Assembly (NCBI RefSeq): GCF_947495255.1
Contig: NZ_CANLYI010000006.1
Span: 62,001 to 126,000 of the forward strand
Direction: 5' to 3'
Origin: an uncultured Winogradskyella sp.
GTDB taxonomy: Bacteria; Bacteroidota; Bacteroidia; Flavobacteriales; Flavobacteriaceae
Length of the DNA: 64,000 nt
Part shown: in pieces, positions 1 through 64,000 of the stretch
How the letters are laid out: the number at the start of each line of letters is the position of its first letter
Position numbering within the stretch: the stretch's first letter is position 1
Notes under the pieces: generated by a model
Told to the model about the DNA's origin: nothing
What the model saw: only the letters and a program-made list of their open reading frames with translations
Databases searched by the model: none
Made by a program: the position numbers and the translations under genes

Positions 1-507
1 TTAAAACATCGTGATAATATGAATGACGATTGGCAAGCCGTTATACCAGGAGAAGTGCAAGTAATGTCTGCAGGAACAGGAGTTCAGCATTCTGAAATCA
101 ATGGTTCTGTTGAAGAGCATTTAAGTTTGTTTCAAATTTGGATTATTCCTGAAAAGCGAAATGTTCAACCTCGTTACAGTCAAAAAATGTTTAAAGCTGA
201 AAATAGAAAAGGAAAGCTTCAGACTTTGGTAACATCATTTAAAAATGAAGATAAAGAAAGTTTAAAAATTCATCAAGATGTAAAACTTTCAAGAATTGAT
301 TTATCTGAGGAGGAAGAATTTACATATGATATTAAAAGTGAAGGTCATGGCGTTTATGTGATGATTATTTCAGGTGATATTAATTTTGAAACCGAAGATT
401 TAAAAACGAGAGATGCCATTGGTATTTCAGAAACAAATAGCTTTCAACTTAAATCAAATTCAGACAGTGAATTATTATTTATTGAAGTTCCAATGATTAA
501 AATATAG
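1..507 (+). CDS. Pirin family protein (5' end outside window)
   Basis: This is the C-terminal part of a pirin-like bicupin related to E. coli YhhW. The frame is open from base 1 and reads through to a TAG at 505-507, so the true start lies upstream; the ATG at 19 is internal. The segments VMSAGTGVQHSE, LFQIWIIPE and the closing ELLFIEVP match the end of the first cupin and the second cupin of the family. YhhW-type pirins are cytoplasmic metal-binding proteins, some with quercetinase activity; the first-cupin metal ligands are mostly off the edge, so activity cannot be judged. A strong hairpin terminator follows at 531-558. Family assignment is firm, substrate unknown. Confidence 0.9.
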   Translation, partial: LKHRDNMNDDWQAVIPGEVQVMSAGTGVQHSEINGSVEEHLSLFQIWIIPEKRNVQPRYSQKMFKAENRKGKLQTLVTSFKNEDKESLKIHQDVKLSRIDLSEEEEFTYDIKSEGHGVYVMIISGDINFETEDLKTRDAIGISETNSFQLKSNSDSELLFIEVPMIKI

Positions 508-530
508 TTTTTCGTTCATAATTATAGCAG

Positions 531-558
531 AAGCATCACAAATCGTGATGCTTTTTTT
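531..558 (+). terminator. Rho-independent terminator of the pirin gene
   Basis: A perfect 9-bp stem (AAGCATCAC, 531-539, with GTGATGCTT, 545-553) around a 5-nt loop is followed by a run of T to 558. It sits 24 nt after the pirin stop codon. Confidence 0.9.
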
Positions 559-569
559 ATTTAAAATGC

Positions 570-577
570 GATATTTG
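570..577 (+). promoter_or_regulatory. Candidate -7 element for the ettA operon
   Basis: GATATTTG differs from the Bacteroidota -7 consensus TAnnTTTG at one position and lies 37 nt before the ATG at 615. No clear -33 TTG is present, so this is a weak call. Confidence 0.4.
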
Positions 578-614
578 TATAATAACTAACTAGTAAAACT
601 AAAAGATTAAGAAT

Positions 615-797
615 ATGGCGATGAATAAAAATACAGTATTGTCTTGGGCAACTTGGATAATGATATTTGTAGGATGTGGATTAATTGCTCTTGGCGCATT
701 TAGATATGATGATGTAGCAGGTTGGGGATTTGCAGCTGTTGGTGGTGGATTTTTTTGTATCGCTTGGGTTTTTAACGCATTAAAAGGTCGCGTTTAA
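615..797 (+). CDS. Small two-helix membrane protein (CAL67264 family)
   Basis: A 60-residue protein with two hydrophobic helices (about residues 10-28 and 36-54) and a short basic tail ending LKGRV. I recognise it as the small flavobacterial membrane family named CAL67264 in automated annotation; its function is unknown. It lies 51 nt upstream of ettA on the same strand, an arrangement that suggests co-transcription. A second ATG at 621 is an equally possible start. Being so short and hydrophobic, it may be a subunit or modulator rather than an enzyme, but nothing in the sequence says of what. Confidence 0.75.
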   Translation: MAMNKNTVLSWATWIMIFVGCGLIALGAFRYDDVAGWGFAAVGGGFFCIAWVFNALKGRV

Positions 798-848
798 TCC
801 GATTAGATAATTTTAAACTATTTAAAAACAAACTTTTATACCTATACA

Positions 849-2540
849 ATGAGTGACGATAAAAAAGTAATTTTTGCTATGTCTGGTCTTACAAAGACCT
901 TTCCTGGAGCAAACACACCTGTTTTAAAAAACATATATTTAAGTTTCTTCTATGGAGCTAAAATTGGTATTCTTGGTTTAAACGGGTCAGGTAAATCTAC
1001 CTTATTAAAGATAATTGCAGGCGTTGATAAAAATTATCAAGGTGATGTGGTTTTTCAACCAGGTTATACGGTTGGCTATTTAGAACAAGAACCACAATTA
1101 GACGATGATAAAACGGTTATGGAAATCGTTAGAGAAGGTGCTGCAGAAACAGTAGCAATTCTTGATGAATACAACAGTATTAATGATCAGTTTGGTTTAG
1201 AAGAAGTATATAGCGATGCAGATAAGATGGAAAAGCTTATGAATCGCCAAGCTGAATTACAAGATCAAATTGATGCATCAAATGCATGGGAATTAGATAC
1301 CAAGCTAGAAATCGCTATGGATGCTTTGCGTACTCCAGATGGTGATAAGAAGATAGGTGTACTTTCTGGTGGTGAGCGTCGTCGTGTTGCCTTATGTCGT
1401 TTATTACTGCAAGAACCAGATGTATTGTTATTAGATGAGCCAACTAACCATTTAGATGCAGAGTCTGTACATTGGTTAGAGCATCATTTAGCGCAATATA
1501 AAGGAACTGTAATCGCTGTAACGCACGATAGATATTTCTTAGATAATGTTGCTGGTTGGATTTTAGAACTCGATAGAGGTGAAGGTATTCCATGGAAAGG
1601 GAATTACTCATCTTGGTTAGATCAAAAATCTACACGTATGGCTCAAGAGAGCAAAGTAGCTTCTAAACGTCAGAAAACATTAGAGCGCGAGTTAGATTGG
1701 GTACGTCAAGGTGCAAAAGGAAGACAAACTAAGCAGAAGGCGCGTTTAAAAAATTACGATAAATTGATGAGTCAAGATCAAAAGCAACTTGACGAGAAGT
1801 TAGAAATCTATATTCCAAATGGTCCACGTTTAGGAACTAATGTTATTGAAGCCTCTGGTGTTGCAAAAGCTTATGACGACAAGTTGTTATATGACGATTT
1901 AAACTTTAATTTACCTCAAGCAGGAATTGTAGGTATTATTGGCCCAAATGGTGCAGGTAAAACTACCATTTTCAGAATGATAATGGGAGAGGAGAATCCT
2001 GATAAAGGAGAGTTTAAAGTGGGAGAAACAGCAAAGATTGCATACGTTGATCAAAAACACTCTAACATAGATCCAGAAAAAACAATTTGGCAAAACTTTA
2101 GTGACGAACAAGAGTTAGTTATGATGGGTGGAAAAGAAGTGAATTCTAGAGCCTATTTAAGCCGTTTTAATTTCTCTGGAGGAGAACAAAACAAAAAAGT
2201 AAAATTACTTTCTGGTGGTGAGCGTAACCGTTTACATTTAGCAATGACGTTAAAAGAAGAAGGTAATGTATTACTTTTAGATGAGCCAACTAATGATTTA
2301 GATGTTAATACATTAAGAGCTTTAGAGGAAGGTTTGGAGAACTTTGCAGGTTGTGCAGTTGTGATTAGTCACGATAGATGGTTCTTAGATAGAATCTGTA
2401 CGCATATTTTGGCTTTTGAAGGTGATTCACAAGTCTATTTCTTCGAAGGAGGATTTAGTGAATACGAAGAAAATAAAAAGAAACGTTTAGGTGGTGATTT
2501 AATGCCAAAACGAATTAAGTATAGAAAGTTAGTTAGATAA
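849..2540 (+). CDS. ettA: Energy-dependent translational throttle protein EttA
   Basis: A soluble ABC-F ATPase of 563 residues with two nucleotide-binding domains and no membrane segments. Walker A motifs are at 43-51 (GLNGSGKST) and 365-373 (GPNGAGKTT); signatures at 172-179 (LSGGERRR) and 454-461 (LSGGERNR); the first Walker B ends LLLDEPTNHLD near 193-203. The charged linker between the domains (about 245-325) is the P-site tRNA interaction motif of the family. EttA binds the ribosomal E site and gates the first elongation step according to ATP/ADP. Length matches E. coli EttA (about 555). The small membrane gene upstream and the terminator at 2563-2591 frame a two-gene unit. Confidence 0.96.
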   Translation: MSDDKKVIFAMSGLTKTFPGANTPVLKNIYLSFFYGAKIGILGLNGSGKSTLLKIIAGVDKNYQGDVVFQPGYTVGYLEQEPQLDDDKTVMEIVREGAAETVAILDEYNSINDQFGLEEVYSDADKMEKLMNRQAELQDQIDASNAWELDTKLEIAMDALRTPDGDKKIGVLSGGERRRVALCRLLLQEPDVLLLDEPTNHLDAESVHWLEHHLAQYKGTVIAVTHDRYFLDNVAGWILELDRGEGIPWKGNYSSWLDQKSTRMAQESKVASKRQKTLERELDWVRQGAKGRQTKQKARLKNYDKLMSQDQKQLDEKLEIYIPNGPRLGTNVIEASGVAKAYDDKLLYDDLNFNLPQAGIVGIIGPNGAGKTTIFRMIMGEENPDKGEFKVGETAKIAYVDQKHSNIDPEKTIWQNFSDEQELVMMGGKEVNSRAYLSRFNFSGGEQNKKVKLLSGGERNRLHLAMTLKEEGNVLLLDEPTNDLDVNTLRALEEGLENFAGCAVVISHDRWFLDRICTHILAFEGDSQVYFFEGGFSEYEENKKKRLGGDLMPKRIKYRKLVR

Positions 2541-2562
2541 TTTTATTCTAATAAAACCAATC

Positions 2563-2591
2563 AAAAAAGCCTACATATTGTAGGCTTTTTT
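2563..2591. terminator. Bidirectional terminator between ettA and the 2596-2790 gene
   Basis: A perfect 13-bp stem, AAAAAAGCCTACA (2563-2575) with TGTAGGCTTTTTT (2579-2591) around a TAT loop. The A run on one side and T run on the other let it serve both converging genes. Confidence 0.92.
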
Positions 2592-2595
2592 AGTT

Positions 2596-2790
2596 TTAGT
2601 ATATATGGTTGTTACTTGTAAAATAATTTTCTTCAATATCAAGATTTTCTAGTTCCTTATAATTCCCATTGAATTTATCAATTTCGTTCTTAATAGATGC
2701 GTCGTGTTCATGAGCATACAAATCAGATTTGCTATAGATAGTATATATTAAAAAAAGTATAAAGAATAGAATAAGAAGTGCTACTTCCAT
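2596..2790 (-). CDS. Small single-pass membrane protein, unknown
   Basis: A 64-residue protein with one N-terminal hydrophobic helix (residues about 3-20, MEVALLILFFILFLIYTIYS) and an acidic soluble tail. I do not recognise a family. It begins 9 nt after the stop of the 74-residue membrane gene on the same strand, and its own stop lies 4 nt from a bidirectional terminator, which supports a real two-gene transcript. The topology is that of a membrane-anchored peptide; no catalytic motif is visible. Confidence 0.6.
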   Translation of the reverse strand: MEVALLILFFILFLIYTIYSKSDLYAHEHDASIKNEIDKFNGNYKELENLDIEENYFTSNNHIY

Positions 2791-2799
2791 AACCTACAT

Positions 2800-3024
2800 T
2801 TAATTGTCTCCATAAAGATGACCACTTGGTGTATCTTCACCAGAGTCTTCATAATCTTTAAATGCATTAGTTTGCATTAATTTTTTGTTTTCAGCCTTTA
2901 ACTTATACATCTTTAGAATTGCAACAATAATAAGTACTAAAAACACCGTAGCTACTGAAATTAAAATCATGGTAAGTTGCGTAGTAGTCACAATCAGAGC
3001 CTTAGAGAGTAGATTTTTAAGCAT
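2800..3024 (-). CDS. Small membrane protein with coiled tail, unknown
   Basis: A 74-residue protein with a hydrophobic helix at about 19-40 followed by a basic, heptad-like stretch (LKMYKLKAENKKL) and an acidic C-terminus. An in-frame Met at residue 19 would give a 56-residue form starting directly with the membrane helix; both starts are possible. It is first in a two-gene minus-strand unit. A TATCTTAG element (3064 to 3057, minus strand) 32 nt upstream resembles a Bacteroidota -7 box. No known function. Confidence 0.6.
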   Translation of the reverse strand: MLKNLLSKALIVTTTQLTMILISVATVFLVLIIVAILKMYKLKAENKKLMQTNAFKDYEDSGEDTPSGHLYGDN

Positions 3025-3433
3025 ATCTTTTGGTATAGAATTGGGGTTCTAAAATGCTAAGATAGAAAAAATCTAATTCTTAATTCTTTAATTTTAAATT
3101 AATTACGTTTAATAATTGTAAAAATCACCGATTAAGAGTTTGTTAAATCCGTTAAACAACAGTGTTTTATAGCGAAGTACGACTTTTGTTGATTAGATAA
3201 AACTTTAAATTTTAACATTTAATAATTATATAGTGAAGTCATATCTTTTTAATTCTATTCATTTTTTAGGTTATCAAATGTTATTTAGTACAATTCGTAA
3301 AATAATTTCAGCATAAATTGTAACATTTTTATAATTAGATCTACCTATATTTTAGTAAGTAAAGTTTTTATAGTCTTAAAAAATTACCGAAATTGTTAAC
3401 CTTAAACTGTTCAACTTAATAATACGATACAAT
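3025..3433. other. AT-rich divergent intergenic region
   Basis: 409 nt between divergent genes without a credible ORF or structured RNA. It holds a minus-strand -7-like TATCTTAG at 3057-3064 and a plus-strand TATATTTT at 3346-3353 that could serve the long operon starting at 3434. Neither has a well-spaced TTG, so both are tentative. Confidence 0.5.
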
Positions 3434-4780
3434 ATGTCTGATGATTTTGATTTATTAGAAACAAATTCCAACGAAAAAACAGCGAAAGTCGATGTAAATT
3501 GGGGAAAAGCCATAGACCAAATGAAGTCTAAATTGGCACAGGAAGATGATCCTGAAAGTCGTCAGAAAATATTAAATGCAACATTAGATAATGTTGTTGA
3601 TATGGCGGAAAAAGATAGAACCACTTTATTAGATGCTATTAAAGACTTAACGGATTACCAAGATGAAGTTGGGATTATGTTCGAAGGTTTTTCAGCCTTA
3701 AATGCTTCAGAACAAAAAATCATTGATGATTCAATAAAACGTTTAGAGCGCGCAAAAGTTGAGTTAGAAGATGCAAATGCAAAGCCAGATACATTTTGGA
3801 ACAATCTTTTCGGTAGAAAAGGAAAAATAAAAACCGCAGAACAAGAGCTTAAAGAAGCTCAAAAAGTGCGTGATGCTGCAGATAATAAAGCAAAAGCGAT
3901 GTTTCAGCAACGTATTGAAACTGCAGATGTACAAACCTTATTAAATGAATTGTCATTTAAGAGTCAAGCAGCAGTAAAACGTTTAAAAGACAGAGAGATT
4001 GAAATTAAAGAAGTAGAAGAAAGTCTTAAAACAGCTATTGTAGAAGCATCTAACAATCATACAAAAGCACTTCAGAAGAAAAAAGAAGTAGAGGATAAGC
4101 TCGAAACTGAATATGCTTTATTAAAACAAGCACGTCAAGCTTTAGAAGAAGTTGCCGATAAACAATCAGAAGAATACTCTAAGGCTCTAGGTGCTGTAAC
4201 AACATTAGAGCAAAAAGTAGAAGAATTAGAAGGACTTAAAAATGCGTATACTACGCTAGCCGCTTCAAAAGATAGTTTTGTTCACAAACATAATCTTACT
4301 ATTAAAGTTTTAACGTCGTTACGTAGCAACTTACAAACGCATCGTGCAAAATTAAAGTCAGATACAGACGAGCGTCTTAAATATTACGATGGTTACGTTG
4401 TGGCTTTAAAAGCACGTACAGATCAAGAGTTTGCAGCCATTTTAGAACATTTAGGAGTTAAAACAGATGAGCATATTGGTGAAACTTTAGCATCAATGCA
4501 TACAGCAAGTGCTAAAGCACGTCAAGAAATGATGGACAACATTCCTGTTCACGAAAAAGTAATGCAAGGTGTTTACGGAAGTTATGCTGAAGCTTTACAA
4601 GAAATTAGAGAAAAGGATAAGTCTATTCAAAAGAATTTCGCAGATCGTTACGGAATTGATATGAAAGAAATTTTTGAAGATTATTACGCAGCAGATGCAA
4701 ATGCACCATCTGGTGATGGAGGAGGAGAGCCAGCAGGCGAACCAAAGCCAGAAGCTGGTGATGATGACCTTTTAGGATAA
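3434..4780 (+). CDS. Large coiled-coil protein, first gene of an unknown conserved cluster
   Basis: A 448-residue, highly charged, soluble protein without signal peptide or membrane segment. Residues about 90-310 are mostly heptad-like helix rich in K, E, Q and A; the helical region is interrupted near 122-135 by a W-containing loop (FWNNLFGRKG). The C-terminal 30 residues are a flexible Gly/Pro/Glu/Asp tail. I recall close relatives throughout Flavobacteriaceae under loose labels such as microtubule-binding protein, which I do not trust. It opens a same-strand run that includes an AAA+ ATPase and several membrane proteins, so a scaffold or filament role in that system is plausible. It vaguely resembles TelA-type helical proteins but has no diagnostic motif. 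Confidence 0.7.
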   Translation: MSDDFDLLETNSNEKTAKVDVNWGKAIDQMKSKLAQEDDPESRQKILNATLDNVVDMAEKDRTTLLDAIKDLTDYQDEVGIMFEGFSALNASEQKIIDDSIKRLERAKVELEDANAKPDTFWNNLFGRKGKIKTAEQELKEAQKVRDAADNKAKAMFQQRIETADVQTLLNELSFKSQAAVKRLKDREIEIKEVEESLKTAIVEASNNHTKALQKKKEVEDKLETEYALLKQARQALEEVADKQSEEYSKALGAVTTLEQKVEELEGLKNAYTTLAASKDSFVHKHNLTIKVLTSLRSNLQTHRAKLKSDTDERLKYYDGYVVALKARTDQEFAAILEHLGVKTDEHIGETLASMHTASAKARQEMMDNIPVHEKVMQGVYGSYAEALQEIREKDKSIQKNFADRYGIDMKEIFEDYYAADANAPSGDGGGEPAGEPKPEAGDDDLLG

Positions 4781-4790
4781 TTTAATGATG

Positions 4791-4888
4791 GCGTTACCTA
4801 CTTTTGTTTTAAGGACAAAAGTAGGTCAGGCTTTCCACTATATCTTTTTTTAGAAAAAGAAAAAAGGATGCCGTTTCAATCCTTAACG
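4791..4888. repeat. Interspersed flavobacterial intergenic repeat with two hairpins
   Basis: A compact element bounded by short inverted ends (CGTTA at 4792-4796, TAACG at 4884-4888). It contains a perfect 12-bp hairpin, ACCTACTTTTGT (4796-4807) with ACAAAAGTAGGT (4815-4826), then a second A/T-rich hairpin from ATCTTTTTTT near 4845 to AAAAAAGGAT near 4869, and ends with a TGCC...ATCCTTAACG block. I recall elements of this layout repeated between genes in many Flavobacteriaceae genomes. No second copy is in this window. It could terminate or attenuate transcription after 4780. Confidence 0.65.
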
Positions 4889-4940
4889 TAAAAAAAAACA
4901 ATTTTTACTTATTTTCATTTAGTTATAGCTAAGTGTTTCA

Positions 4941-5510
4941 ATGGAAGACTTTTTAAGAACAATAAAATTAATTGATACTTTCTCTACTACTTTGAATGTG
5001 TCTAGGTCCAAGTTTACTTCAGCTTTGCGTAATAATGTTGATGAAGCAGATATTGATGGATTGCTTTCTGGTGCATTTGAAGCATTTTCCTCAAGCGATA
5101 ATATATTTACAGGTTCTGTTAATCAGAATGGCTTTAAGATAAGAAAAAGAAAACGTGCTTTTGAAAGTACTTTTATAAAAGCAACGGCAGAAGGTAAGCT
5201 TATTGAAAAAGGAGGTGCATTGGAAATTGATGTCCAAATTAATACTTCTAATAACCATATGATTTTGTTTTTTGGAGTTTTGACGATATTCTTTTTTATG
5301 GCTTTTAGTTTGTTAATAATTCGAGCTTTTTTTTTAGATAATGAATTTTCAACAATAATAAAAATAGTCCCAATTGTAGGTATTTTTATTCTCGCCCTAT
5401 TTATGTTTGGAATTCCGTATTTAATTATGAAAAATGGCGTACAACATATAAAACAAGATTTAGAAAGAGAATTTCATTTTATCATAAGTAAATCTAATAC
5501 TCTAAAATGA
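4941..5510 (+). CDS. Membrane protein with N-terminal soluble domain, unknown
   Basis: 189 residues: a soluble region of about 100 residues with a basic patch (KIRKRKRAFE near 67-76), then two membrane helices (about 104-128 and 140-163) and a short cytoplasmic tail. There is no signal peptide. The stop overlaps the next start by 4 nt (ATGA), indicating translational coupling with the 348-residue gene. The soluble part, which alternates charged and beta-type stretches, could be a membrane-associated sensor domain, but I do not recognise a family. It belongs to the 3434-15578 cluster. Confidence 0.65.
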   Translation: MEDFLRTIKLIDTFSTTLNVSRSKFTSALRNNVDEADIDGLLSGAFEAFSSSDNIFTGSVNQNGFKIRKRKRAFESTFIKATAEGKLIEKGGALEIDVQINTSNNHMILFFGVLTIFFFMAFSLLIIRAFFLDNEFSTIIKIVPIVGIFILALFMFGIPYLIMKNGVQHIKQDLEREFHFIISKSNTLK

Positions 5511-6553
5511 TAGTTACACCATTAGATTCCGCAATATTAGATTCCAAAGAACAATATGTGTTTTATCACAAAATGATAGATTTCACATTAAAGGAACTTA
5601 TATATGCTGTTCAAGAAAAACAAATTTTAAACCAACAAGAAGTCTTGCTGTTTAAGCAATACAGTGATTTGCTATTATATTCAATCGAGGCAATGCGTGT
5701 AAAATACATGTATGACGACGAGGAAAATATGAAAGTTGATTTAACCGATTCTGGTTTTCCAAACTATTTAGAATTTAGATATTTATTTAACGATTTAGAA
5801 TTACGTGAAGAATACCTAGGAAAACTTACCAATACAGATGTCCTAAAAGAAGAATTTTTAGACACATTAATGCGAAAAAAAGAGCCTATCCCTAAACGTA
5901 AACTCTTTCAAGCAGCTTCAATTGTTTATTATACATCAGCTAAAAAAGAATATATTTTCAATCGTTTTGTACAAGGTAAAATATTACCAGCACCAGAAGG
6001 CTCTGAAGAAGAATACTTAGTTAGTTGGAGTTTCTATGATGTGTCTCATAACAGACCATACATTTGTTACATGTATTTTGATTATGATGGTAAAAATGTA
6101 GAAGATTATAAAGATGAAATTTATTCTATCCTTAAAAATGCAGCTGATCGCGATATGAATTTAGATACCATGGCTTACGCTATAGATAAACGATTACCAA
6201 AAGTATTTCCAAAACGTATAAGACGAGTAGACTTAGGACCTTTACATAATGTTTTTGCAAAGGACGAGAATAAAGTAACACATACCATATTACAAAGTAT
6301 CGCAAACAAAGAGATTCCTTTAGAGTCTTATGCAATTTCTTTTAAAATAGATGAATTGAAATCTGGTAGTGAATTTAAAGAAGGTAGCTTTTTTAGTAAA
6401 CAAACGTTTCAACGTTGGGATGCTATTTTTAGACAACGTTACGTTTTTGCACCACATAGAATTATTCAATTACTATATAATAAAACACCAGAGATTATGA
6501 ATAAATTGGCTTTGGCGCCAATTCAAATCTCTGAATTAAAAATGGATAAATAA
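5507..6553 (+). CDS. Soluble protein of the AAA+ cluster, unknown
   Basis: 348 residues, no signal peptide and no membrane helices. The sequence is mixed alpha/beta and rich in aromatic residues (for example VSWSFYDVSHNRPYICYMYF near 172-191). I do not recognise a family or catalytic motif. It is coupled to the upstream membrane gene by a 4-nt ATGA overlap and precedes the AAA+ ATPase by 94 nt, so it is probably an adaptor or partner of one of them. Codon use and AT content look like its neighbours, with no sign of recent transfer. Confidence 0.65.
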   Translation: MIVTPLDSAILDSKEQYVFYHKMIDFTLKELIYAVQEKQILNQQEVLLFKQYSDLLLYSIEAMRVKYMYDDEENMKVDLTDSGFPNYLEFRYLFNDLELREEYLGKLTNTDVLKEEFLDTLMRKKEPIPKRKLFQAASIVYYTSAKKEYIFNRFVQGKILPAPEGSEEEYLVSWSFYDVSHNRPYICYMYFDYDGKNVEDYKDEIYSILKNAADRDMNLDTMAYAIDKRLPKVFPKRIRRVDLGPLHNVFAKDENKVTHTILQSIANKEIPLESYAISFKIDELKSGSEFKEGSFFSKQTFQRWDAIFRQRYVFAPHRIIQLLYNKTPEIMNKLALAPIQISELKMDK

Positions 6554-6562
6554 TGGTTTAGT

Positions 6563-6640
6563 AGACTGTATACTAAAGACTAAATTAACGCAACAATAAG
6601 TCCGATAGCGTAAAAACTGAAGACTGCATACTGAAGACAA
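6563..6640 (+). repeat. Imperfect direct repeat in intergenic spacer
   Basis: Two copies of a roughly 18-nt unit, AGACTGTATACTAAAGAC (from 6563) and AGACTGCATACTGAAGAC (from 6621), lie 40 nt apart between the 348-residue gene and the AAA+ gene. They differ at two positions. Similar units occur as short tandem runs between genes in other flavobacteria, in my recollection; the function is unknown. Confidence 0.6.
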
Positions 6641-6647
6641 AAAATAA

Positions 6648-8609
6648 ATGGAACACAACTCAACTTTCCCTATAAAACAAAATGAACTAGATATGCTTCG
6701 AGATGAAGCAACTACATATTTAAAATCTATTCAATGGGAGCAAAGTCAACGCGCAAAAAACAAAGATAACGACGCAAAAGATGAATCTATCTTATTGTAT
6801 TTATCTCGAGCAAATAACGGAAGCAACGTTAATGTAACTTCAGTTTCAAAAACTATTTTGGCTTTAAAGAAACGTTTGTTGCCAGAATCTGTAGCACTTC
6901 CTATTTATTTAAATCAGACGTTGTTTGCTGTTCAAGAAGGATTAACACTTGGTATTTGGATTAAAGATAGCTTTTACGATGCGTCAGGTTTGTCTACGTT
7001 AAGCGAAAATAAATCGGCATTAGATAGTTCTGGTAGGCGTGAGTACGAAAGTAAAATGCACACATCAACGGCATTTATGTTGTTTTCTGCAGCTTATAAA
7101 ATTCTTCATGATTTAAAACCACATGCTTCTGATGATTTATCTGTGATGAAGCAGAAGTTTGCAGGTATTCCGGAAGTGTCTTTACTGACACCTTTAAAGG
7201 GAATTTCTTGTCAATTATTTTATTATGATAAGTATTTAGGTCATCCTGATATTATAAAATCCGATAAAGATGTTATCGATTTTACGGTAGTTTATTTTGA
7301 AGCTTTAATAGATGAAATTCAACTTAGAAAAAGTAGTTTAGAATACACAGAAACTATTGTTGATAGAACTTACAAACTCGAAAATTCAGAGTTTGCCATT
7401 TCTGGTTGGGATAATGCTTTCTCTGGTACAGCAAAAAGTATTGAATTTAACAAAATTCAGTTTGAACAAATTGTAGGAAACAGAGATGCCAAGCATTTTG
7501 CACGTCGTTTAACGGAACGTTTACTAAGTTATGATATAGAAGCTAAGAAAAACCCATTCCAAGAACTAGGAGGATTTATGCCTGTTTTTATGGGTTACGG
7601 AATTCCTGGAACAGGTAAAAGTATGTTGATTGCAGCTATTGCAACACGGTTAAAAGAACATTCAGATAATTTAGATATTCCGTTTTTATTCCACCCAATG
7701 CCAGATACGTTGATTAGTACATTTCAAGGTGGTTCTGCAGAAAAAATGGTAGAGTGGATGAAGCCTTTGCAAGATCCAACAAAATTAATTTTTGCACCAA
7801 TTGATGATGCAGAAAATAATTTACAAGAACGAACAGCTCAAGGTGTTTCTGCAGGTGTAAAAGAAGTGATTGGTGTATTTTTAAGATATACAGAAGGTGC
7901 TTATGCTGTAAATTACGGTAACAGTTCTATTGGCTTATTTACCAATTTACCAGAAATGTTGGATAAGGCTGTAATTTCTAGAGTACAAGGAAGATTTAAA
8001 ATTGATGGAGCGCGCACTGAGCACGATTTTGTTGATCAAGATTACATTTGGTGGAAGAAGTTACAAGACACAATGCCTGATTTTGTGAACATGAATGATC
8101 CTGAGGTATATAAATATTTATCGGATCAAGGATTGGCCAACAGTATGGGAGAAATTCTTAATGCTATAGAAAAACCTTCTGAAGCAAGAGTTCATGATAC
8201 GTTTGATAAAGTTGAAAAACTGCATCAGAATACTGACCACATGTTTTATGCAGCTTTATATAAAGAGATTCAGAAAATATTTCCGTTTTTCTCTTCAAGA
8301 GATGTTAGAAACATTCAATCTGCAATTTCATTACGACTTACGGATTTTGATTTAGAACAAGACTGGTTTGAAAACCCTGAAACCTATTTTAAAAAGGATT
8401 ACGAAACTAAATTCAACATGCTTCAAGAATTAATGAAGTCTAATATGAAAGGTTTAAATTTTTCAGATATTAGAAGACAAGAAGTAATTAGATATTTAGA
8501 TAACGTAGCAACCATTGCAGATACAGATTTTAAACGTAAAGTAGATGCTAGAGTAAATCAAATGAATATTGATACTAAGGCTCGCGAGCAGTTTGGGAAT
8601 AAAAATTAA
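6648..8609 (+). CDS. AAA+ ATPase of an unknown conserved cluster
   Basis: 653 residues with a classical AAA domain in the middle. Walker A is at 318-325 (GIPGTGKS). A STFQGGSAEKM segment at 357-367 occupies the pore-loop position. Walker B is the unusual LIFAPIDDAEN (380-390), with DD where DE is usual. Sensor 1 and the arginine region follow as LFTNLPEMLDKAVISRVQGRF. The N-terminal 300 residues are a cluster-specific helical domain without a known match. Such ATPases remodel or unfold a partner; the likely partners are the coiled-coil and membrane proteins encoded around it. The next gene starts 2 nt after its stop. The AAA assignment is firm, the role unknown. Confidence 0.85.
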   Translation: MEHNSTFPIKQNELDMLRDEATTYLKSIQWEQSQRAKNKDNDAKDESILLYLSRANNGSNVNVTSVSKTILALKKRLLPESVALPIYLNQTLFAVQEGLTLGIWIKDSFYDASGLSTLSENKSALDSSGRREYESKMHTSTAFMLFSAAYKILHDLKPHASDDLSVMKQKFAGIPEVSLLTPLKGISCQLFYYDKYLGHPDIIKSDKDVIDFTVVYFEALIDEIQLRKSSLEYTETIVDRTYKLENSEFAISGWDNAFSGTAKSIEFNKIQFEQIVGNRDAKHFARRLTERLLSYDIEAKKNPFQELGGFMPVFMGYGIPGTGKSMLIAAIATRLKEHSDNLDIPFLFHPMPDTLISTFQGGSAEKMVEWMKPLQDPTKLIFAPIDDAENNLQERTAQGVSAGVKEVIGVFLRYTEGAYAVNYGNSSIGLFTNLPEMLDKAVISRVQGRFKIDGARTEHDFVDQDYIWWKKLQDTMPDFVNMNDPEVYKYLSDQGLANSMGEILNAIEKPSEARVHDTFDKVEKLHQNTDHMFYAALYKEIQKIFPFFSSRDVRNIQSAISLRLTDFDLEQDWFENPETYFKKDYETKFNMLQELMKSNMKGLNFSDIRRQEVIRYLDNVATIADTDFKRKVDARVNQMNIDTKAREQFGNKN

Positions 8610-8611
8610 TA

Positions 8612-9940
8612 ATGGAAGACGACGTAAATAATGAAGTAAAGTTAGATAATTCGTCTAACAAACCTGTTAATAGTTGGTTACAGAGACTAAAGGATGAAAG
8701 CTGGGAAGCTGAGTTATTGGTGTCTGCAATAGCTATTTTTGGTACATTTCAATTATTTGATGTTGTAGAATGGGCAACAAATAAGTTTATTAATGTATTA
8801 AACCCTAGTCAATATTTAGTGGGTTATGCAATTGTTTTTCTTGGGCTATTTGCCATTAGCATTTTGGCATCCATGTTTGTAATTCATTTTATTCTTCGTG
8901 CGTATTGGATTGGGTTGGTGGGTTTAAATTCTGTTTTTCCAGATTATAGTATAGAAGACAGTGCTTATTCAAAAATATATACTGAGAAAATTCTGTCTAT
9001 TCTTCCAAAATTAGAAGATTCCATAAAAAAGGTAGATGCATTATGTAGTGTTATTTTTTCTGCAGCATTTACGTTTTTATCAATGTATTTATATATGGCA
9101 CTTTTTGCTTATGTGTATTTAATGATTTTTAATTTGTTGTCTAGTTATGTACCAACTTTAATTCTTTTAATTCCATTAGGTTTATTTATCGTAGCGATGT
9201 TATCTCAAATGGTAATTGGTATAGTTGCTAATTTGAAAAAAAATAAGGAAAAAGAAAACCTTCAGCTTTTATATTTCAAAGCTGTTAAATATGGTTCACT
9301 TATAATGATAGGACCTTTGTATAGGTCTATTCTTCAGATTACAATGATATTTGGTTCAAATTTTAAAAAGAATAAATCTCTAGCTTTTTTAATGATGTCT
9401 TTTTTAATTGTTGGGATGCCTTTGGCTGTTATTCAAATGAATAAAACTAACATTCCTTACTTAATTAAAAACGGACTTTCTGTTGAGTCAGATGCATTAA
9501 AAGTTAATCCTAATTATTACCAGTCTGAAAATTCTAATAGCACGTTTCTCTTAGCACCACAAATAGAATCAGATATAATAAAGTCTGAAGTAGTTAAAAT
9601 ATTTATACCCATTTTTGATAATGAAAAGAAAATGAGTGAGGAAACGTGTGATGCTTATATCGAAGATACCAACAAATCTAGGGTTGAACAGCGAAAGGAG
9701 CGTAGGTTGAATGCTCTAAACTGTTATCAGAAATACAATACGGTTTATTTAGATGATGGAAAAAAAGAGATTGACTTTTTAAAATATACGCACCCAATAA
9801 CTAAACAATTTGGTATTATTGGCTATATGCCATTAAGCAATCAAAAGTTAGGAATGCATACTATAACTGTTAAGAAAGAATTTAGCCAAGATAATATAAG
9901 CACTTGGTCAATTCCATTTTATTATACACAAAACAATTAG
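8612..9940 (+). CDS. Polytopic membrane protein of the AAA+ cluster
   Basis: 442 residues with a short acidic N-terminus, then roughly six hydrophobic helices: about 30-50, 66-93, 144-172, 176-205 (possibly two) and 262-282. A soluble C-terminal domain of about 150 residues follows, containing clustered lysines and two cysteines, and probably lies outside the inner membrane. Its ATG is 2 nt after the AAA+ gene stop, so the pair are translationally linked. No transporter signature is visible. An integral membrane target or anchor of the ATPase is the simplest reading, an inference from context only. Confidence 0.7.
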   Translation: MEDDVNNEVKLDNSSNKPVNSWLQRLKDESWEAELLVSAIAIFGTFQLFDVVEWATNKFINVLNPSQYLVGYAIVFLGLFAISILASMFVIHFILRAYWIGLVGLNSVFPDYSIEDSAYSKIYTEKILSILPKLEDSIKKVDALCSVIFSAAFTFLSMYLYMALFAYVYLMIFNLLSSYVPTLILLIPLGLFIVAMLSQMVIGIVANLKKNKEKENLQLLYFKAVKYGSLIMIGPLYRSILQITMIFGSNFKKNKSLAFLMMSFLIVGMPLAVIQMNKTNIPYLIKNGLSVESDALKVNPNYYQSENSNSTFLLAPQIESDIIKSEVVKIFIPIFDNEKKMSEETCDAYIEDTNKSRVEQRKERRLNALNCYQKYNTVYLDDGKKEIDFLKYTHPITKQFGIIGYMPLSNQKLGMHTITVKKEFSQDNISTWSIPFYYTQNN

Positions 9941-9963
9941 ATCTATCTAAAGGATAAATCATT

Positions 9964-10551
9964 ATGAATAGTAATCTAAAAAGCATAAAAAAAACGACCC
10001 TCTCAAAAGAATGGGCAACATTAGATAGAATTGATTATGAATATCAATTTAAGAATGGTGATTGGAAATCTGTCTCTAGAGAATGTTATAATAGAGGTAA
10101 TGGTGCAGCAATATTGTTGTACAATGCAAAAAAAGGCACTGTAATATTAACAAAACAATTCAGAATGCCAATTTATGAGAATACTAAAAGTGAAGCAATG
10201 TCCATTGAGGCTTGTGCTGGTGCTATTGATAATAATGATAACCCTTTAGAAACTATTATAAGAGAAACAGAAGAAGAAGTTGGTTACAAAATAAGTAATG
10301 CCAAACAAGTACTTACAGCATACACATCACCAGGAGCTTTAACTGAAAAAATGTATTTATTTGTTGCGGAATATAGTGATGCAATGCAAGTTAATGATGG
10401 AGGAGGATTAGAAAGTGAAAATGAAGAAATTGAAGTTTTAGAGCTTACGTTTTCTAAAGCTATAGAAATGATAAAAACAGAAGAGATTATTGATGCTAAA
10501 ACGATTATGTTGTTGCAATATGCTCAAATCAATAATTTGATTGAATTATAA
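9964..10551 (+). CDS. nudK: NudK-type Nudix hydrolase (GDP-mannose pyrophosphatase family)
   Basis: 195 residues closely following E. coli NudK along the whole length: the YNRGNGAAILLYN segment near 42-54, the Nudix box with RETEEEVGY at about 100-108, the SPGALTEK loop, and the EEIEVLEL and AIEMIKTEEIIDAKT stretches at the end. NudK hydrolyses GDP-mannose and other nucleoside diphosphate sugars to NMP and sugar phosphate, using Mg2+ held by the Nudix glutamates. Here it is embedded in the AAA+ cluster and its TAA shares one base with the next ATG. That placement suggests the cluster handles or responds to a nucleotide-like compound. The family is certain; the in vivo substrate is not. Confidence 0.9.
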   Translation: MNSNLKSIKKTTLSKEWATLDRIDYEYQFKNGDWKSVSRECYNRGNGAAILLYNAKKGTVILTKQFRMPIYENTKSEAMSIEACAGAIDNNDNPLETIIRETEEEVGYKISNAKQVLTAYTSPGALTEKMYLFVAEYSDAMQVNDGGGLESENEEIEVLELTFSKAIEMIKTEEIIDAKTIMLLQYAQINNLIEL

Positions 10552-11786
10552 TGAATAAACTAAAACAAGCCAACTTATACAGAAGCGAACTTATTTCTAT
10601 CAGTGGAAAACTAGTTGAGCGTTACAACAAATGCTTAAAAACGCTTGGTTTTACAGAAACAAAACTAACATCATTTTATATTGATGGCATTGGTTGGAGC
10701 CCTGAGGTTGCGGAAGAAATGGAAAATATGCATTACCTAAATCATGGTGATGCTAATCCAAATGGTATAATCATATCACCTTTACAAAAGGGAAAACCTG
10801 TGTATTTGCCTTTTCATTCTTTTGATAAAGAAATGATGCAACATGTCTTTAGAACGCATGGTCAAAAAATTAATGATATCACAAGAGATTCTGCCATTTG
10901 CATAGATTTTGACCAGAATATTGATGTGTTTTATGAGCCATTAGACGTTTTAAAATATGATAGTATCAATATTAAATTCAGGCTTATTGATAATCTAGAA
11001 CAGGTTCAGAAAGATCAATTAAAATTAGTTGATAAGTTTAAAACTGATAATAACTTTATAGACGAAGCAATACATCAGCAATTACTAGATTCGGCTAAAA
11101 CTTATGGCGACTTACGAGAAAGAGATTTAAGCTTACATCCTTTACATTTTTCAACAGACTCGTTTTACACTAGGGCTTTTGGTGGTGTTTACTTGCTAAG
11201 AGATTTTATAAAACTTATTATTGTTTTTGAAGATGTGGAAGCTTATAAAGAAGCGATTAAAGATACCATACACGATGTTTTAATTTACCACATCGCACAA
11301 CCAGAGCTAGTTGAGAAACTAAAGGATCACATTATTATTGAGTGCGATTTAGAATATATTGTAAAAACACCAAATTACGAACGTATTAAGAAATATGTAC
11401 TTGCTCAATTTTTAAAAGATACAGCGCATCCTATTAAAGACATATTAAATGATAGTGTGTTGTTTAAAAGTTATTTGAATAAAATTGATATCAAGGAAAG
11501 AAAGCAAGTAATGAGTGTTGAGTTATATCTCGAAAAACTTGAGCGTAGCAATGCATATAAGATTGAAGATATAGTTGATCAATCGTTCTATTTTGCTTTG
11601 CATCAGCCACATTCGTCCTTGTCTTCTAATCATCGTGATTTAATTCATAAATTACTTATTAATATTGCTCCAAAGGATGTTTTATTCTTGTATTGGTATG
11701 ATAAAGAGCAGTTTTATAAAAATTATGAAACTTGGGATGATTCATTTAAAGATTGGGTAATTGAAAGAATCCGTAACAATATATAA
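10551..11786 (+). CDS. Uncharacterised soluble protein (possibly DUF6638)
   Basis: 411 residues, no signal peptide or membrane helix. The N-terminal half has a conserved-looking stretch (SFYIDGIGWSPEVAEE near 40-56) and a region with PLQKGKPVYLPFHSFD. The C-terminal half is helical. I have a partial memory of this sequence type as DUF6638, but cannot confirm it. It starts on the last base of the nudK stop, so its synthesis is coupled to the Nudix enzyme and the two may act together. No active-site motif is evident. Confidence 0.65.
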   Translation: MNKLKQANLYRSELISISGKLVERYNKCLKTLGFTETKLTSFYIDGIGWSPEVAEEMENMHYLNHGDANPNGIIISPLQKGKPVYLPFHSFDKEMMQHVFRTHGQKINDITRDSAICIDFDQNIDVFYEPLDVLKYDSINIKFRLIDNLEQVQKDQLKLVDKFKTDNNFIDEAIHQQLLDSAKTYGDLRERDLSLHPLHFSTDSFYTRAFGGVYLLRDFIKLIIVFEDVEAYKEAIKDTIHDVLIYHIAQPELVEKLKDHIIIECDLEYIVKTPNYERIKKYVLAQFLKDTAHPIKDILNDSVLFKSYLNKIDIKERKQVMSVELYLEKLERSNAYKIEDIVDQSFYFALHQPHSSLSSNHRDLIHKLLINIAPKDVLFLYWYDKEQFYKNYETWDDSFKDWVIERIRNNI

Positions 11787-11827
11787 TAATTTTAGACTAA
11801 CTTTATAAGAACCTTAAACCAAAACTG

Positions 11828-12367
11828 ATGTCACTAGAAATAATAGCATTTATAGCCTCAATTCTATTCGGAATTGTATTGTACTGGCGAGAATCTAAAA
11901 GCAATAAAGTATATCGCTTTTTCAACAAAATACTCTATTCTAAGGAATTACAAATGCCGCCAAATAGTAAAAAAGGATTTTTATACCAGCAATCTTTTTT
12001 AATGCGATTGGTATATGTAGCTGTACTTTTTCTAGCAGGTATCCTTATTGCAAGATTTTTAATTCCGATTGATTTAATGACAATTTCTTTATTTGCATCA
12101 AGCATGTTTGGGACATTATTAGGTACATATTTAGCTAACTTTGTGTTTAAATCTTCTGAAGTAATAGATGAAAAAGGTGATTCATTAATGGATGCTGTAA
12201 AAGAAACAGTAGAAAAAGGTAAAGATTTCATTCAAGAGTTAGAATCAAAAGATAAAAAGGGTGATGCTGAGACTTCGCGCGGAGTCGAGGAGTCTCAATC
12301 GGAAGCAAAACCCGAAGTTAACAAAACAAGTGCACGTGACCGATTGAAAGATAAGGGTCTTATGTAA
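11828..12367 (+). CDS. Membrane protein with charged C-terminal tail, unknown
   Basis: 179 residues: hydrophobic helices at about 3-20, 61-79 and 84-108, then a long, highly charged cytoplasmic tail (about 115-179) rich in K, E, D and S that looks disordered or coiled. It starts 41 nt after the preceding gene. The layout is typical of membrane anchors or tethers. I see no enzymatic motif and recognise no family; it belongs to the 3434-15578 cluster by position and strand. Confidence 0.65.
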   Translation: MSLEIIAFIASILFGIVLYWRESKSNKVYRFFNKILYSKELQMPPNSKKGFLYQQSFLMRLVYVAVLFLAGILIARFLIPIDLMTISLFASSMFGTLLGTYLANFVFKSSEVIDEKGDSLMDAVKETVEKGKDFIQELESKDKKGDAETSRGVEESQSEAKPEVNKTSARDRLKDKGLM

Positions 12368-12462
12368 TATAAAATGTGGTCTTAAATTAGTTTTAAGACG
12401 ATATTAATTAAAGAAATAAGTTTAAGGTTCTGATTTAAATTCAGAATTACAAAAAATACGAA

Positions 12463-14160
12463 ATGATTAAAAAATACTGGAATAAAGGAGGAAAACAGAA
12501 AGCAATCACAATTTTTGTGGTTTTACTATTGTTAGTGTTATTGTTCTTTTTTAGAGACGATTATCAACCTGTTTTGTTATTTATACGTAAATACATTTTC
12601 ATAATTATTATCAGTTTATTGGTTTTAATTTTGGGATTAAGAAAATTCAGAAAATCTGAAAGCGTAGGTGGTCGCTTAGGCATGTTAGCCTTGCTAATTA
12701 TCTTTTTCGGAATATTATATGGTGTAGGTTGGCATTTAAAAATGTATGACTACATGAAAACTTATAATGTTTTCAACAGTTTAAACAAAGTTGAAATTAA
12801 CGAATTGCCACTAACACAAAACGAACGTATTCAACCACTTAGAAATGTCTTTTCTATGGCCAATGAAAGTGTTGGTGAAACAAAAGATGTATCCTTACCT
12901 CATTTAGTAAGAATAGGTACTGAGAATAAATGGACAATGGCAATACAGCCAAGTGAAAAGTACGTCATGCAGCAAATGAGCGATAATACTGAAGAGGTAT
13001 TTGCCGTGAGTAGTACAACACCGTTTCCTAGATTTTCTAATGAAAACCGTATTCCTGTTACATTTTCAATTGGAGAATCTTTAAAATTTAGTCGAAACAC
13101 ATACAATGCTGTTGTGCAACGTTTTAATCCTTGGATGCTTTTAAATTACGAACCAAGTGATACGTTTTACATGAAAAATGATGATGGCAAATGGGTAGAA
13201 GTTGTGAGTTTAATAAAATGGAAAGGCTTCTTTTTTCCTTATCCTTCTTTTGGAGGTGTTATGATTATTGATAGTGGTGAACACGATATGAATGATTATT
13301 TAGAACGTATCACTATTGGTAAAGGCACTTTTGTGAGTCCTGATGAAATTAAAAATTATCCGTTTTTAATGAAGCAAAACACGTTATCAGAAAAAGTATC
13401 CCAACTTGAAGCAGAATCTTTAAAATTTTTAGGTGGATTTAGCGATCCTTTACCTTGGAATATGGAAACAGCGGTTAAGATTCCGATGATGCCAAAAGAC
13501 CAAAATCAACAACCTTATGTTACCGATTTTGATTTTGTAGGTTCAAATTCTGATGCATACAGTGGATTGTATCATTGGTTTGGATTAGAACCAGTAGGTA
13601 ATGAGCGTACAAGTTTAAGTTATAGCGTATTTATTCCTGCTGACGGTACAGACAAATTATATTATTATGACCATGCTACTAAAAAACAAGGTTACGCAGG
13701 TGTTTCTGCTATGCCATTAAAGGTGAAAGAATCGCGTAAAGAATACGATTGGAGTGCAAGCACACCTGTTGAGTTTAGACCTTATATAAAAGAAATTGCG
13801 GGCAGAAAACGTATGTTTTTCTTAGGTACAATATCTTCTATTAGTTCTACTGACGCACAACAGTTTGATGGTTCTGCAACGCCAGATTTGGTTTTAATAG
13901 ATAGTGAATATAGAGATGTAATTTGGATAGATGTTAAACATCCTAGTACCTGGGATGAGGAAGTATATAATCAACTTAATGAAGCTTGGAGAGCGAGTGA
14001 AGGTATTGGTTATTACTATAAAGAAGTGCCAAAAGATGAAGACATAATGGAGCAACAAATGGATTCTTTAATGAGTATTCCTAAAATTGATGATAATACG
14101 GATACAATTGATAAGTTACAACGTCAGATAGATTCTTTGAAGGCTGCTAAAGGTTTATAA
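12463..14160 (+). CDS. Membrane protein with large extracytoplasmic domain, unknown
   Basis: 565 residues. Three hydrophobic helices lie in the first 100 residues (about 14-30, 40-57 and 71-89), followed by a domain of about 400 residues rich in beta-type and aromatic stretches, and a C-terminal coiled-coil-like tail (SMDSLMSIPKI to the end). The central domain is probably exposed in the periplasm. There is no recognisable family. It closes the tightly packed part of the cluster: a palindromic hairpin sits 24 nt after its stop. A ligand-sensing or complex-anchoring role is possible but unsupported. Confidence 0.65.
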   Translation: MIKKYWNKGGKQKAITIFVVLLLLVLLFFFRDDYQPVLLFIRKYIFIIIISLLVLILGLRKFRKSESVGGRLGMLALLIIFFGILYGVGWHLKMYDYMKTYNVFNSLNKVEINELPLTQNERIQPLRNVFSMANESVGETKDVSLPHLVRIGTENKWTMAIQPSEKYVMQQMSDNTEEVFAVSSTTPFPRFSNENRIPVTFSIGESLKFSRNTYNAVVQRFNPWMLLNYEPSDTFYMKNDDGKWVEVVSLIKWKGFFFPYPSFGGVMIIDSGEHDMNDYLERITIGKGTFVSPDEIKNYPFLMKQNTLSEKVSQLEAESLKFLGGFSDPLPWNMETAVKIPMMPKDQNQQPYVTDFDFVGSNSDAYSGLYHWFGLEPVGNERTSLSYSVFIPADGTDKLYYYDHATKKQGYAGVSAMPLKVKESRKEYDWSASTPVEFRPYIKEIAGRKRMFFLGTISSISSTDAQQFDGSATPDLVLIDSEYRDVIWIDVKHPSTWDEEVYNQLNEAWRASEGIGYYYKEVPKDEDIMEQQMDSLMSIPKIDDNTDTIDKLQRQIDSLKAAKGL

Positions 14161-14183
14161 TTTACGATTCATTTTAAAAATAT

Positions 14184-14221
14184 AAAGACCTGTCAGGATT
14201 TTAAAATCCTGACAGGTCTTT
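14184..14221. repeat. Perfect 38-nt palindrome, terminator-like repeat
   Basis: Two 19-nt arms, AAAGACCTGTCAGGATTTT and its exact complement, meet without a loop at 14202/14203. The T-rich end is very short, so it is not a standard intrinsic terminator. The core CCTGTCAGG / CCTGACAGG recalls a short palindromic sequence I associate with Bacteroidota intergenic regions. It may act as a bidirectional terminator or a REP-like element. Confidence 0.75.
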
Positions 14222-14356
14222 GATGTTAAGAGTATTTCAAAACCATGAATTATGGTTAACGAATCTATTTGATTTATCATTCTTAACATGCTTCGAAATC
14301 AACAAAACATGTAACAAATTCTCAGAATTATAGACTTATATTATAAAGAAGATATT

Positions 14357-14833
14357 ATGGGTTTCATGGGTTTTGGCATGCAAAAATGGATTTATACGAT
14401 GCGCCCACGTAAGCCATTTTCTATGCAGAGGAAAGGCTCATTCACTGCAGTGCCATCAAAAAGTAGAAAATTTAAACTACAACCATCAGAAAATAAAGGA
14501 AGTTGTAATTTAGCAATAGTTTTATTAATCATTTTCTCTTTATTGATAGGTTTAATGATTCCAAAATGGTCGGCTTATGAAAATAAGAGAATTAATGCAG
14601 AAATAGAATTTAGAGAATCTAGAAATAATACAGCATTTAATTTTTTAATTAAGTCGGGAAAAAATAGATTGAGTTCTGGAAAAATACACGGAGCATATTC
14701 TGAGTTTACCTTAGCTTTAAATTTAAAACCAAATAACAGGGAATTGAATAGTTTGTTATTAGAAACTTTAGAAATTCTTTGTTTTGATTATAACACGCAT
14801 TGCGATGAATTAGAGGAGTTAGATTTTAATTAG
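14357..14833 (+). CDS. Small membrane-anchored protein with TPR-like tail, unknown
   Basis: 158 residues: an odd basic, Met/Phe/Arg-rich N-terminus, one membrane helix at about 51-68, then a helical tail in which HGAYSEFTLALNLKPNNREL (about 114-133) resembles one tetratricopeptide repeat. No signal peptide. Several in-frame Met codons near the start (residues 4, 8 and 15) leave the exact start open. It lies 31 nt before the next gene and 196 nt after the previous one, so it may begin a separate transcript within the cluster. Confidence 0.55.
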   Translation: MGFMGFGMQKWIYTMRPRKPFSMQRKGSFTAVPSKSRKFKLQPSENKGSCNLAIVLLIIFSLLIGLMIPKWSAYENKRINAEIEFRESRNNTAFNFLIKSGKNRLSSGKIHGAYSEFTLALNLKPNNRELNSLLLETLEILCFDYNTHCDELEELDFN

Positions 14834-14864
14834 TTAAAAATATAATAATCATAAAAGTATAAAT

Positions 14865-15578
14865 TTGAGTTTCTACGAAAGAAAACGTTTAAAAGAAGAA
14901 AAGCTAAACATTGATTTTGAATCCGTGCATTGCCAAGACATCGGATTGTACGTTATTGGTAAATACCCAAGATTGCAGTTTGGTGGTTTAAATTTTTCAG
15001 ATAGCTTAGATTGGAGTCATAATGCTAAAGCAACTATTAGATTAACCATTTTAAACTTAATTAATAATGGTGTTATTGAAGTTGTTAAAGTTTTAGATTC
15101 TAAAACTTATTTTTTTAAATTATTTAAAGGTTATTATACCAACTATTACTTTAAAATTACAGATTTACAAATAGATGAAGATTGGTTTTCAGTTTTAGTT
15201 TATAAATCAATAAATGAAGTAAATCAATCTGGTAGTCCTGATTTGACATTGTATATGGATAAAATAATTGAAAAATTGTTATATAAATATAACAGCTATA
15301 GTCATCCACCCAGTGCTTTTATAAAACAAATTCTAAGGACATATGCTAAGAAGTTTAAATGGATTGAATTGGTTAAAACTAAAAAGTTACTGGGATTAAT
15401 TGATGATTTTAATCTAAAAGTTGAAGACATCTATATTCCACGAATAAGCATGCAACATAAATCTCTTACAGATATTGAGAACAATTTGTTACGCCAAAAC
15501 AAGGATTACAAAGTTTTTTATAGAGCATTAAATAACAAAATAGATTATAGCTTTAGAAAAAGAAATAATGATGATTAA
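14865..15578 (+). CDS. Uncharacterised soluble protein, TTG start
   Basis: 237 residues from a TTG codon; no ATG gives a comparable product. It is soluble and aromatic-rich, with a winged-helix-like stretch possible near 50-90 (AKATIRLTILNLINNGVIEVV). I recognise no family. It is the last plus-strand gene of the run that began at 3434, and its TAA abuts the stop of the convergent acetyltransferase gene with no spacer, which leaves no room for an independent terminator. Confidence 0.6.
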   Translation: MSFYERKRLKEEKLNIDFESVHCQDIGLYVIGKYPRLQFGGLNFSDSLDWSHNAKATIRLTILNLINNGVIEVVKVLDSKTYFFKLFKGYYTNYYFKITDLQIDEDWFSVLVYKSINEVNQSGSPDLTLYMDKIIEKLLYKYNSYSHPPSAFIKQILRTYAKKFKWIELVKTKKLLGLIDDFNLKVEDIYIPRISMQHKSLTDIENNLLRQNKDYKVFYRALNNKIDYSFRKRNNDD

Positions 15579-16043
15579 TTAAAGTTCTAACAACATCTTT
15601 ATATCAGAACGCAAATAAGGTGAATCTTTTTCTAGTTGTAATTCTACAAATCCATATTTTCGATATAAATAAATAGCATTTTCTAATTTTCTGTTAGAAT
15701 AGAGTAGTAGTGTATTAAGATTTTGAGATTTACCAAAATCAATGCAATGTTGTAATAATTGTTGTCCTATTTTCTGCCCACGTTCCTCTGGTAAAACAGC
15801 CATTTTGGTTAATTCTAAAACACCATATTTTTCGGTAGGCATCAATGCTACAGTTCCAACGACATTATCTTCTTTAACAGCGAAGAATATAAAACCACCT
15901 TTATTAATAATGTATTTATCTGGTTGACTTAAAACGTCTTCGTCATAAGGTTCTACGTAAAAATACGTTTTTAACCACTCAATATTTAAATCATAGAAAT
16001 CTTGTGTGTATTGTGGTTTAAAATCAATTATTTTAATTACCAT
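15579..16043 (-). CDS. GNAT family N-acetyltransferase
   Basis: 154 residues with a GNAT fold. The acetyl-CoA binding motif A is visible as TKMAVLPEERGQKIGQQLL (about 88-106), with R/Q-x-x-G-x-A/G represented by RGQKIG, and motif B follows as LYRKYGF. Such enzymes move acetyl from acetyl-CoA to an amine; the substrate cannot be read from the sequence. The start overlaps the end of the formimidoylglutamase gene by 11 nt, so the two are one transcript and the substrate may be amino-acid related. Confidence 0.85.
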   Translation of the reverse strand: MVIKIIDFKPQYTQDFYDLNIEWLKTYFYVEPYDEDVLSQPDKYIINKGGFIFFAVKEDNVVGTVALMPTEKYGVLELTKMAVLPEERGQKIGQQLLQHCIDFGKSQNLNTLLLYSNRKLENAIYLYRKYGFVELQLEKDSPYLRSDIKMLLEL

Positions 16044-17052
16044 TAGCTCTAATAAAATCAGTGATTAGGTAAGTAATTAGCTTTCCTACTTTGGACATTG
16101 TTTTTTTTGTTGGTGCAGCTTCGCAGATATGTAAATAAGAAGCATTTTCATGCTTTCCAAAATAATTAACAAACTGTCTGGCTTGTTTTACACTAAAACC
16201 ACTAGGCGTCTTGGCACTACTCGGTATATTAATAATTGCATCACAATCTATTTCTATCCCGAATGATTTATCAGAAATATGGTCTAAAGCAGACTTCATT
16301 TCAGGTTTAAAATCAACTTCATTTCTAACTTCAATAGATTCGTGAGTATTGTACTTTATAGACTTTACTTTCTTCATCTTCTTTAACATGGTGTCAGAAG
16401 TATAGTTTTCATGTAATCCAAAGATGAAATAATTCTTTAAAAAGCCTTCAGCATAAGCATAACTAAATCCATTGCCACTATGTCTGCCTTCTTCAGCTCT
16501 AAAATCAGAATGTGCATCAAAATTAACCACATTTATTCGTTTATTTTTAGCAATAGCAGAACCTTTTATATTTCCGTAAGCATTGTTATGTCCTCCACCA
16601 ATAACAATTGGGATTTTTCCTGCTTTAACAATAGAAGATACTACATTGGTTACATCTTGATCAATAGTTTCTACAAATTTGCGGACTTTAGAAAGTTCTT
16701 TCTTTTTAGATGTATCTAATGCAAGTAAAGCGTCGCGTTGTTCTGCATACTCTAAATGACCTAAGATTAGGACACGCTTTGCAGACGTAAAATTGTTACT
16801 TTGTATATTTAACAAAACTTTTAGAGTGGCTTCCCAAGCCATGTAAGTGCCTGTTTGTCCGAAGTTTCCGTAAACACCGATATCTTCTTTTATTCCAAAT
16901 AAAACATAGTCAACGTCTAAATTAACAATATCATCGTATATGTTAGTGAGGTTAGGTATTAACTGAATATGTTCTCCAAATTTTGATTCTCCTTTACGTT
17001 TCTTTAAAAGATGTTGTTTTTCTTTTTCTGTAAATAAATTAAGATGATTCAT
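16033..17052 (-). CDS. hutG: Formimidoylglutamase-like ureohydrolase
   Basis: 339 residues of the arginase/agmatinase/formiminoglutamase superfamily. The dimanganese ligands are all present: H155 in GGGHNNAYG, D179, H181 and D183 in NFDAHSDF, and D269 and D271 in IEIDCDAI. Formimidoylglutamase releases formamide from N-formimidoyl-L-glutamate, the last step of one histidine degradation route. The assignment to this substrate rests on the imidazolonepropionase gene nearby on the same strand (18140-19375), which makes its precursor's precursor; arginase or agmatinase activity is the alternative. It overlaps the downstream GNAT gene by 11 nt. Confidence 0.8.
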   Translation of the reverse strand: MNHLNLFTEKEKQHLLKKRKGESKFGEHIQLIPNLTNIYDDIVNLDVDYVLFGIKEDIGVYGNFGQTGTYMAWEATLKVLLNIQSNNFTSAKRVLILGHLEYAEQRDALLALDTSKKKELSKVRKFVETIDQDVTNVVSSIVKAGKIPIVIGGGHNNAYGNIKGSAIAKNKRINVVNFDAHSDFRAEEGRHSGNGFSYAYAEGFLKNYFIFGLHENYTSDTMLKKMKKVKSIKYNTHESIEVRNEVDFKPEMKSALDHISDKSFGIEIDCDAIINIPSSAKTPSGFSVKQARQFVNYFGKHENASYLHICEAAPTKKTMSKVGKLITYLITDFIRANGN

Positions 17053-17160
17053 TTGGATAAATTATTAAAATAATAGAATAAAAATACAGTTTTATTTAAT
17101 TACTTTGATCTCAAATAAAATTTAAAACAACAATTAACAATACTTAAAACCAAACAATTT

Positions 17161-18048
17161 ATGGAAGGTTCACAAAAATCAAACACAGGATTAAAAGTAG
17201 GCTTAGCAATATTAATTGTATTGTTCTTAGGAACTGCATTTTACACATCAAAGCTGTACAATGAAAAGAAAGAAAATGAAAAATTATTAGTTAGCGAAAA
17301 GCAACAAGTAATGAATAATTTTAATGATTTACTAAAAGATTATGATGAGGCAATTGCAGAAAGTGAAGTCAAAAATGTAGATCTAATTGCTGCAAGAGAA
17401 CGTATTCAAGGTTTAATGGATTCTTTGAAAATATCTCAGAATAGTGTTAATAGTTTATGGAGATACAAAAAGAAGTACCAAGCGCTTGAAGAAGAAATGG
17501 AGATTTTATTAACTGAGAACGATCGTTTAAAAGTTGAGAACGAATATTTAGCAACGTCTTTAGATAGTACGCAAGTACAATTAGCAGAGCGTACAATGTT
17601 TACAGATTCTCTTTTAGTGCAAAACACGCAGTTATCTACTGTTGTTAAAGATGCAGCAGCATTACAGACTGTTGGATTAGTAGGAATGGGAGTAATTGAA
17701 AGAAGCAGTGGAAAACAAATCCCTACTGAAAGAGCAGGACGAAGCGATAAACTTAAAGTTTGTTTTACTGTTGCTAAAAATATGTTGACAGAAGCTGGTG
17801 ATAAAGAATTATACGTACAGGTAATTGATCCTTTAAATAATGTATTGGGTGCAAATGATCAAATAAACTTTGATGATCAAGTTTTAAACTACAGCTTAAT
17901 TAGTAGATTTAACTACGAAAACAGAAACTTAAGTATTTGCGAATATATAGATGAGTTAGAAGATTCTAAATTCGAAAAAGGTCGTTATAAAATAAATGTA
18001 TTTAACGATAAGGCATTAATTTCTTCTTCAGAATTTACTTTGAAGTAA
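17161..18048 (+). CDS. Membrane-anchored coiled-coil protein, unknown
   Basis: 295 residues with one N-terminal membrane helix (about 11-27), a long coiled coil (about 30-165) and a C-terminal beta-rich domain of about 130 residues starting at GLVGMGVIERSS. The domain should be periplasmic. Flavobacterial relatives are, as I recall, often mislabelled as ParA; there is no Walker motif here and that label is wrong. It sits alone between the hut genes and ends in a very strong terminator. A TTACTTTG element at 17100-17107 is a candidate -7 box. Confidence 0.75.
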   Translation: MEGSQKSNTGLKVGLAILIVLFLGTAFYTSKLYNEKKENEKLLVSEKQQVMNNFNDLLKDYDEAIAESEVKNVDLIAARERIQGLMDSLKISQNSVNSLWRYKKKYQALEEEMEILLTENDRLKVENEYLATSLDSTQVQLAERTMFTDSLLVQNTQLSTVVKDAAALQTVGLVGMGVIERSSGKQIPTERAGRSDKLKVCFTVAKNMLTEAGDKELYVQVIDPLNNVLGANDQINFDDQVLNYSLISRFNYENRNLSICEYIDELEDSKFEKGRYKINVFNDKALISSSEFTLK

Positions 18049-18073
18049 GGGTTGATATTAATTGATTGATAGC

Positions 18074-18109
18074 AAAAAATCCAGAAGTTCGCTTCTGGAT
18101 TTTTTTTTG
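18074..18109. terminator. Strong terminator with TTCG tetraloop
   Basis: A 14-bp perfect stem, AAAAAATCCAGAAG (18074-18087) with its complement at 18092-18105, closes a TTCG tetraloop. T and A runs on either side let it serve both the plus gene ending at 18048 and the minus gene ending at 18140. Confidence 0.93.
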
Positions 18110-18139
18110 CTTTAAATTGTCTTAAAGTATATATGGTAA

Positions 18140-19375
18140 TTATAGTAATTGACCATTTATAATTACTTGCTCAATAGGATTATGAGCAAAAGCATACGGA
18201 ATCTCACTATAATGATTCATTGGTTTTGTAATGAGAAGGTTCGCTTTTTTACCTCTTGTAATACTTCCGTACATATTGCTAATTCCCATAGCGTAAGCAC
18301 CATTTACTGTAGCTGCATTTATAGCTTCCTCTGGAGTCATTTTTAATTTTACACAAGCAGAGCTCACAATAAAATTCATGTTTCCGCTAGGAGCAGAGCC
18401 AGGATTGTAATCTGTAGCGATGGCTAACGGTAAACCAGCATCAATAATTTTTCTGGCTTGTGTATAAGGAATACTTAAAAAATAGGAGCAACCAGGTAAT
18501 GCAACAGGTATAGTGTCGCTTCCTTCTAAAGCTTCAATATCTTTGTCGTTTAATTCTTCTAAATGATCTACAGATAAAGCGTTGTGTTTTACGCCAAGTG
18601 CAATACCGCCTAATATATTAAATTGATTAACATGAATTTTTGGTCGTAGATTATATGATTTTGCAGCCTCTAAGATGGCTTCTGTGTCTTTAATGTCAAA
18701 GTAGCCTTCTTCACAAAAGACATCTATAAAATGTGCAATGTTTAATTCGGCAGCTTGCGGAATTAATTTTTCAGTTATTAATTTTATATACTCTTGTTTT
18801 TTTGATTTGAATTCAGAAGGAATAGCATGAGCAGCTAGCAACGTAGGAATAATTACGGCTAAACTTTCTTGCTTAATACGTTTTATAACACGCAACATTT
18901 TTAATTCGGCTTCAACGGTTAACCCATATCCTGTTTTAATTTCTACAGCACCAGTTCCCATTGCAATTAATTCGTTTAATCGCTTAATCGATTGATTGTA
19001 TAATTCATCTTCAGAGGTTTCTTGAAGTACTTTTGCCGAATTTAGAATACCACCTCCTTTGTTTGCTATTTCTTCATAAGACAAACCATTAATTCTATCT
19101 ACAAATTCTGAAGTTCTATCTCCAGCATAAACGATATGTGTATGAGAGTCGCACCAAGATGGTAAAACAATTTTTCCAGTAGCATCGATAATAGTATTTG
19201 CTTCAATAGGTCTGTAATCTTCCATTTTGCCGTATTCAATAATAGTATCATGCTCAATGTAGACATACGCATTCTCAATCATAGAAAGCGTTTTCATTTC
19301 TTCACCTTTTAAAATGGTAACGTTAGACTCATGCGTTTGAAGGAGTTGTTTTATATTTAATATAAGGGTTGACAT
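18140..19375 (-). CDS. hutI: Imidazolonepropionase
   Basis: 411 residues of the amidohydrolase superfamily. The metal motif HxH is at H78 and H80 (CDSHTHIVYAG), and the region VEIKTGYGL, IHVNQFN and ATDYNPGS matches HutI. The enzyme opens the ring of 4-imidazolone-5-propanoate to give N-formimidoyl-glutamate, the substrate of the neighbouring formimidoylglutamase. I start at the ATG ending at 19375, not at the longer frame to 19417, because the extension has no family similarity and runs into the terminator at 19418-19453. No hutH or hutU is in this window, so the pathway genes are split. Confidence 0.93.
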   Translation of the reverse strand: MSTLILNIKQLLQTHESNVTILKGEEMKTLSMIENAYVYIEHDTIIEYGKMEDYRPIEANTIIDATGKIVLPSWCDSHTHIVYAGDRTSEFVDRINGLSYEEIANKGGGILNSAKVLQETSEDELYNQSIKRLNELIAMGTGAVEIKTGYGLTVEAELKMLRVIKRIKQESLAVIIPTLLAAHAIPSEFKSKKQEYIKLITEKLIPQAAELNIAHFIDVFCEEGYFDIKDTEAILEAAKSYNLRPKIHVNQFNILGGIALGVKHNALSVDHLEELNDKDIEALEGSDTIPVALPGCSYFLSIPYTQARKIIDAGLPLAIATDYNPGSAPSGNMNFIVSSACVKLKMTPEEAINAATVNGAYAMGISNMYGSITRGKKANLLITKPMNHYSEIPYAFAHNPIEQVIINGQLL

Positions 19376-19417
19376 ATTAGCTCGTGTTTTTGTAAAGATT
19401 GTTAAAATTTTGAACAA

Positions 19418-19453
19418 AAAAAAACGCTAATAACAATTTAAGAGCGTTTTTTT
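19418..19453 (-). terminator. Terminator of the T9SS protein gene
   Basis: An 11-bp stem, AAAAAAACGCT (19418-19428) with AGCGTTTTTTT (19443-19453), around a 14-nt loop. Read on the minus strand it ends in a T run and lies just downstream of the 19475-20869 gene. Confidence 0.8.
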
Positions 19454-19474
19454 GATAATTTTTAAATAAAATCT

Positions 19475-20869
19475 TTATTCTTTAATGAATTTGGTAGATA
19501 ATTTATCGTTTAATTTAATGGTGTAAATACCATTAGTTAAATTTGAAACATCTAGTTTTTCACCAACTGATAAAGCTTTAACTAAAACTTGTTTCCCTAA
19601 TACATCATAAACAGTAACATTAACGTTACTATTGAAACCTTCAAAATTTAAAAAATCTTTTGTTGGGTTAGGAAATATTGAAATAGTCTGTAAATCTGAA
19701 TTTGGTACACTAAGTACAATTTTCTGATTTTCGAAATAATTTAAATTATCGAGATTATATTCACAACTCGCAATATCTAAATCACCATCTCCATCAAAAT
19801 CTTCTATGGCATATACAAATGCTTGACTTTGGGTGGCATCAATAACTTCTTCAGCAGCAAAACTTCCCGAACCATTATTTTTAAACCAAACAATATCATT
19901 ACCAGCATTTGTTTTTCCACTACTTAATACGATATCTTTTAAGCCATCATTATCTAAATCTTTAAATAATGCTAACGCAGGATTGTTGATTGAAGTTGTA
20001 AAAACAGTTTCTGTAAAACCAGAACCATTATCTTCAAACCAATATAGATTTCCTGTAGGTCCATTTCCATAGGATACTTCAGTAGCCAAAATATCTAAAT
20101 TAGCATCACCATCTATATCCTCAAAAGTAGCGCTGAACATACCAAATTTACCAGTTGCAACAGAAATAGCATCTTTTGTAAAAGATACGGTTCCAGATGG
20201 CACTAAATTATTTCTGAATATTTCAACAACATCTCCTGAGTAAACAGCGGTTACAACTAGAGCATCTAAATCACCATCTCCATCAATGTCCTTTAAGTTC
20301 ACAACTCCAGGTGCGCTTAAAGTATTATCAATTTTTTCAGTTTCTAAAGTAAATGTTCCTGTTCCATTATTAGAGTACCAAATAACTTCACCACTATCAT
20401 AAGCTGTAACTGCTACATCTATGAAGGTATCATTATTAATATCTCCAACATCGATACCTGAAGCACCAGACACACTATTAGAAATTACATTTTGAACTAA
20501 AAAGTTTCCTGCACCATCATTAGTAAACCATACAAGACGGTCATTATTATATGCTGTTGCTAAAATATCTAAGTAGCCATCATTGTTTAAATCTACAAGT
20601 TTTAAGCCTCCAATACCATCTAAAACATTAGAAACTAAAGTTTGAAGCGTAAAAGTGTTGTCACCATTATTTTTATACCATTCTATTGTGTTGCCGAGAT
20701 TAGTAGCGATTACAATGTCTATAAAATTGTCACTGTCAATTAAACCAGTGTCAATAGAATAAGGCGCATCACCTGTCGCAGTATTAATAGTAACTTTAGG
20801 TAAAAACGTGGTTTGAGCAAAAGAAAAAGCACTAATTAAAGCAATAGCAAAAAATAATTTGTGTTTCAT
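19475..20869 (-). CDS. FG-GAP/VCBS repeat protein with T9SS type A sorting domain
   Basis: 464 residues: a signal peptide (MKHKLFFAIALISAFSFAQ), six or seven repeats with the calcium-loop pattern DxDxDGxxD (for example DIDGDGDLDALV, DLDNDGLKDIVL, DFDGDGDLDIAS), which together should form a beta-propeller, and a C-terminal domain of about 70 residues (IFPNPTKDFLNFEG to the end) typical of type IX secretion cargo. It is therefore exported across the outer membrane and probably held on the surface or released. The start at 20869 gives a proper signal peptide; the longer frame would run into fumC. It follows fumC by 32 nt and may be co-transcribed with it. Confidence 0.92.
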   Translation of the reverse strand: MKHKLFFAIALISAFSFAQTTFLPKVTINTATGDAPYSIDTGLIDSDNFIDIVIATNLGNTIEWYKNNGDNTFTLQTLVSNVLDGIGGLKLVDLNNDGYLDILATAYNNDRLVWFTNDGAGNFLVQNVISNSVSGASGIDVGDINNDTFIDVAVTAYDSGEVIWYSNNGTGTFTLETEKIDNTLSAPGVVNLKDIDGDGDLDALVVTAVYSGDVVEIFRNNLVPSGTVSFTKDAISVATGKFGMFSATFEDIDGDANLDILATEVSYGNGPTGNLYWFEDNGSGFTETVFTTSINNPALALFKDLDNDGLKDIVLSSGKTNAGNDIVWFKNNGSGSFAAEEVIDATQSQAFVYAIEDFDGDGDLDIASCEYNLDNLNYFENQKIVLSVPNSDLQTISIFPNPTKDFLNFEGFNSNVNVTVYDVLGKQVLVKALSVGEKLDVSNLTNGIYTIKLNDKLSTKFIKE

Positions 20870-20901
20870 ATAATATAGTTTTAATGAATAATTAATAGCT
20901 T

Positions 20902-22299
20902 TTATTTTAAGGTGCCAACCATGTTTTCTGGTTTTACCCATTCGTCATAATCTTCTGAAGAAACATACCCTAAGTTTACAGCTTCCTCTTTTAAAGTTGT
21001 TCCATTTTTATGCGCAGTATTTGCAATTTCAGCAGCTTTGTAATAACCGATTTTAGTATTTAAAGCGGTAACCAACATTAAAGAGTTGTTTAATAATTCT
21101 TTAATTACTTGATGATTTGGCTCAATACCACTAGCACAATGCTCTTCGAAACTCGCACAAGCATCACCAATTAACTGTGCAGATTGCAGAATGTTTGCAG
21201 CCATCATTGGTTTAAAAACATTTAGTTCATAATGTCCTTGCATACCACCAACAGATATAGCAACATCGTTACCCATTACCTGAGCACAAACCATTGTTAA
21301 GGCTTCACATTGCGTAGGGTTTACTTTTCCTGGCATAATAGAACTTCCTGGTTCATTAGCTGGTATAATAATTTCACCAATTCCAGAACGAGGACCAGAA
21401 GCCATCATTCTAATATCGTTAGCAATTTTATTTAATGAAACAGCTAATTGTTTTAATGCGCCATGTGTTTCTACAATAGCGTCATGTGCAGCTAAAGCTT
21501 CAAATTTATTTTCTGCAGTTATAAAAGGTAAACCAGTAAATTCAGCAATGTATTTAGCTACTAAAACATCATATCCTTTTGGTGTATTCATTCCTGTACC
21601 TACAGCTGTTCCTCCTAAAGCTAATTCACTTAAATGAGCTAAAGTATGTTCTAAGGCTTTTAAACCATGATCTAATTGAGAAACATATCCAGAAAATTCT
21701 TGACCTAAAGTTAAAGGTGTTGCATCCATTAAATGCGTACGTCCAATTTTAACAACAGTATTAAATTCTATAGATTTTTTGTGTAATGTATTTCTTAATT
21801 GAATAATACCAGGAATAGTAGTTTCTACAACTTTTTTGTAAGCGGCAATATGCATACCTGTAGGAAAGGTGTCATTAGATGATTGCGATTTGTTGACATC
21901 ATCATTGGGTTGAATCGTTTTTTCGCCTTCACCAATAACTTTACCCGCAATTTGGTGTGCTCTGTTTGCAACAACCTCATTAACGTTCATGTTACTTTGC
22001 GTACCAGAACCCGTTTGCCAAATCACCAACGGAAATTGGTCATTGTGTTTTCCTTCTAAAATTTCATCACATACGTTTGCAATTAAGTCGCGCTTTTCTT
22101 TAGATAAAACTTCTAACTCGCAATTTGCGTAAGCAGCAGCCTTTTTTAAGTAAGCGAAACCGTTTACAATCTCTAGTGGCATTGATGCAGAAGGTCCAAT
22201 TTTAAAATTATTGCGAGAACGCTCAGTTTGCGCTCCCCAAAGTTTGTCGGCAGGTACTTTTACCTCACCCATTGTGTCTTTTTCTATTCGGAAATTCAT
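20902..22299 (-). CDS. fumC: Class II fumarate hydratase
   Basis: 465 residues of the fumarase/aspartase superfamily. The signature loop [11 protein letters not shown] lies at 318-328 with the catalytic serine at 319 or 320, and [10 protein letters not shown] and [10 protein letters not shown] are also in place. The enzyme interconverts fumarate and malate in the TCA cycle without an iron-sulfur cluster and works as a cytoplasmic homotetramer. Length and ends match the family. A perfect -7 element, TAATTTTG, lies 23 nt upstream of the ATG. Very high confidence. Confidence 0.97.
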
Positions 22300-22322
22300 G
22301 TGTAATATATTTATAGCTTACA

Positions 22323-22330
22323 CAAAATTA
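22323..22330 (-). promoter_or_regulatory. -7 element of the fumC promoter
   Basis: On the minus strand the bases read TAATTTTG, a perfect TAnnTTTG match, 23 nt before the fumC ATG. A matching -33 TTG is not obvious. Confidence 0.65.
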
Positions 22331-22624
22331 AGGGTTTTGTAAGTCTTATATGATAATTATTAAAGATTTATTTGAACAGCTTTTAAGCTAAACAGTTGAT
22401 AAGTTTTCTTGATAATTTTATCTCATTTTCAAGCTTCTAATTTTTACGGATTTACTAAATTTTTACTAATAAATATATGTAATCGTTAAAATTGCAAAAA
22501 AACAATTGTCAATGACTAACAATATTCATTTTATTTAACGATATTTAAGAAGCACATTTAAGTGATTTTTGTCTAACTATTTAGTTTTCAGTATTGAAGA
22601 ATAATTTATTTAAACTAAATATTG
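22331..22624. other. Intergenic region between fumC and the esterase operon
   Basis: An AT-rich stretch between the two divergent -7 elements. I see no ORF, RNA gene or strong hairpin in it. Confidence 0.5.
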
Positions 22625-22632
22625 TATTTTTG
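22625..22632 (+). promoter_or_regulatory. -7 element of the esterase/ATP-grasp operon
   Basis: TATTTTTG matches TAnnTTTG exactly and lies 39 nt before the TTG start at 22672. No good -33 box is seen at the usual distance. Confidence 0.65.
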
Positions 22633-22671
22633 CCGACTTAAATTTTTAATAACTAACTAAAAATTAATCAA

Positions 22672-23376
22672 TTGAGAGAGGAACACTTTAAATGGTATTC
22701 ACCAACATTAAGTCAAGATATTGAAATGCTTGTTTTTGGGCATGCAGGTTATCCTTTGGTTTTATTTCCTACAACCATGGGAAAACATAATGAGTGCAGA
22801 GATATGCAACTAATAGAATCTGTAAGATGGTTTTTAGAGCAAGGCTTAGTTCAAATTTATTGTCCAGATAGTATTAATGAATTAAGCTGGTATAATAAAG
22901 GTATTCATCCTGCTGATCGTGCTAAAAATCATGCTTGGTACGATGAGTTCATAATGAACGAAGTGGTTAATAAAATATGTGATGAAAAAGGCATGCAAAA
23001 GTTAGCTGTGGCAGGACCAAGTTTTGGAGGTTACCATGCAGCAAATTTTGCGTTTAAACATCCTGAGCGTGTAAGCCATATGTTTAGTATGAGTGGTGCA
23101 TTTGATATTAAATCTTTTGTAGGTGATCATTACGATGATAACGTGTTTTTTAATAATCCTGTAGATTTTTTACCAGGAGCCAATCATCCTGATCTATGGA
23201 ATATGAAAATTGTACTAGGAGTAGGAGAATGGGATATTTGTTTAGATGCCAACAAAAAGATGGCTAGCATTTTAACCGAAAAAAATATACCTTTTTGGTA
23301 TGATGAGCATAAATGGGCAGAACACGATTGGCCTTTATGGAATAAAATGTTTCCACATTATTTATCAAAAATATAA
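22672..23376 (+). CDS. Alpha/beta hydrolase esterase
   Basis: 234 residues from a TTG start; no upstream ATG is in frame. A nucleophile elbow GPSFGG places the catalytic serine at 117, with D188 (GEWDICLD) and H218 (WAEHDWPLW) as the likely rest of the triad. It is cytoplasmic, without a signal peptide. The protein belongs to the putative esterase group related to enterochelin-esterase-like folds; its acyl or peptidyl substrate is unknown. It opens a five-gene operon with two ATP-grasp proteins, a GCS2 ligase and a glutamine amidotransferase, suggesting it hydrolyses an ester or thioester of their product. Confidence 0.87.
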   Translation: MREEHFKWYSPTLSQDIEMLVFGHAGYPLVLFPTTMGKHNECRDMQLIESVRWFLEQGLVQIYCPDSINELSWYNKGIHPADRAKNHAWYDEFIMNEVVNKICDEKGMQKLAVAGPSFGGYHAANFAFKHPERVSHMFSMSGAFDIKSFVGDHYDDNVFFNNPVDFLPGANHPDLWNMKIVLGVGEWDICLDANKKMASILTEKNIPFWYDEHKWAEHDWPLWNKMFPHYLSKI

Positions 23377-23418
23377 ATTAAATTATCTAATTAATTAAAC
23401 CAACTAATTCATTATAAT

Positions 23419-24771
23419 ATGAGAAAAATAGGAATTTTATTCGGTCAAGAAGATACTTTCCCTTGGGCATTTATTGACAGAGTTAACGAAAAAATTAAAG
23501 CTCAAGGTATTAAGGATATGGTTGCAGAAGCTGTATCTATTGATACTGTTGAACAAGCAAAATCAGATGAGTATGCTGTAATCATTGACAGAATATCTCA
23601 AGATGTTCCATTTTATAGAGCGTATTTAAAAAATGCGGCTATTACAGGAACTGCCGTAATAAATAACCCATTTTGGTGGAGTGCTGATGAAAAGTTTTTT
23701 AATAATGCATTAGCAGAATCAATTGGAGTACCTGTACCTAAAACTTTCATATTACCATCTTCTCATCGTCCACCAGATACAGATGCCAATTCATTTAGAA
23801 ACATGAAATTCCCATTCAATTGGGAAAAAATGTTTGATACTATTGGTTTTCCTGCATACATGAAACCACATGATGGTGGTGGATGGAAAAGTGTTTACCG
23901 AGTTGAAAGTCCTGAGGATTTATGGGGAAAACATGGTGAAACAGAGCACTTAGTAATGATGCTTCAAGAAGAAATTAACTTCACAGAATACTTTAGATGT
24001 TACGCGTTAGGTACTAATCAGATTCATATTATGCAATATGAGCCTAGAAATCCACATCATTTACGTTATGTTATTGATGGACCACCTGTAGATAAAAAGT
24101 TATTAGATTTAGTTGAAGCTTACTGTATTAAATTAAACACTGCTTTAGGTTACGATTTTAATACTGTAGAGTTTGCTGTGAGAGACGGTATTCCTTATGC
24201 TATTGATTTCTGTAATCCTGCGCCAGATGCGGATGTGAATTCTGTTGGCCAAGATAATTTTGAGTGGATTGTAGAGAATGCTGCTGATATGGCAATTGAA
24301 AGAGCAAAACAATACAAGAAAGGTCAAATGAATCTAACTTGGGGAACTTTTGTAAAAGACCAAATTACTGCTCCAAAGAAAGTAGTTAAAAAGAAAACAC
24401 CTGTAAAGAAGGCTTCAGTAAAAAAAGTTTCTGATAAGAAACCTGTAGCAAAAAAGGCACCTGTGAAAAAAGCGCCAACTAAGAAAGCTGTAACTAAAAA
24501 AGCACAAGTTAAAAAGATAGTTACTACAGCAGACGACCTAAAAAGAGTGGAAGGTATTGGTCCAAAAATTGAAGCGACTTTAGTAAAATCTGGTATTGCT
24601 ACTTATGCTGAATTGGCTAAAACTAAATCAGAAAAAATAGCTAAAATCATTGCTGATGTACGTGGAAATCATATCACTGATACATGGCCTAAACAAGCAA
24701 AATTAGCCGCTTCAGGAAAGTGGGATGAGCTTAAGAAATGGCAAGAAGAATTAAATGGTGGTAAGGCTTAA
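23419..24771 (+). CDS. ATP-grasp protein fused to H1-like linker and helix-hairpin-helix domain
   Basis: 450 residues in three parts. Residues 1-310 are an ATP-grasp carboxylate-amine ligase, RimK/D-Ala-D-Ala ligase like, with FPAYMKPHDGGGWKSVYR as the nucleotide-binding lysine region and TVEFAVRDG...DFCNPAPDAD as the metal-binding acidic/Asn stretch. Residues about 318-369 are a lysine-, alanine-, proline- and valine-rich repeat built on KKAPVKKA-type units, like the tail of histone H1. Residues about 372-450 contain a helix-hairpin-helix type motif (VEGIGPKIEATLVKSGI). The first part should join an acid to an amine using ATP; the basic tail and HhH look made for nucleic-acid or acidic-polymer binding. 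This fusion is unusual and is discussed in the findings. Confidence 0.85.
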   Translation: MRKIGILFGQEDTFPWAFIDRVNEKIKAQGIKDMVAEAVSIDTVEQAKSDEYAVIIDRISQDVPFYRAYLKNAAITGTAVINNPFWWSADEKFFNNALAESIGVPVPKTFILPSSHRPPDTDANSFRNMKFPFNWEKMFDTIGFPAYMKPHDGGGWKSVYRVESPEDLWGKHGETEHLVMMLQEEINFTEYFRCYALGTNQIHIMQYEPRNPHHLRYVIDGPPVDKKLLDLVEAYCIKLNTALGYDFNTVEFAVRDGIPYAIDFCNPAPDADVNSVGQDNFEWIVENAADMAIERAKQYKKGQMNLTWGTFVKDQITAPKKVVKKKTPVKKASVKKVSDKKPVAKKAPVKKAPTKKAVTKKAQVKKIVTTADDLKRVEGIGPKIEATLVKSGIATYAELAKTKSEKIAKIIADVRGNHITDTWPKQAKLAASGKWDELKKWQEELNGGKA

Positions 24772-24799
24772 TCGCAAAACTGCTTTATAATAAAAAGTT

Positions 24800-24840
24800 A
24801 ACCTTAGTTCGTAATATGCTTTTGAACTAAGGTTGCTTTT
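24800..24840 (+). terminator. Hairpin after the ATP-grasp/HhH gene
   Basis: An 11-bp stem, AACCTTAGTTC (24800-24810) with GAACTAAGGTT (24824-24834), is followed by GCTTTT. The T run is short, so termination may be partial and the genes downstream may still be co-expressed. Confidence 0.7.
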
Positions 24841-24874
24841 GTAGTAAATTGACAATAAATTCCTATTTAAGGAA

Positions 24875-24909
24875 TTTGAGTTCAATTATTTTTAAAATGA
24901 TAGATTTTG
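24875..24909 (+). promoter_or_regulatory. Candidate promoter of the ybdK gene
   Basis: TTTG at 24875-24878 is followed after 22 nt by TAGATTTTG, one base longer than the TAnnTTTG -7 consensus. The ATG is 52 nt downstream. Confidence 0.45.
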
Positions 24910-24961
24910 CAATAAATCATCTTTAAAAAGCTTTTATCTAACCAAATATCAACATGTTGCT

Positions 24962-26056
24962 ATGAAATTTACTTTAGGTATTGAAGAAGAGTATCAAATT
25001 ATTGATCCAGTTACGCGAGAATTAATTTCTCACGATCAGCAAATTGTTTCTGAAGCTGCTAAGATTTTAAACGATCAAGTAAAGGCAGAAATGCATCAGG
25101 CAGTGGTTGAAGTTGGTACTAATATTTGTCAAGATATTAATGATGCTAGAGAACAAATCTCATATTTACGAAAATCAATATCTGGAATTGCTAATGACTT
25201 AGGATTTAAAATTGGTGCTGCTGGTACACATCCATTTTCTAAATGGGAACATCAGCTTATTACTCCAAATCCTAGATATGATGAAATTATAACTGAATTA
25301 CAAGATACAGCACGTTCAAATTTAATTTTTGGATTACACGTACATGTCGGAATGGAAGATAAAGAAATGGCAATACATCTCGTAAATGCTATGCGTTATT
25401 TTTTACCACATTTATACGCTTTATCTACAAATTCACCATTTTGGGAAGGTAGAAATACTGGTTTTAAATCTTTTAGATCAAAGGTTTTTGATAAATTCCC
25501 AAGAACAGGAATTCCTGGGATCTTCGAAAATTATGCACATTACGAACATTATGTAAAACTTTTAGTTAAGACCAATTGTATAGATAATCCTAAGAAAATA
25601 TGGTGGGATATTAGAGTACATCCGTTTTTTCCAACCTTAGAAGTTAGAATTTGTGATGTACCGTTAACTGTAAATGAAACCATTTGTATCACAGCTATAA
25701 TTCAGGCTTTAGTAGCTAAATTATACGATTTAAGAACGCATAATCTTAATTTTATGAATTATCATCGTGCTTTAATAAACGAAAACAAATGGCGAGCAAG
25801 TCGTTATGGTCTAGAAGGTAAAATGATAGATTTTGGTAAAGAAGCTGAAGTTGATACTAAACTTTTAATGTTAGAACTTTTAGATTTTATAGATGATGTT
25901 GTGGATGATTTAGGATCAAGAAAAGAAATTGAATACATCCATGAAATGATTAAAAATGGAACAGGAGCAGACCGTCAATTAGAAATTTTTAAACAAACAA
26001 ATGACCTTACTAAGGTAGTTGACTATATAACAGAACAAACTATTTTAGGATTATAA
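24962..26056 (+). CDS. ybdK: YbdK-type carboxylate-amine ligase (GCS2 family)
   Basis: 364 residues of the GCS2 glutamate-cysteine-ligase family, the weak gamma-glutamyl ligase group of E. coli YbdK. The N-terminal GIEEEYQIID carries the metal-binding glutamates, FGLHVHVGM the central conserved histidines, and VRICDVP a further conserved strand. It is a glutamine-synthetase-fold enzyme that activates a carboxylate (usually the gamma-carboxyl of glutamate) with ATP and couples it to an amine. It is followed after 18 nt by a glutamine amidotransferase and then an ATP-grasp-like gene. In this setting it probably makes a gamma-glutamyl amide intermediate rather than glutathione, since no GshB is beside it. 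Confidence 0.9.
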   Translation: MKFTLGIEEEYQIIDPVTRELISHDQQIVSEAAKILNDQVKAEMHQAVVEVGTNICQDINDAREQISYLRKSISGIANDLGFKIGAAGTHPFSKWEHQLITPNPRYDEIITELQDTARSNLIFGLHVHVGMEDKEMAIHLVNAMRYFLPHLYALSTNSPFWEGRNTGFKSFRSKVFDKFPRTGIPGIFENYAHYEHYVKLLVKTNCIDNPKKIWWDIRVHPFFPTLEVRICDVPLTVNETICITAIIQALVAKLYDLRTHNLNFMNYHRALINENKWRASRYGLEGKMIDFGKEAEVDTKLLMLELLDFIDDVVDDLGSRKEIEYIHEMIKNGTGADRQLEIFKQTNDLTKVVDYITEQTILGL

Positions 26057-26074
26057 AATACCTACTTAATACCA

Positions 26075-26890
26075 ATGAAAGAAAAATTGAAATTAGCAAT
26101 TTTAGATATGAATAATGACGAACCCAATCAAGGGTTGCGTTGTATTAGAGAAATTGTTAGCACGTTTAATGATGATGTTGATTACCAAATCTTCAATGTT
26201 AGAGCAAAACTCGAAATACCAGACACTTCTTTTGATATTTACATATCAAGTGGTGGACCAGGAAGTCCTTTAGATGAAGGGGAATGGAGAACACCATATT
26301 TGCAATTAATGCAGGATCTTTGGGATTTTAATAAAACGTCTAATCATCAAAAAAAATCAGTATTCTTTATTTGTTATTCATTTCAAGTGATTTGCGATTA
26401 TTTTCAACTAGGTGAACTAAAACCAAGACGAAGCACATCATTTGGGATTTTACGAGTGCATCAAACAAAAAAAGGTCATAATGATTTAATTTTTGAAGGA
26501 CTAAATGACCCGTTTTATGCTGTAGATTCTAGAGATTGGCAACTTATTCAGCCAAAATTAACAGTGTTTAAAAAACAAGGCGCTACAATTTTGAGTTTAG
26601 AAAAAATTAGAACACATGTAGAGTTAGAGCGTGCTATAATGGCAGTTCGCTTTTCTGAAGAATTTGTAGGTACACAATTTCACCCTGAAGCTGAGCCGGT
26701 AAGTATGGAAGCTTATTTTAGTTTAGAAGAGAATAAGAAAAAAGTGATTGATAGTTTTGGAGAAGAGAAATACAACCAAATGATGGACCGTATGGATGAC
26801 CCAGAAAAAATTGAATTAACTTACAATACTATTTTACCTAAGTTTATACAAAATGCTATAATGCAAATTAAGGAACCTTTAATGTCATAG
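26075..26890 (+). CDS. Class I glutamine amidotransferase domain protein
   Basis: 271 residues with the class I GATase triad: C100 in FFICYSFQ, H203 and E205 in GTQFHPEAE. The oxyanion loop SGGPGSP is at 59-65. Stand-alone proteins of this type either supply ammonia to a synthase or act as gamma-glutamyl hydrolases. Its place directly between a GCS2 ligase and an ATP-grasp-like protein fits removal of a gamma-glutamyl protecting group, as in putrescine degradation, or amidation of the product. It ends 5 nt before the next gene. The fold is certain, the reaction inferred. Confidence 0.87.
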   Translation: MKEKLKLAILDMNNDEPNQGLRCIREIVSTFNDDVDYQIFNVRAKLEIPDTSFDIYISSGGPGSPLDEGEWRTPYLQLMQDLWDFNKTSNHQKKSVFFICYSFQVICDYFQLGELKPRRSTSFGILRVHQTKKGHNDLIFEGLNDPFYAVDSRDWQLIQPKLTVFKKQGATILSLEKIRTHVELERAIMAVRFSEEFVGTQFHPEAEPVSMEAYFSLEENKKKVIDSFGEEKYNQMMDRMDDPEKIELTYNTILPKFIQNAIMQIKEPLMS

Positions 26891-26895
26891 CTATA

Positions 26896-28098
26896 ATGAT
26901 TAAAAATATCAGAGACCGTTATAATTCTAATTTTTCGGAAGAAAAGTATGAAGCTTTTTTACAGGATATCTATGGTACATACAATTACCATGTTCCTTTT
27001 AAAATCGCTGAAACACCTGTTTTTTTACCCAAAGCATTAAAGCAGAAATTAGTGGAGGCTTGTGATGATATTATGGCTGTAATTAACAAGCCAAATTTTA
27101 AAGAATTAACTAATGGAGCGTTTTTTGACCCTTCTACCATTGTGCCTAATGAAGATGAGCATTCAAAATTTATACAACTAGATTTCGGGATTTGTAAGGA
27201 TGAAAATGGAGCGTTAACTCCAAAATTAATTGAATTACAAGGTTTTCCGTCATTGTATTATTTTCAAGAGTTATTAGGTCGTAAATATTTACAACATTTT
27301 GGAAATGTAATTCCTGAAGGTTTTTCTCAACATTTAAACGGAATGACATCTATTGATTATTTAGATCGTTTAAAACATGAAATAGTAGGCAACACAAACC
27401 CTAAGCAAGTTATACTTTTAGAGATTGAGCCAGAAAAACAAGCAACAGCTGTAGATTTCTATGCTACAGCAAAAGTGTTAGGTATAAAAGTACTTTGTAT
27501 TACCGATTTAAAAAAACGAGGAAAAACGCTTTTCTATTTGGATGAAAATGGGAGTGAGGTTGAAGTTATAAAAATTTACAATCGTATTATATTTGACGAA
27601 TTAGATCAAAGAACAGATCTTAAAACAGAATTCAATTTTCAAGATGAAGTTGATGCAGAATGGATTGGTCATCCTAATTGGTTTTACAGAATTAGTAAAT
27701 ACACAATGCCTTTGTTAAAAGGTGATTATGTACCAAAATCATATTATTTAGATCAACTAGAAAAGATTCCAAAAGATTTAGAAAATTATGTTTTAAAACC
27801 GTTGTATTCCTTTGCAGGAGCAGGTGTGGAGATAAATGTCACTAAAGAAATGATTGATAAGGTGACAAATAAAGCCAACTATTTATTACAAGAAAAAGTA
27901 GCTTATGCACCTGTTATTGAAACTATGGATGATCCTGCAAAATGCGAAATAAGAATGATGCTACTTCACAATTCTATAACCAATAAAACTGAAATTGTTA
28001 GTAATCTAATGCGTTTAAGTAAAGGTGAAATGGTAGGTGTAAAGTATAACAAGGATAAAACTTGGGTTGGTGGTAGCACTGGTTTTTTTGAAAACTAA
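26896..28098 (+). CDS. ATP-grasp-like protein (probably circularly permuted type)
   Basis: 400 residues, soluble. The C-terminal third carries ATP-grasp-like pieces: VLKPLYSFAGAGVEI (about 297-311) as a glycine-rich nucleotide loop after a lysine, EIRMML as a metal-site strand, and GVKYNKDKTWVGGSTG at the end. The order suggests the circularly permuted ATP-grasp group related to glutathionylspermidine synthase, but the match is by eye. It starts 5 nt after the amidotransferase stop, so it is firmly in the same operon. It may add an amino acid or amine to the operon product. Confidence 0.7.
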   Translation: MIKNIRDRYNSNFSEEKYEAFLQDIYGTYNYHVPFKIAETPVFLPKALKQKLVEACDDIMAVINKPNFKELTNGAFFDPSTIVPNEDEHSKFIQLDFGICKDENGALTPKLIELQGFPSLYYFQELLGRKYLQHFGNVIPEGFSQHLNGMTSIDYLDRLKHEIVGNTNPKQVILLEIEPEKQATAVDFYATAKVLGIKVLCITDLKKRGKTLFYLDENGSEVEVIKIYNRIIFDELDQRTDLKTEFNFQDEVDAEWIGHPNWFYRISKYTMPLLKGDYVPKSYYLDQLEKIPKDLENYVLKPLYSFAGAGVEINVTKEMIDKVTNKANYLLQEKVAYAPVIETMDDPAKCEIRMMLLHNSITNKTEIVSNLMRLSKGEMVGVKYNKDKTWVGGSTGFFEN

Positions 28099-28109
28099 AT
28101 TTTATAGTT

Positions 28110-29024
28110 TTAAATTAAACGTTGTCTGTATTCATTAGGGCTCATTGTGGTTTTCTTCTTAAAGATTTTACTAAAGTATTGCGGATATTCAAACCCTAAA
28201 CTATAAGCAATTTCACTAGCACTTTCTTTAGAATTAAGAAGTCTATTTTTTGCTTTCTCTATGATGTATTTATGAATATGGTCTTGTGTACTTTGTCCGG
28301 TTTCTTTTTTTAATAAATCACTTAAATATTTTGGAGACATGTGCATAGCTTCTCCACAATATTTTACAGACGGAATACCAAATTCAGCTTGTTTGTTTTC
28401 ATTGTAATATGCCTTTAGGAGTTTTTGAAATTGACTTGCAATATCTTGGTTTAAGTTAGTTCTGGTGTAAAACTGACGATCGTAAAAACGGACACAATAA
28501 TTTAATAATAATTCTAAGTTGGAAATGATTAAGGTTTGACTGTGCGCATCAATGTTACGACTAAATTCTTTTTCTATCTTTTCTGAAATTTCAGTAATAG
28601 TTTGTCGTTCTTCTTCTGATAAATGCAAAGCTTCATTTGATGCATATTCAAAAAATGAAAACTGATCAATTCGTTTACCTAGTTCAGATTTTCTAATTAA
28701 ATCTGGATGAAATACAATGCTCCATCCAGTATCATTTGTATTAATATTTTGTCTTTCAAATTCTAAAACCTGATTTGGTGCTACAAAAATCATGGACCCT
28801 TCTTGGTAATCATAAGAATTTCTTCCATAATTAGAAATGGTGAAAGCACAATTGTCTTTTAAACTAATATGATAAAGATTCAGAGCGAATTTATAATTTT
28901 CAAAATCAATGTTATCTAAGTTTTTAGACGCACGGATAATAGAAATCAAAGGATGTTTAGGGCTTTCTAAGCCATATATATTGTGTATATCTGCAATGCT
29001 GTTGATGGTAATGATTTCTTTCAT
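28110..29024 (-). CDS. AraC family transcriptional regulator
   Basis: 304 residues: an N-terminal cupin-like sensing domain of about 190 residues and a C-terminal double helix-turn-helix (about 205-302), with SPKYLSDLLKKETG in the first HTH and IAYSLGFEYPQYFSKIFKK in the second. I chose the ATG ending at 29024; a longer frame would lie inside the preceding metallohydrolase gene. It begins 16 nt after that gene on the same strand and converges on the amidoligase operon with an 11-nt gap, so it is a candidate local regulator of either. Confidence 0.9.
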   Translation of the reverse strand: MKEIITINSIADIHNIYGLESPKHPLISIIRASKNLDNIDFENYKFALNLYHISLKDNCAFTISNYGRNSYDYQEGSMIFVAPNQVLEFERQNINTNDTGWSIVFHPDLIRKSELGKRIDQFSFFEYASNEALHLSEEERQTITEISEKIEKEFSRNIDAHSQTLIISNLELLLNYCVRFYDRQFYTRTNLNQDIASQFQKLLKAYYNENKQAEFGIPSVKYCGEAMHMSPKYLSDLLKKETGQSTQDHIHKYIIEKAKNRLLNSKESASEIAYSLGFEYPQYFSKIFKKKTTMSPNEYRQRLI

Positions 29025-29040
29025 TTTGGTAATGATAAGG

Positions 29041-30174
29041 TTAAAGGTTTTTCCACCAATTTGTATAGTTATTAATAGAATCTTTAACCATAATTTGCTC
29101 TCCAATTTTAGGGGTAATAACTTCAAGGTTTAACTCATTAGCCTTTTTTGTTACACGCTCAATTGGATCTGTCCATTCGTGCAAGGCTAACTTAAATCCT
29201 GCCCAATGAATTGGCATTATTTTTTTAGCTTGTACATCAATACCTGCTTGTGCTGTTTCTTCAGGCATCATGTGTATATCAGACCACATTTGGTTGTATT
29301 GTCCACATTCCATAAGTGCTAAATCAAAAGGGCCATATTTATCACCAATTTCTTTAAAATGTGGAGCGTAACCACTGTCACCACTAAAATAAATATTTTC
29401 AGTTTTAGATTGAATTATCCAAGATGACCACAATGTGCTTTGGCTATTATTCATCTTACGGCCAGAAAAGTGTTGTGCTGGTGTACAAACCAAGTTTAAA
29501 CCCTCTAATTGTGTGTTTTGCCACCAATCTAATTCGGTGATTTTATGAGAAGGTATATCCCAAGCTTCTAGGTGCGCACTAATACCTAATGGTACATAAA
29601 AATGATTGGTTTTATCCTTAATTTTTAAAACAGATTCGTAATCTAAATGGTCGTAATGATCATGAGAGAAAACAACGGCATCAATTTTTGGGAGTTTTTC
29701 AATTTCTAAAGGAAACGTTTCATTAAAACGATTACCTCCAAGCATTGCTAATGGTGCAGCTACTTTTCCAAACATTGGATCCAATAAAATCGTTTTGCCA
29801 TTAATTTGAAGTAAAAATGAAGAGTGGCCAAACCAAACCATTCTTGCTTCACCTTTATAATCTGCAATACTTGCTGAATCTAGTTTGGTTGTTTTTAAGT
29901 CCTCTTTAGGTCTTCCGTTAGGTACTTTTGTAGTGAAAAAAGTATAAACTAATTTAGCTGTTTCTGAAAAACTTAAATCTTTAGGAACCGGATTTTTATT
30001 AATGAACTTTCCGTCTTTAAACTGTTTAGATTCTTGATAAACTAATTTTTGTTCTTTAGAAATATTTCCTCCAAAACTAGGGTAGAAGTTAGTAAACGCA
30101 AAGTATGTTATTACTAAAAGGCCAACTATAATAAGTGCTATAATCATTATTCGTTTTAATATTTTTTTTATCAT
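29041..30174 (-). CDS. Membrane-anchored metallo-beta-lactamase-fold hydrolase
   Basis: 377 residues from the ATG ending at 30174, with one N-terminal membrane helix (MIKKILKRIMIIALIIVGLL). The zinc motif SHDHYDHLD gives H171, H173, D175 and H176, and further ligands lie in TPAQHFSGR, FSGDSGY and PIHWAGF. The layout is that of UlaG/NAPE-PLD type hydrolases, which cut phosphodiesters or lactones. The catalytic domain is probably periplasmic. A Met 12 residues further upstream would lengthen the cytoplasmic end and is less likely. It is coupled to the AraC gene downstream. Confidence 0.88.
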   Translation of the reverse strand: MIKKILKRIMIIALIIVGLLVITYFAFTNFYPSFGGNISKEQKLVYQESKQFKDGKFINKNPVPKDLSFSETAKLVYTFFTTKVPNGRPKEDLKTTKLDSASIADYKGEARMVWFGHSSFLLQINGKTILLDPMFGKVAAPLAMLGGNRFNETFPLEIEKLPKIDAVVFSHDHYDHLDYESVLKIKDKTNHFYVPLGISAHLEAWDIPSHKITELDWWQNTQLEGLNLVCTPAQHFSGRKMNNSQSTLWSSWIIQSKTENIYFSGDSGYAPHFKEIGDKYGPFDLALMECGQYNQMWSDIHMMPEETAQAGIDVQAKKIMPIHWAGFKLALHEWTDPIERVTKKANELNLEVITPKIGEQIMVKDSINNYTNWWKNL

Positions 30175-30275
30175 TTTATTTAAATCATTCAATAAATAAA
30201 TCTGAAACAAAATTAGAATAAGATTAGGATATGGTTGTATTCTAATTGCGTAGAATTGAATACTTTTTGCCGAAA

Positions 30276-31037
30276 TTAGTTACTCATTTCTATCAATTCC
30301 CATTTACCATTAGGTTGTTTGGTGAGATAAACACCTACGTTAACGTCCTTATTATTTCCAAGAACTTTTATTTTTAGTTGTGCTTCACCAAAGCCATTAT
30401 TAATGTTAATACTTCCAGTTGGCATAATTCCGTACCCCTTAATTCCTCCTGTTTCCTTTAGGATACTTTGGTTTTGTTCAATATTTTCAACGGCAATTTT
30501 ATAAGCATCAGAACTTTTCATTGCAGAGCCTATAAATAGAATTAAAAAGGACATGAAAATTATAAAAGTACCAATTAAAGCAAGAATTCTAGGAGTTTTA
30601 CTTAGCTTATTAGGGTTCTTAACCACAACAGTTTTAGCAATATTATCACCAAGACGTTTTTTTCCATCACTTGAAGCGAGAACAATAAATTCAATTGGCC
30701 AAATGATTAAAAATATATTCCTGATAAATAGTTTTCCAAAGGATGGTACAACTTCAGGGTTTTCTTCATCTCTAACCATGATTCTGAAAATCCATTTTCC
30801 AATACTTATGCCTTTTATAGAGTCTTTTCCAAAATAAAGAAAAAAACCAACAAGCATAACAACTAAAAGCGTTGCTGTTATATTGTTAAAGTCTGGCTCA
30901 TTTAAAAAATCGGCTCCAAGTGCTAAAAAGCTAATGGCAATTATTAAAAATGTTATTACAAAATGATCAACGATATATGCTGCTATTCTTCTTTTTCTAC
31001 TAGATAATTGATATTGGTAATTTGGATTTTCTGTCAT
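30276..31037 (-). CDS. RDD family membrane protein
   Basis: 253 residues. The RDD signature RRIAAYIVDHFVI is near 15-27, followed by two hydrophobic helices and a third near 110-130 after the PSFGKLFIRN segment, then a fourth near 150-170. A soluble C-terminal part of about 80 residues ends in a beta-rich stretch (GFGEAQLKIKVLGNN). RDD proteins are small membrane proteins of mostly unknown function, some linked to ion transport. It stands alone between the metallohydrolase and the ATP-grasp gene. Confidence 0.85.
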   Translation of the reverse strand: MTENPNYQYQLSSRKRRIAAYIVDHFVITFLIIAISFLALGADFLNEPDFNNITATLLVVMLVGFFLYFGKDSIKGISIGKWIFRIMVRDEENPEVVPSFGKLFIRNIFLIIWPIEFIVLASSDGKKRLGDNIAKTVVVKNPNKLSKTPRILALIGTFIIFMSFLILFIGSAMKSSDAYKIAVENIEQNQSILKETGGIKGYGIMPTGSININNGFGEAQLKIKVLGNNKDVNVGVYLTKQPNGKWELIEMSN

Positions 31038-31102
31038 TACTATTGTTGGTTACGATAAAACTTTGGTTGTAATAAAATAAATAGAATATTTATACTAAAT
31101 TC

Positions 31103-32302
31103 TTACTCAGACTTATCAGGTGCAGGTAAGCTAGCATGAAATTCTTCACCTATACGTTTTGTATATTGATCTAATAATTCTAATACACGTTCGCTAGAAT
31201 CTGAAACAACTATTAAACCAATATGCCAAGCTTTATTCATTCGCCAAACAATTTCTTTATCTGTAAAACTAGACGTATCAGGATGTTCAAAGCGGCTTAA
31301 TGATACTACAATACCTGCATACTGATTATTAACTTTTGGAAGTTTATAGACCTTCTTTTTAAGATTTGCAGATTCTACTTTTGCCCATTCAGTCCAAAGG
31401 TTGATGCCAGAAGCGTATTGGACCATTTCAGCTAAATTGGCACCACCAACTCTAGAGGAAGTTTCTAAAAAGAACAACTCGCCTGTGGCTTTAGATTGTA
31501 TAAACTCTGTATGTGAGGCACCAAACTGCATTCCGAATGCCTTCATTACTTGAGCATTCATTTTTTGTAATCCTTTTTCAATTTTAGAACCAATTTGAGA
31601 ACTAGCTGATCTAAAGATTCCGCCTCCATGTGCCACTTCAAATGGTGTATCTAAATATTTACTGACCCTAGAAAAGACAACTTTCCCTTCAACATTTAGT
31701 CCATCTACATGGTAAACATCTCCTGGCGCAAACTTTTCTAATAAATAATTATCACGTTCGTTATCTAAATCATTGACAACGTGCCACAATTCTTCTTTAG
31801 AATGTATTTTTTTTATACCAGTAGCAGAAGCTTCCATTCTAGGCTTTATTAACCAAGGCGGACTTACACGATCTGCATATTCATTGATAGTGTCATTATT
31901 AAACAAATCTGTAAACTCAGGTACATTAACACCTTCTTCTAGAGCTTTCATTCGCATAGCAAGCTTATCTCTAAAATAGTGCGCTGTGGTTCTTCCCATT
32001 CCTGGCATTCTAAAATGCTCACGCAATAGTGCTACTTTTTCAACATCAAAATCATCTAGGGCCACAAAGCGATCGAACTTTATAGTTCTGAATTTGTAAG
32101 CAATACCTTTTTCAACATCTTCTTGGTTCCATTCTTCTATATAATAAGTGTCGTCTATAGATTCCCATGGCCAAGGATCATGCTCGTGCTTTTTCTTGGT
32201 TAATAAATAGACATTATTACCATCAGCTTTTACACTTTTTAGAAAATCTTCACCTTTAAAATAGGTGGATACGCAGAGGAAATTTAGCGGTTGTTTTGCC
32301 AT
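31103..32302 (-). CDS. ATP-grasp enzyme
   Basis: 399 residues, soluble. The ATP-grasp fold is shown by PPWLIKPRMEASATGIKKI (lysine and glycine-rich loop, about 148-166), YLLEKFAPGDVYHVDGL (adenine hinge and following strand) and GELFFLETSSRVGGANLAE (metal-binding acidic residue and the Arg-rich stretch). The family includes BL00235/CARNS1-like ligases that join an amino acid to another amine or acid. It lies on the minus strand 169 nt downstream of the aminopeptidase-esterase pair. The likely chemistry is peptide or amide formation; the substrates are unknown. Confidence 0.87.
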   Translation of the reverse strand: MAKQPLNFLCVSTYFKGEDFLKSVKADGNNVYLLTKKKHEHDPWPWESIDDTYYIEEWNQEDVEKGIAYKFRTIKFDRFVALDDFDVEKVALLREHFRMPGMGRTTAHYFRDKLAMRMKALEEGVNVPEFTDLFNNDTINEYADRVSPPWLIKPRMEASATGIKKIHSKEELWHVVNDLDNERDNYLLEKFAPGDVYHVDGLNVEGKVVFSRVSKYLDTPFEVAHGGGIFRSASSQIGSKIEKGLQKMNAQVMKAFGMQFGASHTEFIQSKATGELFFLETSSRVGGANLAEMVQYASGINLWTEWAKVESANLKKKVYKLPKVNNQYAGIVVSLSRFEHPDTSSFTDKEIVWRMNKAWHIGLIVVSDSSERVLELLDQYTKRIGEEFHASLPAPDKSE

Positions 32303-32471
32303 GGTTGAGTTTTTATCATCGCGACCAATTAGCCGATTTGAACTAAGAGGAAAAGATATATTTGGTTAATTATTATAAATTAATTTAAGTAAAAATCACC
32401 ATAATATTTATCAGGTAAATTCCACTTAAATTGATAAATATTTAGTTAACATCAATTTACAAAACTCAATT

Positions 32472-33884
32472 TTATTTTGAAGCCTTTTTCTTAATAAATT
32501 CAGTAATTAATTGAATTCCGTAACCAGAAGCACTTTTCATTTTTGCATAAGGTGAAGCGCCAAAAGAAACACCTGCAATATCCAAATGCATCCAATTTTT
32601 ATGTTCTTCAATAAATGATTCTAAAAACTGAGCAGCATTAGTTGCACCAGCTAATGGCTTACCACTAAAGTTTCTAATATCAGCAATATCACTGTGTAAG
32701 TCACTTTTGTATTCTTCAAACATTGGCAATTGCCAAACGCGCTCGTGTACTTTATAACCAATATCAGACATTGTGCTTGCCATATCTTTATTATGCGTAA
32801 ACATTCCGGCAGCTTCATAACCTAAAGTTCTAACAACACTTCCCGTTAAGGTTGCTAAATCAATAAGGTATTCTGGTTTTATGTTTTTAACAGCGTAACT
32901 TAAACCATCTGCTAACACCAAACGACCTTCTGCGTCTGTGTCAATAATTTCAATAGTTTTGCCAGAGTAGGAGTTAATAACATCACCTGGTCTGTAACTT
33001 TCTGCATCTACAGCATTTTCTGCAGAACAAACAATACCAACAACATTGATGTCTAGTTTAAGTTTCGTAATTAATTCTACCACACCTAAAACTACAGCTG
33101 CGCCACCCATATCACTTTTCATGTAATGCAGATTTGTAGACGGCTTAATAGATAATCCGCCAGAATCGAAAGTAATTCCTTTACCAACTAATGCAATATC
33201 TACTTTTTTGCTCTTTTTTGGTGTGTATTCTGTAATGATAACAACAGGTTTGTTTACGCTACCTTTTCCAACAGATAATACAGCTTCAAACCCTTGTTTT
33301 TTTAGTTCTTTGTGTTTAAGAATTGTACATTTATAATCTGCTTTTTTTGCTGATTTCTCTGCCCAATCACCTAAGAATTCTGGAGTTTTAATGTTAGGAG
33401 GTGCATCAACTAAAGCTTTTATTTTGTTAATGGTTTCTCCTGTGTATTTTCCTTCTTCTAGTGTATCTTTAATAGATTTTGTAGATGTAAATGAAATGGC
33501 AACTTTATTTGATTTTTCTTTCTCAGATTTGTATTCGCCAATTTCATATTGAGCCATTTCTAAACCAATGACAGCTTTCTTAATTTCATCTTCAGTTAAG
33601 TCTTCAGCATAAACTTGAATAGATTTATCCCAATGTTTTTGAGTTTCAAAAGCTAATTTTTGAAATGTGTTTTCTAACTGAGCACCATGCTTTTCTTCAC
33701 CTAAACCAATAAGGTAAATTCTATTACCATCTTTACCATAAAGTTGTTGGTAAGTATTAAAACTACCATCAAAATCTGGTTTATTAATTGGTGAAAATTG
33801 CTTTATAGATTTAAGATTATCTTTTCTACATGGTAGAATAAAATCTTTTGAGGTGTTTAATGTTTTAGCGTGTTTATAAGTCAT
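32472..33884 (-). CDS. M17 leucyl aminopeptidase family protein
   Basis: 470 residues with the conserved M17 catalytic domain in the C-terminal half. The dimetal and catalytic residues are present: K235 and D240 in GKGITFDSGG, D258 in KSDMGG, D317, E319 and R321 in DTDAEGRL. The enzyme removes N-terminal amino acids, preferring leucine-like residues, and works as a cytoplasmic hexamer. The N-terminal half is the variable M17 domain. Its ATG is 2 nt after the stop of the esterase gene, so the two form one transcript. In this neighbourhood it could trim a peptide made by the nearby ligases, though a housekeeping role is also likely. Confidence 0.92.
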   Translation of the reverse strand: MTYKHAKTLNTSKDFILPCRKDNLKSIKQFSPINKPDFDGSFNTYQQLYGKDGNRIYLIGLGEEKHGAQLENTFQKLAFETQKHWDKSIQVYAEDLTEDEIKKAVIGLEMAQYEIGEYKSEKEKSNKVAISFTSTKSIKDTLEEGKYTGETINKIKALVDAPPNIKTPEFLGDWAEKSAKKADYKCTILKHKELKKQGFEAVLSVGKGSVNKPVVIITEYTPKKSKKVDIALVGKGITFDSGGLSIKPSTNLHYMKSDMGGAAVVLGVVELITKLKLDINVVGIVCSAENAVDAESYRPGDVINSYSGKTIEIIDTDAEGRLVLADGLSYAVKNIKPEYLIDLATLTGSVVRTLGYEAAGMFTHNKDMASTMSDIGYKVHERVWQLPMFEEYKSDLHSDIADIRNFSGKPLAGATNAAQFLESFIEEHKNWMHLDIAGVSFGASPYAKMKSASGYGIQLITEFIKKKASK

Positions 33885-33886
33885 AA

Positions 33887-34660
33887 TTATGAATTAAAAT
33901 AGAGCCATTTTACGGCTTTCGGAAATTCTTCGCGCCAATGCATTTCAGAATGGTTTCCATGTTCGTTAATTGAAAAACGGAAATCAATGTCATAACCGTT
34001 TGTCATTTTTTCTTGAATGATATTTCCTAATCGATGTGCATTAGGCAAATGCTCAGCACTTTCTTGTCCGCCAGAATATAAATAGATTTTAGATTTCTCT
34101 AAAGGTTGAAACGTTTTAGTGCTTTTGAAAATTTTGTTTGAAATCCATAGGCTTGGTGAAAAAATCAACATTTTACCAAATACACCAGGATTTTTTAGTC
34201 CTGCGTGCAAACTAATTAATCCTCCCATTGAGCTGCCTCCAATTCCGGTATTCTCAAAATCAGTTAACGTTCTGTAGTGGCTGTTTATGTAAGGTATTAG
34301 TCTATGTATCATAAACTCAATGTAGAAATTACCTTTTCCTTCGCCAAAACGTGGATGAAAATATGGTAAATATTCACTGATACGTTCTTCATTTCCATGA
34401 TCTATAGCTATGATAATAACATCACCAAAGCCTTCTTCTGCAAGTTTAGCCATAGATTTATCAATGGCCCAATCACCATAAGGTGCAGAAGGGTTAAATA
34501 AATTCTGGCCATCTTGTAAATAGAGTACAGGGTAGCGTTTATCTGTTTCGTAGTAATTACGTGGTAATAATGCTGATATTTTTCGCGTAGCATTAAGTCG
34601 CGGTATTTCGTAGGCTTCTTCTAGAACTTCAATAATAGGTTCGAACTCCGTCACTGTCAT
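33887..34660 (-). CDS. Esterase of the Fes/IroE-like alpha/beta hydrolase family
   Basis: 257 residues, no signal peptide. The nucleophile elbow GGSSMGGL places the serine at 144; YPVLYLQDGQNLF near 43-55 is the typical oxyanion strand of the putative-esterase family, and the histidine lies in NEHGNHSEMHW near 227-237. Members hydrolyse esters such as siderophore lactones, S-formylglutathione or acetyl-xylan. It is directly upstream of the M17 aminopeptidase with a 2-nt gap. A perfect -7 element (34722-34729) lies 61 nt before the ATG. Confidence 0.88.
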   Translation of the reverse strand: MTVTEFEPIIEVLEEAYEIPRLNATRKISALLPRNYYETDKRYPVLYLQDGQNLFNPSAPYGDWAIDKSMAKLAEEGFGDVIIIAIDHGNEERISEYLPYFHPRFGEGKGNFYIEFMIHRLIPYINSHYRTLTDFENTGIGGSSMGGLISLHAGLKNPGVFGKMLIFSPSLWISNKIFKSTKTFQPLEKSKIYLYSGGQESAEHLPNAHRLGNIIQEKMTNGYDIDFRFSINEHGNHSEMHWREEFPKAVKWLYFNS

Positions 34661-34721
34661 AAATTTTAAATTAGGTAAAAACTCATTTAAACTAAGATTA
34701 TTTTGTCTTTTGGGTTTTAAA

Positions 34722-34729
34722 CAAAATTA
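34722..34729 (-). promoter_or_regulatory. -7 element of the esterase-aminopeptidase operon
   Basis: On the minus strand these bases read TAATTTTG, a perfect TAnnTTTG match, 61 nt upstream of the esterase ATG. Confidence 0.6.
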
Positions 34730-34794
34730 TAAAATGAGTTCTAAGCGAAAATACTATTTTATGTAATTAGAAACCATAAAAAAATGAACTTTAA

Positions 34795-34811
34795 TCACTT
34801 CATTGAAGTGA
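34795..34811. promoter_or_regulatory. 17-bp perfect palindrome
   Basis: TCACTTCA and TGAAGTGA flank one T. It lies 65 nt upstream of the -7 element of the esterase operon and 19 nt after the stop of the outer-membrane protein gene. It could be an operator for the former or a weak terminator of the latter; the T run on the minus strand begins only about 10 nt later. Confidence 0.5.
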
Positions 34812-34830
34812 ATGAAAGTAGCAGAGGAAC

Positions 34831-35502
34831 TTACTTTTTAAGACGATAATATAATTTTAGTCCTAAACTAAATTCAATACCAAGTTGATTACCTTCATTT
34901 CTATAATATGGTGATGATTCTTCTTCAAAATTTTCATTCAATAGGAGGTTGGTAATATTACTGTAAGAATTGATTCTGTATTTTAACCCAACACCAGAGT
35001 ATATATTTATACCAATTCTCTTACTGATATTTAGGAAAACACCAAGTTTAGGGATGACACCTAATTTTTGCCTATTATAATCAGCTTCTTCAAAAGAGAA
35101 ATAATTGTTTTGTTGCGAACGAAATGTTTGCGATTTAAACTCCTCGTTATGATTAATATAGAGTAACTCAATTGAATAATAAAAAATCGCTTTTTCCTTA
35201 GATTTAATAATATGATAGTATTCTGGTCTAATTTCCCATAATAGATATTTGGAGCCTGTATTATAAAATGAAGTTGCTCTGTTTCCAAAACCAAGACTTA
35301 GTCCGACTTTAGAATTTTCGTTTATATTTTTAATAAAACCAAAACGTCTTCTAGGCGTGAAGAATTTTCCATCAAAATTGGCGTAATAGGTAGAAAGTAA
35401 ATCCATTGTAATATAACTCTCGTTCCTTGGTTTAATTGGTTTTTCTTCTTGAGCTACTAAAGCAAAAGGAAAGAGTAGAATTACAAATAGAATAATTTTC
35501 AT
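34831..35502 (-). CDS. Putative outer-membrane beta-barrel protein
   Basis: 223 residues with a clear signal peptide (MKIILFVILLFPFALVAQ) and then alternating amphipathic strands ending in an aromatic-rich stretch (LGIEFSLGLKLYYRLKK), as expected of a small outer-membrane barrel of about eight to ten strands. I recognise no specific family. It starts 17 nt after the LolD-like ATPase gene, so it is probably in the same transcript. Its function is unknown. Confidence 0.75.
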   Translation of the reverse strand: MKIILFVILLFPFALVAQEEKPIKPRNESYITMDLLSTYYANFDGKFFTPRRRFGFIKNINENSKVGLSLGFGNRATSFYNTGSKYLLWEIRPEYYHIIKSKEKAIFYYSIELLYINHNEEFKSQTFRSQQNNYFSFEEADYNRQKLGVIPKLGVFLNISKRIGINIYSGVGLKYRINSYSNITNLLLNENFEEESSPYYRNEGNQLGIEFSLGLKLYYRLKK

Positions 35503-35519
35503 AAATGGGTAGTTTTAGT

Positions 35520-36194
35520 TTAGCCCATAATTTTCCCATCAACCATAGTGAGTTTTCTATCTGCCATTGCAGCTAGTTCTTGGTTGTGAGTAACAATAAC
35601 AAATGTTTGGTTAAACTCATCTCTCAGTTTGAAAAATAAATTGTGTAGTTGCTCTGCAGATTCGCTATCTAAATTACCAGATGGTTCGTCAGCAAAAATA
35701 ATGTTAGGTTTGTTAATTAAGGCTCTAGCGACAGCAACACGTTGTTGTTCACCTCCAGACATACTGTTTGGCTTGTGATGTATTCTGTCTTTTAAACCTA
35801 AGTAATCTAATAACTCAATAGCTCGTTTTTCTGCATCTTCCTTTGAAGTGTTGTTAATGAAGGCAGGAATACAAACATTCTCTAAAGCTGTAAATTCTGG
35901 CAATAATTGGTGAAATTGAAAAATGAAACCAATATTTTTATTTCTAAATTTAGCTAAAGCTTTATCGTTTAGAGTTTTTATAGATTGGTCGTTTATAATC
36001 AGTTCTGTTTCTGATTTGTAATCTGGTTTATCTAATGTTCCTAAAATTTGAAGCAATGTGGTTTTACCAGCTCCAGAAGCACCTACAATAGAAATTACTT
36101 CGCCTTCTAAAATGGTTAAATCAACACCTTTTAAAACTTGAAGGTCTTTATAGGCTTTCTTAATTTGTTTTGCGGAAATTACAGTTTTACTCAT
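35520..36194 (-). CDS. lolD: LolD-like ABC transporter ATPase
   Basis: 224 residues, a single ABC ATPase domain: Walker A at 38-46 (GASGAGKTT), signature MSGGEQQR at 145-152, Walker [10 protein letters not shown] near 165-173, and the H-loop IVTHNQE. The subgroup is that of LolD/MacB/Fts[18 protein letters not shown] is typical of LolD, which powers lipoprotein release from the inner membrane with LolC/E. No permease gene is adjacent, so assignment to lipoprotein export is likely but unproven; in Bacteroidota the permease is often elsewhere. It begins 39 nt after the DUF5916 gene and precedes an outer-membrane protein gene. Confidence 0.85.
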
Positions 36195-36233
36195 ACGCTG
36201 TGAAAGTAATACTTAATGAATTAATTCACAATA

Positions 36234-38717
36234 TTAGGATGTAGATTTGTTTCTAGTGAATACAGATTTTAGATTATTGTAATCTAGAAAATATTGTAGT
36301 CTTAGAGAGAATGTGTGTTGTATTGGTTCGTTAAATAAGGTGTCAATACTTTCAAAATAGTCATCTTCAGAATTATTGTCTCTATTAAATAATTGGTTGC
36401 GATATAAACCTGTAACAAAGCTACCTGGTGCTATTTGCCATGTGTAACTTAAATCTAAATTCCAAGTATTAAAATTTACATTTGGATCATCTACATCATT
36501 AACAGTATAGCCATCTTCGGTTGATAAAGTACCATTTTCTTCTAAACTGAATAAGTCATTATCATAGTTTACTGTAGACCAAAAGTTTCTGAATGATAAT
36601 GATAGTGTGTGATATGGATTAAATGTATAGCTTCCTGAAATGCTATTCTCTGTTGAAAAAACATCACGTTCTCCAAAAATAATGTCATCATCAATTTTAT
36701 TTACATAGCCACGACTTCCGTTATTGTTTCTTAAAGTAAAGTCGTAACTCAATCTAAATTTGTCGTTAAAACGTATAGTAGGCTCTAAACCAAATCCGAA
36801 ACCTGCTAAATCCCTTTCGCTATCAAAGGCATGAAATCCATACATGAAAAACTCAACAGAAAGGGTTTTATTTTCATTGGTTTCAAACCATCCTTCAATA
36901 TTTCCTATGTTTTTATAAATAAAATAGCGTTTGTTTTCAAAATCTCTAGGTTCAAAATAGTCGTATTGTTTTCCTGCTTCAAAATTAACGGAAGCTCCAA
37001 ACCACAATAATTTTTTGTTTTGTGCATTCACTCGCATTCCAAAATTGGTTCCTGTAAAAGTGTCTGGCTTATATAGACGCTTATAGTTAAGCCATGTACT
37101 AATACTAAAATTGTTTAATTTCTCAGTAGGTTCAAAAATTTCATACGAAGCATCAACACCAAAGTTGCTGTAATTATTTCTGTAGATAAGGCCAAGGTCA
37201 TTTATGTCATATCTTGTATTTGCAAAACTATGGTCAAAACTATATCTAAATTTTCCATGAATTTTTCTAATTCTAAAAAAGGAGCTTAAACCAGTTTCTA
37301 GGTTCTCTGGTTTATTAACATTACTCATTTTTACTTCACCTTGTATATTATAAGTGTTTCGCTTATTAGAGATATCGGCTAATAAACCGGTAACATTTGC
37401 ATCTCTAAAATGACCATTTCTGGTTACGTTAGTGTTAATAAAACTTACGGAAGAGTTGCCATTAAACTGTTGGTCTATTACTAAAATATTATAGTTACTT
37501 AAAGGTTCTATGGTTTCTTTACGACTGTTTGTTATTGTTTCGGATAGTTGTGTATCTGGGTTTATAACTTCTTCTGATGATTTTATTGTAACATCCGTTT
37601 TTTCAGTAATGGCATTAAAGAAACCAATACCTAATCCTTTTTTTGTTCTACCAGAGAGTTTTATAGCATTAAGTACTTTTATGTCATTAGGATAATCTAC
37701 AATTTCTTCATTATCTGCAAGTTCAATATTGCCAGAAGGATTGCCGCCAACTCTACGAGAAAAGAATAAATCTCCTTTGCTAAATAAATCAACACCTTCT
37801 TTAAAAAATTGACGTTGCTCGCCAAAGGTTTGTTCAAAAGGTCCAAGGTTTAAACTGACATCATCAAATGCTGCTTGACTAAAATCTGGAATCAATGTAG
37901 CATCTAACGTAAAATTTTCAGTAACACCATATTTTACATCTAAACCAATTTTAAAATCTGTTGTGTTTTCTCCATCATACGATTTTGAAATTCCAGAAAC
38001 AAAAGGGTAGAGGCTTAATCTTGTTGGTGGTTCAATACTTTCAATTCCGGTAAGTTCTCCATGATACAAACCCGTATTTCCTTTTGTTCTATCTATTGGA
38101 TTCCAAGAATATTGGGAGTTATCTATTCTATAACGTCTATGAAATTGTATACCCCAAGTTTGTACGTTTTCATTAGAGAAACGTAAGGCTCTGTAAGGAA
38201 TTTTCATTTCAACAATCCAACCATCATCAACAATTTTTACAGCACTGTCCCAAACAGCACTCCAACCAAAGTCTTCGCCATTACTTGGTGTTGCCGTTGC
38301 GTCTGCTTGGGTACCAGAACTAAAAACAAAAAACTCTGTATCGTTTTGTGCATCGTTATTTGGGTTTAGAATAAGACCAAAAAAATCAGATTGCCCAAAA
38401 TTATCACGACTTGTAAGTTGCTTTTGTATGTCTTCTGGTTTATCTTTTAAGTAAGCAGAAACATAGATTGCGTTATCATCATAAGCCATTTTTACAATGG
38501 TTTTTTGATGCATTTTAGATTCTACACCCATTTCTGGTCTAAACTGGGTGAAATCAGTTGCTATTTCTGCTGTTTCCCATACGACATCGTTTAAAACACC
38601 ATCTATTTTTGGTGGGTTTTCTGTACGTTGAATGTTTAAGGTTTTTTTGTTTTGGGAATTAGCAATGTCAGAGAAACATAATAATGCTATAACAAAAAGG
38701 ATAAAATTAAAGCGCAT
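36234..38717 (-). CDS. DUF5916 protein with CBM9-like N-terminal domain and outer-membrane barrel
   Basis: 827 residues from the ATG ending at 38717, which gives a proper signal peptide (MRFNFILFVIALLCFSDIANS). Residues about 30-220 are a carbohydrate-binding-module-9-like domain (PPKIDGVLNDVVWETAE, DWG-like VMKIPYRALRF). The remaining 600 residues are beta-rich with many aromatic turns, like a large outer-membrane barrel, and end near YFLDYNNLKSVF. Members of this family are widespread and uncharacterised in Bacteroidota. CAAAGGTG at 38762-38769 reads CACCTTTG on the minus strand and may be the -7 element. It may share a transcript with the LolD-like gene 39 nt downstream. Confidence 0.88.
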   Translation of the reverse strand: MRFNFILFVIALLCFSDIANSQNKKTLNIQRTENPPKIDGVLNDVVWETAEIATDFTQFRPEMGVESKMHQKTIVKMAYDDNAIYVSAYLKDKPEDIQKQLTSRDNFGQSDFFGLILNPNNDAQNDTEFFVFSSGTQADATATPSNGEDFGWSAVWDSAVKIVDDGWIVEMKIPYRALRFSNENVQTWGIQFHRRYRIDNSQYSWNPIDRTKGNTGLYHGELTGIESIEPPTRLSLYPFVSGISKSYDGENTTDFKIGLDVKYGVTENFTLDATLIPDFSQAAFDDVSLNLGPFEQTFGEQRQFFKEGVDLFSKGDLFFSRRVGGNPSGNIELADNEEIVDYPNDIKVLNAIKLSGRTKKGLGIGFFNAITEKTDVTIKSSEEVINPDTQLSETITNSRKETIEPLSNYNILVIDQQFNGNSSVSFINTNVTRNGHFRDANVTGLLADISNKRNTYNIQGEVKMSNVNKPENLETGLSSFFRIRKIHGKFRYSFDHSFANTRYDINDLGLIYRNNYSNFGVDASYEIFEPTEKLNNFSISTWLNYKRLYKPDTFTGTNFGMRVNAQNKKLLWFGASVNFEAGKQYDYFEPRDFENKRYFIYKNIGNIEGWFETNENKTLSVEFFMYGFHAFDSERDLAGFGFGLEPTIRFNDKFRLSYDFTLRNNNGSRGYVNKIDDDIIFGERDVFSTENSISGSYTFNPYHTLSLSFRNFWSTVNYDNDLFSLEENGTLSTEDGYTVNDVDDPNVNFNTWNLDLSYTWQIAPGSFVTGLYRNQLFNRDNNSEDDYFESIDTLFNEPIQHTFSLRLQYFLDYNNLKSVFTRNKSTS

Positions 38718-38944
38718 GATTGATTGAATGATTGATGATACTTTATAATGCATTAAAGATGCAAAGGTGAGGCGATTGTTACACTTTAATACTTGCAAAT
38801 CTAATAGCTCACGTTAAGCAATATTCTTAATTAATTGTTAAATAGTATCTATTTCTACTAATTAGATATTTTTAGACTGAAAGAATTCTATTACTTGGAA
38901 TAATTATTGCTTTAATTTAAGTAATTAATACTTTAAAAATTTAA

Positions 38945-39223
38945 ATGAAAAAATACCAAATACTTTTACTAGGCCTTTTGTTTGATGCACTAGGATTTGT
39001 TTCTTTTATAATACCTGGAGTTGGAGAATTCTCGGATATAATTTGGGCCCCAGTTTCGGCTTGGTTAATGACAAAATTATACGCTGGTAAAGCGGGTAAA
39101 ATTGCAGGAGTCATAACCTTTGTTGAAGAAGCCTTGCCAGGATTTGATGTAATACCAACATTTACATTAATGTGGATTTATACTTTTGTAATTAAGAAAG
39201 GGGAGTCTAAAAATAAAGCATAA
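38945..39223 (+). CDS. Small membrane protein, unknown
   Basis: 92 residues with three hydrophobic stretches (about 5-25, 29-45 and 66-84) and a lysine-rich tail. Gly-Pro turns (IIPGVGEFSDIIWAPVSAWLM and EEALPGFDVIPTFTLMWI) give a pseudo-symmetric look, as if two similar hairpins face each other. I recall similar short proteins in flavobacteria without assigned function. It is a lone plus-strand gene in a minus-strand region and ends in a strong bidirectional terminator, which supports expression. Confidence 0.75.
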   Translation: MKKYQILLLGLLFDALGFVSFIIPGVGEFSDIIWAPVSAWLMTKLYAGKAGKIAGVITFVEEALPGFDVIPTFTLMWIYTFVIKKGESKNKA

Positions 39224-39250
39224 AAAAAGCACTCTACAGAGTGCTTTTTT
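39222..39250. terminator. Bidirectional terminator
   Basis: A 12-bp stem, AAAAAAGCACTC (39223-39234) with GAGTGCTTTTTT (39239-39250) around TACA. It separates the converging genes ending at 39223 and 39267. Confidence 0.92.
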
Positions 39251-39266
39251 AAATTATAAACTTGTT

Positions 39267-39842
39267 TTAGTTAACATCGTAAGTGAATGTAACTTCTGCA
39301 TCGGTTGCTCCACCAGCGTTAGTAATGTCACCATCACTAACTCCAGAAGCAGTTTTGCTAGGCTCATGCCTTAAAACAACGACTAGTGTGTTGTTAGTAG
39401 AAGCAACACCAGAGTTAAATGTAATATCAACTCCAATTGGATTTCCGTCTTCATCTTGGTCGTTATAAATAACTGTGCTTCCTGCATTGCCAGAAGTAAA
39501 AGTGTAAAAAACTTGGTGTTCATCGCCTTCTTCTAAAACTTCTAAAGTAATATCTTCAGCAGGATCTTCAAGTTCATTTAAAAATTCGATTTCACCGTCA
39601 TATACAGTCGATGCAGAAATGTTACCTGTAATTGTAACAACAGGAGCGTTTGGTCCATCTCCATCTAAATCTTGACTTTGAAATACAACCGTTTCTCCAC
39701 TTGTAGTTGGAGTTAATTCTAAACGAACCGTAGTTATTATTTCTTCCTCATTTACTGGGTCTGGATTGTCATCATCTGAAGAACAAGATACTAAAATTGA
39801 TAAGCTTAATATTGATAAAAATAAGTATTTAAATGTTTTCAT
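39267..39842 (-). CDS. Lipoprotein linked to a TonB receptor
   Basis: 191 residues. The lipobox LVSC places the lipidated cysteine at 20, followed by an acidic SSDDDNPDP spacer typical of Bacteroidota surface or periplasmic lipoproteins. The mature part is beta-rich and acidic, with no enzymatic motif. It starts 12 nt after the TonB receptor gene and is surely co-transcribed with it. A role in binding or presenting the receptor's ligand is inferred from that linkage. Confidence 0.82.
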   Translation of the reverse strand: MKTFKYLFLSILSLSILVSCSSDDDNPDPVNEEEIITTVRLELTPTTSGETVVFQSQDLDGDGPNAPVVTITGNISASTVYDGEIEFLNELEDPAEDITLEVLEEGDEHQVFYTFTSGNAGSTVIYNDQDEDGNPIGVDITFNSGVASTNNTLVVVLRHEPSKTASGVSDGDITNAGGATDAEVTFTYDVN

Positions 39843-39854
39843 GTTTTTTGTTTT

Positions 39855-42254
39855 TTAATAATTAAATTGTAGTTGTAACATTATATTTCTTCCTAAGTCA
39901 TCAGCAAAATAACGAAGGCGATTTAAGTAAGCTCTGTAATTAGTGTCTAATATATTATTAACACTAAGAGCTAAGTTTAAGTTTGTATGTTCTGAAGTAT
40001 TCAACGTAACTTCAGAATAGAGGTGTAATAAATGGTAAGCACTTGGTGGTGTGCTAATATCTACTAAAACTGTTTGTCCTGTTTGAGCAATATATGTTTC
40101 AAAATTATTATCTGGATATCTAGTTTGTTTAGCTGTCCATTCACTAGTTAATGAAACAGAAAAGTTTTTCCAACTTTCATTAGTGTAATTTACGCTATTA
40201 CGTATATTAAATGCAGGTATATTAATTAGTGGTTTATTGTTCTCAATATCATTTCCTACAGTATATGAGGATTTGTTTGAAAAATTAAACTGTTCTGTAA
40301 TATTGTAATTAGCACTTAAATCGACACCAAATAGTTCGGCATTAGTTTGCCTATAATTCCAAACAGGAAATGCTCCTCTTATCGTTTGCTCAATACCTGT
40401 AGGTTCTATATACATAAAATCCTTAATACGATTATAGAAGCCTTCTGCTGTAAGATTGAATTTTTCTGAATAATGATTAAAACTCGCAGAAATTCTGTTT
40501 GAAGTTTCTTTATTTAATCTTAAATCTCCTAATTCTATTCTGGCAGCAGAGTGATGTAAGCCATCACTAAAAAGCTCAGCAGGATTTGGAGGTCTGCTAG
40601 ATAAACTATAATTAGCAATTAAATTACTTTTACTATTAAGTTGATACTGAATCCCAGCAGAAGCCGAAAAATTATGATATTTAAAAACAGGATTAGTTAA
40701 TAGCTGTGTTCCTAAATCTTCAATAATGATATTTGAGAAATCTGTATCATAACCTTGTTCTTCCCAACGTGATGTAATGTAGAATTTTTTAGCATCAATA
40801 TGATTGTAATCATAACGTAAACCAAAGTCTAAAGTAGTTTTAGAATTCAAATTATGTTGAGCTGTAGTATAAATACCAAAATCATATTTATCATAATCCG
40901 GAATTAAACGTCTAACACCTGTATCTGGATTTGCAAAATTATTTTGATATCTACCCATTATACCAAACTGTAATTTGTAATCTGATATAGCATCTAAAAC
41001 AATATCTGATTTTAGTGTATGTGTTTGTAAATTAAGGTCTAAAGAAGCCTTATCTCTATCATCACCTACGCGGATATCATATTCAAAACGTTGATTATTT
41101 TGATAATCGTATTGTAAATTTACTTTTCCAAAATTATTAAAACGTTTGTAAAACATGGCTTTAGCTAAATGATGGGTTACATCTTGTTTAGGCGCATCAA
41201 TGTTATAACTAAAATCTTCTATAACTAAAGGTTGTTGACTGTTAATAGCACTTACTAAATCTTGAATATTCCCAATATGCGATGCACTAAGGATTCCCAA
41301 TTCATTATTTAGGTAGCTATAGAATAATTCAAAACCAGATTCAAAGTTTTGCTTTCCACCTCTAAAAGAAAAACCCTTAGAGTTTGAACCTGTGTTGGTC
41401 AAAAAATAATCAGGAGTTTTAAAATCACCATTTTGTCTAATTGTTCCTTGTGCAGAAGCAAACCAACCATTATTGGAGTATTTATTTAATTTAGAGCTTA
41501 ATGAGTAACCTCTGCCATTAGATTGTCCAGATAAGGTGGTCTTACCAAATAATGTATCTTTTAAAAATACACGCTCTGGGTTAACAACCACAACACCTCC
41601 AATAGCATCACCACCATAAGCTAAAGCACCAGAACCTTTAATTACTGAAATATGAGATGCCGTATTAACATCAATATTAGGTGCATGTTCAATTCCCCAT
41701 TCTTGATCTTGTAATCTTACATTATTATTTAAAATAAGTAATCTACTACTATGCATCCCATTTATCATAGGTTTTACAATAGCGTTACCAGTATTAATAG
41801 ATGAAACACCTGCCACTTCTTTTAATGCATCACCAATACTTAAAGCTGCATATTTTTTTAAAACATTAGCTTTAATAACTGTTTCTTGAGCTGTTTTAGT
41901 CTCTTGTTTTTCAACATGAGCAGAAACAGAAATTTCATTGAGTTCTTCAATGTGATGTTCAATTAAAATAGTCTTAAATGTATCACTATTTATATCAAAT
42001 ATAACCGTTTTTGTTTCGCAGCCAACATGAGAAATTGTAAGAGTTAAGGTATCGGAACAAAGGTTTTCAATTTTGAATTTACCATCTAAATCCGAAACTA
42101 AATATTTATCATTTTCTTTAATGTAAATAGTAGCCGATTCAATGGTTGACCCATCATGAAAATCTTTTAATTCACCTAAAAAGATATAATTGCAATCCTG
42201 ACCATAGCTAAAACCAGATAAGGTTAGAGCTAGGCCAATAATTATTCGTATCAT
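39855..42254 (-). CDS. TonB-dependent outer-membrane receptor
   Basis: 799 residues: signal peptide (about 1-18), a carboxypeptidase-like regulatory domain (about 22-115, DGSTIESATIYIKEN), a plug domain starting near SIGDALKEVAGVSS with GMHSSRLLILNNNVRLQDQ, and a 22-strand barrel ending in a C-terminal aromatic (MLQLQFNY). The barrel end, NILDTNYRAYLNRLRYFADDLGRN, resembles ZnuD-type metal receptors. The gene upstream encodes a His-rich small protein and the gene downstream a lipoprotein, all on one transcript. TonB dependence is firm; zinc or another metal as substrate is inferred. Confidence 0.92.
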   Translation of the reverse strand: MIRIIIGLALTLSGFSYGQDCNYIFLGELKDFHDGSTIESATIYIKENDKYLVSDLDGKFKIENLCSDTLTLTISHVGCETKTVIFDINSDTFKTILIEHHIEELNEISVSAHVEKQETKTAQETVIKANVLKKYAALSIGDALKEVAGVSSINTGNAIVKPMINGMHSSRLLILNNNVRLQDQEWGIEHAPNIDVNTASHISVIKGSGALAYGGDAIGGVVVVNPERVFLKDTLFGKTTLSGQSNGRGYSLSSKLNKYSNNGWFASAQGTIRQNGDFKTPDYFLTNTGSNSKGFSFRGGKQNFESGFELFYSYLNNELGILSASHIGNIQDLVSAINSQQPLVIEDFSYNIDAPKQDVTHHLAKAMFYKRFNNFGKVNLQYDYQNNQRFEYDIRVGDDRDKASLDLNLQTHTLKSDIVLDAISDYKLQFGIMGRYQNNFANPDTGVRRLIPDYDKYDFGIYTTAQHNLNSKTTLDFGLRYDYNHIDAKKFYITSRWEEQGYDTDFSNIIIEDLGTQLLTNPVFKYHNFSASAGIQYQLNSKSNLIANYSLSSRPPNPAELFSDGLHHSAARIELGDLRLNKETSNRISASFNHYSEKFNLTAEGFYNRIKDFMYIEPTGIEQTIRGAFPVWNYRQTNAELFGVDLSANYNITEQFNFSNKSSYTVGNDIENNKPLINIPAFNIRNSVNYTNESWKNFSVSLTSEWTAKQTRYPDNNFETYIAQTGQTVLVDISTPPSAYHLLHLYSEVTLNTSEHTNLNLALSVNNILDTNYRAYLNRLRYFADDLGRNIMLQLQFNY

Positions 42255-42292
42255 TCAAATAGATTTATTAGAGTATTAGAAAATTTTTAATT

Positions 42293-42634
42293 CTAACCAA
42301 CCTGAGGTGGACCTCTTACAAACCTTAATAATTGCTGATAATTATTTAAAGAAATATAATATGAAGACAGCTGTTGAGGAGCTGTATTTTTTGGGGATAT
42401 TTCGTAGTTGTTAAATACTAGAAATAAGTTGTTTGTAAGTTTGAATTTATAAAAATCACAATCAAAATCAGATACATGGAAATGTGTATCTGTAGAATCA
42501 TCATTATCACAAACTTTATGTGAATGATGGGTGAAAATATGGTTGAATTTTACAGCAGAAGGCAACAATACAGCAAGCACTAGCACAACTGCTAAGCCTT
42601 TAAATATTGATGATATTACTGTTTTTAAATTCAA
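42293..42634 (-). CDS. His-rich small secreted or membrane protein, TTG start
   Basis: 113 residues from a TTG that overlaps the TGA of the preceding gene (TTGA). A hydrophobic N-terminal helix (about 10-30) is followed by a segment rich in His, Cys and Asp (FTHHSHKVCDNDDSTDTHFHVSDFDC, abbreviated: six His, two Cys and six Asp within about 25 residues). This could bind metal in the periplasm. It lies 38 nt upstream of the TonB receptor gene. No named family is known to me; the position suggests a metal-uptake accessory. Confidence 0.7.
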   Translation of the reverse strand: MNLKTVISSIFKGLAVVLVLAVLLPSAVKFNHIFTHHSHKVCDNDDSTDTHFHVSDFDCDFYKFKLTNNLFLVFNNYEISPKNTAPQQLSSYYISLNNYQQLLRFVRGPPQVG

Positions 42635-43125
42635 TCTAAAAAACGTTTAAGTCCAAATCTTGTTAGCATTTTCTTTTCAAAATTCCAGAAAAATTTAAAC
42701 TGACCAAAAAGCCATCCAAATGTTACTAAGAGAATTTGATAGAAAACGAGACCAATGATAATGAATAATACCCAATAGAGGGCAGGGTTTAAGTTTTCTT
42801 TAGTAATTCCTATAAATTTAATTATCGGTCTTCCCACAAATAATGAGGATGAACCTGTAATGGCAAAAACCATAAAAACTCTAATCATTTCCCATTTATA
42901 ATCGAGAATCCATTTCTTTTCAAGTTTTGTAAATAAAAATAGAATAAACTTTAAAAGGAGATAAAAGGCAACAATAGCGACTGCAATTATTAAAACTATA
43001 TTATAATCTTTAAGAATAGCATTAGAAATTCTAAAAGCAGAATAGCCTAAAATTACAATACCAAAAAAGGGAAATAACAACTGCCAATTCTGTTGTATTT
43101 CCCAATGTTTTTTAAATTTTTCCAT
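42631..43125 (-). CDS. Polytopic membrane protein (possibly DUF6787)
   Basis: 164 residues from the ATG ending at 43125; an upstream Met ten residues earlier is possible but has no RBS-like context and would fall beyond a likely -7 element (CGAAATTA at 43144-43151, TAATTTCG on the minus strand). Four hydrophobic helices are visible, separated by short basic loops (KLEKKWILDYKWEMIR). I have a tentative memory of DUF6787 for this type. Its stop overlaps the TTG of the His-rich gene, indicating coupling with the TonB operon. Confidence 0.7.
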   Translation of the reverse strand: MEKFKKHWEIQQNWQLLFPFFGIVILGYSAFRISNAILKDYNIVLIIAVAIVAFYLLLKFILFLFTKLEKKWILDYKWEMIRVFMVFAITGSSSLFVGRPIIKFIGITKENLNPALYWVLFIIIGLVFYQILLVTFGWLFGQFKFFWNFEKKMLTRFGLKRFLD

Positions 43126-43174
43126 AGCACTAATATCGTGCTGCGAAATTAACAAATTAAGATGTATTTATAGT

Positions 43175-43612
43175 CTAAATTCTCGGTGTAAAAGAAGAAA
43201 GCCGTTGTTTGTACTTTAATTGAAAGTATAGAAAGTAGTTATATAGTTTATAGTTGACCTCATAACCATAGTCTGTGCGTGTATCATAGTCTATACGAAG
43301 TTCATATAAGTCTGGGTCGTAAGAGCTAGGTTGAAGGTTTCTTTGGTTCCATGTTTGTACCATCATCGCGTTTCTTGTCTCTAACCATTGTTGCGAATGG
43401 TAACCTTCTGGTCTTGCTGTAGATACTAACCATGAATTAAAACCTGGTTCTATTATGATGATTTCGTAATCACTTTCATCACTACTAATTATTACTGTAT
43501 CATCTTGAGTTAAGTTGTTATCATTATCATTATTAATAGTTTCGTTGTTATTGTACGATTTACAACTTGCTATTAATATTAAGATAATAATAAATGGAAT
43601 AATCTTTTTCAT
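43175..43612 (-). CDS. Small lipoprotein (possibly DUF6146)
   Basis: 145 residues. The lipobox LIASC gives a lipidated cysteine at 17, followed by an Asn/Asp-rich linker (about 20-45) and a compact conserved domain (IIEPGFNSWLVSTARPEGYH, QQWLETRNAMMVQTWNQR, Tyr-rich end). I tentatively associate this with DUF6146. It is likely anchored to the outer membrane. It ends 49 nt before the next gene on the same strand, so it may be the first gene of the TonB operon. Confidence 0.75.
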   Translation of the reverse strand: MKKIIPFIIILILIASCKSYNNNETINNDNDNNLTQDDTVIISSDESDYEIIIIEPGFNSWLVSTARPEGYHSQQWLETRNAMMVQTWNQRNLQPSSYDPDLYELRIDYDTRTDYGYEVNYKLYNYFLYFQLKYKQRLSSFTPRI

Positions 43613-43772
43613 AATATTAAAGGTATTAAAAAAATGTTAGTGTATTTAAATTTTTACTTTGATTTAACAATGCAAAGCAATGCGATATTTAAGGATAAAA
43701 CAATCAACATTATGTAAACATACCTTTTGAATGCGTTAAGCTATCTTTTTAGAAAGTGTAACTACTCAAAAC

Positions 43773-43804
43773 AAAAAAAGCAGCTCCTTAGAACTGCTTT
43801 TTTT
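43773..43804 (-). terminator. Terminator of the DUF937 gene
   Basis: An 11-bp stem, AAAAAAAGCAG (43773-43783) with CTGCTTTTTTT (43794-43804), around a 10-nt loop, 20 nt after the stop at 43825 on the minus strand. Confidence 0.85.
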
Positions 43805-43824
43805 ATATAATAGGATTGGATATT

Positions 43825-44460
43825 TTATTTTCCGAATAAACCTCCTAAAAGACCACCAAGTCCTCCTGAGCTTTTACTACTTCCTAAAACCATACCAGCT
43901 ACATCATCAATAACGCTACCGTCACCATCTGCATCTAATATTTTTTCTAAGAAACTTTGTTCGTTTGCTGTATCATTTCCTCCAAGTAAACCACCTAAAA
44001 GACCCGTAATTCCGTTTTGGTCACTTACGTTATTTTGGCTAGCTTGTTTCCCTAAAACTCCCATTAAAATTGGAGCAGCTACTTTTAAGATATTACCAAC
44101 AGCACCAGAATCTAATCCAGCTTTTTGACCAATTACTTGCTCAACACCTTGTTGCTTACTACCTAATACGTGGTTAAGAATTTTAGAGCCATCATTAGTT
44201 ACTTCTTCATCAACACCACCACCAAATAAACCACTAAGGTTATCTAATATACTACCGTTGTGCTTTCCGCTTAATGCACCCATAAGTCCTTGAGCACCTT
44301 CTGGAGTAGAAGCATTACGTTCCATTGCCTTCATAAGTACAGGTAAAGCCATAGTTAATACACTACTCGTTTTTCCTTGGTCTGTTCCTGTTGAACCAGA
44401 AACACCACTTATGATTGTTTTTCCTAAGTCACTGTTTAATAAATCTAAAATTCCTGCCAT
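43825..44460 (-). CDS. DUF937 domain protein
   Basis: 211 residues, soluble and glycine-rich. Two repeated blocks of the DUF937 type are visible: LNSDLGKTIISGVSG...LTMALPVLMKAME and QKAGLDSGAVGNILKVAAPILMGVLGKQ. A calcium-loop-like DADGDGSVIDD follows near 179-189, and the protein ends in low-complexity GGLLGGLFGK. Members are of unknown function; some related YidB-like proteins also carry this fold. It is transcribed alone with its own terminator. Confidence 0.88.
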   Translation of the reverse strand: MAGILDLLNSDLGKTIISGVSGSTGTDQGKTSSVLTMALPVLMKAMERNASTPEGAQGLMGALSGKHNGSILDNLSGLFGGGVDEEVTNDGSKILNHVLGSKQQGVEQVIGQKAGLDSGAVGNILKVAAPILMGVLGKQASQNNVSDQNGITGLLGGLLGGNDTANEQSFLEKILDADGDGSVIDDVAGMVLGSSKSSGGLGGLLGGLFGK

Positions 44461-44507
44461 GTTGTTATATATGTTTTAAGTTAAAAAAGTTAATCTTTTC
44501 AAGGTAC

Positions 44508-44533
44508 AAAAAAAGTCCCACATTAGTAGGACT
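44508..44533 (-). terminator. Terminator of serA
   Basis: On the minus strand, AGTCCTAC and GTGGGACT pair (one G-T wobble) around a TAAT loop and are followed by seven T. It lies 34 nt after the serA stop. Confidence 0.88.
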
Positions 44534-44566
44534 CATTTTATTTGGATTGGTCACATTTTTTTATGA

Positions 44567-45517
44567 CTAACCTAATATTTTAATAATTTGTTCAGCTAAT
44601 TCAACGCCAATTCTATCTTGAGCTTCATTAGTTGCAGCACCTGTGTGCGGTGTTAATGATAATGAAGAATTCATTAATAATTGAATTTCTGGTTTAGGTT
44701 CTTTTTCAAAAACATCTAAAGCTGCACCTGCAACTTTACCACTTTCAATTGCTTTTACAAGTGCTACTTCATTAACAACACCACCACGTGCAGCATTGGC
44801 TATAATTACACCATCTTTCATTTGGTTAAATTCAGCTTCGTCAATAACGTAGTCTTTTTGTGCTGGTACATGTAACGTTAAAAAATCTGATTGTTTTAGT
44901 ACTTCTTCTTTAGAAATTGTTTTAATTTCAAAATTCACTTTTTGGCCATCAAAGAAATCTAATTCTAAATCTGCTTTTTCTAAAAATGGGTCAAAAGCAA
45001 CAACTTTCATTCCGACACCTAAAGCTACTTTTGCTGTGGCTTGACCAATACGACCAAAACCAAGTACACCTAAAGTTTTACCTTTTAATTCAGTTCCTTT
45101 TGCGTAAGCTTTCTTTAAACCTTTAAAGTTAGCATCACCTTCTAATGGCATATCACGATTAGAATTATGTAAAAAACGTGCTAAACCATAAAAGTGTCCA
45201 AAAACTAATTCTGCAACAGAATGAGATGATGCAGCTGGCGTGTTAATAACACTTAATCCTTTGCTACGTGCATAATCTACATCTATATTATCCATACCAA
45301 CACCACCACGACCTATAATTTTTAGGCTAGGGCAGTTGTCAATTAAATCTTTTCTTACAGTTGTTGCACTTCTTACTAATAAAACAGAAACTTCATTTGA
45401 ATTGATATAGTTTTCTAATTGTTCTTGAGCAACTGTTGTGGTAATTACCTCGTAACCAGCCGCTTCTAAGGCATCAATTCCACTTTGAGAAACTCCATCG
45501 TTTGCTAATACTTTCAT
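44567..45517 (-). CDS. serA: D-3-phosphoglycerate dehydrogenase
   Basis: 316 residues of the D-2-hydroxyacid dehydrogenase family. The NAD loop GFGRIGQAT is near 155-163, the catalytic Arg is in ANAARGGVV, the Glu in VFEKEP, and the His in TPHTGAAT. The length matches short SerA forms without an ACT domain, so feedback inhibition by serine is not expected through that domain. It oxidises 3-phosphoglycerate in the first step of serine synthesis. serC lies 89 nt upstream on the same strand, which supports the assignment over other hydroxyacid dehydrogenases. Confidence 0.92.
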   Translation of the reverse strand: MKVLANDGVSQSGIDALEAAGYEVITTTVAQEQLENYINSNEVSVLLVRSATTVRKDLIDNCPSLKIIGRGGVGMDNIDVDYARSKGLSVINTPAASSHSVAELVFGHFYGLARFLHNSNRDMPLEGDANFKGLKKAYAKGTELKGKTLGVLGFGRIGQATAKVALGVGMKVVAFDPFLEKADLELDFFDGQKVNFEIKTISKEEVLKQSDFLTLHVPAQKDYVIDEAEFNQMKDGVIIANAARGGVVNEVALVKAIESGKVAGAALDVFEKEPKPEIQLLMNSSLSLTPHTGAATNEAQDRIGVELAEQIIKILG

Positions 45518-45606
45518 TATTTTTTATTTTGTCATTACAAGAATGAATGACGATTATTATTTATTTCTAGTAAGGGTATATAGTGCTAATCGCAACTACT
45601 TACTTT

Positions 45607-46668
45607 TTATGCTTTACTTTCTAATTCGCTCATAATCTCTACAAGTGCTTTAACGCTATCTAAAGATAAAGCGTTGTACATTGATGCTCTATAACCACCA
45701 ACACTTCTATGACCATTGATACCATTAATACCTGCTTCTAAACACATTGCATCAAAAGTTTCTTTTAGGTTTTCATTTTCTAATGTGAACGTTGCATTCA
45801 TATTAGAACGGTCTTCTTTTGCTGCATAACCCTTAAATAATGGGTTTAAATCAATTTCAGAATAGATTAAGCTAGCTTTCTTTTCGTTGATTTCTTCGAT
45901 AGCTTTAATTCCACCTAAATCTTTTAACCATTGCATCGTTAACATAGAAACGTAAACAGCAAACACAGGAGGTGTGTTAAACATACTTCCTTTACTGATG
46001 TGTGTTTTATAATCCATCATTGATGGAATTTTACGAGATACTTTTCCTAAGATATCTTCCTTTATAACAACTAAAGTTGTTCCTGCAGGCCCCATATTTT
46101 TTTGTGCTCCAGCATAGATTAGATCAAATTGAGAAAAATCTAACTGACGAGAAAATATATCACTACTCATGTCACATACCATTGGTACTGGTGACTTTGG
46201 AAAGCTCTTCATTTGTGTTCCAAAAATGGTGTTGTTAGATGTACAGTGAAAATAATCGTAATCTTCAGGGATATCGTAACCTTTAGGAATATAGTTAAAA
46301 TTGGCGCTTTTAGAAGAACCTACTTCGTAGATATCGTCATAAATTTTAGCTTCTTTGATGGCTTTATCTGCCCAAGTTCCAGAATTTAAATAACCAGCTC
46401 TTTTTTCTAAAAGGTTCAATGCTACCATTAAAAACTGAGTGCTTGCTCCACCTTGTAAAAACAAAGCTTTATAGCCTTTTCCTTCCAAGCCTAATAATTC
46501 TAATGCTAAGGATCTAGCATTTTCCATTACATCAACAAAAGGTTTGCTACGATGCGATATTTCTAAAAGCGATAAGCCTTCGTCAAAGTTTAAAACTGCT
46601 GCTGCTGCTTGTTCCATTACCGATTTTGGTAATACACATGGTCCTGCACTAAAATTATGTTTTTTCAT
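45607..46668 (-). CDS. serC: Phosphoserine aminotransferase
   Basis: 353 residues of the class V aminotransferase fold. The PLP-binding lysine is K190 in YAGAQKNMGPAG; the start HNFSAGPCVLP and the end NGHRSVGGYRASMYNA are diagnostic of SerC. It converts 3-phosphohydroxypyruvate plus glutamate to phosphoserine, and may also act in pyridoxal phosphate synthesis. It precedes serA on the same strand and is likely co-transcribed with it. A CACCTTTG element on the minus strand (46733-46740) may be its -7 box. No phosphoserine phosphatase is in the window. Confidence 0.96.
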   Translation of the reverse strand: MKKHNFSAGPCVLPKSVMEQAAAAVLNFDEGLSLLEISHRSKPFVDVMENARSLALELLGLEGKGYKALFLQGGASTQFLMVALNLLEKRAGYLNSGTWADKAIKEAKIYDDIYEVGSSKSANFNYIPKGYDIPEDYDYFHCTSNNTIFGTQMKSFPKSPVPMVCDMSSDIFSRQLDFSQFDLIYAGAQKNMGPAGTTLVVIKEDILGKVSRKIPSMMDYKTHISKGSMFNTPPVFAVYVSMLTMQWLKDLGGIKAIEEINEKKASLIYSEIDLNPLFKGYAAKEDRSNMNATFTLENENLKETFDAMCLEAGINGINGHRSVGGYRASMYNALSLDSVKALVEIMSELESKA

Positions 46669-46732
46669 TTATTCTTAATTTATATTTCAGAAAATTTCAA
46701 CATTTCTGAGTTTTTAAAAATTTAAACAGTTA

Positions 46733-46740
46733 CAAAGGTG
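46733..46740 (-). promoter_or_regulatory. Candidate -7 element of the serC-serA operon
   Basis: The minus strand reads CACCTTTG, one mismatch from TAnnTTTG, 64 nt upstream of the serC ATG. The same octamer occurs upstream of the DUF5916 gene at 38762-38769. Confidence 0.45.
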
Positions 46741-46785
46741 CTACTTATTTGATTAAATAGTGTTATTAAAATGATAATTTTTATG

Positions 46786-47844
46786 TCATATTTCTAACAA
46801 AAATTCAACAGTATCTACATTGTCTGCATAATCGGATAACCTAGGATTTTGAGTTTCTCCAAATGGGATTTCGTGCTCTAAAAATGCATCGGCAACTACA
46901 CATTGAATTTTATCAGTTTCTGAAATTATCTTTTCTTTCAAAGTTTCACTGTCGTTATAGTACTCATAGAAGAGCGTAGCAATAGGAGAGGCATAGCTTT
47001 CGTCTTCTTTAATCATAAGGAATCCGTTTTCTAACATATCGAATTCGCTCATTAAATATACAGCTTTGTTATAATCGTAATTATTTGCGTATTTAGACTC
47101 ATTTATTATTGGGTGCCATTTGTAAACTGCTTTAAAAAGCGCTTGGAAATCATAATCTTTTGGTACAAACAGTTTAGATACATTTCTGCAGCCTAAGCCA
47201 TAATATCTAAAAATGTCGTCTGCTAAGTTTTCTAGTTGTTCTGTCGTTTCTTTACCTGATAAAACAGCAACTGAATTTCTGTTTTTTCTAATAATAGAAG
47301 GTTTGTTTTTAAAATAGAATTCAAAATAACGCGCTGTATTATCGCTTCCGGTTGCAATGACAGCATCAAAATTTTCTAGTTTTTCTTCTGTAAATTTAAT
47401 TTTACCTTTAAACTCTGGTTCTACTAATTCTAAATACTTTGCTAAATACGGAAGTAAGTGCTTATCATTTGAGGATTGTTTTACTAATACATTGTGACCA
47501 GAAATGAGTACACATAAAAAATCATGAAAACCTACTAAAGGAATATTTCCTGCCATAATTATGGCAACTGTTTGTGGGTTTAGAGTGTTAAAGTTATACT
47601 TGTTAATCCAGTCGTTAATATTACTTTCAGTTAGTGAATTAGACCAGTTTTTTAAAGTAAAATTAATATTGTTTTTTGTAAACCAGCCATTGTGTTCTTT
47701 TGCTAATTTTATTTGATGTTTAAAGCCATCAAAAAATAAATCGTTAGTTTCAACTTTATCATTTTTAATGATGTCATCATTCTGAAATTGATTTAAAAAC
47801 GCACCTAATTTTGTAAATGCGTTAATTCTTTGTTGTAAATCCAT
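46786..47844 (-). CDS. Acyl-CoA reductase (LuxC-like)
   Basis: 352 residues from the ATG ending at 47844; the longer frame would run across the divergent promoter into the ferredoxin gene. It is of the aldehyde dehydrogenase fold, LuxC/acyl-CoA reductase branch: a nucleotide-binding stretch around IMAGNIPLVGFHDFL, a ATGSDNTARYF segment, and the conserved cysteine in YYGLGCRNVSKLF. Such enzymes reduce acyl-CoA or acyl esters to aldehyde. It is divergent from the ferredoxin gene, which may supply electrons or simply share control. The acyl substrate is unknown. Confidence 0.85.
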   Translation of the reverse strand: MDLQQRINAFTKLGAFLNQFQNDDIIKNDKVETNDLFFDGFKHQIKLAKEHNGWFTKNNINFTLKNWSNSLTESNINDWINKYNFNTLNPQTVAIIMAGNIPLVGFHDFLCVLISGHNVLVKQSSNDKHLLPYLAKYLELVEPEFKGKIKFTEEKLENFDAVIATGSDNTARYFEFYFKNKPSIIRKNRNSVAVLSGKETTEQLENLADDIFRYYGLGCRNVSKLFVPKDYDFQALFKAVYKWHPIINESKYANNYDYNKAVYLMSEFDMLENGFLMIKEDESYASPIATLFYEYYNDSETLKEKIISETDKIQCVVADAFLEHEIPFGETQNPRLSDYADNVDTVEFLLEI

Positions 47845-47850
47845 ATATGG

Positions 47851-47882
47851 TTTGGTTATACGAGGTTTTGGCTTTATTTTTG
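47851..47882 (+). promoter_or_regulatory. Textbook promoter of the ferredoxin gene
   Basis: TTTG at 47851-47854 is followed after 20 nt by TATTTTTG at 47875-47882, both perfect matches to the Bacteroidota -33/-7 consensus. The ATG lies 44 nt downstream. Confidence 0.85.
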
Positions 47883-47896
47883 CATTTGCAAAATTA
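47878..47896. promoter_or_regulatory. Palindrome overlapping two divergent -7 elements
   Basis: TTTTGCA and TGCAAAA (47878-47893) flank TT. The left arm overlaps the plus-strand -7 box and the right arm overlaps CAAAATTA (47889-47896), which on the minus strand reads TAATTTTG, the -7 box for the acyl-CoA reductase. A protein bound here would cover both promoters. Confidence 0.6.
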
Positions 47897-47926
47897 CGGA
47901 AAGTAAAAAGAAAAAGATAAAATACT

Positions 47927-48280
47927 ATGGCAATAATAATCACAGACGAATGTATAAATTGTGGAGCATGTGAGCCAGAATGCCCAAATACTGCTATTTA
48001 CGAAGGCGCTGATGATTGGCGTTATTCTGATGGAACTAGTTTATCTGGAAAAATAGTTTTACCTAATGGTAAAGAAGTTGACGCAGATGAAACTCAAGAG
48101 CCTATTGATGATGAAGTGTATTACATTGCGCCAGATAAGTGTACGGAATGTATGGGCTTCCATGAAGAACCTCAATGTGCTGCAGTTTGTCCTGTAGATT
48201 GTTGTATACCTGATGATGCACATGTAGAAACAGAAGAAGTACTATTAGGAAAACAGCGCTTTATGCATCCTGAAGGATAA
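47927..48280 (+). CDS. Dicluster 4Fe-4S ferredoxin
   Basis: 117 residues with two 4Fe-4S sites: [12 protein letters not shown] (C-x2-C-x2-C-x3-CP) near 10-21, and a second with a longer insert, [18 protein letters not shown] (C-x2-C-x8-C-x3-CP) near 73-90. The enlarged loop is typical of the YfhL/Alvin-type ferredoxins. It carries low-potential electrons in the cytoplasm. It has a near-perfect promoter and its own terminator, so it is a single-gene unit divergent from the acyl-CoA reductase gene. The redox partner is unknown. Confidence 0.94.
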
Positions 48281-48301
48281 TTTTATATCTTATACATATT
48301 T

Positions 48302-48335
48302 AAAAACCCGAAGTATTAAGCTTCGGTTTTTTTTT
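48302..48335 (+). terminator. Terminator of the ferredoxin gene
   Basis: CCGAAG (48308-48313) pairs with CTTCGG (48321-48326) around a 7-nt loop, flanked by A and T runs, 21 nt after the stop. Confidence 0.88.
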
Positions 48336-48425
48336 GTTATTTAGGCTTTATCTAGGTGTTTAAGATTATTTAATCAAGTTTTAAATTTAGGTTCGTATAA
48401 GTATAATCAGTTGACTTATAGAAAT

Positions 48426-48473
48426 ATACGTAGATCTACGTATAGCATTGTATTTATAATTACACTAATTTTA
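48426..48473 (+). promoter_or_regulatory. Regulon promoter A: 18-bp palindrome plus -7 element
   Basis: ATACGTAGATCTACGTAT (48426-48443) is a perfect palindrome. After exactly 22 nt comes TAATTTTA (48466-48473), close to TAnnTTTG. The start of the downstream gene is 30 nt further. Three other promoters in the window share the site and the spacing. Confidence 0.8.
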
Positions 48474-48503
48474 ACTCATTATAAATCAGATAAATATGTA
48501 ATT

Positions 48504-48884
48504 ATGTGTCAAAGAATTCCTCAAATGATTGCTATGGGAAAAATAGCAGCAAATGGTAAAATTTTAAGAGCTACTCCTGGTATATGTATTAAGCCAGAGA
48601 TAATTCCTGGAAATATTTATGGTCTAGGAGGTGATGTTGGATATACAGTGAAACTACCAGAACGATTGGTGTGTGATGCAAATTATATTATTCAATTAAC
48701 GGCAGAGAATTTTGGAGAAGATGGTCCTGATTATACTATAACAACAATAGCTTATAGAAATCAAACTAAAAATGGATTTGAAGTCATTGTTTGGGGAGAT
48801 CGTGCCCAAACAATGAATGTTGTAGGGCAGACTATTGTGCCAGTAAAATGCAATTGGTCATTCGTGTTGTATGACATGCTTTAA
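48504..48884 (+). CDS. Small beta-rich protein, unknown
   Basis: 126 residues from the ATG at 48504. A longer frame opens at 48411, but it would include the promoter palindrome and -7 element, so I reject it. The second half has the strand pattern of a small beta-sandwich (DANYIIQLTAEN, YTITTIAYRNQTKNGFEVIV, NWSFVLYD), reminiscent of H-type-lectin or phage-fibre tip domains; this is a pattern impression only. No signal peptide is present in the chosen form. It is controlled by the palindrome promoter and followed by a terminator of the GAGTC family. Confidence 0.65.
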   Translation: MCQRIPQMIAMGKIAANGKILRATPGICIKPEIIPGNIYGLGGDVGYTVKLPERLVCDANYIIQLTAENFGEDGPDYTITTIAYRNQTKNGFEVIVWGDRAQTMNVVGQTIVPVKCNWSFVLYDML

Positions 48885-48918
48885 ATTAGACGTATCGTTA
48901 TAATTCAAAATTAATTTC

Positions 48919-48947
48919 AAAATCCTGAGTCATTGGCTTGGGGTTTT
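48919..48947 (+). terminator. GAGTC-family terminator 1
   Basis: AAAATCCTGAGTC (48919-48931) pairs with GGCTTGGGGTTTT (48935-48947), with G-T wobbles, around a 3-nt loop. One of five related terminators in 8 kb. Confidence 0.85.
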
Positions 48948-48996
48948 TCGTGTTTTCTATTATTGAGTTCAACGTAATTAATTGATTTTTAGAAAC

Positions 48997-49044
48997 ATAG
49001 ATAGTTCTACGTATGTGGGTGTTTTAAAATTTATCGTATCTTTA
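48997..49044 (+). promoter_or_regulatory. Regulon promoter B: palindrome plus -7 element
   Basis: ATAGATAGTTCTACGTAT (48997-49014) matches the consensus palindrome at 15 of 18 positions, with a perfect right half. After exactly 22 nt follows TATCTTTA (49037-49044). The lipoprotein ATG is 31 nt downstream. Confidence 0.78.
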
Positions 49045-49075
49045 ACTCCTTGTTAATCAATTAAATCTATAAATT

Positions 49076-49603
49076 ATGAAATCTAAAATAACAGTTGTTT
49101 TTCTTTTGCTGTTCTCAATAGCACTTTTGGGATGCAAACAAGAAGAAGAAAAAGTTGAGATAGTAGAAGTCGAGGAAGTGAAAATTGATTTAGTTAATGA
49201 TGAGTTTCCAGAAGCAAAAAAAGAAGTATTGGATACTTGGGATGCTATTGCACAAAGTCTTAAGGATGGTGATTTGGATGAGTTGATTGCTTTTCATGCC
49301 TATAGTCCTAAATTTACGGAATTTAAAGGAGGAGCACCCAGAAATGGTAGTGTTGCTAATGAAGAATACGAACGAAATACGTTTGGAGCTGTTACAGAGG
49401 TTGTTAAGTTTGATGCTGATGATATAAAAGTGGCTGTTTATGGTGATGTCGCTAATTTAACTTTTCATTCTGATTTTCATCTTAAATTTGGAGATAACCT
49501 CGTTGTTGTTAATAATCAAATTTCATTATTATTTGTAAAAACAGATAAAGGGTGGAAAATTGTGAGCGAACATCATTCGCCTCTTAAAATAGAAGACAGC
49601 TAA
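49076..49603 (+). CDS. NTF2-like lipoprotein, copy 1
   Basis: 175 residues. The lipobox LLGC puts the lipidated cysteine at 20, followed by a glutamate-rich linker (KQEEEKVEIVEVEEVK) and a domain of about 125 residues with the SnoaL/DUF4440 NTF2-like pattern: helix DTWDAIAQSLKDGDLDELIAFH, then strands ending TDKGWKIVSEHHSPL. Such domains bind or convert small hydrophobic ligands, often as dimers. It is about 78 percent identical by eye to the protein encoded at 56324-56851, and the two share promoter palindrome and leader sequence. It is probably a periplasmic stress lipoprotein; the ligand is unknown. Confidence 0.88.
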   Translation: MKSKITVVFLLLFSIALLGCKQEEEKVEIVEVEEVKIDLVNDEFPEAKKEVLDTWDAIAQSLKDGDLDELIAFHAYSPKFTEFKGGAPRNGSVANEEYERNTFGAVTEVVKFDADDIKVAVYGDVANLTFHSDFHLKFGDNLVVVNNQISLLFVKTDKGWKIVSEHHSPLKIEDS

Positions 49604-49666
49604 AGAACAATTTATAACCTAATTGCTAACAAAACCAGCTTGTTTATTTAACTCTTAATTATTTAG

Positions 49667-49699
49667 AAATCCTGAGTCTTTTGGCTTGGGATTTTTTTT
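49667..49699 (+). terminator. GAGTC-family terminator 2
   Basis: AAATCCTGAGTC (49667-49678) pairs with GGCTTGGGATTT (49683-49694) around TTTT, followed by T to 49699. Confidence 0.88.
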
Positions 49700-49722
49700 A
49701 AAATTAAAAACGCATCTATCTA

Positions 49723-49752
49723 TTGCTATTATATAAGGAAAGCCTAATTTTG
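49723..49752 (+). promoter_or_regulatory. Promoter of the 49821 gene
   Basis: TTG (49723-49725), a 19-nt spacer and TAATTTTG (49745-49752) match the Bacteroidota consensus. The preceding bases ATCTATCTAT (49714-49723) loosely resemble the right half of the regulon palindrome, one base off the fixed spacing. Confidence 0.7.
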
Positions 49753-49820
49753 TTACACTATGCTGAACATGTTTCAGTAGGTTATAAAATTATAAATTAG
49801 AATACATTATTACTCACCCT

Positions 49821-50150
49821 ATGAAACAAGCAGAATTTTTAGAGAAAAATATATTTACAGGTTTAACAAATATTAATGACGGCTTTGATGCAGAAGAGAT
49901 TCAATATTTCTCAGAGTCAGATTTCGAAACCCTTCTTAAACGCGCAGAACACTTTGGTCTTAGTATTTATGCCATTTCGCCGTGGTTAAATGGTGAATTG
50001 TACGATGTTTCTGGGCATGATGCTTTTAGAAAGAAAGCCACTGACCCAAAATGGTATACCAAAGCATTTACGGAATTTAAAAAACGTCAAGAAGGATTAG
50101 CTTATTCAGCCACTTATAAAGTTTCTAAAAAACTATTGGAGCGCGAATAG
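49821..50150 (+). CDS. Small soluble protein, unknown
   Basis: 109 residues, no signal peptide. The sequence is helical with several aromatics (IYAISPWLNGELYDVSGHD near 51-69, DPKWYTKAFTEFKKRQ near 76-91) and a lysine-rich end. I recognise no family. It is a single-gene unit with a good promoter and a GAGTC-family terminator, lying between the lipoprotein and the two-component genes. Its function is unknown. Confidence 0.7.
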   Translation: MKQAEFLEKNIFTGLTNINDGFDAEEIQYFSESDFETLLKRAEHFGLSIYAISPWLNGELYDVSGHDAFRKKATDPKWYTKAFTEFKKRQEGLAYSATYKVSKKLLERE

Positions 50151-50180
50151 TAGAATTTAAGATATAGTAATATTATCTAA

Positions 50181-50212
50181 AACCCTGAGTCTTTGGCTTG
50201 GGATTTTTTTTG
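50181..50212 (+). terminator. GAGTC-family terminator 3
   Basis: AACCCTGAGTC (50181-50191) pairs with GGCTTGGGATT (50195-50205), with one mismatch and wobbles, around TTT, followed by a T run. Confidence 0.82.
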
Positions 50213-50461
50213 TTCAAAAAACATGCAGTTTTACAAATTGTTAATCAGTCTTAAAAAAGTTAACTTCGCTTAGAGCAGGAGATGAATATAAAAAAAAACT
50301 GAAATGGTTTATGATTAATAACTAATTATAAATTTTTTAGAAAAATCTAGAAAAACATAACATCTGAAGTTGAATCTAGAAAGAATTTTAGAAATAGACT
50401 CAAAGTAATCGTGTTTATTTTTTGGCTAATTGGGTAAAAAAAACACAAAAAAATAATATTA
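50213..50461 (+). promoter_or_regulatory. Long leader of the two-component operon with possible promoter
   Basis: This AT-rich stretch has no ORF. TAACTTCG at 50261-50268 is identical to the -7 element of the AIPR promoter, and the 18 bases ending 22 nt before it (50221-50238, starting ACATGCAG) match the regulon palindrome at 11 of 18 positions. If used, the leader would be about 190 nt. No sigma-54 -24/-12 box was found. Confidence 0.35.
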
Positions 50462-51553
50462 ATGAGTACTACAGAGCAAGTATTAAAAGAGCGAATTAAA
50501 GAGTTAACATGTCTTTACGAAGTGTCTTCTATTATTGGTAATGCCAACTCAGATTTAATTGAAGACACCTTAAGAGCTATTGCGTTTAGTTTAAAAAATG
50601 CTTTTCAGTTTCCTGAGATTACAGTGGTGACTTTTTGTGTAGATGACATATCAATTTCAACGGATTCGCAAGTTAATAATGCTTTCAAAATACAATCTCA
50701 TATAAAAATTTTTAATAAAGATAAAGGTGAATTGATTGTTATATTAAATAGTTTTAACAATAATAAAATCAGTTTTTTAAAAGAAGAGCAATTGTTGTTA
50801 GATAATGTAGCTATAAAAGTAGGAAGTTTTTTAGAACGAATAGAAATTCAAAAAAATGAAGCCTCTTTGAAACGACAGATGGAACGTGCTGATAGGCTAG
50901 GTATTTTGGGTGAAATAACAGCAGGAATTGCTCACGAGCTAAATACACCTTTGGCTAATATTCTTGGTTTTGCTGAGTTAATTAAAACCGATTCTAAGCT
51001 TACTAAAAATGTAGAAACTGACTTAGATAAAATTATAGATAACGCTATTTACTCGAGAGAAGTGGTTAAAAAGTTGATGTTTTTTGCATGCGAAATGCCA
51101 CAAGAAATGAAGCGCGTTAATGTTGTTCCTAATATAAAAAATGCCATCAATTTATTGGATGCTACATTTAGAAAAGAAGATGTAAAATACCTTGTTAAGA
51201 TTGAAGCTGAAGAGCTTTGGTTGCGTGCAGACCCAATTCAGCTCACACAAATTATTTTTAATTTACTAATTAATGCCATTTACTTTTCTCCAAATGGAGG
51301 ATTGGTAACCATAGAAGCCTACAAAACAAAAGAAAATATTGTGCTTAAAATTTCTGATGAAGGCAAGGGTTTTAAAACAGAGGACTTAGAGAAAGTGTTC
51401 CAGCCATTTTTTACAACAAAACCTACAGGTGATGGGTCTGGTTTAGGATTGAGCGTTGTGCATGGTATTGTGGCTTCTCATAAAGGCACAATAACAGCAG
51501 AAAATAACATTAAAAAAGGTGCTATATTTAGAATAATACTACCTAAAAATTAA
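50462..51553 (+). CDS. Soluble sensor histidine kinase
   Basis: 363 residues without membrane helices. Residues about 1-135 are a GAF-like sensing region. HisKA follows with the phospho-acceptor H158 in GIAHELNTPLANILGF, and the HATPase domain shows NLLINAIYF (N box), SDEGKGF (G1) and GDGSGLGLSV (G2). It should autophosphorylate and pass phosphate to the response regulator encoded 8 nt downstream. The signal is presumably cytoplasmic, as there is no transmembrane sensor. The pair is an NtrB/NtrC-like system. Confidence 0.93.
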   Translation: MSTTEQVLKERIKELTCLYEVSSIIGNANSDLIEDTLRAIAFSLKNAFQFPEITVVTFCVDDISISTDSQVNNAFKIQSHIKIFNKDKGELIVILNSFNNNKISFLKEEQLLLDNVAIKVGSFLERIEIQKNEASLKRQMERADRLGILGEITAGIAHELNTPLANILGFAELIKTDSKLTKNVETDLDKIIDNAIYSREVVKKLMFFACEMPQEMKRVNVVPNIKNAINLLDATFRKEDVKYLVKIEAEELWLRADPIQLTQIIFNLLINAIYFSPNGGLVTIEAYKTKENIVLKISDEGKGFKTEDLEKVFQPFFTTKPTGDGSGLGLSVVHGIVASHKGTITAENNIKKGAIFRIILPKN

Positions 51554-51561
51554 TTTTAGCT

Positions 51562-52890
51562 ATGCTATTACGTAAAGAAAATATACTCATTGTTGATGAT
51601 GATATCAATATTTTAGAACTTCTACAACGTCATTTACAGTCATGGAACTATCATGTTTTTAAGGCGATTTCAGTAAAAGAAGCCGTTGTGATTTTACGAG
51701 ACACTAAAATTGATTTATTGATTACCGATTTAAAAATGCCAGAAATTGATGGCTTTGAGCTCATAAAATATGTGTCTGAGCATTATCCTAAATTGCCTAA
51801 ATTAGTAGTTACTGGTTATCCATCTGTTCAAGGTTCTTTGGCTGCAATTAAGTCTGGTGTGGTAGATTATTTAACAAAACCCTTTACAAGAGAAGAATTA
51901 AAACTAGCATTAGAAAGGTCATTAATTACGTCTGGTGAAAAGGTGTTACCCTCCAAAAATACTTCATTAGAAAAGCATAAAGCCTACGCAGAAATCATTG
52001 GCAATTCAGAAAAAATAAATGATGTTATACAAGTCATTGAGCGCGTAAAAGACAATAAAGCAACCATCTTTGTAAAAGGAGAGAGCGGAACAGGTAAGGA
52101 GTTGGTAGCACGTGCCATACATTATCAAGGTAAGTTTTCTAGAGCTCCATTTATTGCTGTAAACTGTGGTGCTATTCCTGAAAATTTATTAGAATCAGAA
52201 CTGTTCGGCTATTTAAAAGGCGCATTTACTGGAGCAGAAACGAATAGAGAAGGCTTTTTTCAAGCCGCAAATGGAGGGACTATTTTTTTAGATGAAATAG
52301 GAAACGCTTCGTTAGCTGTGCAATCGCGTTTATTGCGTGTATTGCAAGAAAAGGAGGTTGTTAAAGTGGGTTCTACAAAGGCAGAGAAAATAGATGTCCG
52401 TGTTATAGCAGCTACAAATAGTGATTTACAAGACATGATTAAAAAACAGACCTTTAGAGAAGATTTGTTTTATAGGTTAACGGTTGTAGAAATCAATGTG
52501 GCACCATTGCGAGAGCGAAAAGAGGATATTGCCTTATTAGTCGATAAGTTCTTATTTAAATATGGTTTAGAATACAAAGATAGATTTGTAAAAATCACAC
52601 CTGAAGCTCTAGTTATTTTAGAACGCTATAATTGGCCTGGTAACATAAGAGAACTCGAGAATGTTATTCAGCGTTCCGTTATTATGTGTGAAAAAATTAT
52701 TGATGTAGAGCATTTGCCAGAACATTTAAAACATACGTTAAGTTTTTCTTCAGAAGCATTGGTTCCGTTAAAAGTTATCGAGAAGCAATACATTGAAAAG
52801 GTATTGCGAGCTACAGGAAATAATAAAACAAAGGCAGCAGAAATACTTCAAATAGACCGAAAAACTATTCGGCAAAAACTTTCGGAATAA
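51562..52890 (+). CDS. NtrC-family sigma-54 response regulator
   Basis: 442 residues in three domains. The receiver has the phospho-acceptor D56 in LLITDLKMPEIDG. The AAA+ sigma-54 activator domain has Walker A GESGTGKE at 173-180, the sigma-54 contact loop GAFTGA at 220-225, and Walker B GGTIFLDEIGN. A Fis-type HTH lies at about 415-440 (NNKTKAAEILQIDRKTIRQKL). It should drive RpoN-dependent promoters when phosphorylated by the kinase 8 nt upstream. Glutamate dehydrogenase lies downstream, but no -24/-12 box is visible there, so its targets are open. Confidence 0.95.
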   Translation: MLLRKENILIVDDDINILELLQRHLQSWNYHVFKAISVKEAVVILRDTKIDLLITDLKMPEIDGFELIKYVSEHYPKLPKLVVTGYPSVQGSLAAIKSGVVDYLTKPFTREELKLALERSLITSGEKVLPSKNTSLEKHKAYAEIIGNSEKINDVIQVIERVKDNKATIFVKGESGTGKELVARAIHYQGKFSRAPFIAVNCGAIPENLLESELFGYLKGAFTGAETNREGFFQAANGGTIFLDEIGNASLAVQSRLLRVLQEKEVVKVGSTKAEKIDVRVIAATNSDLQDMIKKQTFREDLFYRLTVVEINVAPLRERKEDIALLVDKFLFKYGLEYKDRFVKITPEALVILERYNWPGNIRELENVIQRSVIMCEKIIDVEHLPEHLKHTLSFSSEALVPLKVIEKQYIEKVLRATGNNKTKAAEILQIDRKTIRQKLSE

Positions 52891-52976
52891 TCATTTTTTA
52901 CTGATACATTTTTACTCAACTGGGTAATTATGTACCACTTGGTTTTTTAATCAGAATTTTCATAATACTACTCAAG

Positions 52977-53000
52977 CCCTTTATTCTAAAGGGTTTTCTT
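52977..53000 (+). terminator. Terminator of the two-component operon
   Basis: CCCTTTA (52977-52983) pairs perfectly with TAAAGGG (52987-52993) around TTC and is followed by TTTTCTT. Confidence 0.82.
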
Positions 53001-53077
53001 GTTTTGCTATTTTTTATCTAAATGCTTTGGCATAAGCATTGCCTTTTGGTACATGTATAACAATAATAAGTTTTAAT

Positions 53078-53254
53078 ATGAATCACTTTAATATTTGTCC
53101 GAGTTGCATGCATCGCAATAATTGTGTGTTAACAGCACAAAAAGACAAAGTTTGGTCTTGTAGCGAGTTTGACGAAGAAATGCCAAATAATTGCGATTTA
53201 GAGACTGTAAAAAAAACAGGAGAACCCAAAAAGCAAGTTCTACAATTAGTTTAA
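53078..53254 (+). CDS. Four-cysteine small protein
   Basis: 58 residues from the ATG at 53078. Four cysteines in a C7-x2-C10-x5-C16-x11-C28 pattern (CPSCMHRNNC, then SCSEFDEE) form a likely metal site, zinc or iron-sulfur. The tail is charged. I have seen similar short proteins in Bacteroidota without a function. It lies between the two-component operon and glutamate dehydrogenase. The frame extends upstream to a TTG, but the ATG choice keeps the conserved-looking part intact. Confidence 0.7.
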   Translation: MNHFNICPSCMHRNNCVLTAQKDKVWSCSEFDEEMPNNCDLETVKKTGEPKKQVLQLV

Positions 53255-53273
53255 TTATTTAACGCTAAACATT

Positions 53274-53411
53274 ATGACAATAAACACATTAATAGCAACA
53301 ATTACATGTCAAAATTCCATAGGTAAAACGTCTAGAAACATATCAGCTAGGCATAAATACATTATTGAGAAATATCATGAAAGGTCTATCACTAATCGCT
53401 ATTTCAAGTAA
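53274..53411 (+). CDS. Possible 45-residue micro-ORF
   Basis: An ATG at 53274 opens a 45-codon frame 19 nt after the stop of the four-cysteine gene. The product is basic and soluble (KTSRNISARHKYIIEKYHER in the middle) with no recognisable motif. Proximity supports a two-gene unit, but length and lack of similarity leave it doubtful. Without a call, 53255-53504 would be simple leader sequence of the dehydrogenase gene. Confidence 0.35.
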   Translation: MTINTLIATITCQNSIGKTSRNISARHKYIIEKYHERSITNRYFK

Positions 53412-53504
53412 GGTTTTACAAAAACAGGAATAGACTAATATTCTACTTTAAAAACAAAGGTTGCTATTGTAACAACGATAGACCTCATACTAAATACATA
53501 AAAA

Positions 53505-54809
53505 ATGACAGCTATAACAGCAGAATTAAAAAAGAAAACCAAAAAAGTGCCTGTAAGAGGTATGATGGATAATGTTATGGAGCAGTTTAATAGTGCTGCG
53601 AATCAAATTGATTTACATCCTAACATTAGAAAAATTTTAAGTATTGCTAATAATGAGATTATCGTCAATTTCCCTGTAAAAATGGATAATGGCGAAGTTG
53701 AAATTTTTACAGGTTACAGAGTGCAACATAATAATGCATTAGGACCTTATAAAGGTGGTTTACGTTACCATCCAACGGTAGATATTGATGCGGCAAGAGC
53801 TTTAGCGATGTGGATGACTTGGAAAACATCTTTGGCAGGATTGCCATATGGTGGAGGAAAAGGAGGCATAAAGATTGATCCTTCAAAATACTCGAAATCA
53901 GAATTAGAGCGTATCACCAGACGTTTTACGTTTGCTTTAGCAGATAATATTGGTCCTGAGCACGATATTCCTGCTCCAGATGTAAATACCAACAGCCAAA
54001 CCATGGCTTGGATAGCAGATACTTATATGAGTACACGTCCACCAGCAGAACGTGCAGCAAACCAACATGTTGTTACAGGAAAGCCAGATGGAAGTGGAGG
54101 ATTAGAAGGTAGAGATAGAGCGACAGGCTATGGTGTGTATTTGTCCATTAAGTTTTGGGCAGAGAAGAATAACGAATCATTAAAAGGTAAGAAATTCATT
54201 GTGCAAGGCTTTGGTAATGTTGGTTATTGGTCGTCTCATTTTTTAGAGAAAGATGGTGCAATATTGGTTGGTGTACAAGATGCTTTTGGTAGTCTTTATA
54301 ATCAAAAAGGAATCACTGTAGAGGATTTGTTTAAGTACAGTAAAATAAACAATGGAAGTATTGTTGATTATCCTAAAGCAAAGTCAGTAAATAAGAATAA
54401 ATTCTTTGCTTTAGACTGTGATATCTGTATTCCGGCTGCATTAGGAAATCAAATCACCAAAGAAATAGCACCAAGTATAAAAGCAAAACTTATTGCAGAA
54501 GGTGCTAATGGTCCAACAAACGTTGAAGGCGAAAAAATTCTATTAGATAGAGGAATTACTATCATTCCAGATATTTTATGCAATTCTGGAGGTGTTGTGG
54601 GAAGTTATTTTGAGTGGTTACAAAATCGTAATGGAGAACTTTGGCAATTAGATGAAGTGATGATGAAACTTCAGAAAAAACTAAAAGAATCTTTTGATAA
54701 AGTATATGCTTATTCGGAGCGTGAAGCAATTGATATGCGCACTGCAGCATATTGTATAGCTATACAGCGCATAGAGAAAGCGTATTTACAAAGGGGAATT
54801 TTTCCTTAA
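53505..54809 (+). CDS. gdhA: Glu/Leu/Phe/Val dehydrogenase (glutamate dehydrogenase)
   Basis: 434 residues of the hexameric glutamate dehydrogenase family. The substrate/catalytic lysines lie in PYKGGLRYHP (near 81-90) and GGGKGG (K119), with the catalytic Asp in PAPDVNT. The Rossmann domain has VQGFGNVGYW. It interconverts glutamate and 2-oxoglutarate plus ammonia with NAD(P). The adenine-binding Asp seems replaced (GVQDAFG), so cofactor choice is open. It lies downstream of an NtrB/NtrC-like pair and upstream of an Rnk-like gene, 22 nt away, so nitrogen or carbon stress control is plausible. Confidence 0.95.
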   Translation: MTAITAELKKKTKKVPVRGMMDNVMEQFNSAANQIDLHPNIRKILSIANNEIIVNFPVKMDNGEVEIFTGYRVQHNNALGPYKGGLRYHPTVDIDAARALAMWMTWKTSLAGLPYGGGKGGIKIDPSKYSKSELERITRRFTFALADNIGPEHDIPAPDVNTNSQTMAWIADTYMSTRPPAERAANQHVVTGKPDGSGGLEGRDRATGYGVYLSIKFWAEKNNESLKGKKFIVQGFGNVGYWSSHFLEKDGAILVGVQDAFGSLYNQKGITVEDLFKYSKINNGSIVDYPKAKSVNKNKFFALDCDICIPAALGNQITKEIAPSIKAKLIAEGANGPTNVEGEKILLDRGITIIPDILCNSGGVVGSYFEWLQNRNGELWQLDEVMMKLQKKLKESFDKVYAYSEREAIDMRTAAYCIAIQRIEKAYLQRGIFP

Positions 54810-54831
54810 AAATAATTTAAAATATGTAGAG

Positions 54832-55254
54832 ATGAAATACGGCAGTTTAATAATTGAAAAGAAAGAATATGTATACTTAAAACGTATACTTAACATATCT
54901 GGTTATGCAGAAGATCATGAAACTCAAAAATGCTTAATGAAACTATCTGACGAGCTTAAAACAGCACATATTGTAGATGCTAAAGAGGTGCCTTTAGATA
55001 TTATAAGGTTTAATAGTAAGGTTACTGTAGTTTTTGAAAATGGTATAGAAAAGAAAGTGCAACTCGTGATTCCTATGGATAAAGATGTCACTAAGAATAA
55101 AATTTCGGTGCTTACACCAATGGGTTCTGCATTAATAGGATATTCTACAGACGATGTTATAGAATGGGATTTTCCAAACGGTAAGCAGCAGATTAAAATT
55201 ACAGAAGTGTCTCAAGAAGAAGAAGCTTTTAGTAATAGTGACTTAGTAATTTAA
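54832..55254 (+). CDS. GreA/GreB C-terminal domain protein (Rnk-like)
   Basis: 140 residues. An N-terminal helix-rich stretch of about 50 residues precedes the FKBP-like GreA/GreB C-terminal domain: FNSKVTVVFENG, QLVIPMDKD, KISVLTPMGSALIGYSTDDVIEW. Without the long coiled coil of GreA it resembles Rnk, which binds RNA polymerase near the secondary channel. It begins 22 nt after gdhA and 10 nt before the next gene, so it is part of a four-gene unit. It probably tunes transcription in the stress or stationary state; this is an inference from the fold. Confidence 0.85.
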   Translation: MKYGSLIIEKKEYVYLKRILNISGYAEDHETQKCLMKLSDELKTAHIVDAKEVPLDIIRFNSKVTVVFENGIEKKVQLVIPMDKDVTKNKISVLTPMGSALIGYSTDDVIEWDFPNGKQQIKITEVSQEEEAFSNSDLVI

Positions 55255-55264
55255 ATTAGAAAAC

Positions 55265-55684
55265 ATGACAACTTTAAACACCCAAATATTTCATCATGAT
55301 TCTAATGTTGATGTTACTCACAAAATCAACACTATGGAATTAGATAATTGGATCAATCATCTAGAATACATAAATAAGGAATTGAACAATTTAATAAGTA
55401 TTTGTACTAAAGACCTTAAGAACAAATTAAATGATGAGAGTGTGCAAGAGCGCTTTAATAAGAAGAAAATTGAAAACGAAACCTTATTAAAAGCACTTCA
55501 AAAATATGGAAACTCTAGAGCTCATATTGTAGAGTGTGAAGACACACAATGTGATATGGTTTATATTACAGAGCACGAAAGTTATAGAAGAAGTTATTTA
55601 TATCATTTAGATAAATATAGAAGGTTAAAGGATGGGTTTTTTAATAAAATACAAGGTAAATTTACACTATTAAAATCGCACTAA
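55265..55684 (+). CDS. Helical protein, paralogue of the next gene
   Basis: 139 residues, soluble, almost entirely helical. The segment MELDNWINHLEYINKELNNL (about 24-43) corresponds to ELNSWINAMECFNSELDH in the next gene, and the remainder has the same length and charge pattern, so the two are diverged tandem duplicates. Possible iron-binding or ferritin-like four-helix arrangement could be considered, but there are no matching ligand pairs. It starts 10 nt after the Rnk-like gene. Its function is unknown. Confidence 0.7.
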   Translation: MTTLNTQIFHHDSNVDVTHKINTMELDNWINHLEYINKELNNLISICTKDLKNKLNDESVQERFNKKKIENETLLKALQKYGNSRAHIVECEDTQCDMVYITEHESYRRSYLYHLDKYRRLKDGFFNKIQGKFTLLKSH

Positions 55685-55706
55685 TCTATTATATATTAAT
55701 TCGCAT

Positions 55707-56093
55707 TTGACTTCAATTTCGCAACATAAAATAGACGTGCATAGACGACTGTGCATTCAAAAAGATTTCAATGAATTAAATTCATGGATTAATGCTATGG
55801 AGTGTTTTAATAGTGAGTTAGACCATTTTTCTGTCATTGAAAAACAGCTCATAAAAAATACTTCTGTTTCTGGTACTATACAAGCTATCCGTAGAAAGAA
55901 TGTTTTAAGTATGGCGAATTTGTGTAAATACGAGCAAGAACTTAAAACGGAATATGAATACGGAAAATTAGAATATGATTATAGCAGATTAAAACTGCAT
56001 GAGCAGAAACGTGCCATTTATAACAAGCTTTTTGAGGATTATAATGCGTTTAAAAATCAATTCTATTTAATAGTTAGAAAGTATCAACGTTAA
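55707..56093 (+). CDS. Helical protein, paralogue of the previous gene, TTG start
   Basis: 128 residues from a TTG; no in-frame ATG lies near the start. Like its neighbour it is soluble and helical, with the shared ELNSWINAMECFNSELDH segment near 22-39 and a Tyr/Lys-rich second half. It ends the unit that began at gdhA and is followed by a GAGTC-family terminator. The function is unknown; duplication and co-transcription suggest that the two form a heteromer. Confidence 0.65.
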   Translation: MTSISQHKIDVHRRLCIQKDFNELNSWINAMECFNSELDHFSVIEKQLIKNTSVSGTIQAIRRKNVLSMANLCKYEQELKTEYEYGKLEYDYSRLKLHEQKRAIYNKLFEDYNAFKNQFYLIVRKYQR

Positions 56094-56170
56094 TTAGAAA
56101 TCAATAAACATTTACTTGTGTTCACTTAATAATGAGCTTTAAAACAATATTTTAAAACGTTTAATTAAAC

Positions 56171-56199
56171 AATCCTGAGTCCTAGACTTGGGATTTTTT
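56171..56199 (+). terminator. GAGTC-family terminator 4
   Basis: AATCCTGAGTC (56171-56181) pairs with GACTTGGGATT (56185-56195) around CTA, followed by a T run. The GACT here restores a full pair where other copies have a wobble. Confidence 0.88.
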
Positions 56200-56246
56200 G
56201 TGTTTATTCTGCTTTTTTAATAGTTAATTAATTGGTTTTAAGTAAA

Positions 56247-56294
56247 ATACGTAGTTGTACGTATGCTGAAGTTATTTTATTTTATATAACTTCA
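56247..56294 (+). promoter_or_regulatory. Regulon promoter C: palindrome plus -7 element
   Basis: ATACGTAGTTGTACGTAT (56247-56264) matches the consensus palindrome at 16 of 18 positions; both outer arms are perfect. After exactly 22 nt comes TAACTTCA (56287-56294). The lipoprotein ATG is 29 nt downstream. Confidence 0.8.
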
Positions 56295-56323
56295 ACTCCT
56301 TGTTAATCAATTAAATATAAATT

Positions 56324-56851
56324 ATGAAAGCTAAAATAACATTTGTATTCCTTCTGATTTTCTCAATTGTAGCTTTAGGATGTAAACAAAAAGAAGAAAA
56401 AGTTGAGATAGTAGAAGTAGAGGAGGTTAAAGTTGATTTAATCAATGACGAGTTTCCGGAAGCTGAAAAAGAAATAATGGAAACATGGGAAGCTATAGTG
56501 CAAAGTCTTAAAGATGGCGATTTGGATACGCTGATATCTTTTCATGCATATAGTTCAAAATTTACGGAATTTAAAGATGGTGCATTGCGTAATGGAAGTG
56601 AAGAAAATGAGCAATATGAGCGTAATACCTTTGGTGCAGTTACTGAAATTGTAAAATTCGATGCCAACGATATGCATATTGCCGTTTATGGTGATGTAGC
56701 TAATGTGACTATGCATACTGATTTTCATCTTAAATTTGGAGAAAAGTTAGTGGTTGTAAACGACCAAATGACGATTTTGTTTGTAAAAACAGATAAAGGC
56801 TGGAAAATTGTTAGTGAGCATCATTCGCCTTTAAAAGTGGAAGAGAGTTAA
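56324..56851 (+). CDS. NTF2-like lipoprotein, copy 2
   Basis: 175 residues, the same length as the copy at 49076-49603 and about 78 percent identical by eye. The lipobox is ALGC with the cysteine at 20, followed by the same glutamate-rich linker and NTF2-like domain. Differences are spread evenly, which points to an old duplication under purifying selection. The leader (AACTCCTTGTTAATCAATTA) is also shared with copy 1. It has its own palindrome promoter and GAGTC-family terminator, so each copy is a complete transcription unit under the same regulator. Confidence 0.88.
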   Translation: MKAKITFVFLLIFSIVALGCKQKEEKVEIVEVEEVKVDLINDEFPEAEKEIMETWEAIVQSLKDGDLDTLISFHAYSSKFTEFKDGALRNGSEENEQYERNTFGAVTEIVKFDANDMHIAVYGDVANVTMHTDFHLKFGEKLVVVNDQMTILFVKTDKGWKIVSEHHSPLKVEES

Positions 56852-56884
56852 AACACCTTCCTGTTATCCCTTAATTGATTATTG

Positions 56885-56915
56885 AAAACCTAAGTCTTTG
56901 GCTTAGGTTTTTTTG
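56885..56915 (+). terminator. GAGTC-family terminator 5
   Basis: AAAACCTAAGTC (56885-56896) pairs with GGCTTAGGTTTT (56900-56911) around TTT. A and T replace the G-T wobble in the stem of other copies, so the stem is kept by compensatory change. Confidence 0.88.
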
Positions 56916-56980
56916 TATGTAGCGCAACAGACTTGGACTATTACAGTTTATAAGAACTTGTTTTAGTATCTGCTGTAAAT

Positions 56981-57049
56981 CCGATAATTACAAATATCGG
57001 CTCTAAAGACGATAAAATTGCATATTGGCAGAAAAACCGATATATTTGT
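56981..57049 (+). promoter_or_regulatory. satD promoter with three CCGATA operator half-sites
   Basis: TTG (57019-57021), a 20-nt spacer and TATATTTG (57042-57049) form a good promoter. CCGATA (56981-56986) and its inverse TATCGG (56995-57000) make an upstream inverted repeat, and a third CCGATA (57038-57043) overlaps the -7 box. This is the layout of a repressor site, probably for SatD itself. Confidence 0.6.
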
Positions 57050-57064
57050 TAGAAAGTCCTAAAA

Positions 57065-57664
57065 ATGATAGCAGTAATAACAGGAGATATTATTAACTCT
57101 AGAGACGTAGAGGTGGAGAATTGGTTAAATTCCCTTAAAAAGATACTTAATTATTATGGTAAAGAGCCAAAAGATTGGGAGATTTTTAGAGGTGATAGTT
57201 TTCAGCTATCACTAGCTCCAGAGAAAGCATTGCTGGCAGCTATACATATTAAAGCAACAATTAAACAACTAAAATCGCAAGATGTTAGAATGGCAATTGG
57301 CATTGGAGAAGAAAAATATACGTCTCCTAAAATAACAGAATCTAATGGTTCTGCTTATATAATGTCTGGAGATTGTTTTGAGTCCTTAAAAAAGCAAACT
57401 TTGGCCATAAAAACAACAGATAACGATTTAAACGAATCCATTAATATTATGCTTAGTTTGTCGCTGTTAACTGCAAATAACTGGAGTAGTACAGTCGCTA
57501 ACGTTATTAAAACAGCAATAGAAAATTCAGAAAAAAAACAACAAACCATAGCTAAACTTCTTCATAAGTCTCAAAGTAGTATTAGTGAAGCTCTAAAAAG
57601 AGGTGGATTTGAGGAAATAATGACTATGAATAATTTTTACAAAGCTAAAATCACTAAGCTATGA
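57065..57664 (+). CDS. satD: SatD family protein
   Basis: 199 residues. The N-terminal MIAVITGDIINSR and DWEIFRGDSFQ are the SatD signatures, and the C-terminus is a helix-turn-helix (QQTIAKLLHKSQSSISEALKRG, abbreviated to its core SQSSISEAL). SatD was named in a streptococcal acid-tolerance operon; its biochemical role is not settled. The HTH and the CCGATA repeats in its promoter suggest autoregulation. Its TGA overlaps the next ATG by 4 nt, pairing it with a DUF3307 membrane protein, a pairing I recall from other bacteria. Confidence 0.88.
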   Translation: MIAVITGDIINSRDVEVENWLNSLKKILNYYGKEPKDWEIFRGDSFQLSLAPEKALLAAIHIKATIKQLKSQDVRMAIGIGEEKYTSPKITESNGSAYIMSGDCFESLKKQTLAIKTTDNDLNESINIMLSLSLLTANNWSSTVANVIKTAIENSEKKQQTIAKLLHKSQSSISEALKRGGFEEIMTMNNFYKAKITKL

Positions 57665-58383
57665 TGGTACTAATCGTAAAATTTTTAATTGCTCATATCA
57701 TTGGCGATTTTGTCTTACAGCCAGACAGTTGGGTAAAGGATAAAGCAATTAATAAGCACAAATCAAAATTTTTATATCTACATGGTTTAGTTCATTTTAT
57801 AGCGCTACTTGTGTTATTTCAATTTAACTGGTACTTTTTACCCTATTTTATAATCATAGTTATCAGTCATCTCGTTATTGATCTAATTAAGATCAGCCTC
57901 GAAGGCAAAATTAATACAAGATGGTTGTTCTTTGCTGATCAAATACTTCATGTCATCATCATAGGCGCAGTGGTCTATTTTAAAGAACCCTATAAATTAG
58001 ATGTTGACATTTTTTATTCAAAAACATCACTATTGTTTATACTCGCGCTATTATTAATTTCATTTGTATCTGCAATTATTATGAAAATGGTAATGAGTAA
58101 ATGGAATTTAGAAGAAGATAATTCTGAAGACTCTCTAAAAAGCGCCGGAAAATATATAGGTATATTAGAACGTCTCTTTGTATTTAGCTTTATTTTATTA
58201 AATCAATGGAGTGCCATAGGATTGCTCATTGCAGCTAAATCTGTTTTTAGATTTGGTGATTTATCCAGAGCAAAAGATAGAAAGTTAACGGAGTACATAC
58301 TAATAGGCACTTTAATTAGTTTTGGTTTAGCAATAGCTATAGGATTGTCATTTAAATTTTTACTCCAATTTGTAAAAGAGTAA
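57661..58383 (+). CDS. DUF3307 membrane protein
   Basis: 240 residues with about six hydrophobic helices. The first holds the family motif IAHIIGDFVLQPDSWVKDK, followed by LHGLVHFIALLV and ISHLVIDLIKISL; the conserved His and Asp residues within these helices resemble a membrane-embedded metal or proton site. The family is uncharacterised. It is translationally coupled to satD (ATGA overlap). The pair may sense or respond to a membrane or nucleotide stress; this is inference. Confidence 0.88.
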   Translation: MMVLIVKFLIAHIIGDFVLQPDSWVKDKAINKHKSKFLYLHGLVHFIALLVLFQFNWYFLPYFIIIVISHLVIDLIKISLEGKINTRWLFFADQILHVIIIGAVVYFKEPYKLDVDIFYSKTSLLFILALLLISFVSAIIMKMVMSKWNLEEDNSEDSLKSAGKYIGILERLFVFSFILLNQWSAIGLLIAAKSVFRFGDLSRAKDRKLTEYILIGTLISFGLAIAIGLSFKFLLQFVKE

Positions 58384-58507
58384 AGAAAACTTGTTATTAA
58401 GAGTTAAGGTGTTACCTTATATAATAAGCACCTCAAAAAAATAAGATATTTTAATTGAAACCTTAACCGGAAATTCAGTATCATTAGCCACTAATTATTT
58501 AAAGTAT

Positions 58508-58879
58508 ATGACATACCAAGACGTTTTTGTAGAGTTCTGGGAACAAGTAAAGGAAAGCATTAAAGAAGAGACTTTTGCGAAATTAACCATGGCGAAAACC
58601 ATAGGTAAACCCGAATTAAAAAATATATTTCTCAGACCAATTTATGCAGATGATGATTTTAGAGTATTGCTTAAATATAACTTTAGGCCAAGAGAAACTG
58701 AAGATATAGAAGAGGAGATGTCTTTAGAAGAGGCATTAGTGATTATAAAATCGCATTTAAAAACTTCATTTTTATCTGTTTTGTTATTTAGCACAACTAA
58801 GGATGTTGTTTTTAAAGTGAATAAAAAAGGTGTAGGAACTATTACAGAGAACCATCCGACTTTTAAAAATGTGAATTAA
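58508..58879 (+). CDS. Small soluble protein, unknown
   Basis: 123 residues, acidic, with a mixed helix-strand pattern: TYQDVFVEFWEQVKESIKEE (helix), LKNIFLRPIYADDDFRVLLKYNF (strands), then a helical region EEMSLEEALVIIKSHL. No signal peptide or membrane helix. I recognise no family. It lies 124 nt after the DUF3307 gene with no clear promoter and 38 nt before a secreted protein gene. Confidence 0.65.
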   Translation: MTYQDVFVEFWEQVKESIKEETFAKLTMAKTIGKPELKNIFLRPIYADDDFRVLLKYNFRPRETEDIEEEMSLEEALVIIKSHLKTSFLSVLLFSTTKDVVFKVNKKGVGTITENHPTFKNVN

Positions 58880-58917
58880 TTGTTTAATTGAATAAAGGTC
58901 AATAGGTTTTGTAAAAG

Positions 58918-59415
58918 ATGAAAACAATCTTCACTTTATTATTGTTAATTAATACAGTTGTGAGCTATTCTCAAATGGATAGCATAGCCATGAAGAAGCT
59001 TATTGATAAGTCTTTTGTTTCTGATGAAGATACTAATGAATTAAATTTTATTAATAAATTTGAATTAGATAGTTCAGAAGTTAAGATTTGGAAATATAAA
59101 ACGAGAATTACATCTGAAGTGTTTTTGCCTAAGAGCGGAACTGAACTTTCAATAACCTTGTATTCTGATAATGATAGCATATATCTTATCCGAATAATAG
59201 AAAAAAGCTCAGGGAAGAATAAAATGGAAGAAGCTTTTAAAGAAACCGAATTATTCTATAACAATGATGAGTTAATAGAAGAAAGTGTAGTCTTTGGTAT
59301 GCCTGCTTGTTTGTGGCAAGATCATATTAATGATTTTTTTGAGTACAATAAGAATTTGACAATTGAAGTCTTATCTCAGCTTGCATTCAGAATTTGTAAA
59401 ATAGCTAAGGACTGA
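58918..59415 (+). CDS. Secreted protein, unknown
   Basis: 165 residues with a signal peptide (MKTIFTLLLLINTVVSYSQ, probable cleavage after 18). The mature part is acidic with alternating strands and helices, and contains one cysteine pair region near the C-terminus (MPACLWQDH, RICKIAKD). I recognise no domain. It would be periplasmic. It follows the 123-residue gene by 38 nt and may share its transcript. Confidence 0.7.
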   Translation: MKTIFTLLLLINTVVSYSQMDSIAMKKLIDKSFVSDEDTNELNFINKFELDSSEVKIWKYKTRITSEVFLPKSGTELSITLYSDNDSIYLIRIIEKSSGKNKMEEAFKETELFYNNDELIEESVVFGMPACLWQDHINDFFEYNKNLTIEVLSQLAFRICKIAKD

Positions 59416-59496
59416 AACATGCAATTATTTTAGCTAAAAATCAACAAAGTGGCATAATAAATGTGAGGTTTTAGAACTAAACAAACCTAATCAATT

Positions 59497-60222
59497 ATGA
59501 AAAACACTTTTTTACTTTTTGGACTATTATTACTTTTAACGCTTTCCTCTTGCACAGATAATGATGACTTGGCAACCACTGAGGTTTATCCCGAAAATCT
59601 ATTAGCATATTATCCATTTAGCGATAATGCGCTTAATGAAGTGAGCTTAGATCATAACGGTATTGTTGAAGGTGCTATTTTAGCTTCAGATATTGGTAAT
59701 TATGAAAGCAGTGCCTTCCTCTTTGATGGTGTTGATGATGTCATAGAAATTGCTCACAGTGAAGAATTAAATTTATCTAATGATTTTACAATTTCTGCAC
59801 TTGTTAAACCAGAGGAAATTAAAACTCAAACTATTATTAGAAAAGGAACTAATACAAACGGAACAGGTTCTTGGCCTTATGGTGTTAGTTTTTCAGGAAC
59901 TGGTGAGATTGTTTTTTCCCTTACTACTGAAAACGGAGAAACATTAAATCAAGTTAGAAAACAAGGCTATGAGATAGGCGAATGGCTTTTAATAACAGGA
60001 GTTTTTAAAGATTCAAAGATGTTTCTTTATGTTAACGGAGAACTTGAAGGATTTGAAATTATCGACGGTGAAAAAAACACAAATTCGTCACCTTTGCTAA
60101 TTGGTTCAAGATTAGGTTTGCCAAGTGATACCTTTAAAGGCATTATTGATGAAGTTAGAATTTATACTTCTGGTTTAAGTGAATCAGAAGTAATAGAACT
60201 ATATAATAGTCTTTGGTTTTAA
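59497..60222 (+). CDS. LamG-like lipoprotein
   Basis: 241 residues. The lipobox LSSC gives a lipidated cysteine at 19, followed by a short acidic linker. The rest is a single laminin-G/concanavalin-A-like jelly roll of about 200 residues: LLAYYPFSDNALNEVS at the start, FDGVDDVIEIAHSEEL, FTISALVKPE and IIDEVRIYTSGLSESEV at the end. Such domains bind sugars or proteins at the cell surface. It has its own terminator at 60247-60284. Confidence 0.9.
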   Translation: MKNTFLLFGLLLLLTLSSCTDNDDLATTEVYPENLLAYYPFSDNALNEVSLDHNGIVEGAILASDIGNYESSAFLFDGVDDVIEIAHSEELNLSNDFTISALVKPEEIKTQTIIRKGTNTNGTGSWPYGVSFSGTGEIVFSLTTENGETLNQVRKQGYEIGEWLLITGVFKDSKMFLYVNGELEGFEIIDGEKNTNSSPLLIGSRLGLPSDTFKGIIDEVRIYTSGLSESEVIELYNSLWF

Positions 60223-60246
60223 TTATATAAAAATAGAATAAATATT

Positions 60247-60284
60247 AAAGAGAGCCAGCTTAGTATAGAGTTTGGCTCTCTTTT
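60247..60284 (+). terminator. Terminator of the LamG lipoprotein gene
   Basis: AAAGAGAGCCA (60247-60257) pairs perfectly with TGGCTCTCTTT (60273-60283) around a 15-nt loop. Confidence 0.88.
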
Positions 60285-60344
60285 GTTAAGTGAAAATTTT
60301 ACAATCAGCGGTTTTACAGCATTTTTTTAAGCAGTGCGAGAACT

Positions 60345-60839
60345 TTAATTGTCATCATCTTTAGGTTTTATAAATTCGGACTGATATTTTTCTAAAAAGT
60401 CGCGCTGTCTCGCAATCATTTGTTGGCGCATTTGGTCTATATCCATAAAGTCTTTTCCAAAACTACTTCCAAAAAAATCGTTATTAAAAAAACGCTTGCT
60501 AAATAGCGAGTCTTCAGAAAAAATAGCGTCAAAGCCATCATTCTCAAAATGCGAAAAGTTTGAGAAAAACTTAGATTTAAAAGACTGCATCATACTATCT
60601 CTTTCTGTTAGCGATAAATCATCTAGCTTACCACCAGAAGACCATGAGTAAATGCTATCATATCTAATTAAATTTCCGTTTTCATCAAATTCTTTTTCAA
60701 CTTTCCAATCGCCTTTAGGCACTTCAATACTTTGGTTTTCTTCTTTTTTTAGGTCTTTGTTTTTCTCATTATCTTTTTGTCCGCTGCAACTCACACTCAA
60801 AAAAGATAACATTAATAATAAAATATGTTTTTTCATCAT
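60345..60839 (-). CDS. Acidic/basic lipoprotein, unknown
   Basis: 164 residues from the ATG ending at 60839; a second Met follows at once, so the start could be one codon later. The lipobox SVSC gives a lipidated cysteine, followed by a charged linker. The mature part is rich in Phe, Ser, Asp and Lys (SLFSKRFFNNDFFGSSFGKD) and ends with a Gln/Arg-rich helix. I recognise no family. It resembles periplasmic stress lipoproteins in composition. The next minus-strand gene lies upstream, 41 nt away, and could be co-transcribed. Confidence 0.7.
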   Translation of the reverse strand: MMKKHILLLMLSFLSVSCSGQKDNEKNKDLKKEENQSIEVPKGDWKVEKEFDENGNLIRYDSIYSWSSGGKLDDLSLTERDSMMQSFKSKFFSNFSHFENDGFDAIFSEDSLFSKRFFNNDFFGSSFGKDFMDIDQMRQQMIARQRDFLEKYQSEFIKPKDDDN

Positions 60840-60880
60840 TTTAAGTTTTACGTTAAACATCTTATGAGGTTTGTAAAACC

Positions 60881-61111
60881 TTAAGTTTTAAACAAACCAC
60901 CAGTTTTAATCATTTTTATTAATCTATTCTGATGGAAAACTTCTAACTTTCGTTCACCATTTTTATACCAAACACACTTTAAATAGGTATCAGTATCAAT
61001 CAAACCAAAAACAGCATCCTTTTTTGCTATATATTTTAGTACTTTCATTTGTGGTGCGGAAGCTCTCCCTTTTAATTTTACCCAATCACCAGGTGCAAAC
61101 TTTCTTGGCAT
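60881..61111 (-). CDS. YodC-like small protein (DUF2158)
   Basis: 76 residues with the compact beta pattern of the DUF2158/YodC family: FAPGDWVKLKGRASAPQMKV at the start, CVWYKNGERKLEVFHQNRL at the end. The fold is a small SH3-like barrel; the Trp/Cys/Tyr cluster CVWY is typical. The function is unknown. It lies between hsp20 and the lipoprotein gene on the same strand, so all three may share a transcript under heat- or stress-type control. Confidence 0.82.
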   Translation of the reverse strand: MPRKFAPGDWVKLKGRASAPQMKVLKYIAKKDAVFGLIDTDTYLKCVWYKNGERKLEVFHQNRLIKMIKTGGLFKT

Positions 61112-61149
61112 AACACAATCATATTTAAATTAGTAGTATAAGAGTAGAG

Positions 61150-61173
61150 GTGAGGCTGAAAAATCAACCTCAC
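61150..61173. other. Hairpin between hsp20 and the YodC-like gene
   Basis: GTGAGG (61150-61155) pairs with CCTCAC (61168-61173), with TGA/TCA inside and one mismatch. There is no T run on the minus strand, so this may be an RNA processing or stability element rather than a terminator. Confidence 0.4.
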
Positions 61174-61205
61174 ACTCTAAACCTAATAAAACCTCAGTGA
61201 TACAA

Positions 61206-61682
61206 TTAAGTGATCTTAATACTTCTTACTGGCTTTTGTTTTGCTTCTTCTTTTTTTGGTAAGAGAATACTTAAAATACCGTCTTTATAATTGGCATTAA
61301 TCTTTTCATCATCTACAGTTTCGGGTAAGTTAAAGGTTCTTTTAAACGAAGCATAACCAAACTCTCTACGTGTATAGTTATCTTCTTTTTGTTCGTTTTC
61401 TTCTTTTGTTTCTGTAGAGATAGACAGCACCTCATTGTCTAGGTCTATATTAAAGTCCGACTTTTTAAAACCAGGAACAGCCATTTCTATCAAAAAAGCA
61501 TCAGCTGTATCTTTAATATTAACTTTAGGTAAGGAAAGGCCTGTATTAAAATTAGAAGTTAATACAGAAGGCAAATCTCTATTAAAGATATCCTCTAACC
61601 AATTAGGTACAGAAGGGAAGTTTGTGTTTGAATTATTGTTTGACAAACTTCCGTTTTTAGGAACACTTACTAAATTGCTCAT
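61206..61682 (-). CDS. Hsp20/alpha-crystallin small heat-shock protein
   Basis: 158 residues: a disordered Asn/Ser-rich N-terminus, the alpha-crystallin domain (about 50-148, LPKVNIKDTADAFLIEMAVPG, then LDNEVLSIS and the FNLPETVD and YKDGILSILLPK strands), and a short tail with an IKI-like motif (SIKIT). It holds unfolding proteins in a refoldable state as a large oligomer. No CIRCE element precedes it. Its upstream region carries a palindrome of TTGACATTT units at 61837-61876 shared with the divergent AIPR gene, a possible stress operator. Confidence 0.93.
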   Translation of the reverse strand: MSNLVSVPKNGSLSNNNSNTNFPSVPNWLEDIFNRDLPSVLTSNFNTGLSLPKVNIKDTADAFLIEMAVPGFKKSDFNIDLDNEVLSISTETKEENEQKEDNYTRREFGYASFKRTFNLPETVDDEKINANYKDGILSILLPKKEEAKQKPVRSIKIT

Positions 61683-61836
61683 AATTACAAAATTTTAAAT
61701 TAAACATTATTTCAAAATTGAAATCTTAATAGACTTCACAACAACTTTTGCAAATTAAATACCAAAATGAATTCATCGCTTTTTTATGCAAAAATTTCAT
61801 AAAAACAAGATGAGTAAATGCCAAATTCTCAGAATT
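61683..61836. other. hsp20 leader and promoter-proximal region
   Basis: AT-rich sequence upstream of hsp20. I see no ORF and no perfect -7 box; TTTAATTTG (minus strand, near 61755-61763) is the nearest match. Confidence 0.4.
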
Positions 61837-61876
61837 ATTGACATTTTTTCACTCAAATAAATGTCAAATTGACATT
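61837..61876. promoter_or_regulatory. Three TTGACATTT half-sites, two forming a 19-bp palindrome
   Basis: TTGACATTT (61837-61845), its inverse AAATGTCAA (61858-61866) and TTGACATTT again (61868-61876). The last two form the perfect palindrome AAATGTCAAATTGACATTT. It lies between hsp20 and the AIPR gene, 30 nt upstream of regulon palindrome D. Confidence 0.65.
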
Positions 61877-61905
61877 TTAGTTACTAAGATTTATTTGTGC
61901 GAAAA

Positions 61906-61953
61906 ATACGTAGATCTACGTATAGCAATTCTGTTTTTTAAATGGTAACTTCG
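61906..61953 (+). promoter_or_regulatory. Regulon promoter D: palindrome plus -7 element of the AIPR gene
   Basis: ATACGTAGATCTACGTAT (61906-61923) is identical to site A. After exactly 22 nt comes TAACTTCG (61946-61953). The AIPR ATG is 71 nt downstream. Confidence 0.8.
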
Positions 61954-62024
61954 TTTATCGGTTGAGATGAGTCATTGAAATGGACTTATATCATTAAAGT
62001 TAGGCACAATTACAAAAACCAGAT

Positions 62025-63884
62025 ATGGCAAGCATAGATCAAAAAATTGAAACATTTATAAATAATCACTTTCCTGATATAGATTATTCTATTCTAGGTA
62101 ATAATTCTGAATCCGAAGCGCATCGTAAAGCTTTAAAATATGAGTATTTCGTAAACTCGATCGAATATTACACTTTACAAAAAGTAATTGATAGCGAGGA
62201 AATCAAATCAATTTCTACTGGAGATATGAGAGGAATTGATGGTCTATATGTTGTATTAAATAATCAATTTATTGGTTTCCCTGAAAAAAATGAAACAGAC
62301 TTCTTTATAGATTGGAAAAATCGAATTATCGAAATAATTGATGAATCTTCTAAAATTGATGCAAAATTTATATTCATTCAATCAAAATCATCAAAAATAG
62401 AATTAGATAAGTTCAAAGGTGTTTGTGATGCTGTGTATGATATTTTTAATGAAGAACCATCTGACTTGCACTCTAATAAGCAAGTACAATCAGTCAGGTT
62501 TCTGTTTGAGAAGGTTTGTGAAAAAGAACATAACCTAGAGTTAGTTGTAAAAATATGTGCTATAAACAAAGACAACAGAACTCTTGAAAGGACAATTTCT
62601 AATATCCAATGGAGTACTGCAATTGCCAAGCAAAAAAAGGACTTAAAGTCAATCATTTTTTCAAATGTAGATATCGAAATAAAATCAGGTCAAGAATATC
62701 TAGAAAAGCTTGAAGGAATACTAGCACCAAACCAGCGTGATTATCCAGTTAAAGACCTAAAAGATCGTTTTATAGAAATAACTAATGAAAAAGCTACGTG
62801 CTTCATTGGTTATCTCAACCTAAATGAAGTTAATGACCTGATTACCTCAGAAGATGGTGATCTAGATGACGTATTCTTTGATAATATTCGATATTTCGAA
62901 GGTTTTGGCGGAGAAGATAGTGTCAATAATAAGATATTTAATAGTTTATCAGTAAATGATGATATTTTCCATCTTCTACATAACGGTATTACAATTACGG
63001 CTCATTCCAAGCATTTTAACCCTCAAAACGGGAACCTAGAAATAAAAGCATTTTCAATTATTAACGGGTGTCAAACATCTAATATCATATATGAATGGGT
63101 TAAAGAAAATACACACACAAGTGAATACTTAAAAACTTTGAACATTCCTGTTAAAATTATTATCACTGGAAACACTGATCTAAGATCTCTTATAACTGAA
63201 ACTGCAAATACAGCAAATGATGTAAAAACAATTCAGCTCATTTCAATTACTGATGAAGCTAAAGCTGTCCAAGGTATGTTTAATAATGAAGTTAGAAGTG
63301 GAGATAGGTTGTATTATGAAAGATTATCTAACCAGTATCCTGAAGTTGGGAATGCCTATAAAATTCAAACTACCGATTTATTTAGAAGCTATTATTCATC
63401 TTTCGGCGTTGCTCCGCATAGATTAACTGTTGGATATGGCGGTTTTGAAAGAGAAATGCTGAAACAAAAAGATTTCTTAGGAACAAAAAATAATGGTCAA
63501 ACAAAACAAGATTTAAGGTCATATTACATTTCTTCACTTGCCTTTAATTATTTGGATAGATTCTTAAGGTCTAAGTATCCATATCTATTAAGTTTAAGAC
63601 ACCATTTCCTATTATTACTCTTTATATCAATAGATAACGAATTCCACACAAAAGTGGATATTTACAAGAAAAATGTTCCTGATAAAATTATTACCGGAAT
63701 CAAAAATTTAGCAGAATCAAAAACCAAATTTGATAAAATAATGACGAAGATTTGCGACTTATCTATTGAACATTTTGACTTCTTTATTGAGCAGACAGCT
63801 GAAAAAACCAAAGTTAAATCAAAAAGTTACTACACAGAGGAAGGGACAAATAAAATGATTGAAAAATTCTTAAAAAAAAAATAA
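62025..63884 (+). CDS. AIPR family (abortive infection phage resistance) protein
   Basis: 619 residues, soluble. The AIPR core is recognised by DDIFHLLHNGITITAHS (near 320-336) and FSIINGCQTSNIIYEW (near 345-360), the pair of motifs that define the family. The N-terminal 200 residues hold a possible nuclease-like fold (GDMRGIDGLYVVLN, then KFIFIQSKSSKIE with a D...Q-x-K pattern as in restriction-endonuclease-like domains). Family members are linked to phage defence and to restriction-modification loci. Here it stands alone, under the regulon palindrome that also controls two stress lipoproteins, and next to hsp20. The assignment is firm; mode of action is unknown. Confidence 0.87.
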   Translation: MASIDQKIETFINNHFPDIDYSILGNNSESEAHRKALKYEYFVNSIEYYTLQKVIDSEEIKSISTGDMRGIDGLYVVLNNQFIGFPEKNETDFFIDWKNRIIEIIDESSKIDAKFIFIQSKSSKIELDKFKGVCDAVYDIFNEEPSDLHSNKQVQSVRFLFEKVCEKEHNLELVVKICAINKDNRTLERTISNIQWSTAIAKQKKDLKSIIFSNVDIEIKSGQEYLEKLEGILAPNQRDYPVKDLKDRFIEITNEKATCFIGYLNLNEVNDLITSEDGDLDDVFFDNIRYFEGFGGEDSVNNKIFNSLSVNDDIFHLLHNGITITAHSKHFNPQNGNLEIKAFSIINGCQTSNIIYEWVKENTHTSEYLKTLNIPVKIIITGNTDLRSLITETANTANDVKTIQLISITDEAKAVQGMFNNEVRSGDRLYYERLSNQYPEVGNAYKIQTTDLFRSYYSSFGVAPHRLTVGYGGFEREMLKQKDFLGTKNNGQTKQDLRSYYISSLAFNYLDRFLRSKYPYLLSLRHHFLLLLFISIDNEFHTKVDIYKKNVPDKIITGIKNLAESKTKFDKIMTKICDLSIEHFDFFIEQTAEKTKVKSKSYYTEEGTNKMIEKFLKKK

Positions 63885-63894
63885 CAGTACACAA

Positions 63895-63908
63895 CACTAT
63901 GTATAGTG
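63895..63908. other. Short inverted repeat after the AIPR gene
   Basis: CACTAT and ATAGTG flank GT 10 nt after the AIPR stop. There is no T run. The remaining bases to 64000 hold no recognisable feature. Confidence 0.4.
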
Positions 63909-64000
63909 CATATGAACCCTCTGGGCTGTAAACGCACCATACTTTAAACGATAAGCACAACCCAAAAACCACTTTGTAATTATTCCAAAAACTTTTAACT

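Follow-up and report, generated by a model that had tools for sequence, protein, structure and literature searches.

The question raised by this locus is whether eleven genes that run in one direction around an AAA+ ATPase and a coiled-coil protein belong together and, if they do, what they are for. They lie in a stretch of 64,000 nt (the window) from an uncultured Winogradskyella sp. (GCF_947495255.1, NZ_CANLYI010000006.1 positions 62,001-126,000, forward strand). All eleven ORFs predicted by a sequence-only reading, here named A to K, were found on the + strand at 3434-15578 of the window, and the couplings it described were recovered, namely a 4-nt overlap of B and C (5507-5510), a gap of 2 nt between D and E (8609/8612) and a 1-nt overlap of F and G (10551). 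The features are as follows.

2562..2592, seen on both strands: terminator-like hairpin between the upstream EttA-type ABC-F gene and A, a consensus match only
3434..4780, + strand: A, 448-aa coiled-coil protein, predicted all-helical, putative scaffold
4941..5510, + strand: B, 189-aa membrane protein, accessory, rare
5507..6553, + strand: C, 348-aa soluble protein, core, no Pfam or PDB match
6648..8609, + strand: D, 653-aa classical-type AAA+ ATPase, core
8612..9940, + strand: E, 442-aa membrane protein, accessory, rare
9964..10551, + strand: F, Nudix hydrolase of the YffH/AdpP (NudK-like) subfamily, frequent, optional
10551..11786, + strand: G, 411-aa DUF6638 protein, core
11828..12367, + strand: H, 179-aa membrane protein, core in Flavobacteriaceae
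12463..14160, + strand: I, 565-aa membrane protein, core in Flavobacteriaceae
14184..14221, directly after I: perfect palindrome of 38 bp, possible downstream boundary
14357..14833, + strand: J, 158-aa protein with a single TM segment, probably not part of the unit
14865..15578, + strand: K, 237-aa ORF with a TTG start, probably outside the unit

The 448-residue coiled-coil protein expected from the first reading is A, the AAA+ ATPase and Nudix genes are D (PF00004, E 9e-9) and F (PF00293, E 3e-11), and the count of five membrane proteins holds by hydropathy, with hydrophobic segments in B, E, H, I and J. The statement that only the Nudix and AAA+ folds are recognisable was incorrect, since G also has a family, PF20343/DUF6638 (E 5e-33, 115 bits against a gathering cut-off of 27).

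The evolutionary unit is smaller than eleven genes, and the original boundary was too wide. Of 98 flavobacterial loci, 92 had the order A-C-D-G-H-I unbroken, and four of the other six are contig ends; conservation of this order is far beyond chance. A unit of eleven genes was rejected because B and E are seldom present (in 5 of 96 A-C gaps and 5 of 97 D-G gaps, respectively), J and K are sporadic (relatives in at least 22 and at least 8 of 97 loci, both lower bounds as some loci end early) and the palindrome follows I. Hence, the flavobacterial core consists of six genes, A, C, D, G, H and I. The NudK-like F occupies 59 of 97 D-G gaps, and BLAST searches of Vibrio, S. meliloti, Shinella and phage loci detected no relative of this protein; the response to a nucleotide-like molecule that had been proposed is therefore not supported as a property of the core. 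The hairpin at 2562-2592 is a possible upstream boundary, though with seven terminator-like sites found against 3.9 expected single sites prove little. The Bacteroidetes-type promoter motif (TTTG and TAnnTTTG) was not found in 2501-15800, which is uninformative with 0.45 expected, and sigma-70-like sites were at chance level.

Within the family, A is present in 76 of 249 Flavobacteriaceae genomes (cut-off 1e-40) and D in the same 76 (E<1e-100, with a partial match in genome G492), while G and I are found in 75 and 77 of the 249 (cut-offs 1e-15 and 1e-20, respectively). The tally for D leaves out many generic AAA matches (E ~1e-7 to 1e-3), which were not taken as relatives. Relatives had been expected throughout Flavobacteriaceae; they do occur in many of its genomes, but with A and D confined to these 76 the word throughout does not apply. 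The genes were kept together, as a gene-neighbourhood and co-occurrence check proposed at the outset had asked, and where the arrangement is broken the members searched were still retained: in G436 the set is split over three places (A-C-D, G-H and I) and in G564 A is on a different contig. Two genomes have I but not A, D or G, one keeping EttA-NudK-I and the other H-I. In many loci the cluster is found next to EttA. Conservation of A and D is strong, and the all-or-none presence in the sampled genomes together with the slow evolution of these two proteins suggests a function that the carriers depend on.

Outside Bacteroidota, A-C-D-G were found in this order in all seven loci read (from Vibrio, Rhizobiaceae and one jumbo-phage contig), two pairs of which are near-identical to each other. 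Profiles built for the separate lineages, with no sequences in common, recognise one another for A (96.6 %, E 6e-10), C (99.6 %, E 6e-24), D (100 %, E 5e-60) and G (100 %, E 3e-39), and the DUF6638 scores reach 199 bits in Vibrio and 256 bits in Sinorhizobium. A DUF2333-type membrane gene adjoins the core in four of the seven, namely three of the four Rhizobiaceae loci and the phage contig; as a homologue of H or I it was rejected, there being no similarity by profile. In the Vibrio loci no DUF2333 gene lies next to the core and the product of the neighbouring gene upstream lacks hydrophobic segments, and membrane coupling may therefore not be universal. Judged by these comparisons, the cytosolic core A-C-D-G is common to Pseudomonadota and the jumbo-phage contig, and the membrane partners are lineage-specific.

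D has the conserved features of a classical AAA motor: Walker A, an Asp-Asp Walker B (the second acid being Asp, not Glu), an aromatic pore loop, sensor 1 and arginine fingers. Among 103 D sequences K324, D386, D387, R445 and R449 are invariant and N433 is N in 102 (one X), while at the aromatic position of the pore loop F occurs in 99 and Y in four, with Q-G following in all. Weak PDB sequence matches were to VCP (E 1e-4), Vps4 (E 2e-3 and above) and proteasomal AAA chains, and Pfam gave no MIT domain match in D.

A is predicted to be an all-helical protein with a long helical hairpin (166-238/246-327), a Trp-rich loop at ~120-130 and a conserved acidic C-terminal tail, in a model of low confidence (pLDDT 64, pTM 0.42). 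Its relatives come from Flavobacteriaceae, Vibrio, Rhizobiaceae and the jumbo-phage contig. No transmembrane segment was found in A, as no 19-residue stretch reached the hydropathy threshold of 1.6, though a shorter tongue could escape. In A from the window, the four most hydrophobic stretches do not include the Trp-rich loop; in the three A proteins from outside Bacteroidota they do include the matching segment. Among solved structures, those ranked highest for the model include membrane-active ClyA-type bundles and F-BAR domains, none significant. The likeness to ClyA-family pores (AhlB/C, MakA, ClyA and XaxAB; Z 11-13, rmsd 4.5-7) comes from this low-confidence model and lies below the tool's 'distinctive' level, and A differs from these pores in having no significant Foldseek E-value and no hydrophobic segment and in being encoded with a cytosolic AAA motor. 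ESCRT-III chains were not among the structure matches listed, which for a model of such confidence excludes nothing, and profile searches of the PDB with A gave nothing below E 0.08. Neither TelA (no PF05816 match up to E 1; hhalign 0.1-0.3 % against five TelA sequences) nor PspA (no PF04012 match in Pfam; hhalign 0.3 % or less against five PspA sequences) could be recognised in A, and neither was found elsewhere in the genome that holds the window. The alignments used were small and shallow (Neff 2 to 3) and also gave nothing for TelA against PspA, and a weak kinship could be missed. Pfam gave no Snf7 match for A; the profile comparison covered PspA and TelA.

For C, neither Pfam nor the PDB yielded a match, and its relatives in Pseudomonadota and phage were reached by profile at the E value given above. 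Structure prediction covered A and G, and that of G was confident, alpha/beta plus helical, with no significant match in the PDB or BFVD, by which a new fold is not yet proven; profile searches for solved relatives of C and G returned none up to E 10. F passes the subfamily model TIGR00052 (158.5 against a cut-off of 79.55) and falls below the cut-off of the NudK equivalog NF011585 (189.4 against 234 bits). A, C, D and G are without hydrophobic segments at the threshold used. H has N-terminal hydrophobic segments and a charged C-terminal tail, and I has three N-terminal hydrophobic segments plus a large domain that, from charge and hydropathy, probably faces the periplasm.

Co-divergence was examined in 60 loci, with each gene pair controlled for the other five genes. 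The pairs A-C (0.57) and D-G (0.36) co-diverge, with none of 300 permutations as high for either, and values of 0.49 for G-I and 0.29 for A-I were obtained, both without permutation. The genes in each of the pairs A-C and D-G lie close together, and linkage may account for some of their co-divergence. Co-divergence of A and D was looked for as proof of contact and was not found (0.07, with 48 of 300 permutations as high). The A-G block shares 99-100 % identity with its W. eximia counterpart, against 73-92 % in the flanks, indicating a recent exchange as a block between two Winogradskyella species; the exchanged block ends after G, before H and I.

The explanation that we prefer, and hold tentatively at somewhat less than even chances, is an ATP-driven machine in which a threading AAA+ motor remodels a membrane-proximal helical scaffold for the maintenance of the envelope. 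Our confidence in it was slightly lowered, and that in a role in defence slightly raised, by the recent exchange of A-G and the lack of A-D co-divergence. The membrane-attached remodelling machine of the sequence-only reading thus survives as the best reading, reduced from eleven genes to a four-gene core plus lineage-specific membrane partners. D would form a ring-shaped threading ATPase of the classical type, and A, held in an A-C complex, would be its substrate, clustering or polymerising at the inner face of the cytoplasmic membrane. G may be the adaptor that couples the motor to the membrane side, and H and I (the DUF2333-type protein in rhizobia and phage) would be the machine's membrane anchors and its reporters on the periplasm. 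In the cycle that we envisage, A-C would assemble on strained or damaged membrane and D with G would then extract or recycle it, leaving the membrane or its complexes stabilised. The physical interactions among the members, the contact of A with the membrane and envelope maintenance as the purpose are all part of what we infer.

Such a machine would, on our best reading, work like ESCRT-III/Vps4, with no detectable homology to PspA or TelA. Like the archaeal and eukaryotic systems it pairs a helical scaffold with an AAA ATPase of the classical type; unlike them it has no Snf7 match in A and no MIT match in D, and no counterpart of C and G was found. Bacterial operons that combine PspA/Snf7 with AAA+ proteins, some with ABC and OmpA-PBPB genes, have been described (PMC11237479) and share the proposed ATP-dependent membrane remodelling and the combination of coiled-coil, AAA+ and membrane or periplasmic partners. 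However, A is not PspA by Pfam or profile, and the available text of that paper mentions no DUF6638 or DUF2333 partner. The operons in the accessible part of PMC2875224 are FtsZ-like and not this gene set. No described system among those tested matched the set, no literature on DUF6638 was found, and the module is not described in the literature searched, which excluded most subscription journals. That A-C-D-G represent an unrecognised class of scaffold-remodelling system, unrelated to ESCRT-III, PspA and TelA and including a new fold in DUF6638, through which chromosomes, megaplasmids and jumbo phages control envelope state, is a bolder proposal that we regard as rather unlikely.

The strongest rival, though in our view unlikely, is a soluble quality-control or assembly chaperone, in which D would unfold or activate a cytosolic enzyme complex, A, C and G would be adaptors or clients and the membrane genes mere neighbours in Flavobacteriaceae. 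The classical AAA motifs of D, the core proteins' lack of hydrophobic segments and the Vibrio four-gene core with no adjoining DUF2333 gene are what this proposal would lead one to expect, and H and I can persist without the core; the exchanged block, too, stops after G. However, in Flavobacteriaceae the link of H and I to the core is almost as tight as that among the core genes themselves, I co-diverges with G, and in four of the seven loci outside Bacteroidota an unrelated membrane gene, of DUF2333 type, lies beside the core.

Distinctly less probable is a role in anti-phage defence or superinfection exclusion, with a jumbo phage likewise turning the module against its competitors. On the jumbo-phage contig the core is complete and accompanied by a DUF2333-type gene, and the contig separately encodes, ~73 kb away, a true TelA, which the accessible portion of a comparative genomic study proposes that jumbo phages use against superinfecting phages (PMC7824862); the A-G block was moreover recently exchanged between two Winogradskyella. 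This is nevertheless the only phage contig found, and among 50,697 phage records there was no full-length relative of D and no relative of G. PADLOC gave weak matches only in the ten genes scanned (A-I and K), to IetA for D (6e-6), the JetC coiled coil for A (2e-4) and PDC-S07 for F (1e-4). The AAA domain of D (residues 317-497) does resemble IetA of the IetAS anti-phage system, but D scores 14.7 bits, far under the NCBIfam cut-off of 510 (NF042959), and there was no IetS match among the ten genes. The conservation of A and D and the position beside EttA also argue against defence.

A structural or cytoskeletal envelope system (polarity, shape or gliding), with A as the filament and D as the disassembly motor, is very unlikely; it would accommodate a helical A with an acidic tail, an AAA motor and membrane partners, but the set is absent from ~70 % of the family sample and occurs on a phage contig, where a general shape system is not needed. 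Least likely of all is a stress pathway of the Ter/TelA type, whose other subunits would sense a nucleotide-like signal that the Nudix enzyme makes or destroys. F is frequent in D-G gaps, and TelA is present on the phage contig along with an OmpA/substrate-binding/ABC operon; however, F is optional, no TerB, TerC, TerD or TelA was found among A-J (Pfam, up to E 1; K was scanned with NCBIfam and PADLOC only), A has no TelA profile similarity and TelA was not found in the genome of the window. The likeness in style to Ter/TelA noted earlier is analogy only, while the reported absence of the diagnostic genes stands; what the two have in common is a sub-membrane protein with membrane proteins, and TelA is co-carried on one jumbo-phage contig (compare the accessible text of PMC7824862).

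If the preferred scaffold-remodelling machine is correct, it would add a further bacterial pairing of helical scaffold and AAA motor to the PspA/Snf7-AAA operons, one to which two conserved subunits with no described function belong. Families now annotated as hypothetical proteins (DUF6638, A, C, H and I) would become one testable complex, and the module on the jumbo-phage contig would make phage control of the envelope testable. The recent exchange of A-G shows that the cytosolic part has been passed on as one piece.

All eleven open reading frames that the sequence-only reading had noted at 3434-15578 (genes A to K, lettered in order along the window) were recovered on the + strand by ORF reading, with the overlaps claimed. 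The nearest named relatives point to Winogradskyella as the genus of the genome. The recognisable families are those of the AAA+ ATPase D (PF00004), the NudK-like Nudix protein F (PF00293/TIGR00052) and G (PF20343/DUF6638). Two features lie near the ends of the unit:

2562-2592, terminator-like hairpin, preceding A
14184-14221, perfect 38-bp palindrome, immediately 3' of I

In our reading the unit runs from A to I and probably leaves out J and K, which had been counted in the cluster; relatives of these two were found in at least 22 and at least 8 of 97 loci, respectively. The region before A also carries a divergent ORF of 74 aa with a long hydrophobic stretch (2800-3024, - strand).

The loci compared comprised 80 from named records, which were the best 80 of 308 matches and hence the nearest ones, and 19 of more divergent members from a family-wide sample; one of the 80 (L068, 3.4 kb) fell under the length filter and was dropped. 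In the gene-neighbourhood comparison, which had been proposed as a check on the cluster, the core was kept together, with the order A-C-D-G-H-I intact in 92 of the 98 remaining flavobacterial loci. Contig ends truncate four of the exceptions (L048, L053, L054, L191), and the other two (L175 and L176) are true breaks. These breaks are in two sampled genomes: G436, where the core is scattered (A-C-D at ~1.83, G-H at 2.58 and I at 2.68 Mb), and G564, where A sits on a separate contig and C was not found within the stretch covered around the locus. The accessory membrane proteins are rare, B being present in 5 of 96 A-C gaps and E in 5 of 97 D-G gaps, and F occupies 59 of the same 97 gaps. In 25 loci the C-D or G-H gap holds a small protein (e.g. 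L078:10901-11257), which we take to resemble the four-helix-bundle protein of 23S rRNA intervening sequences, and the G-H gap of six flavobacterial loci holds an ORF that is presumably GIY-YIG-like.

Of 249 Flavobacteriaceae genomes, 76 carry A at E 1e-40 or better, and these same genomes carry D (E below 1e-100, one match partial); G was found in 75 (cut-off 1e-15) and I in 77 (cut-off 1e-20). The sole A/D carrier without G, G492, is a genome 73 % complete, in which I was also not found. Two genomes of this sample have I and lack A, D and G, one retaining EttA-NudK-I (EttA being the ABC-F gene upstream of A; G498) and the other H-I (G501), possibly as remnants of a lost module or in independent use. 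At genus level, D was found in 33 of the 36 relatives searched. Of 296 genomes sampled across the phylum, 4 had full-length D and 4 had DUF6638, all of them within the family of the window.

Beyond the phylum, a tblastn search of plasmids with D returned 10 records, 4 from Vibrio and 6 from Rhizobiaceae, with 26.6-28.7 % identity across 78-88 % of the protein. The order A-C-D-G was found in all seven loci examined outside Bacteroidota (V. vulnificus, V. parahaemolyticus, S. meliloti, Sinorhizobium sp. K101, Shinella, R. leguminosarum and a virus contig), which amount to about five independent views, since the Vibrio pair and the Sinorhizobium pair each consist of near-identical loci. In the latter pair, D and G are separated by other sequence. 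Profile comparison of flavobacterial with other members, with no sequences shared, gave 96.6 % for A, 99.6 % for C, 100 % for D and 100 % for G. S. meliloti, K101 and Shinella have a DUF2333 gene 3' of G, and upstream of A the virus contig encodes a protein that resembles DUF2333 (22.7 % identity, E 2e-7). On the Vibrio plasmids, which are ~0.9 Mb in size, the module is directly followed by a gene annotated as the transcription-repair coupling factor mfd (L118:15130-18591 and L212:11283-14744). In Pseudomonas fluorescens MFE01, a DUF2333 gene is reported to adjoin NUDIX hydrolase and amidase genes (PMC5256989); genes of the DUF2333 and Nudix families are likewise found repeatedly close to the module.

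Across 103 sequences of D, no variation occurs at the Walker A lysine, at either Walker B aspartate or at two arginines of the finger region; the sensor asparagine is present in 102 (the remaining sequence reads X there), and the pore loop is F or Y followed by Q-G. The motif names (Walker A/B, sensor, pore loop, arginine fingers) are those in general use for AAA ATPases, not a tool assignment. Judged from its residues, the pattern is that of an active threading AAA ATPase, with Asp-Asp in Walker B in place of Asp-Glu. The solved structures nearest in sequence are VCP, Vps4 and proteasomal ATPases, the matches being weak (best E 1e-4).

The model of the coiled-coil protein A, of modest confidence (pLDDT 64, pTM 0.42), is all-helical with a long hairpin (166-238/246-327), and Foldseek returned no match to it at E 0.001 or better. 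ClyA-type bundles ranked highest in VIA-align (AhlC, Z 12.9, rmsd 5.5, 226 aligned; MakA, Z 12.8, rmsd 5.9, 265 aligned; ClyA, Z 12.3, rmsd 4.6, 211 aligned), where Z below about 13 is not distinctive for helical bundles. A Trp-rich loop at about 120-130 is conserved, with a shorter hydrophobic segment in its place outside Bacteroidota, as is an acidic C-terminal tail, the pattern of which was found in 85 of 97 flavobacterial sequences; our guess is that the loop is a membrane contact and the tail a handle. G was modelled with confidence (pLDDT 88.8, pTM 0.81) as a protein whose N-terminal half is alpha/beta and whose C-terminal part is helical. Foldseek gave nothing significant for it (best E 1.6 in PDB and 0.24 in BFVD) and a second look with VIA reached a Z of at most 4.6 across 40 residues, and the predicted structure is possibly a new fold.

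When the window was compared with the W. eximia locus (L031), every 500-nt bin from 3501 to 11500 showed 99.2-100 % DNA identity, and bins beyond 3501-12000 were only 73-92 % identical. Identity breaks close to where A begins (within 3001-3500) and close to where G, which runs to 11786, ends (within 11501-12000), such that B, E and F lie inside the block and H and I outside. Three other Winogradskyella loci showed no such block, being 81-86 % identical in large segments. We read this as a recent swap of A-G between two species by homologous exchange, showing that variants move between species; the alternative, a mis-assembly in either genome, would need breaks that respect gene boundaries. Median identities to the window proteins, drawn from 28 to 97 loci, were 85.5 % for A, 86.1 % for D, 73.5 % for C, 71.0 % for G, 78.3 % for I and 53.9 % for H, compared to 94.5 % for EttA, 64.7 % for HutG and 77.6 % for HutI. 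The slow evolution of motor and scaffold fits a housekeeping role.

Co-divergence was examined in 60 loci that carry EttA as well as the six core genes, using pairwise distances with the other genes held constant. The strongest partial links were A-C (0.57), G-I (0.49), D-EttA (0.46), D-G (0.36) and A-I (0.29), those of A-C and D-G lying above all 300 permutations; H, which lies between G and I, correlates weakly. Shared recombination may contribute to the A-C and D-G links, because these genes sit close together. The A-D link (0.07) was equalled or passed in 48 of 300 permutations and does not support direct contact between A and D. Together, the links suggest that A and C form a subcomplex and that a path leads from D through G and I toward the membrane.

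We take ATP-driven remodelling of a scaffold near the membrane as the best explanation for a gene set made up of a motor, a helical scaffold, a pair of soluble partners and a lineage-variable membrane partner. In mode of working, this would liken the module to ESCRT-III/Vps4 and to the PspA/Snf7-AAA operons described in PMC11237479, but by the tests made it belongs to neither. Among the rivals, a soluble chaperone is the strongest: the Vibrio core has no adjoining DUF2333 gene and the exchanged block ends before the membrane genes. The nucleotide-like signal once suggested is unlikely to be at the core of the mechanism because the Nudix enzyme is optional. Identification as a TelA or PspA system was rejected, the tests for both being negative.

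The virus contig carrying the module (IMGVR_UViG_3300035698_035310, 359 kb) encodes a virion structural protein (E 3e-33), a phage-type ATP-dependent protease (E 4e-248), an RNA ligase (E 3e-130) and an endolysin-like gene, with weak spanin matches, and from this gene content looks like a jumbo phage. Scans of viral contigs, two of them sensitive to close relatives only, found the module on this contig only, and 50,697 phage records held no full-length relatives of D and none of G. TelA is present on the contig (E 4e-98), ~73 kb away from the module, and is followed (contig 48000-67999) by genes for substrate-binding (NMT1-like) and OmpA-like proteins, a VWA lipoprotein, an NMT1-OmpA fusion, a permease and an ABC ATPase, a run that resembles the OmpA-PBPB/ABC operons associated with PspA/Snf7 in bacteria. 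Near the module on the same contig, a 147-aa protein (L171:8071-8511) matches phrog_6791 (E 7e-54), a phrog annotated as of unknown function, and presumably resembles SmpB.
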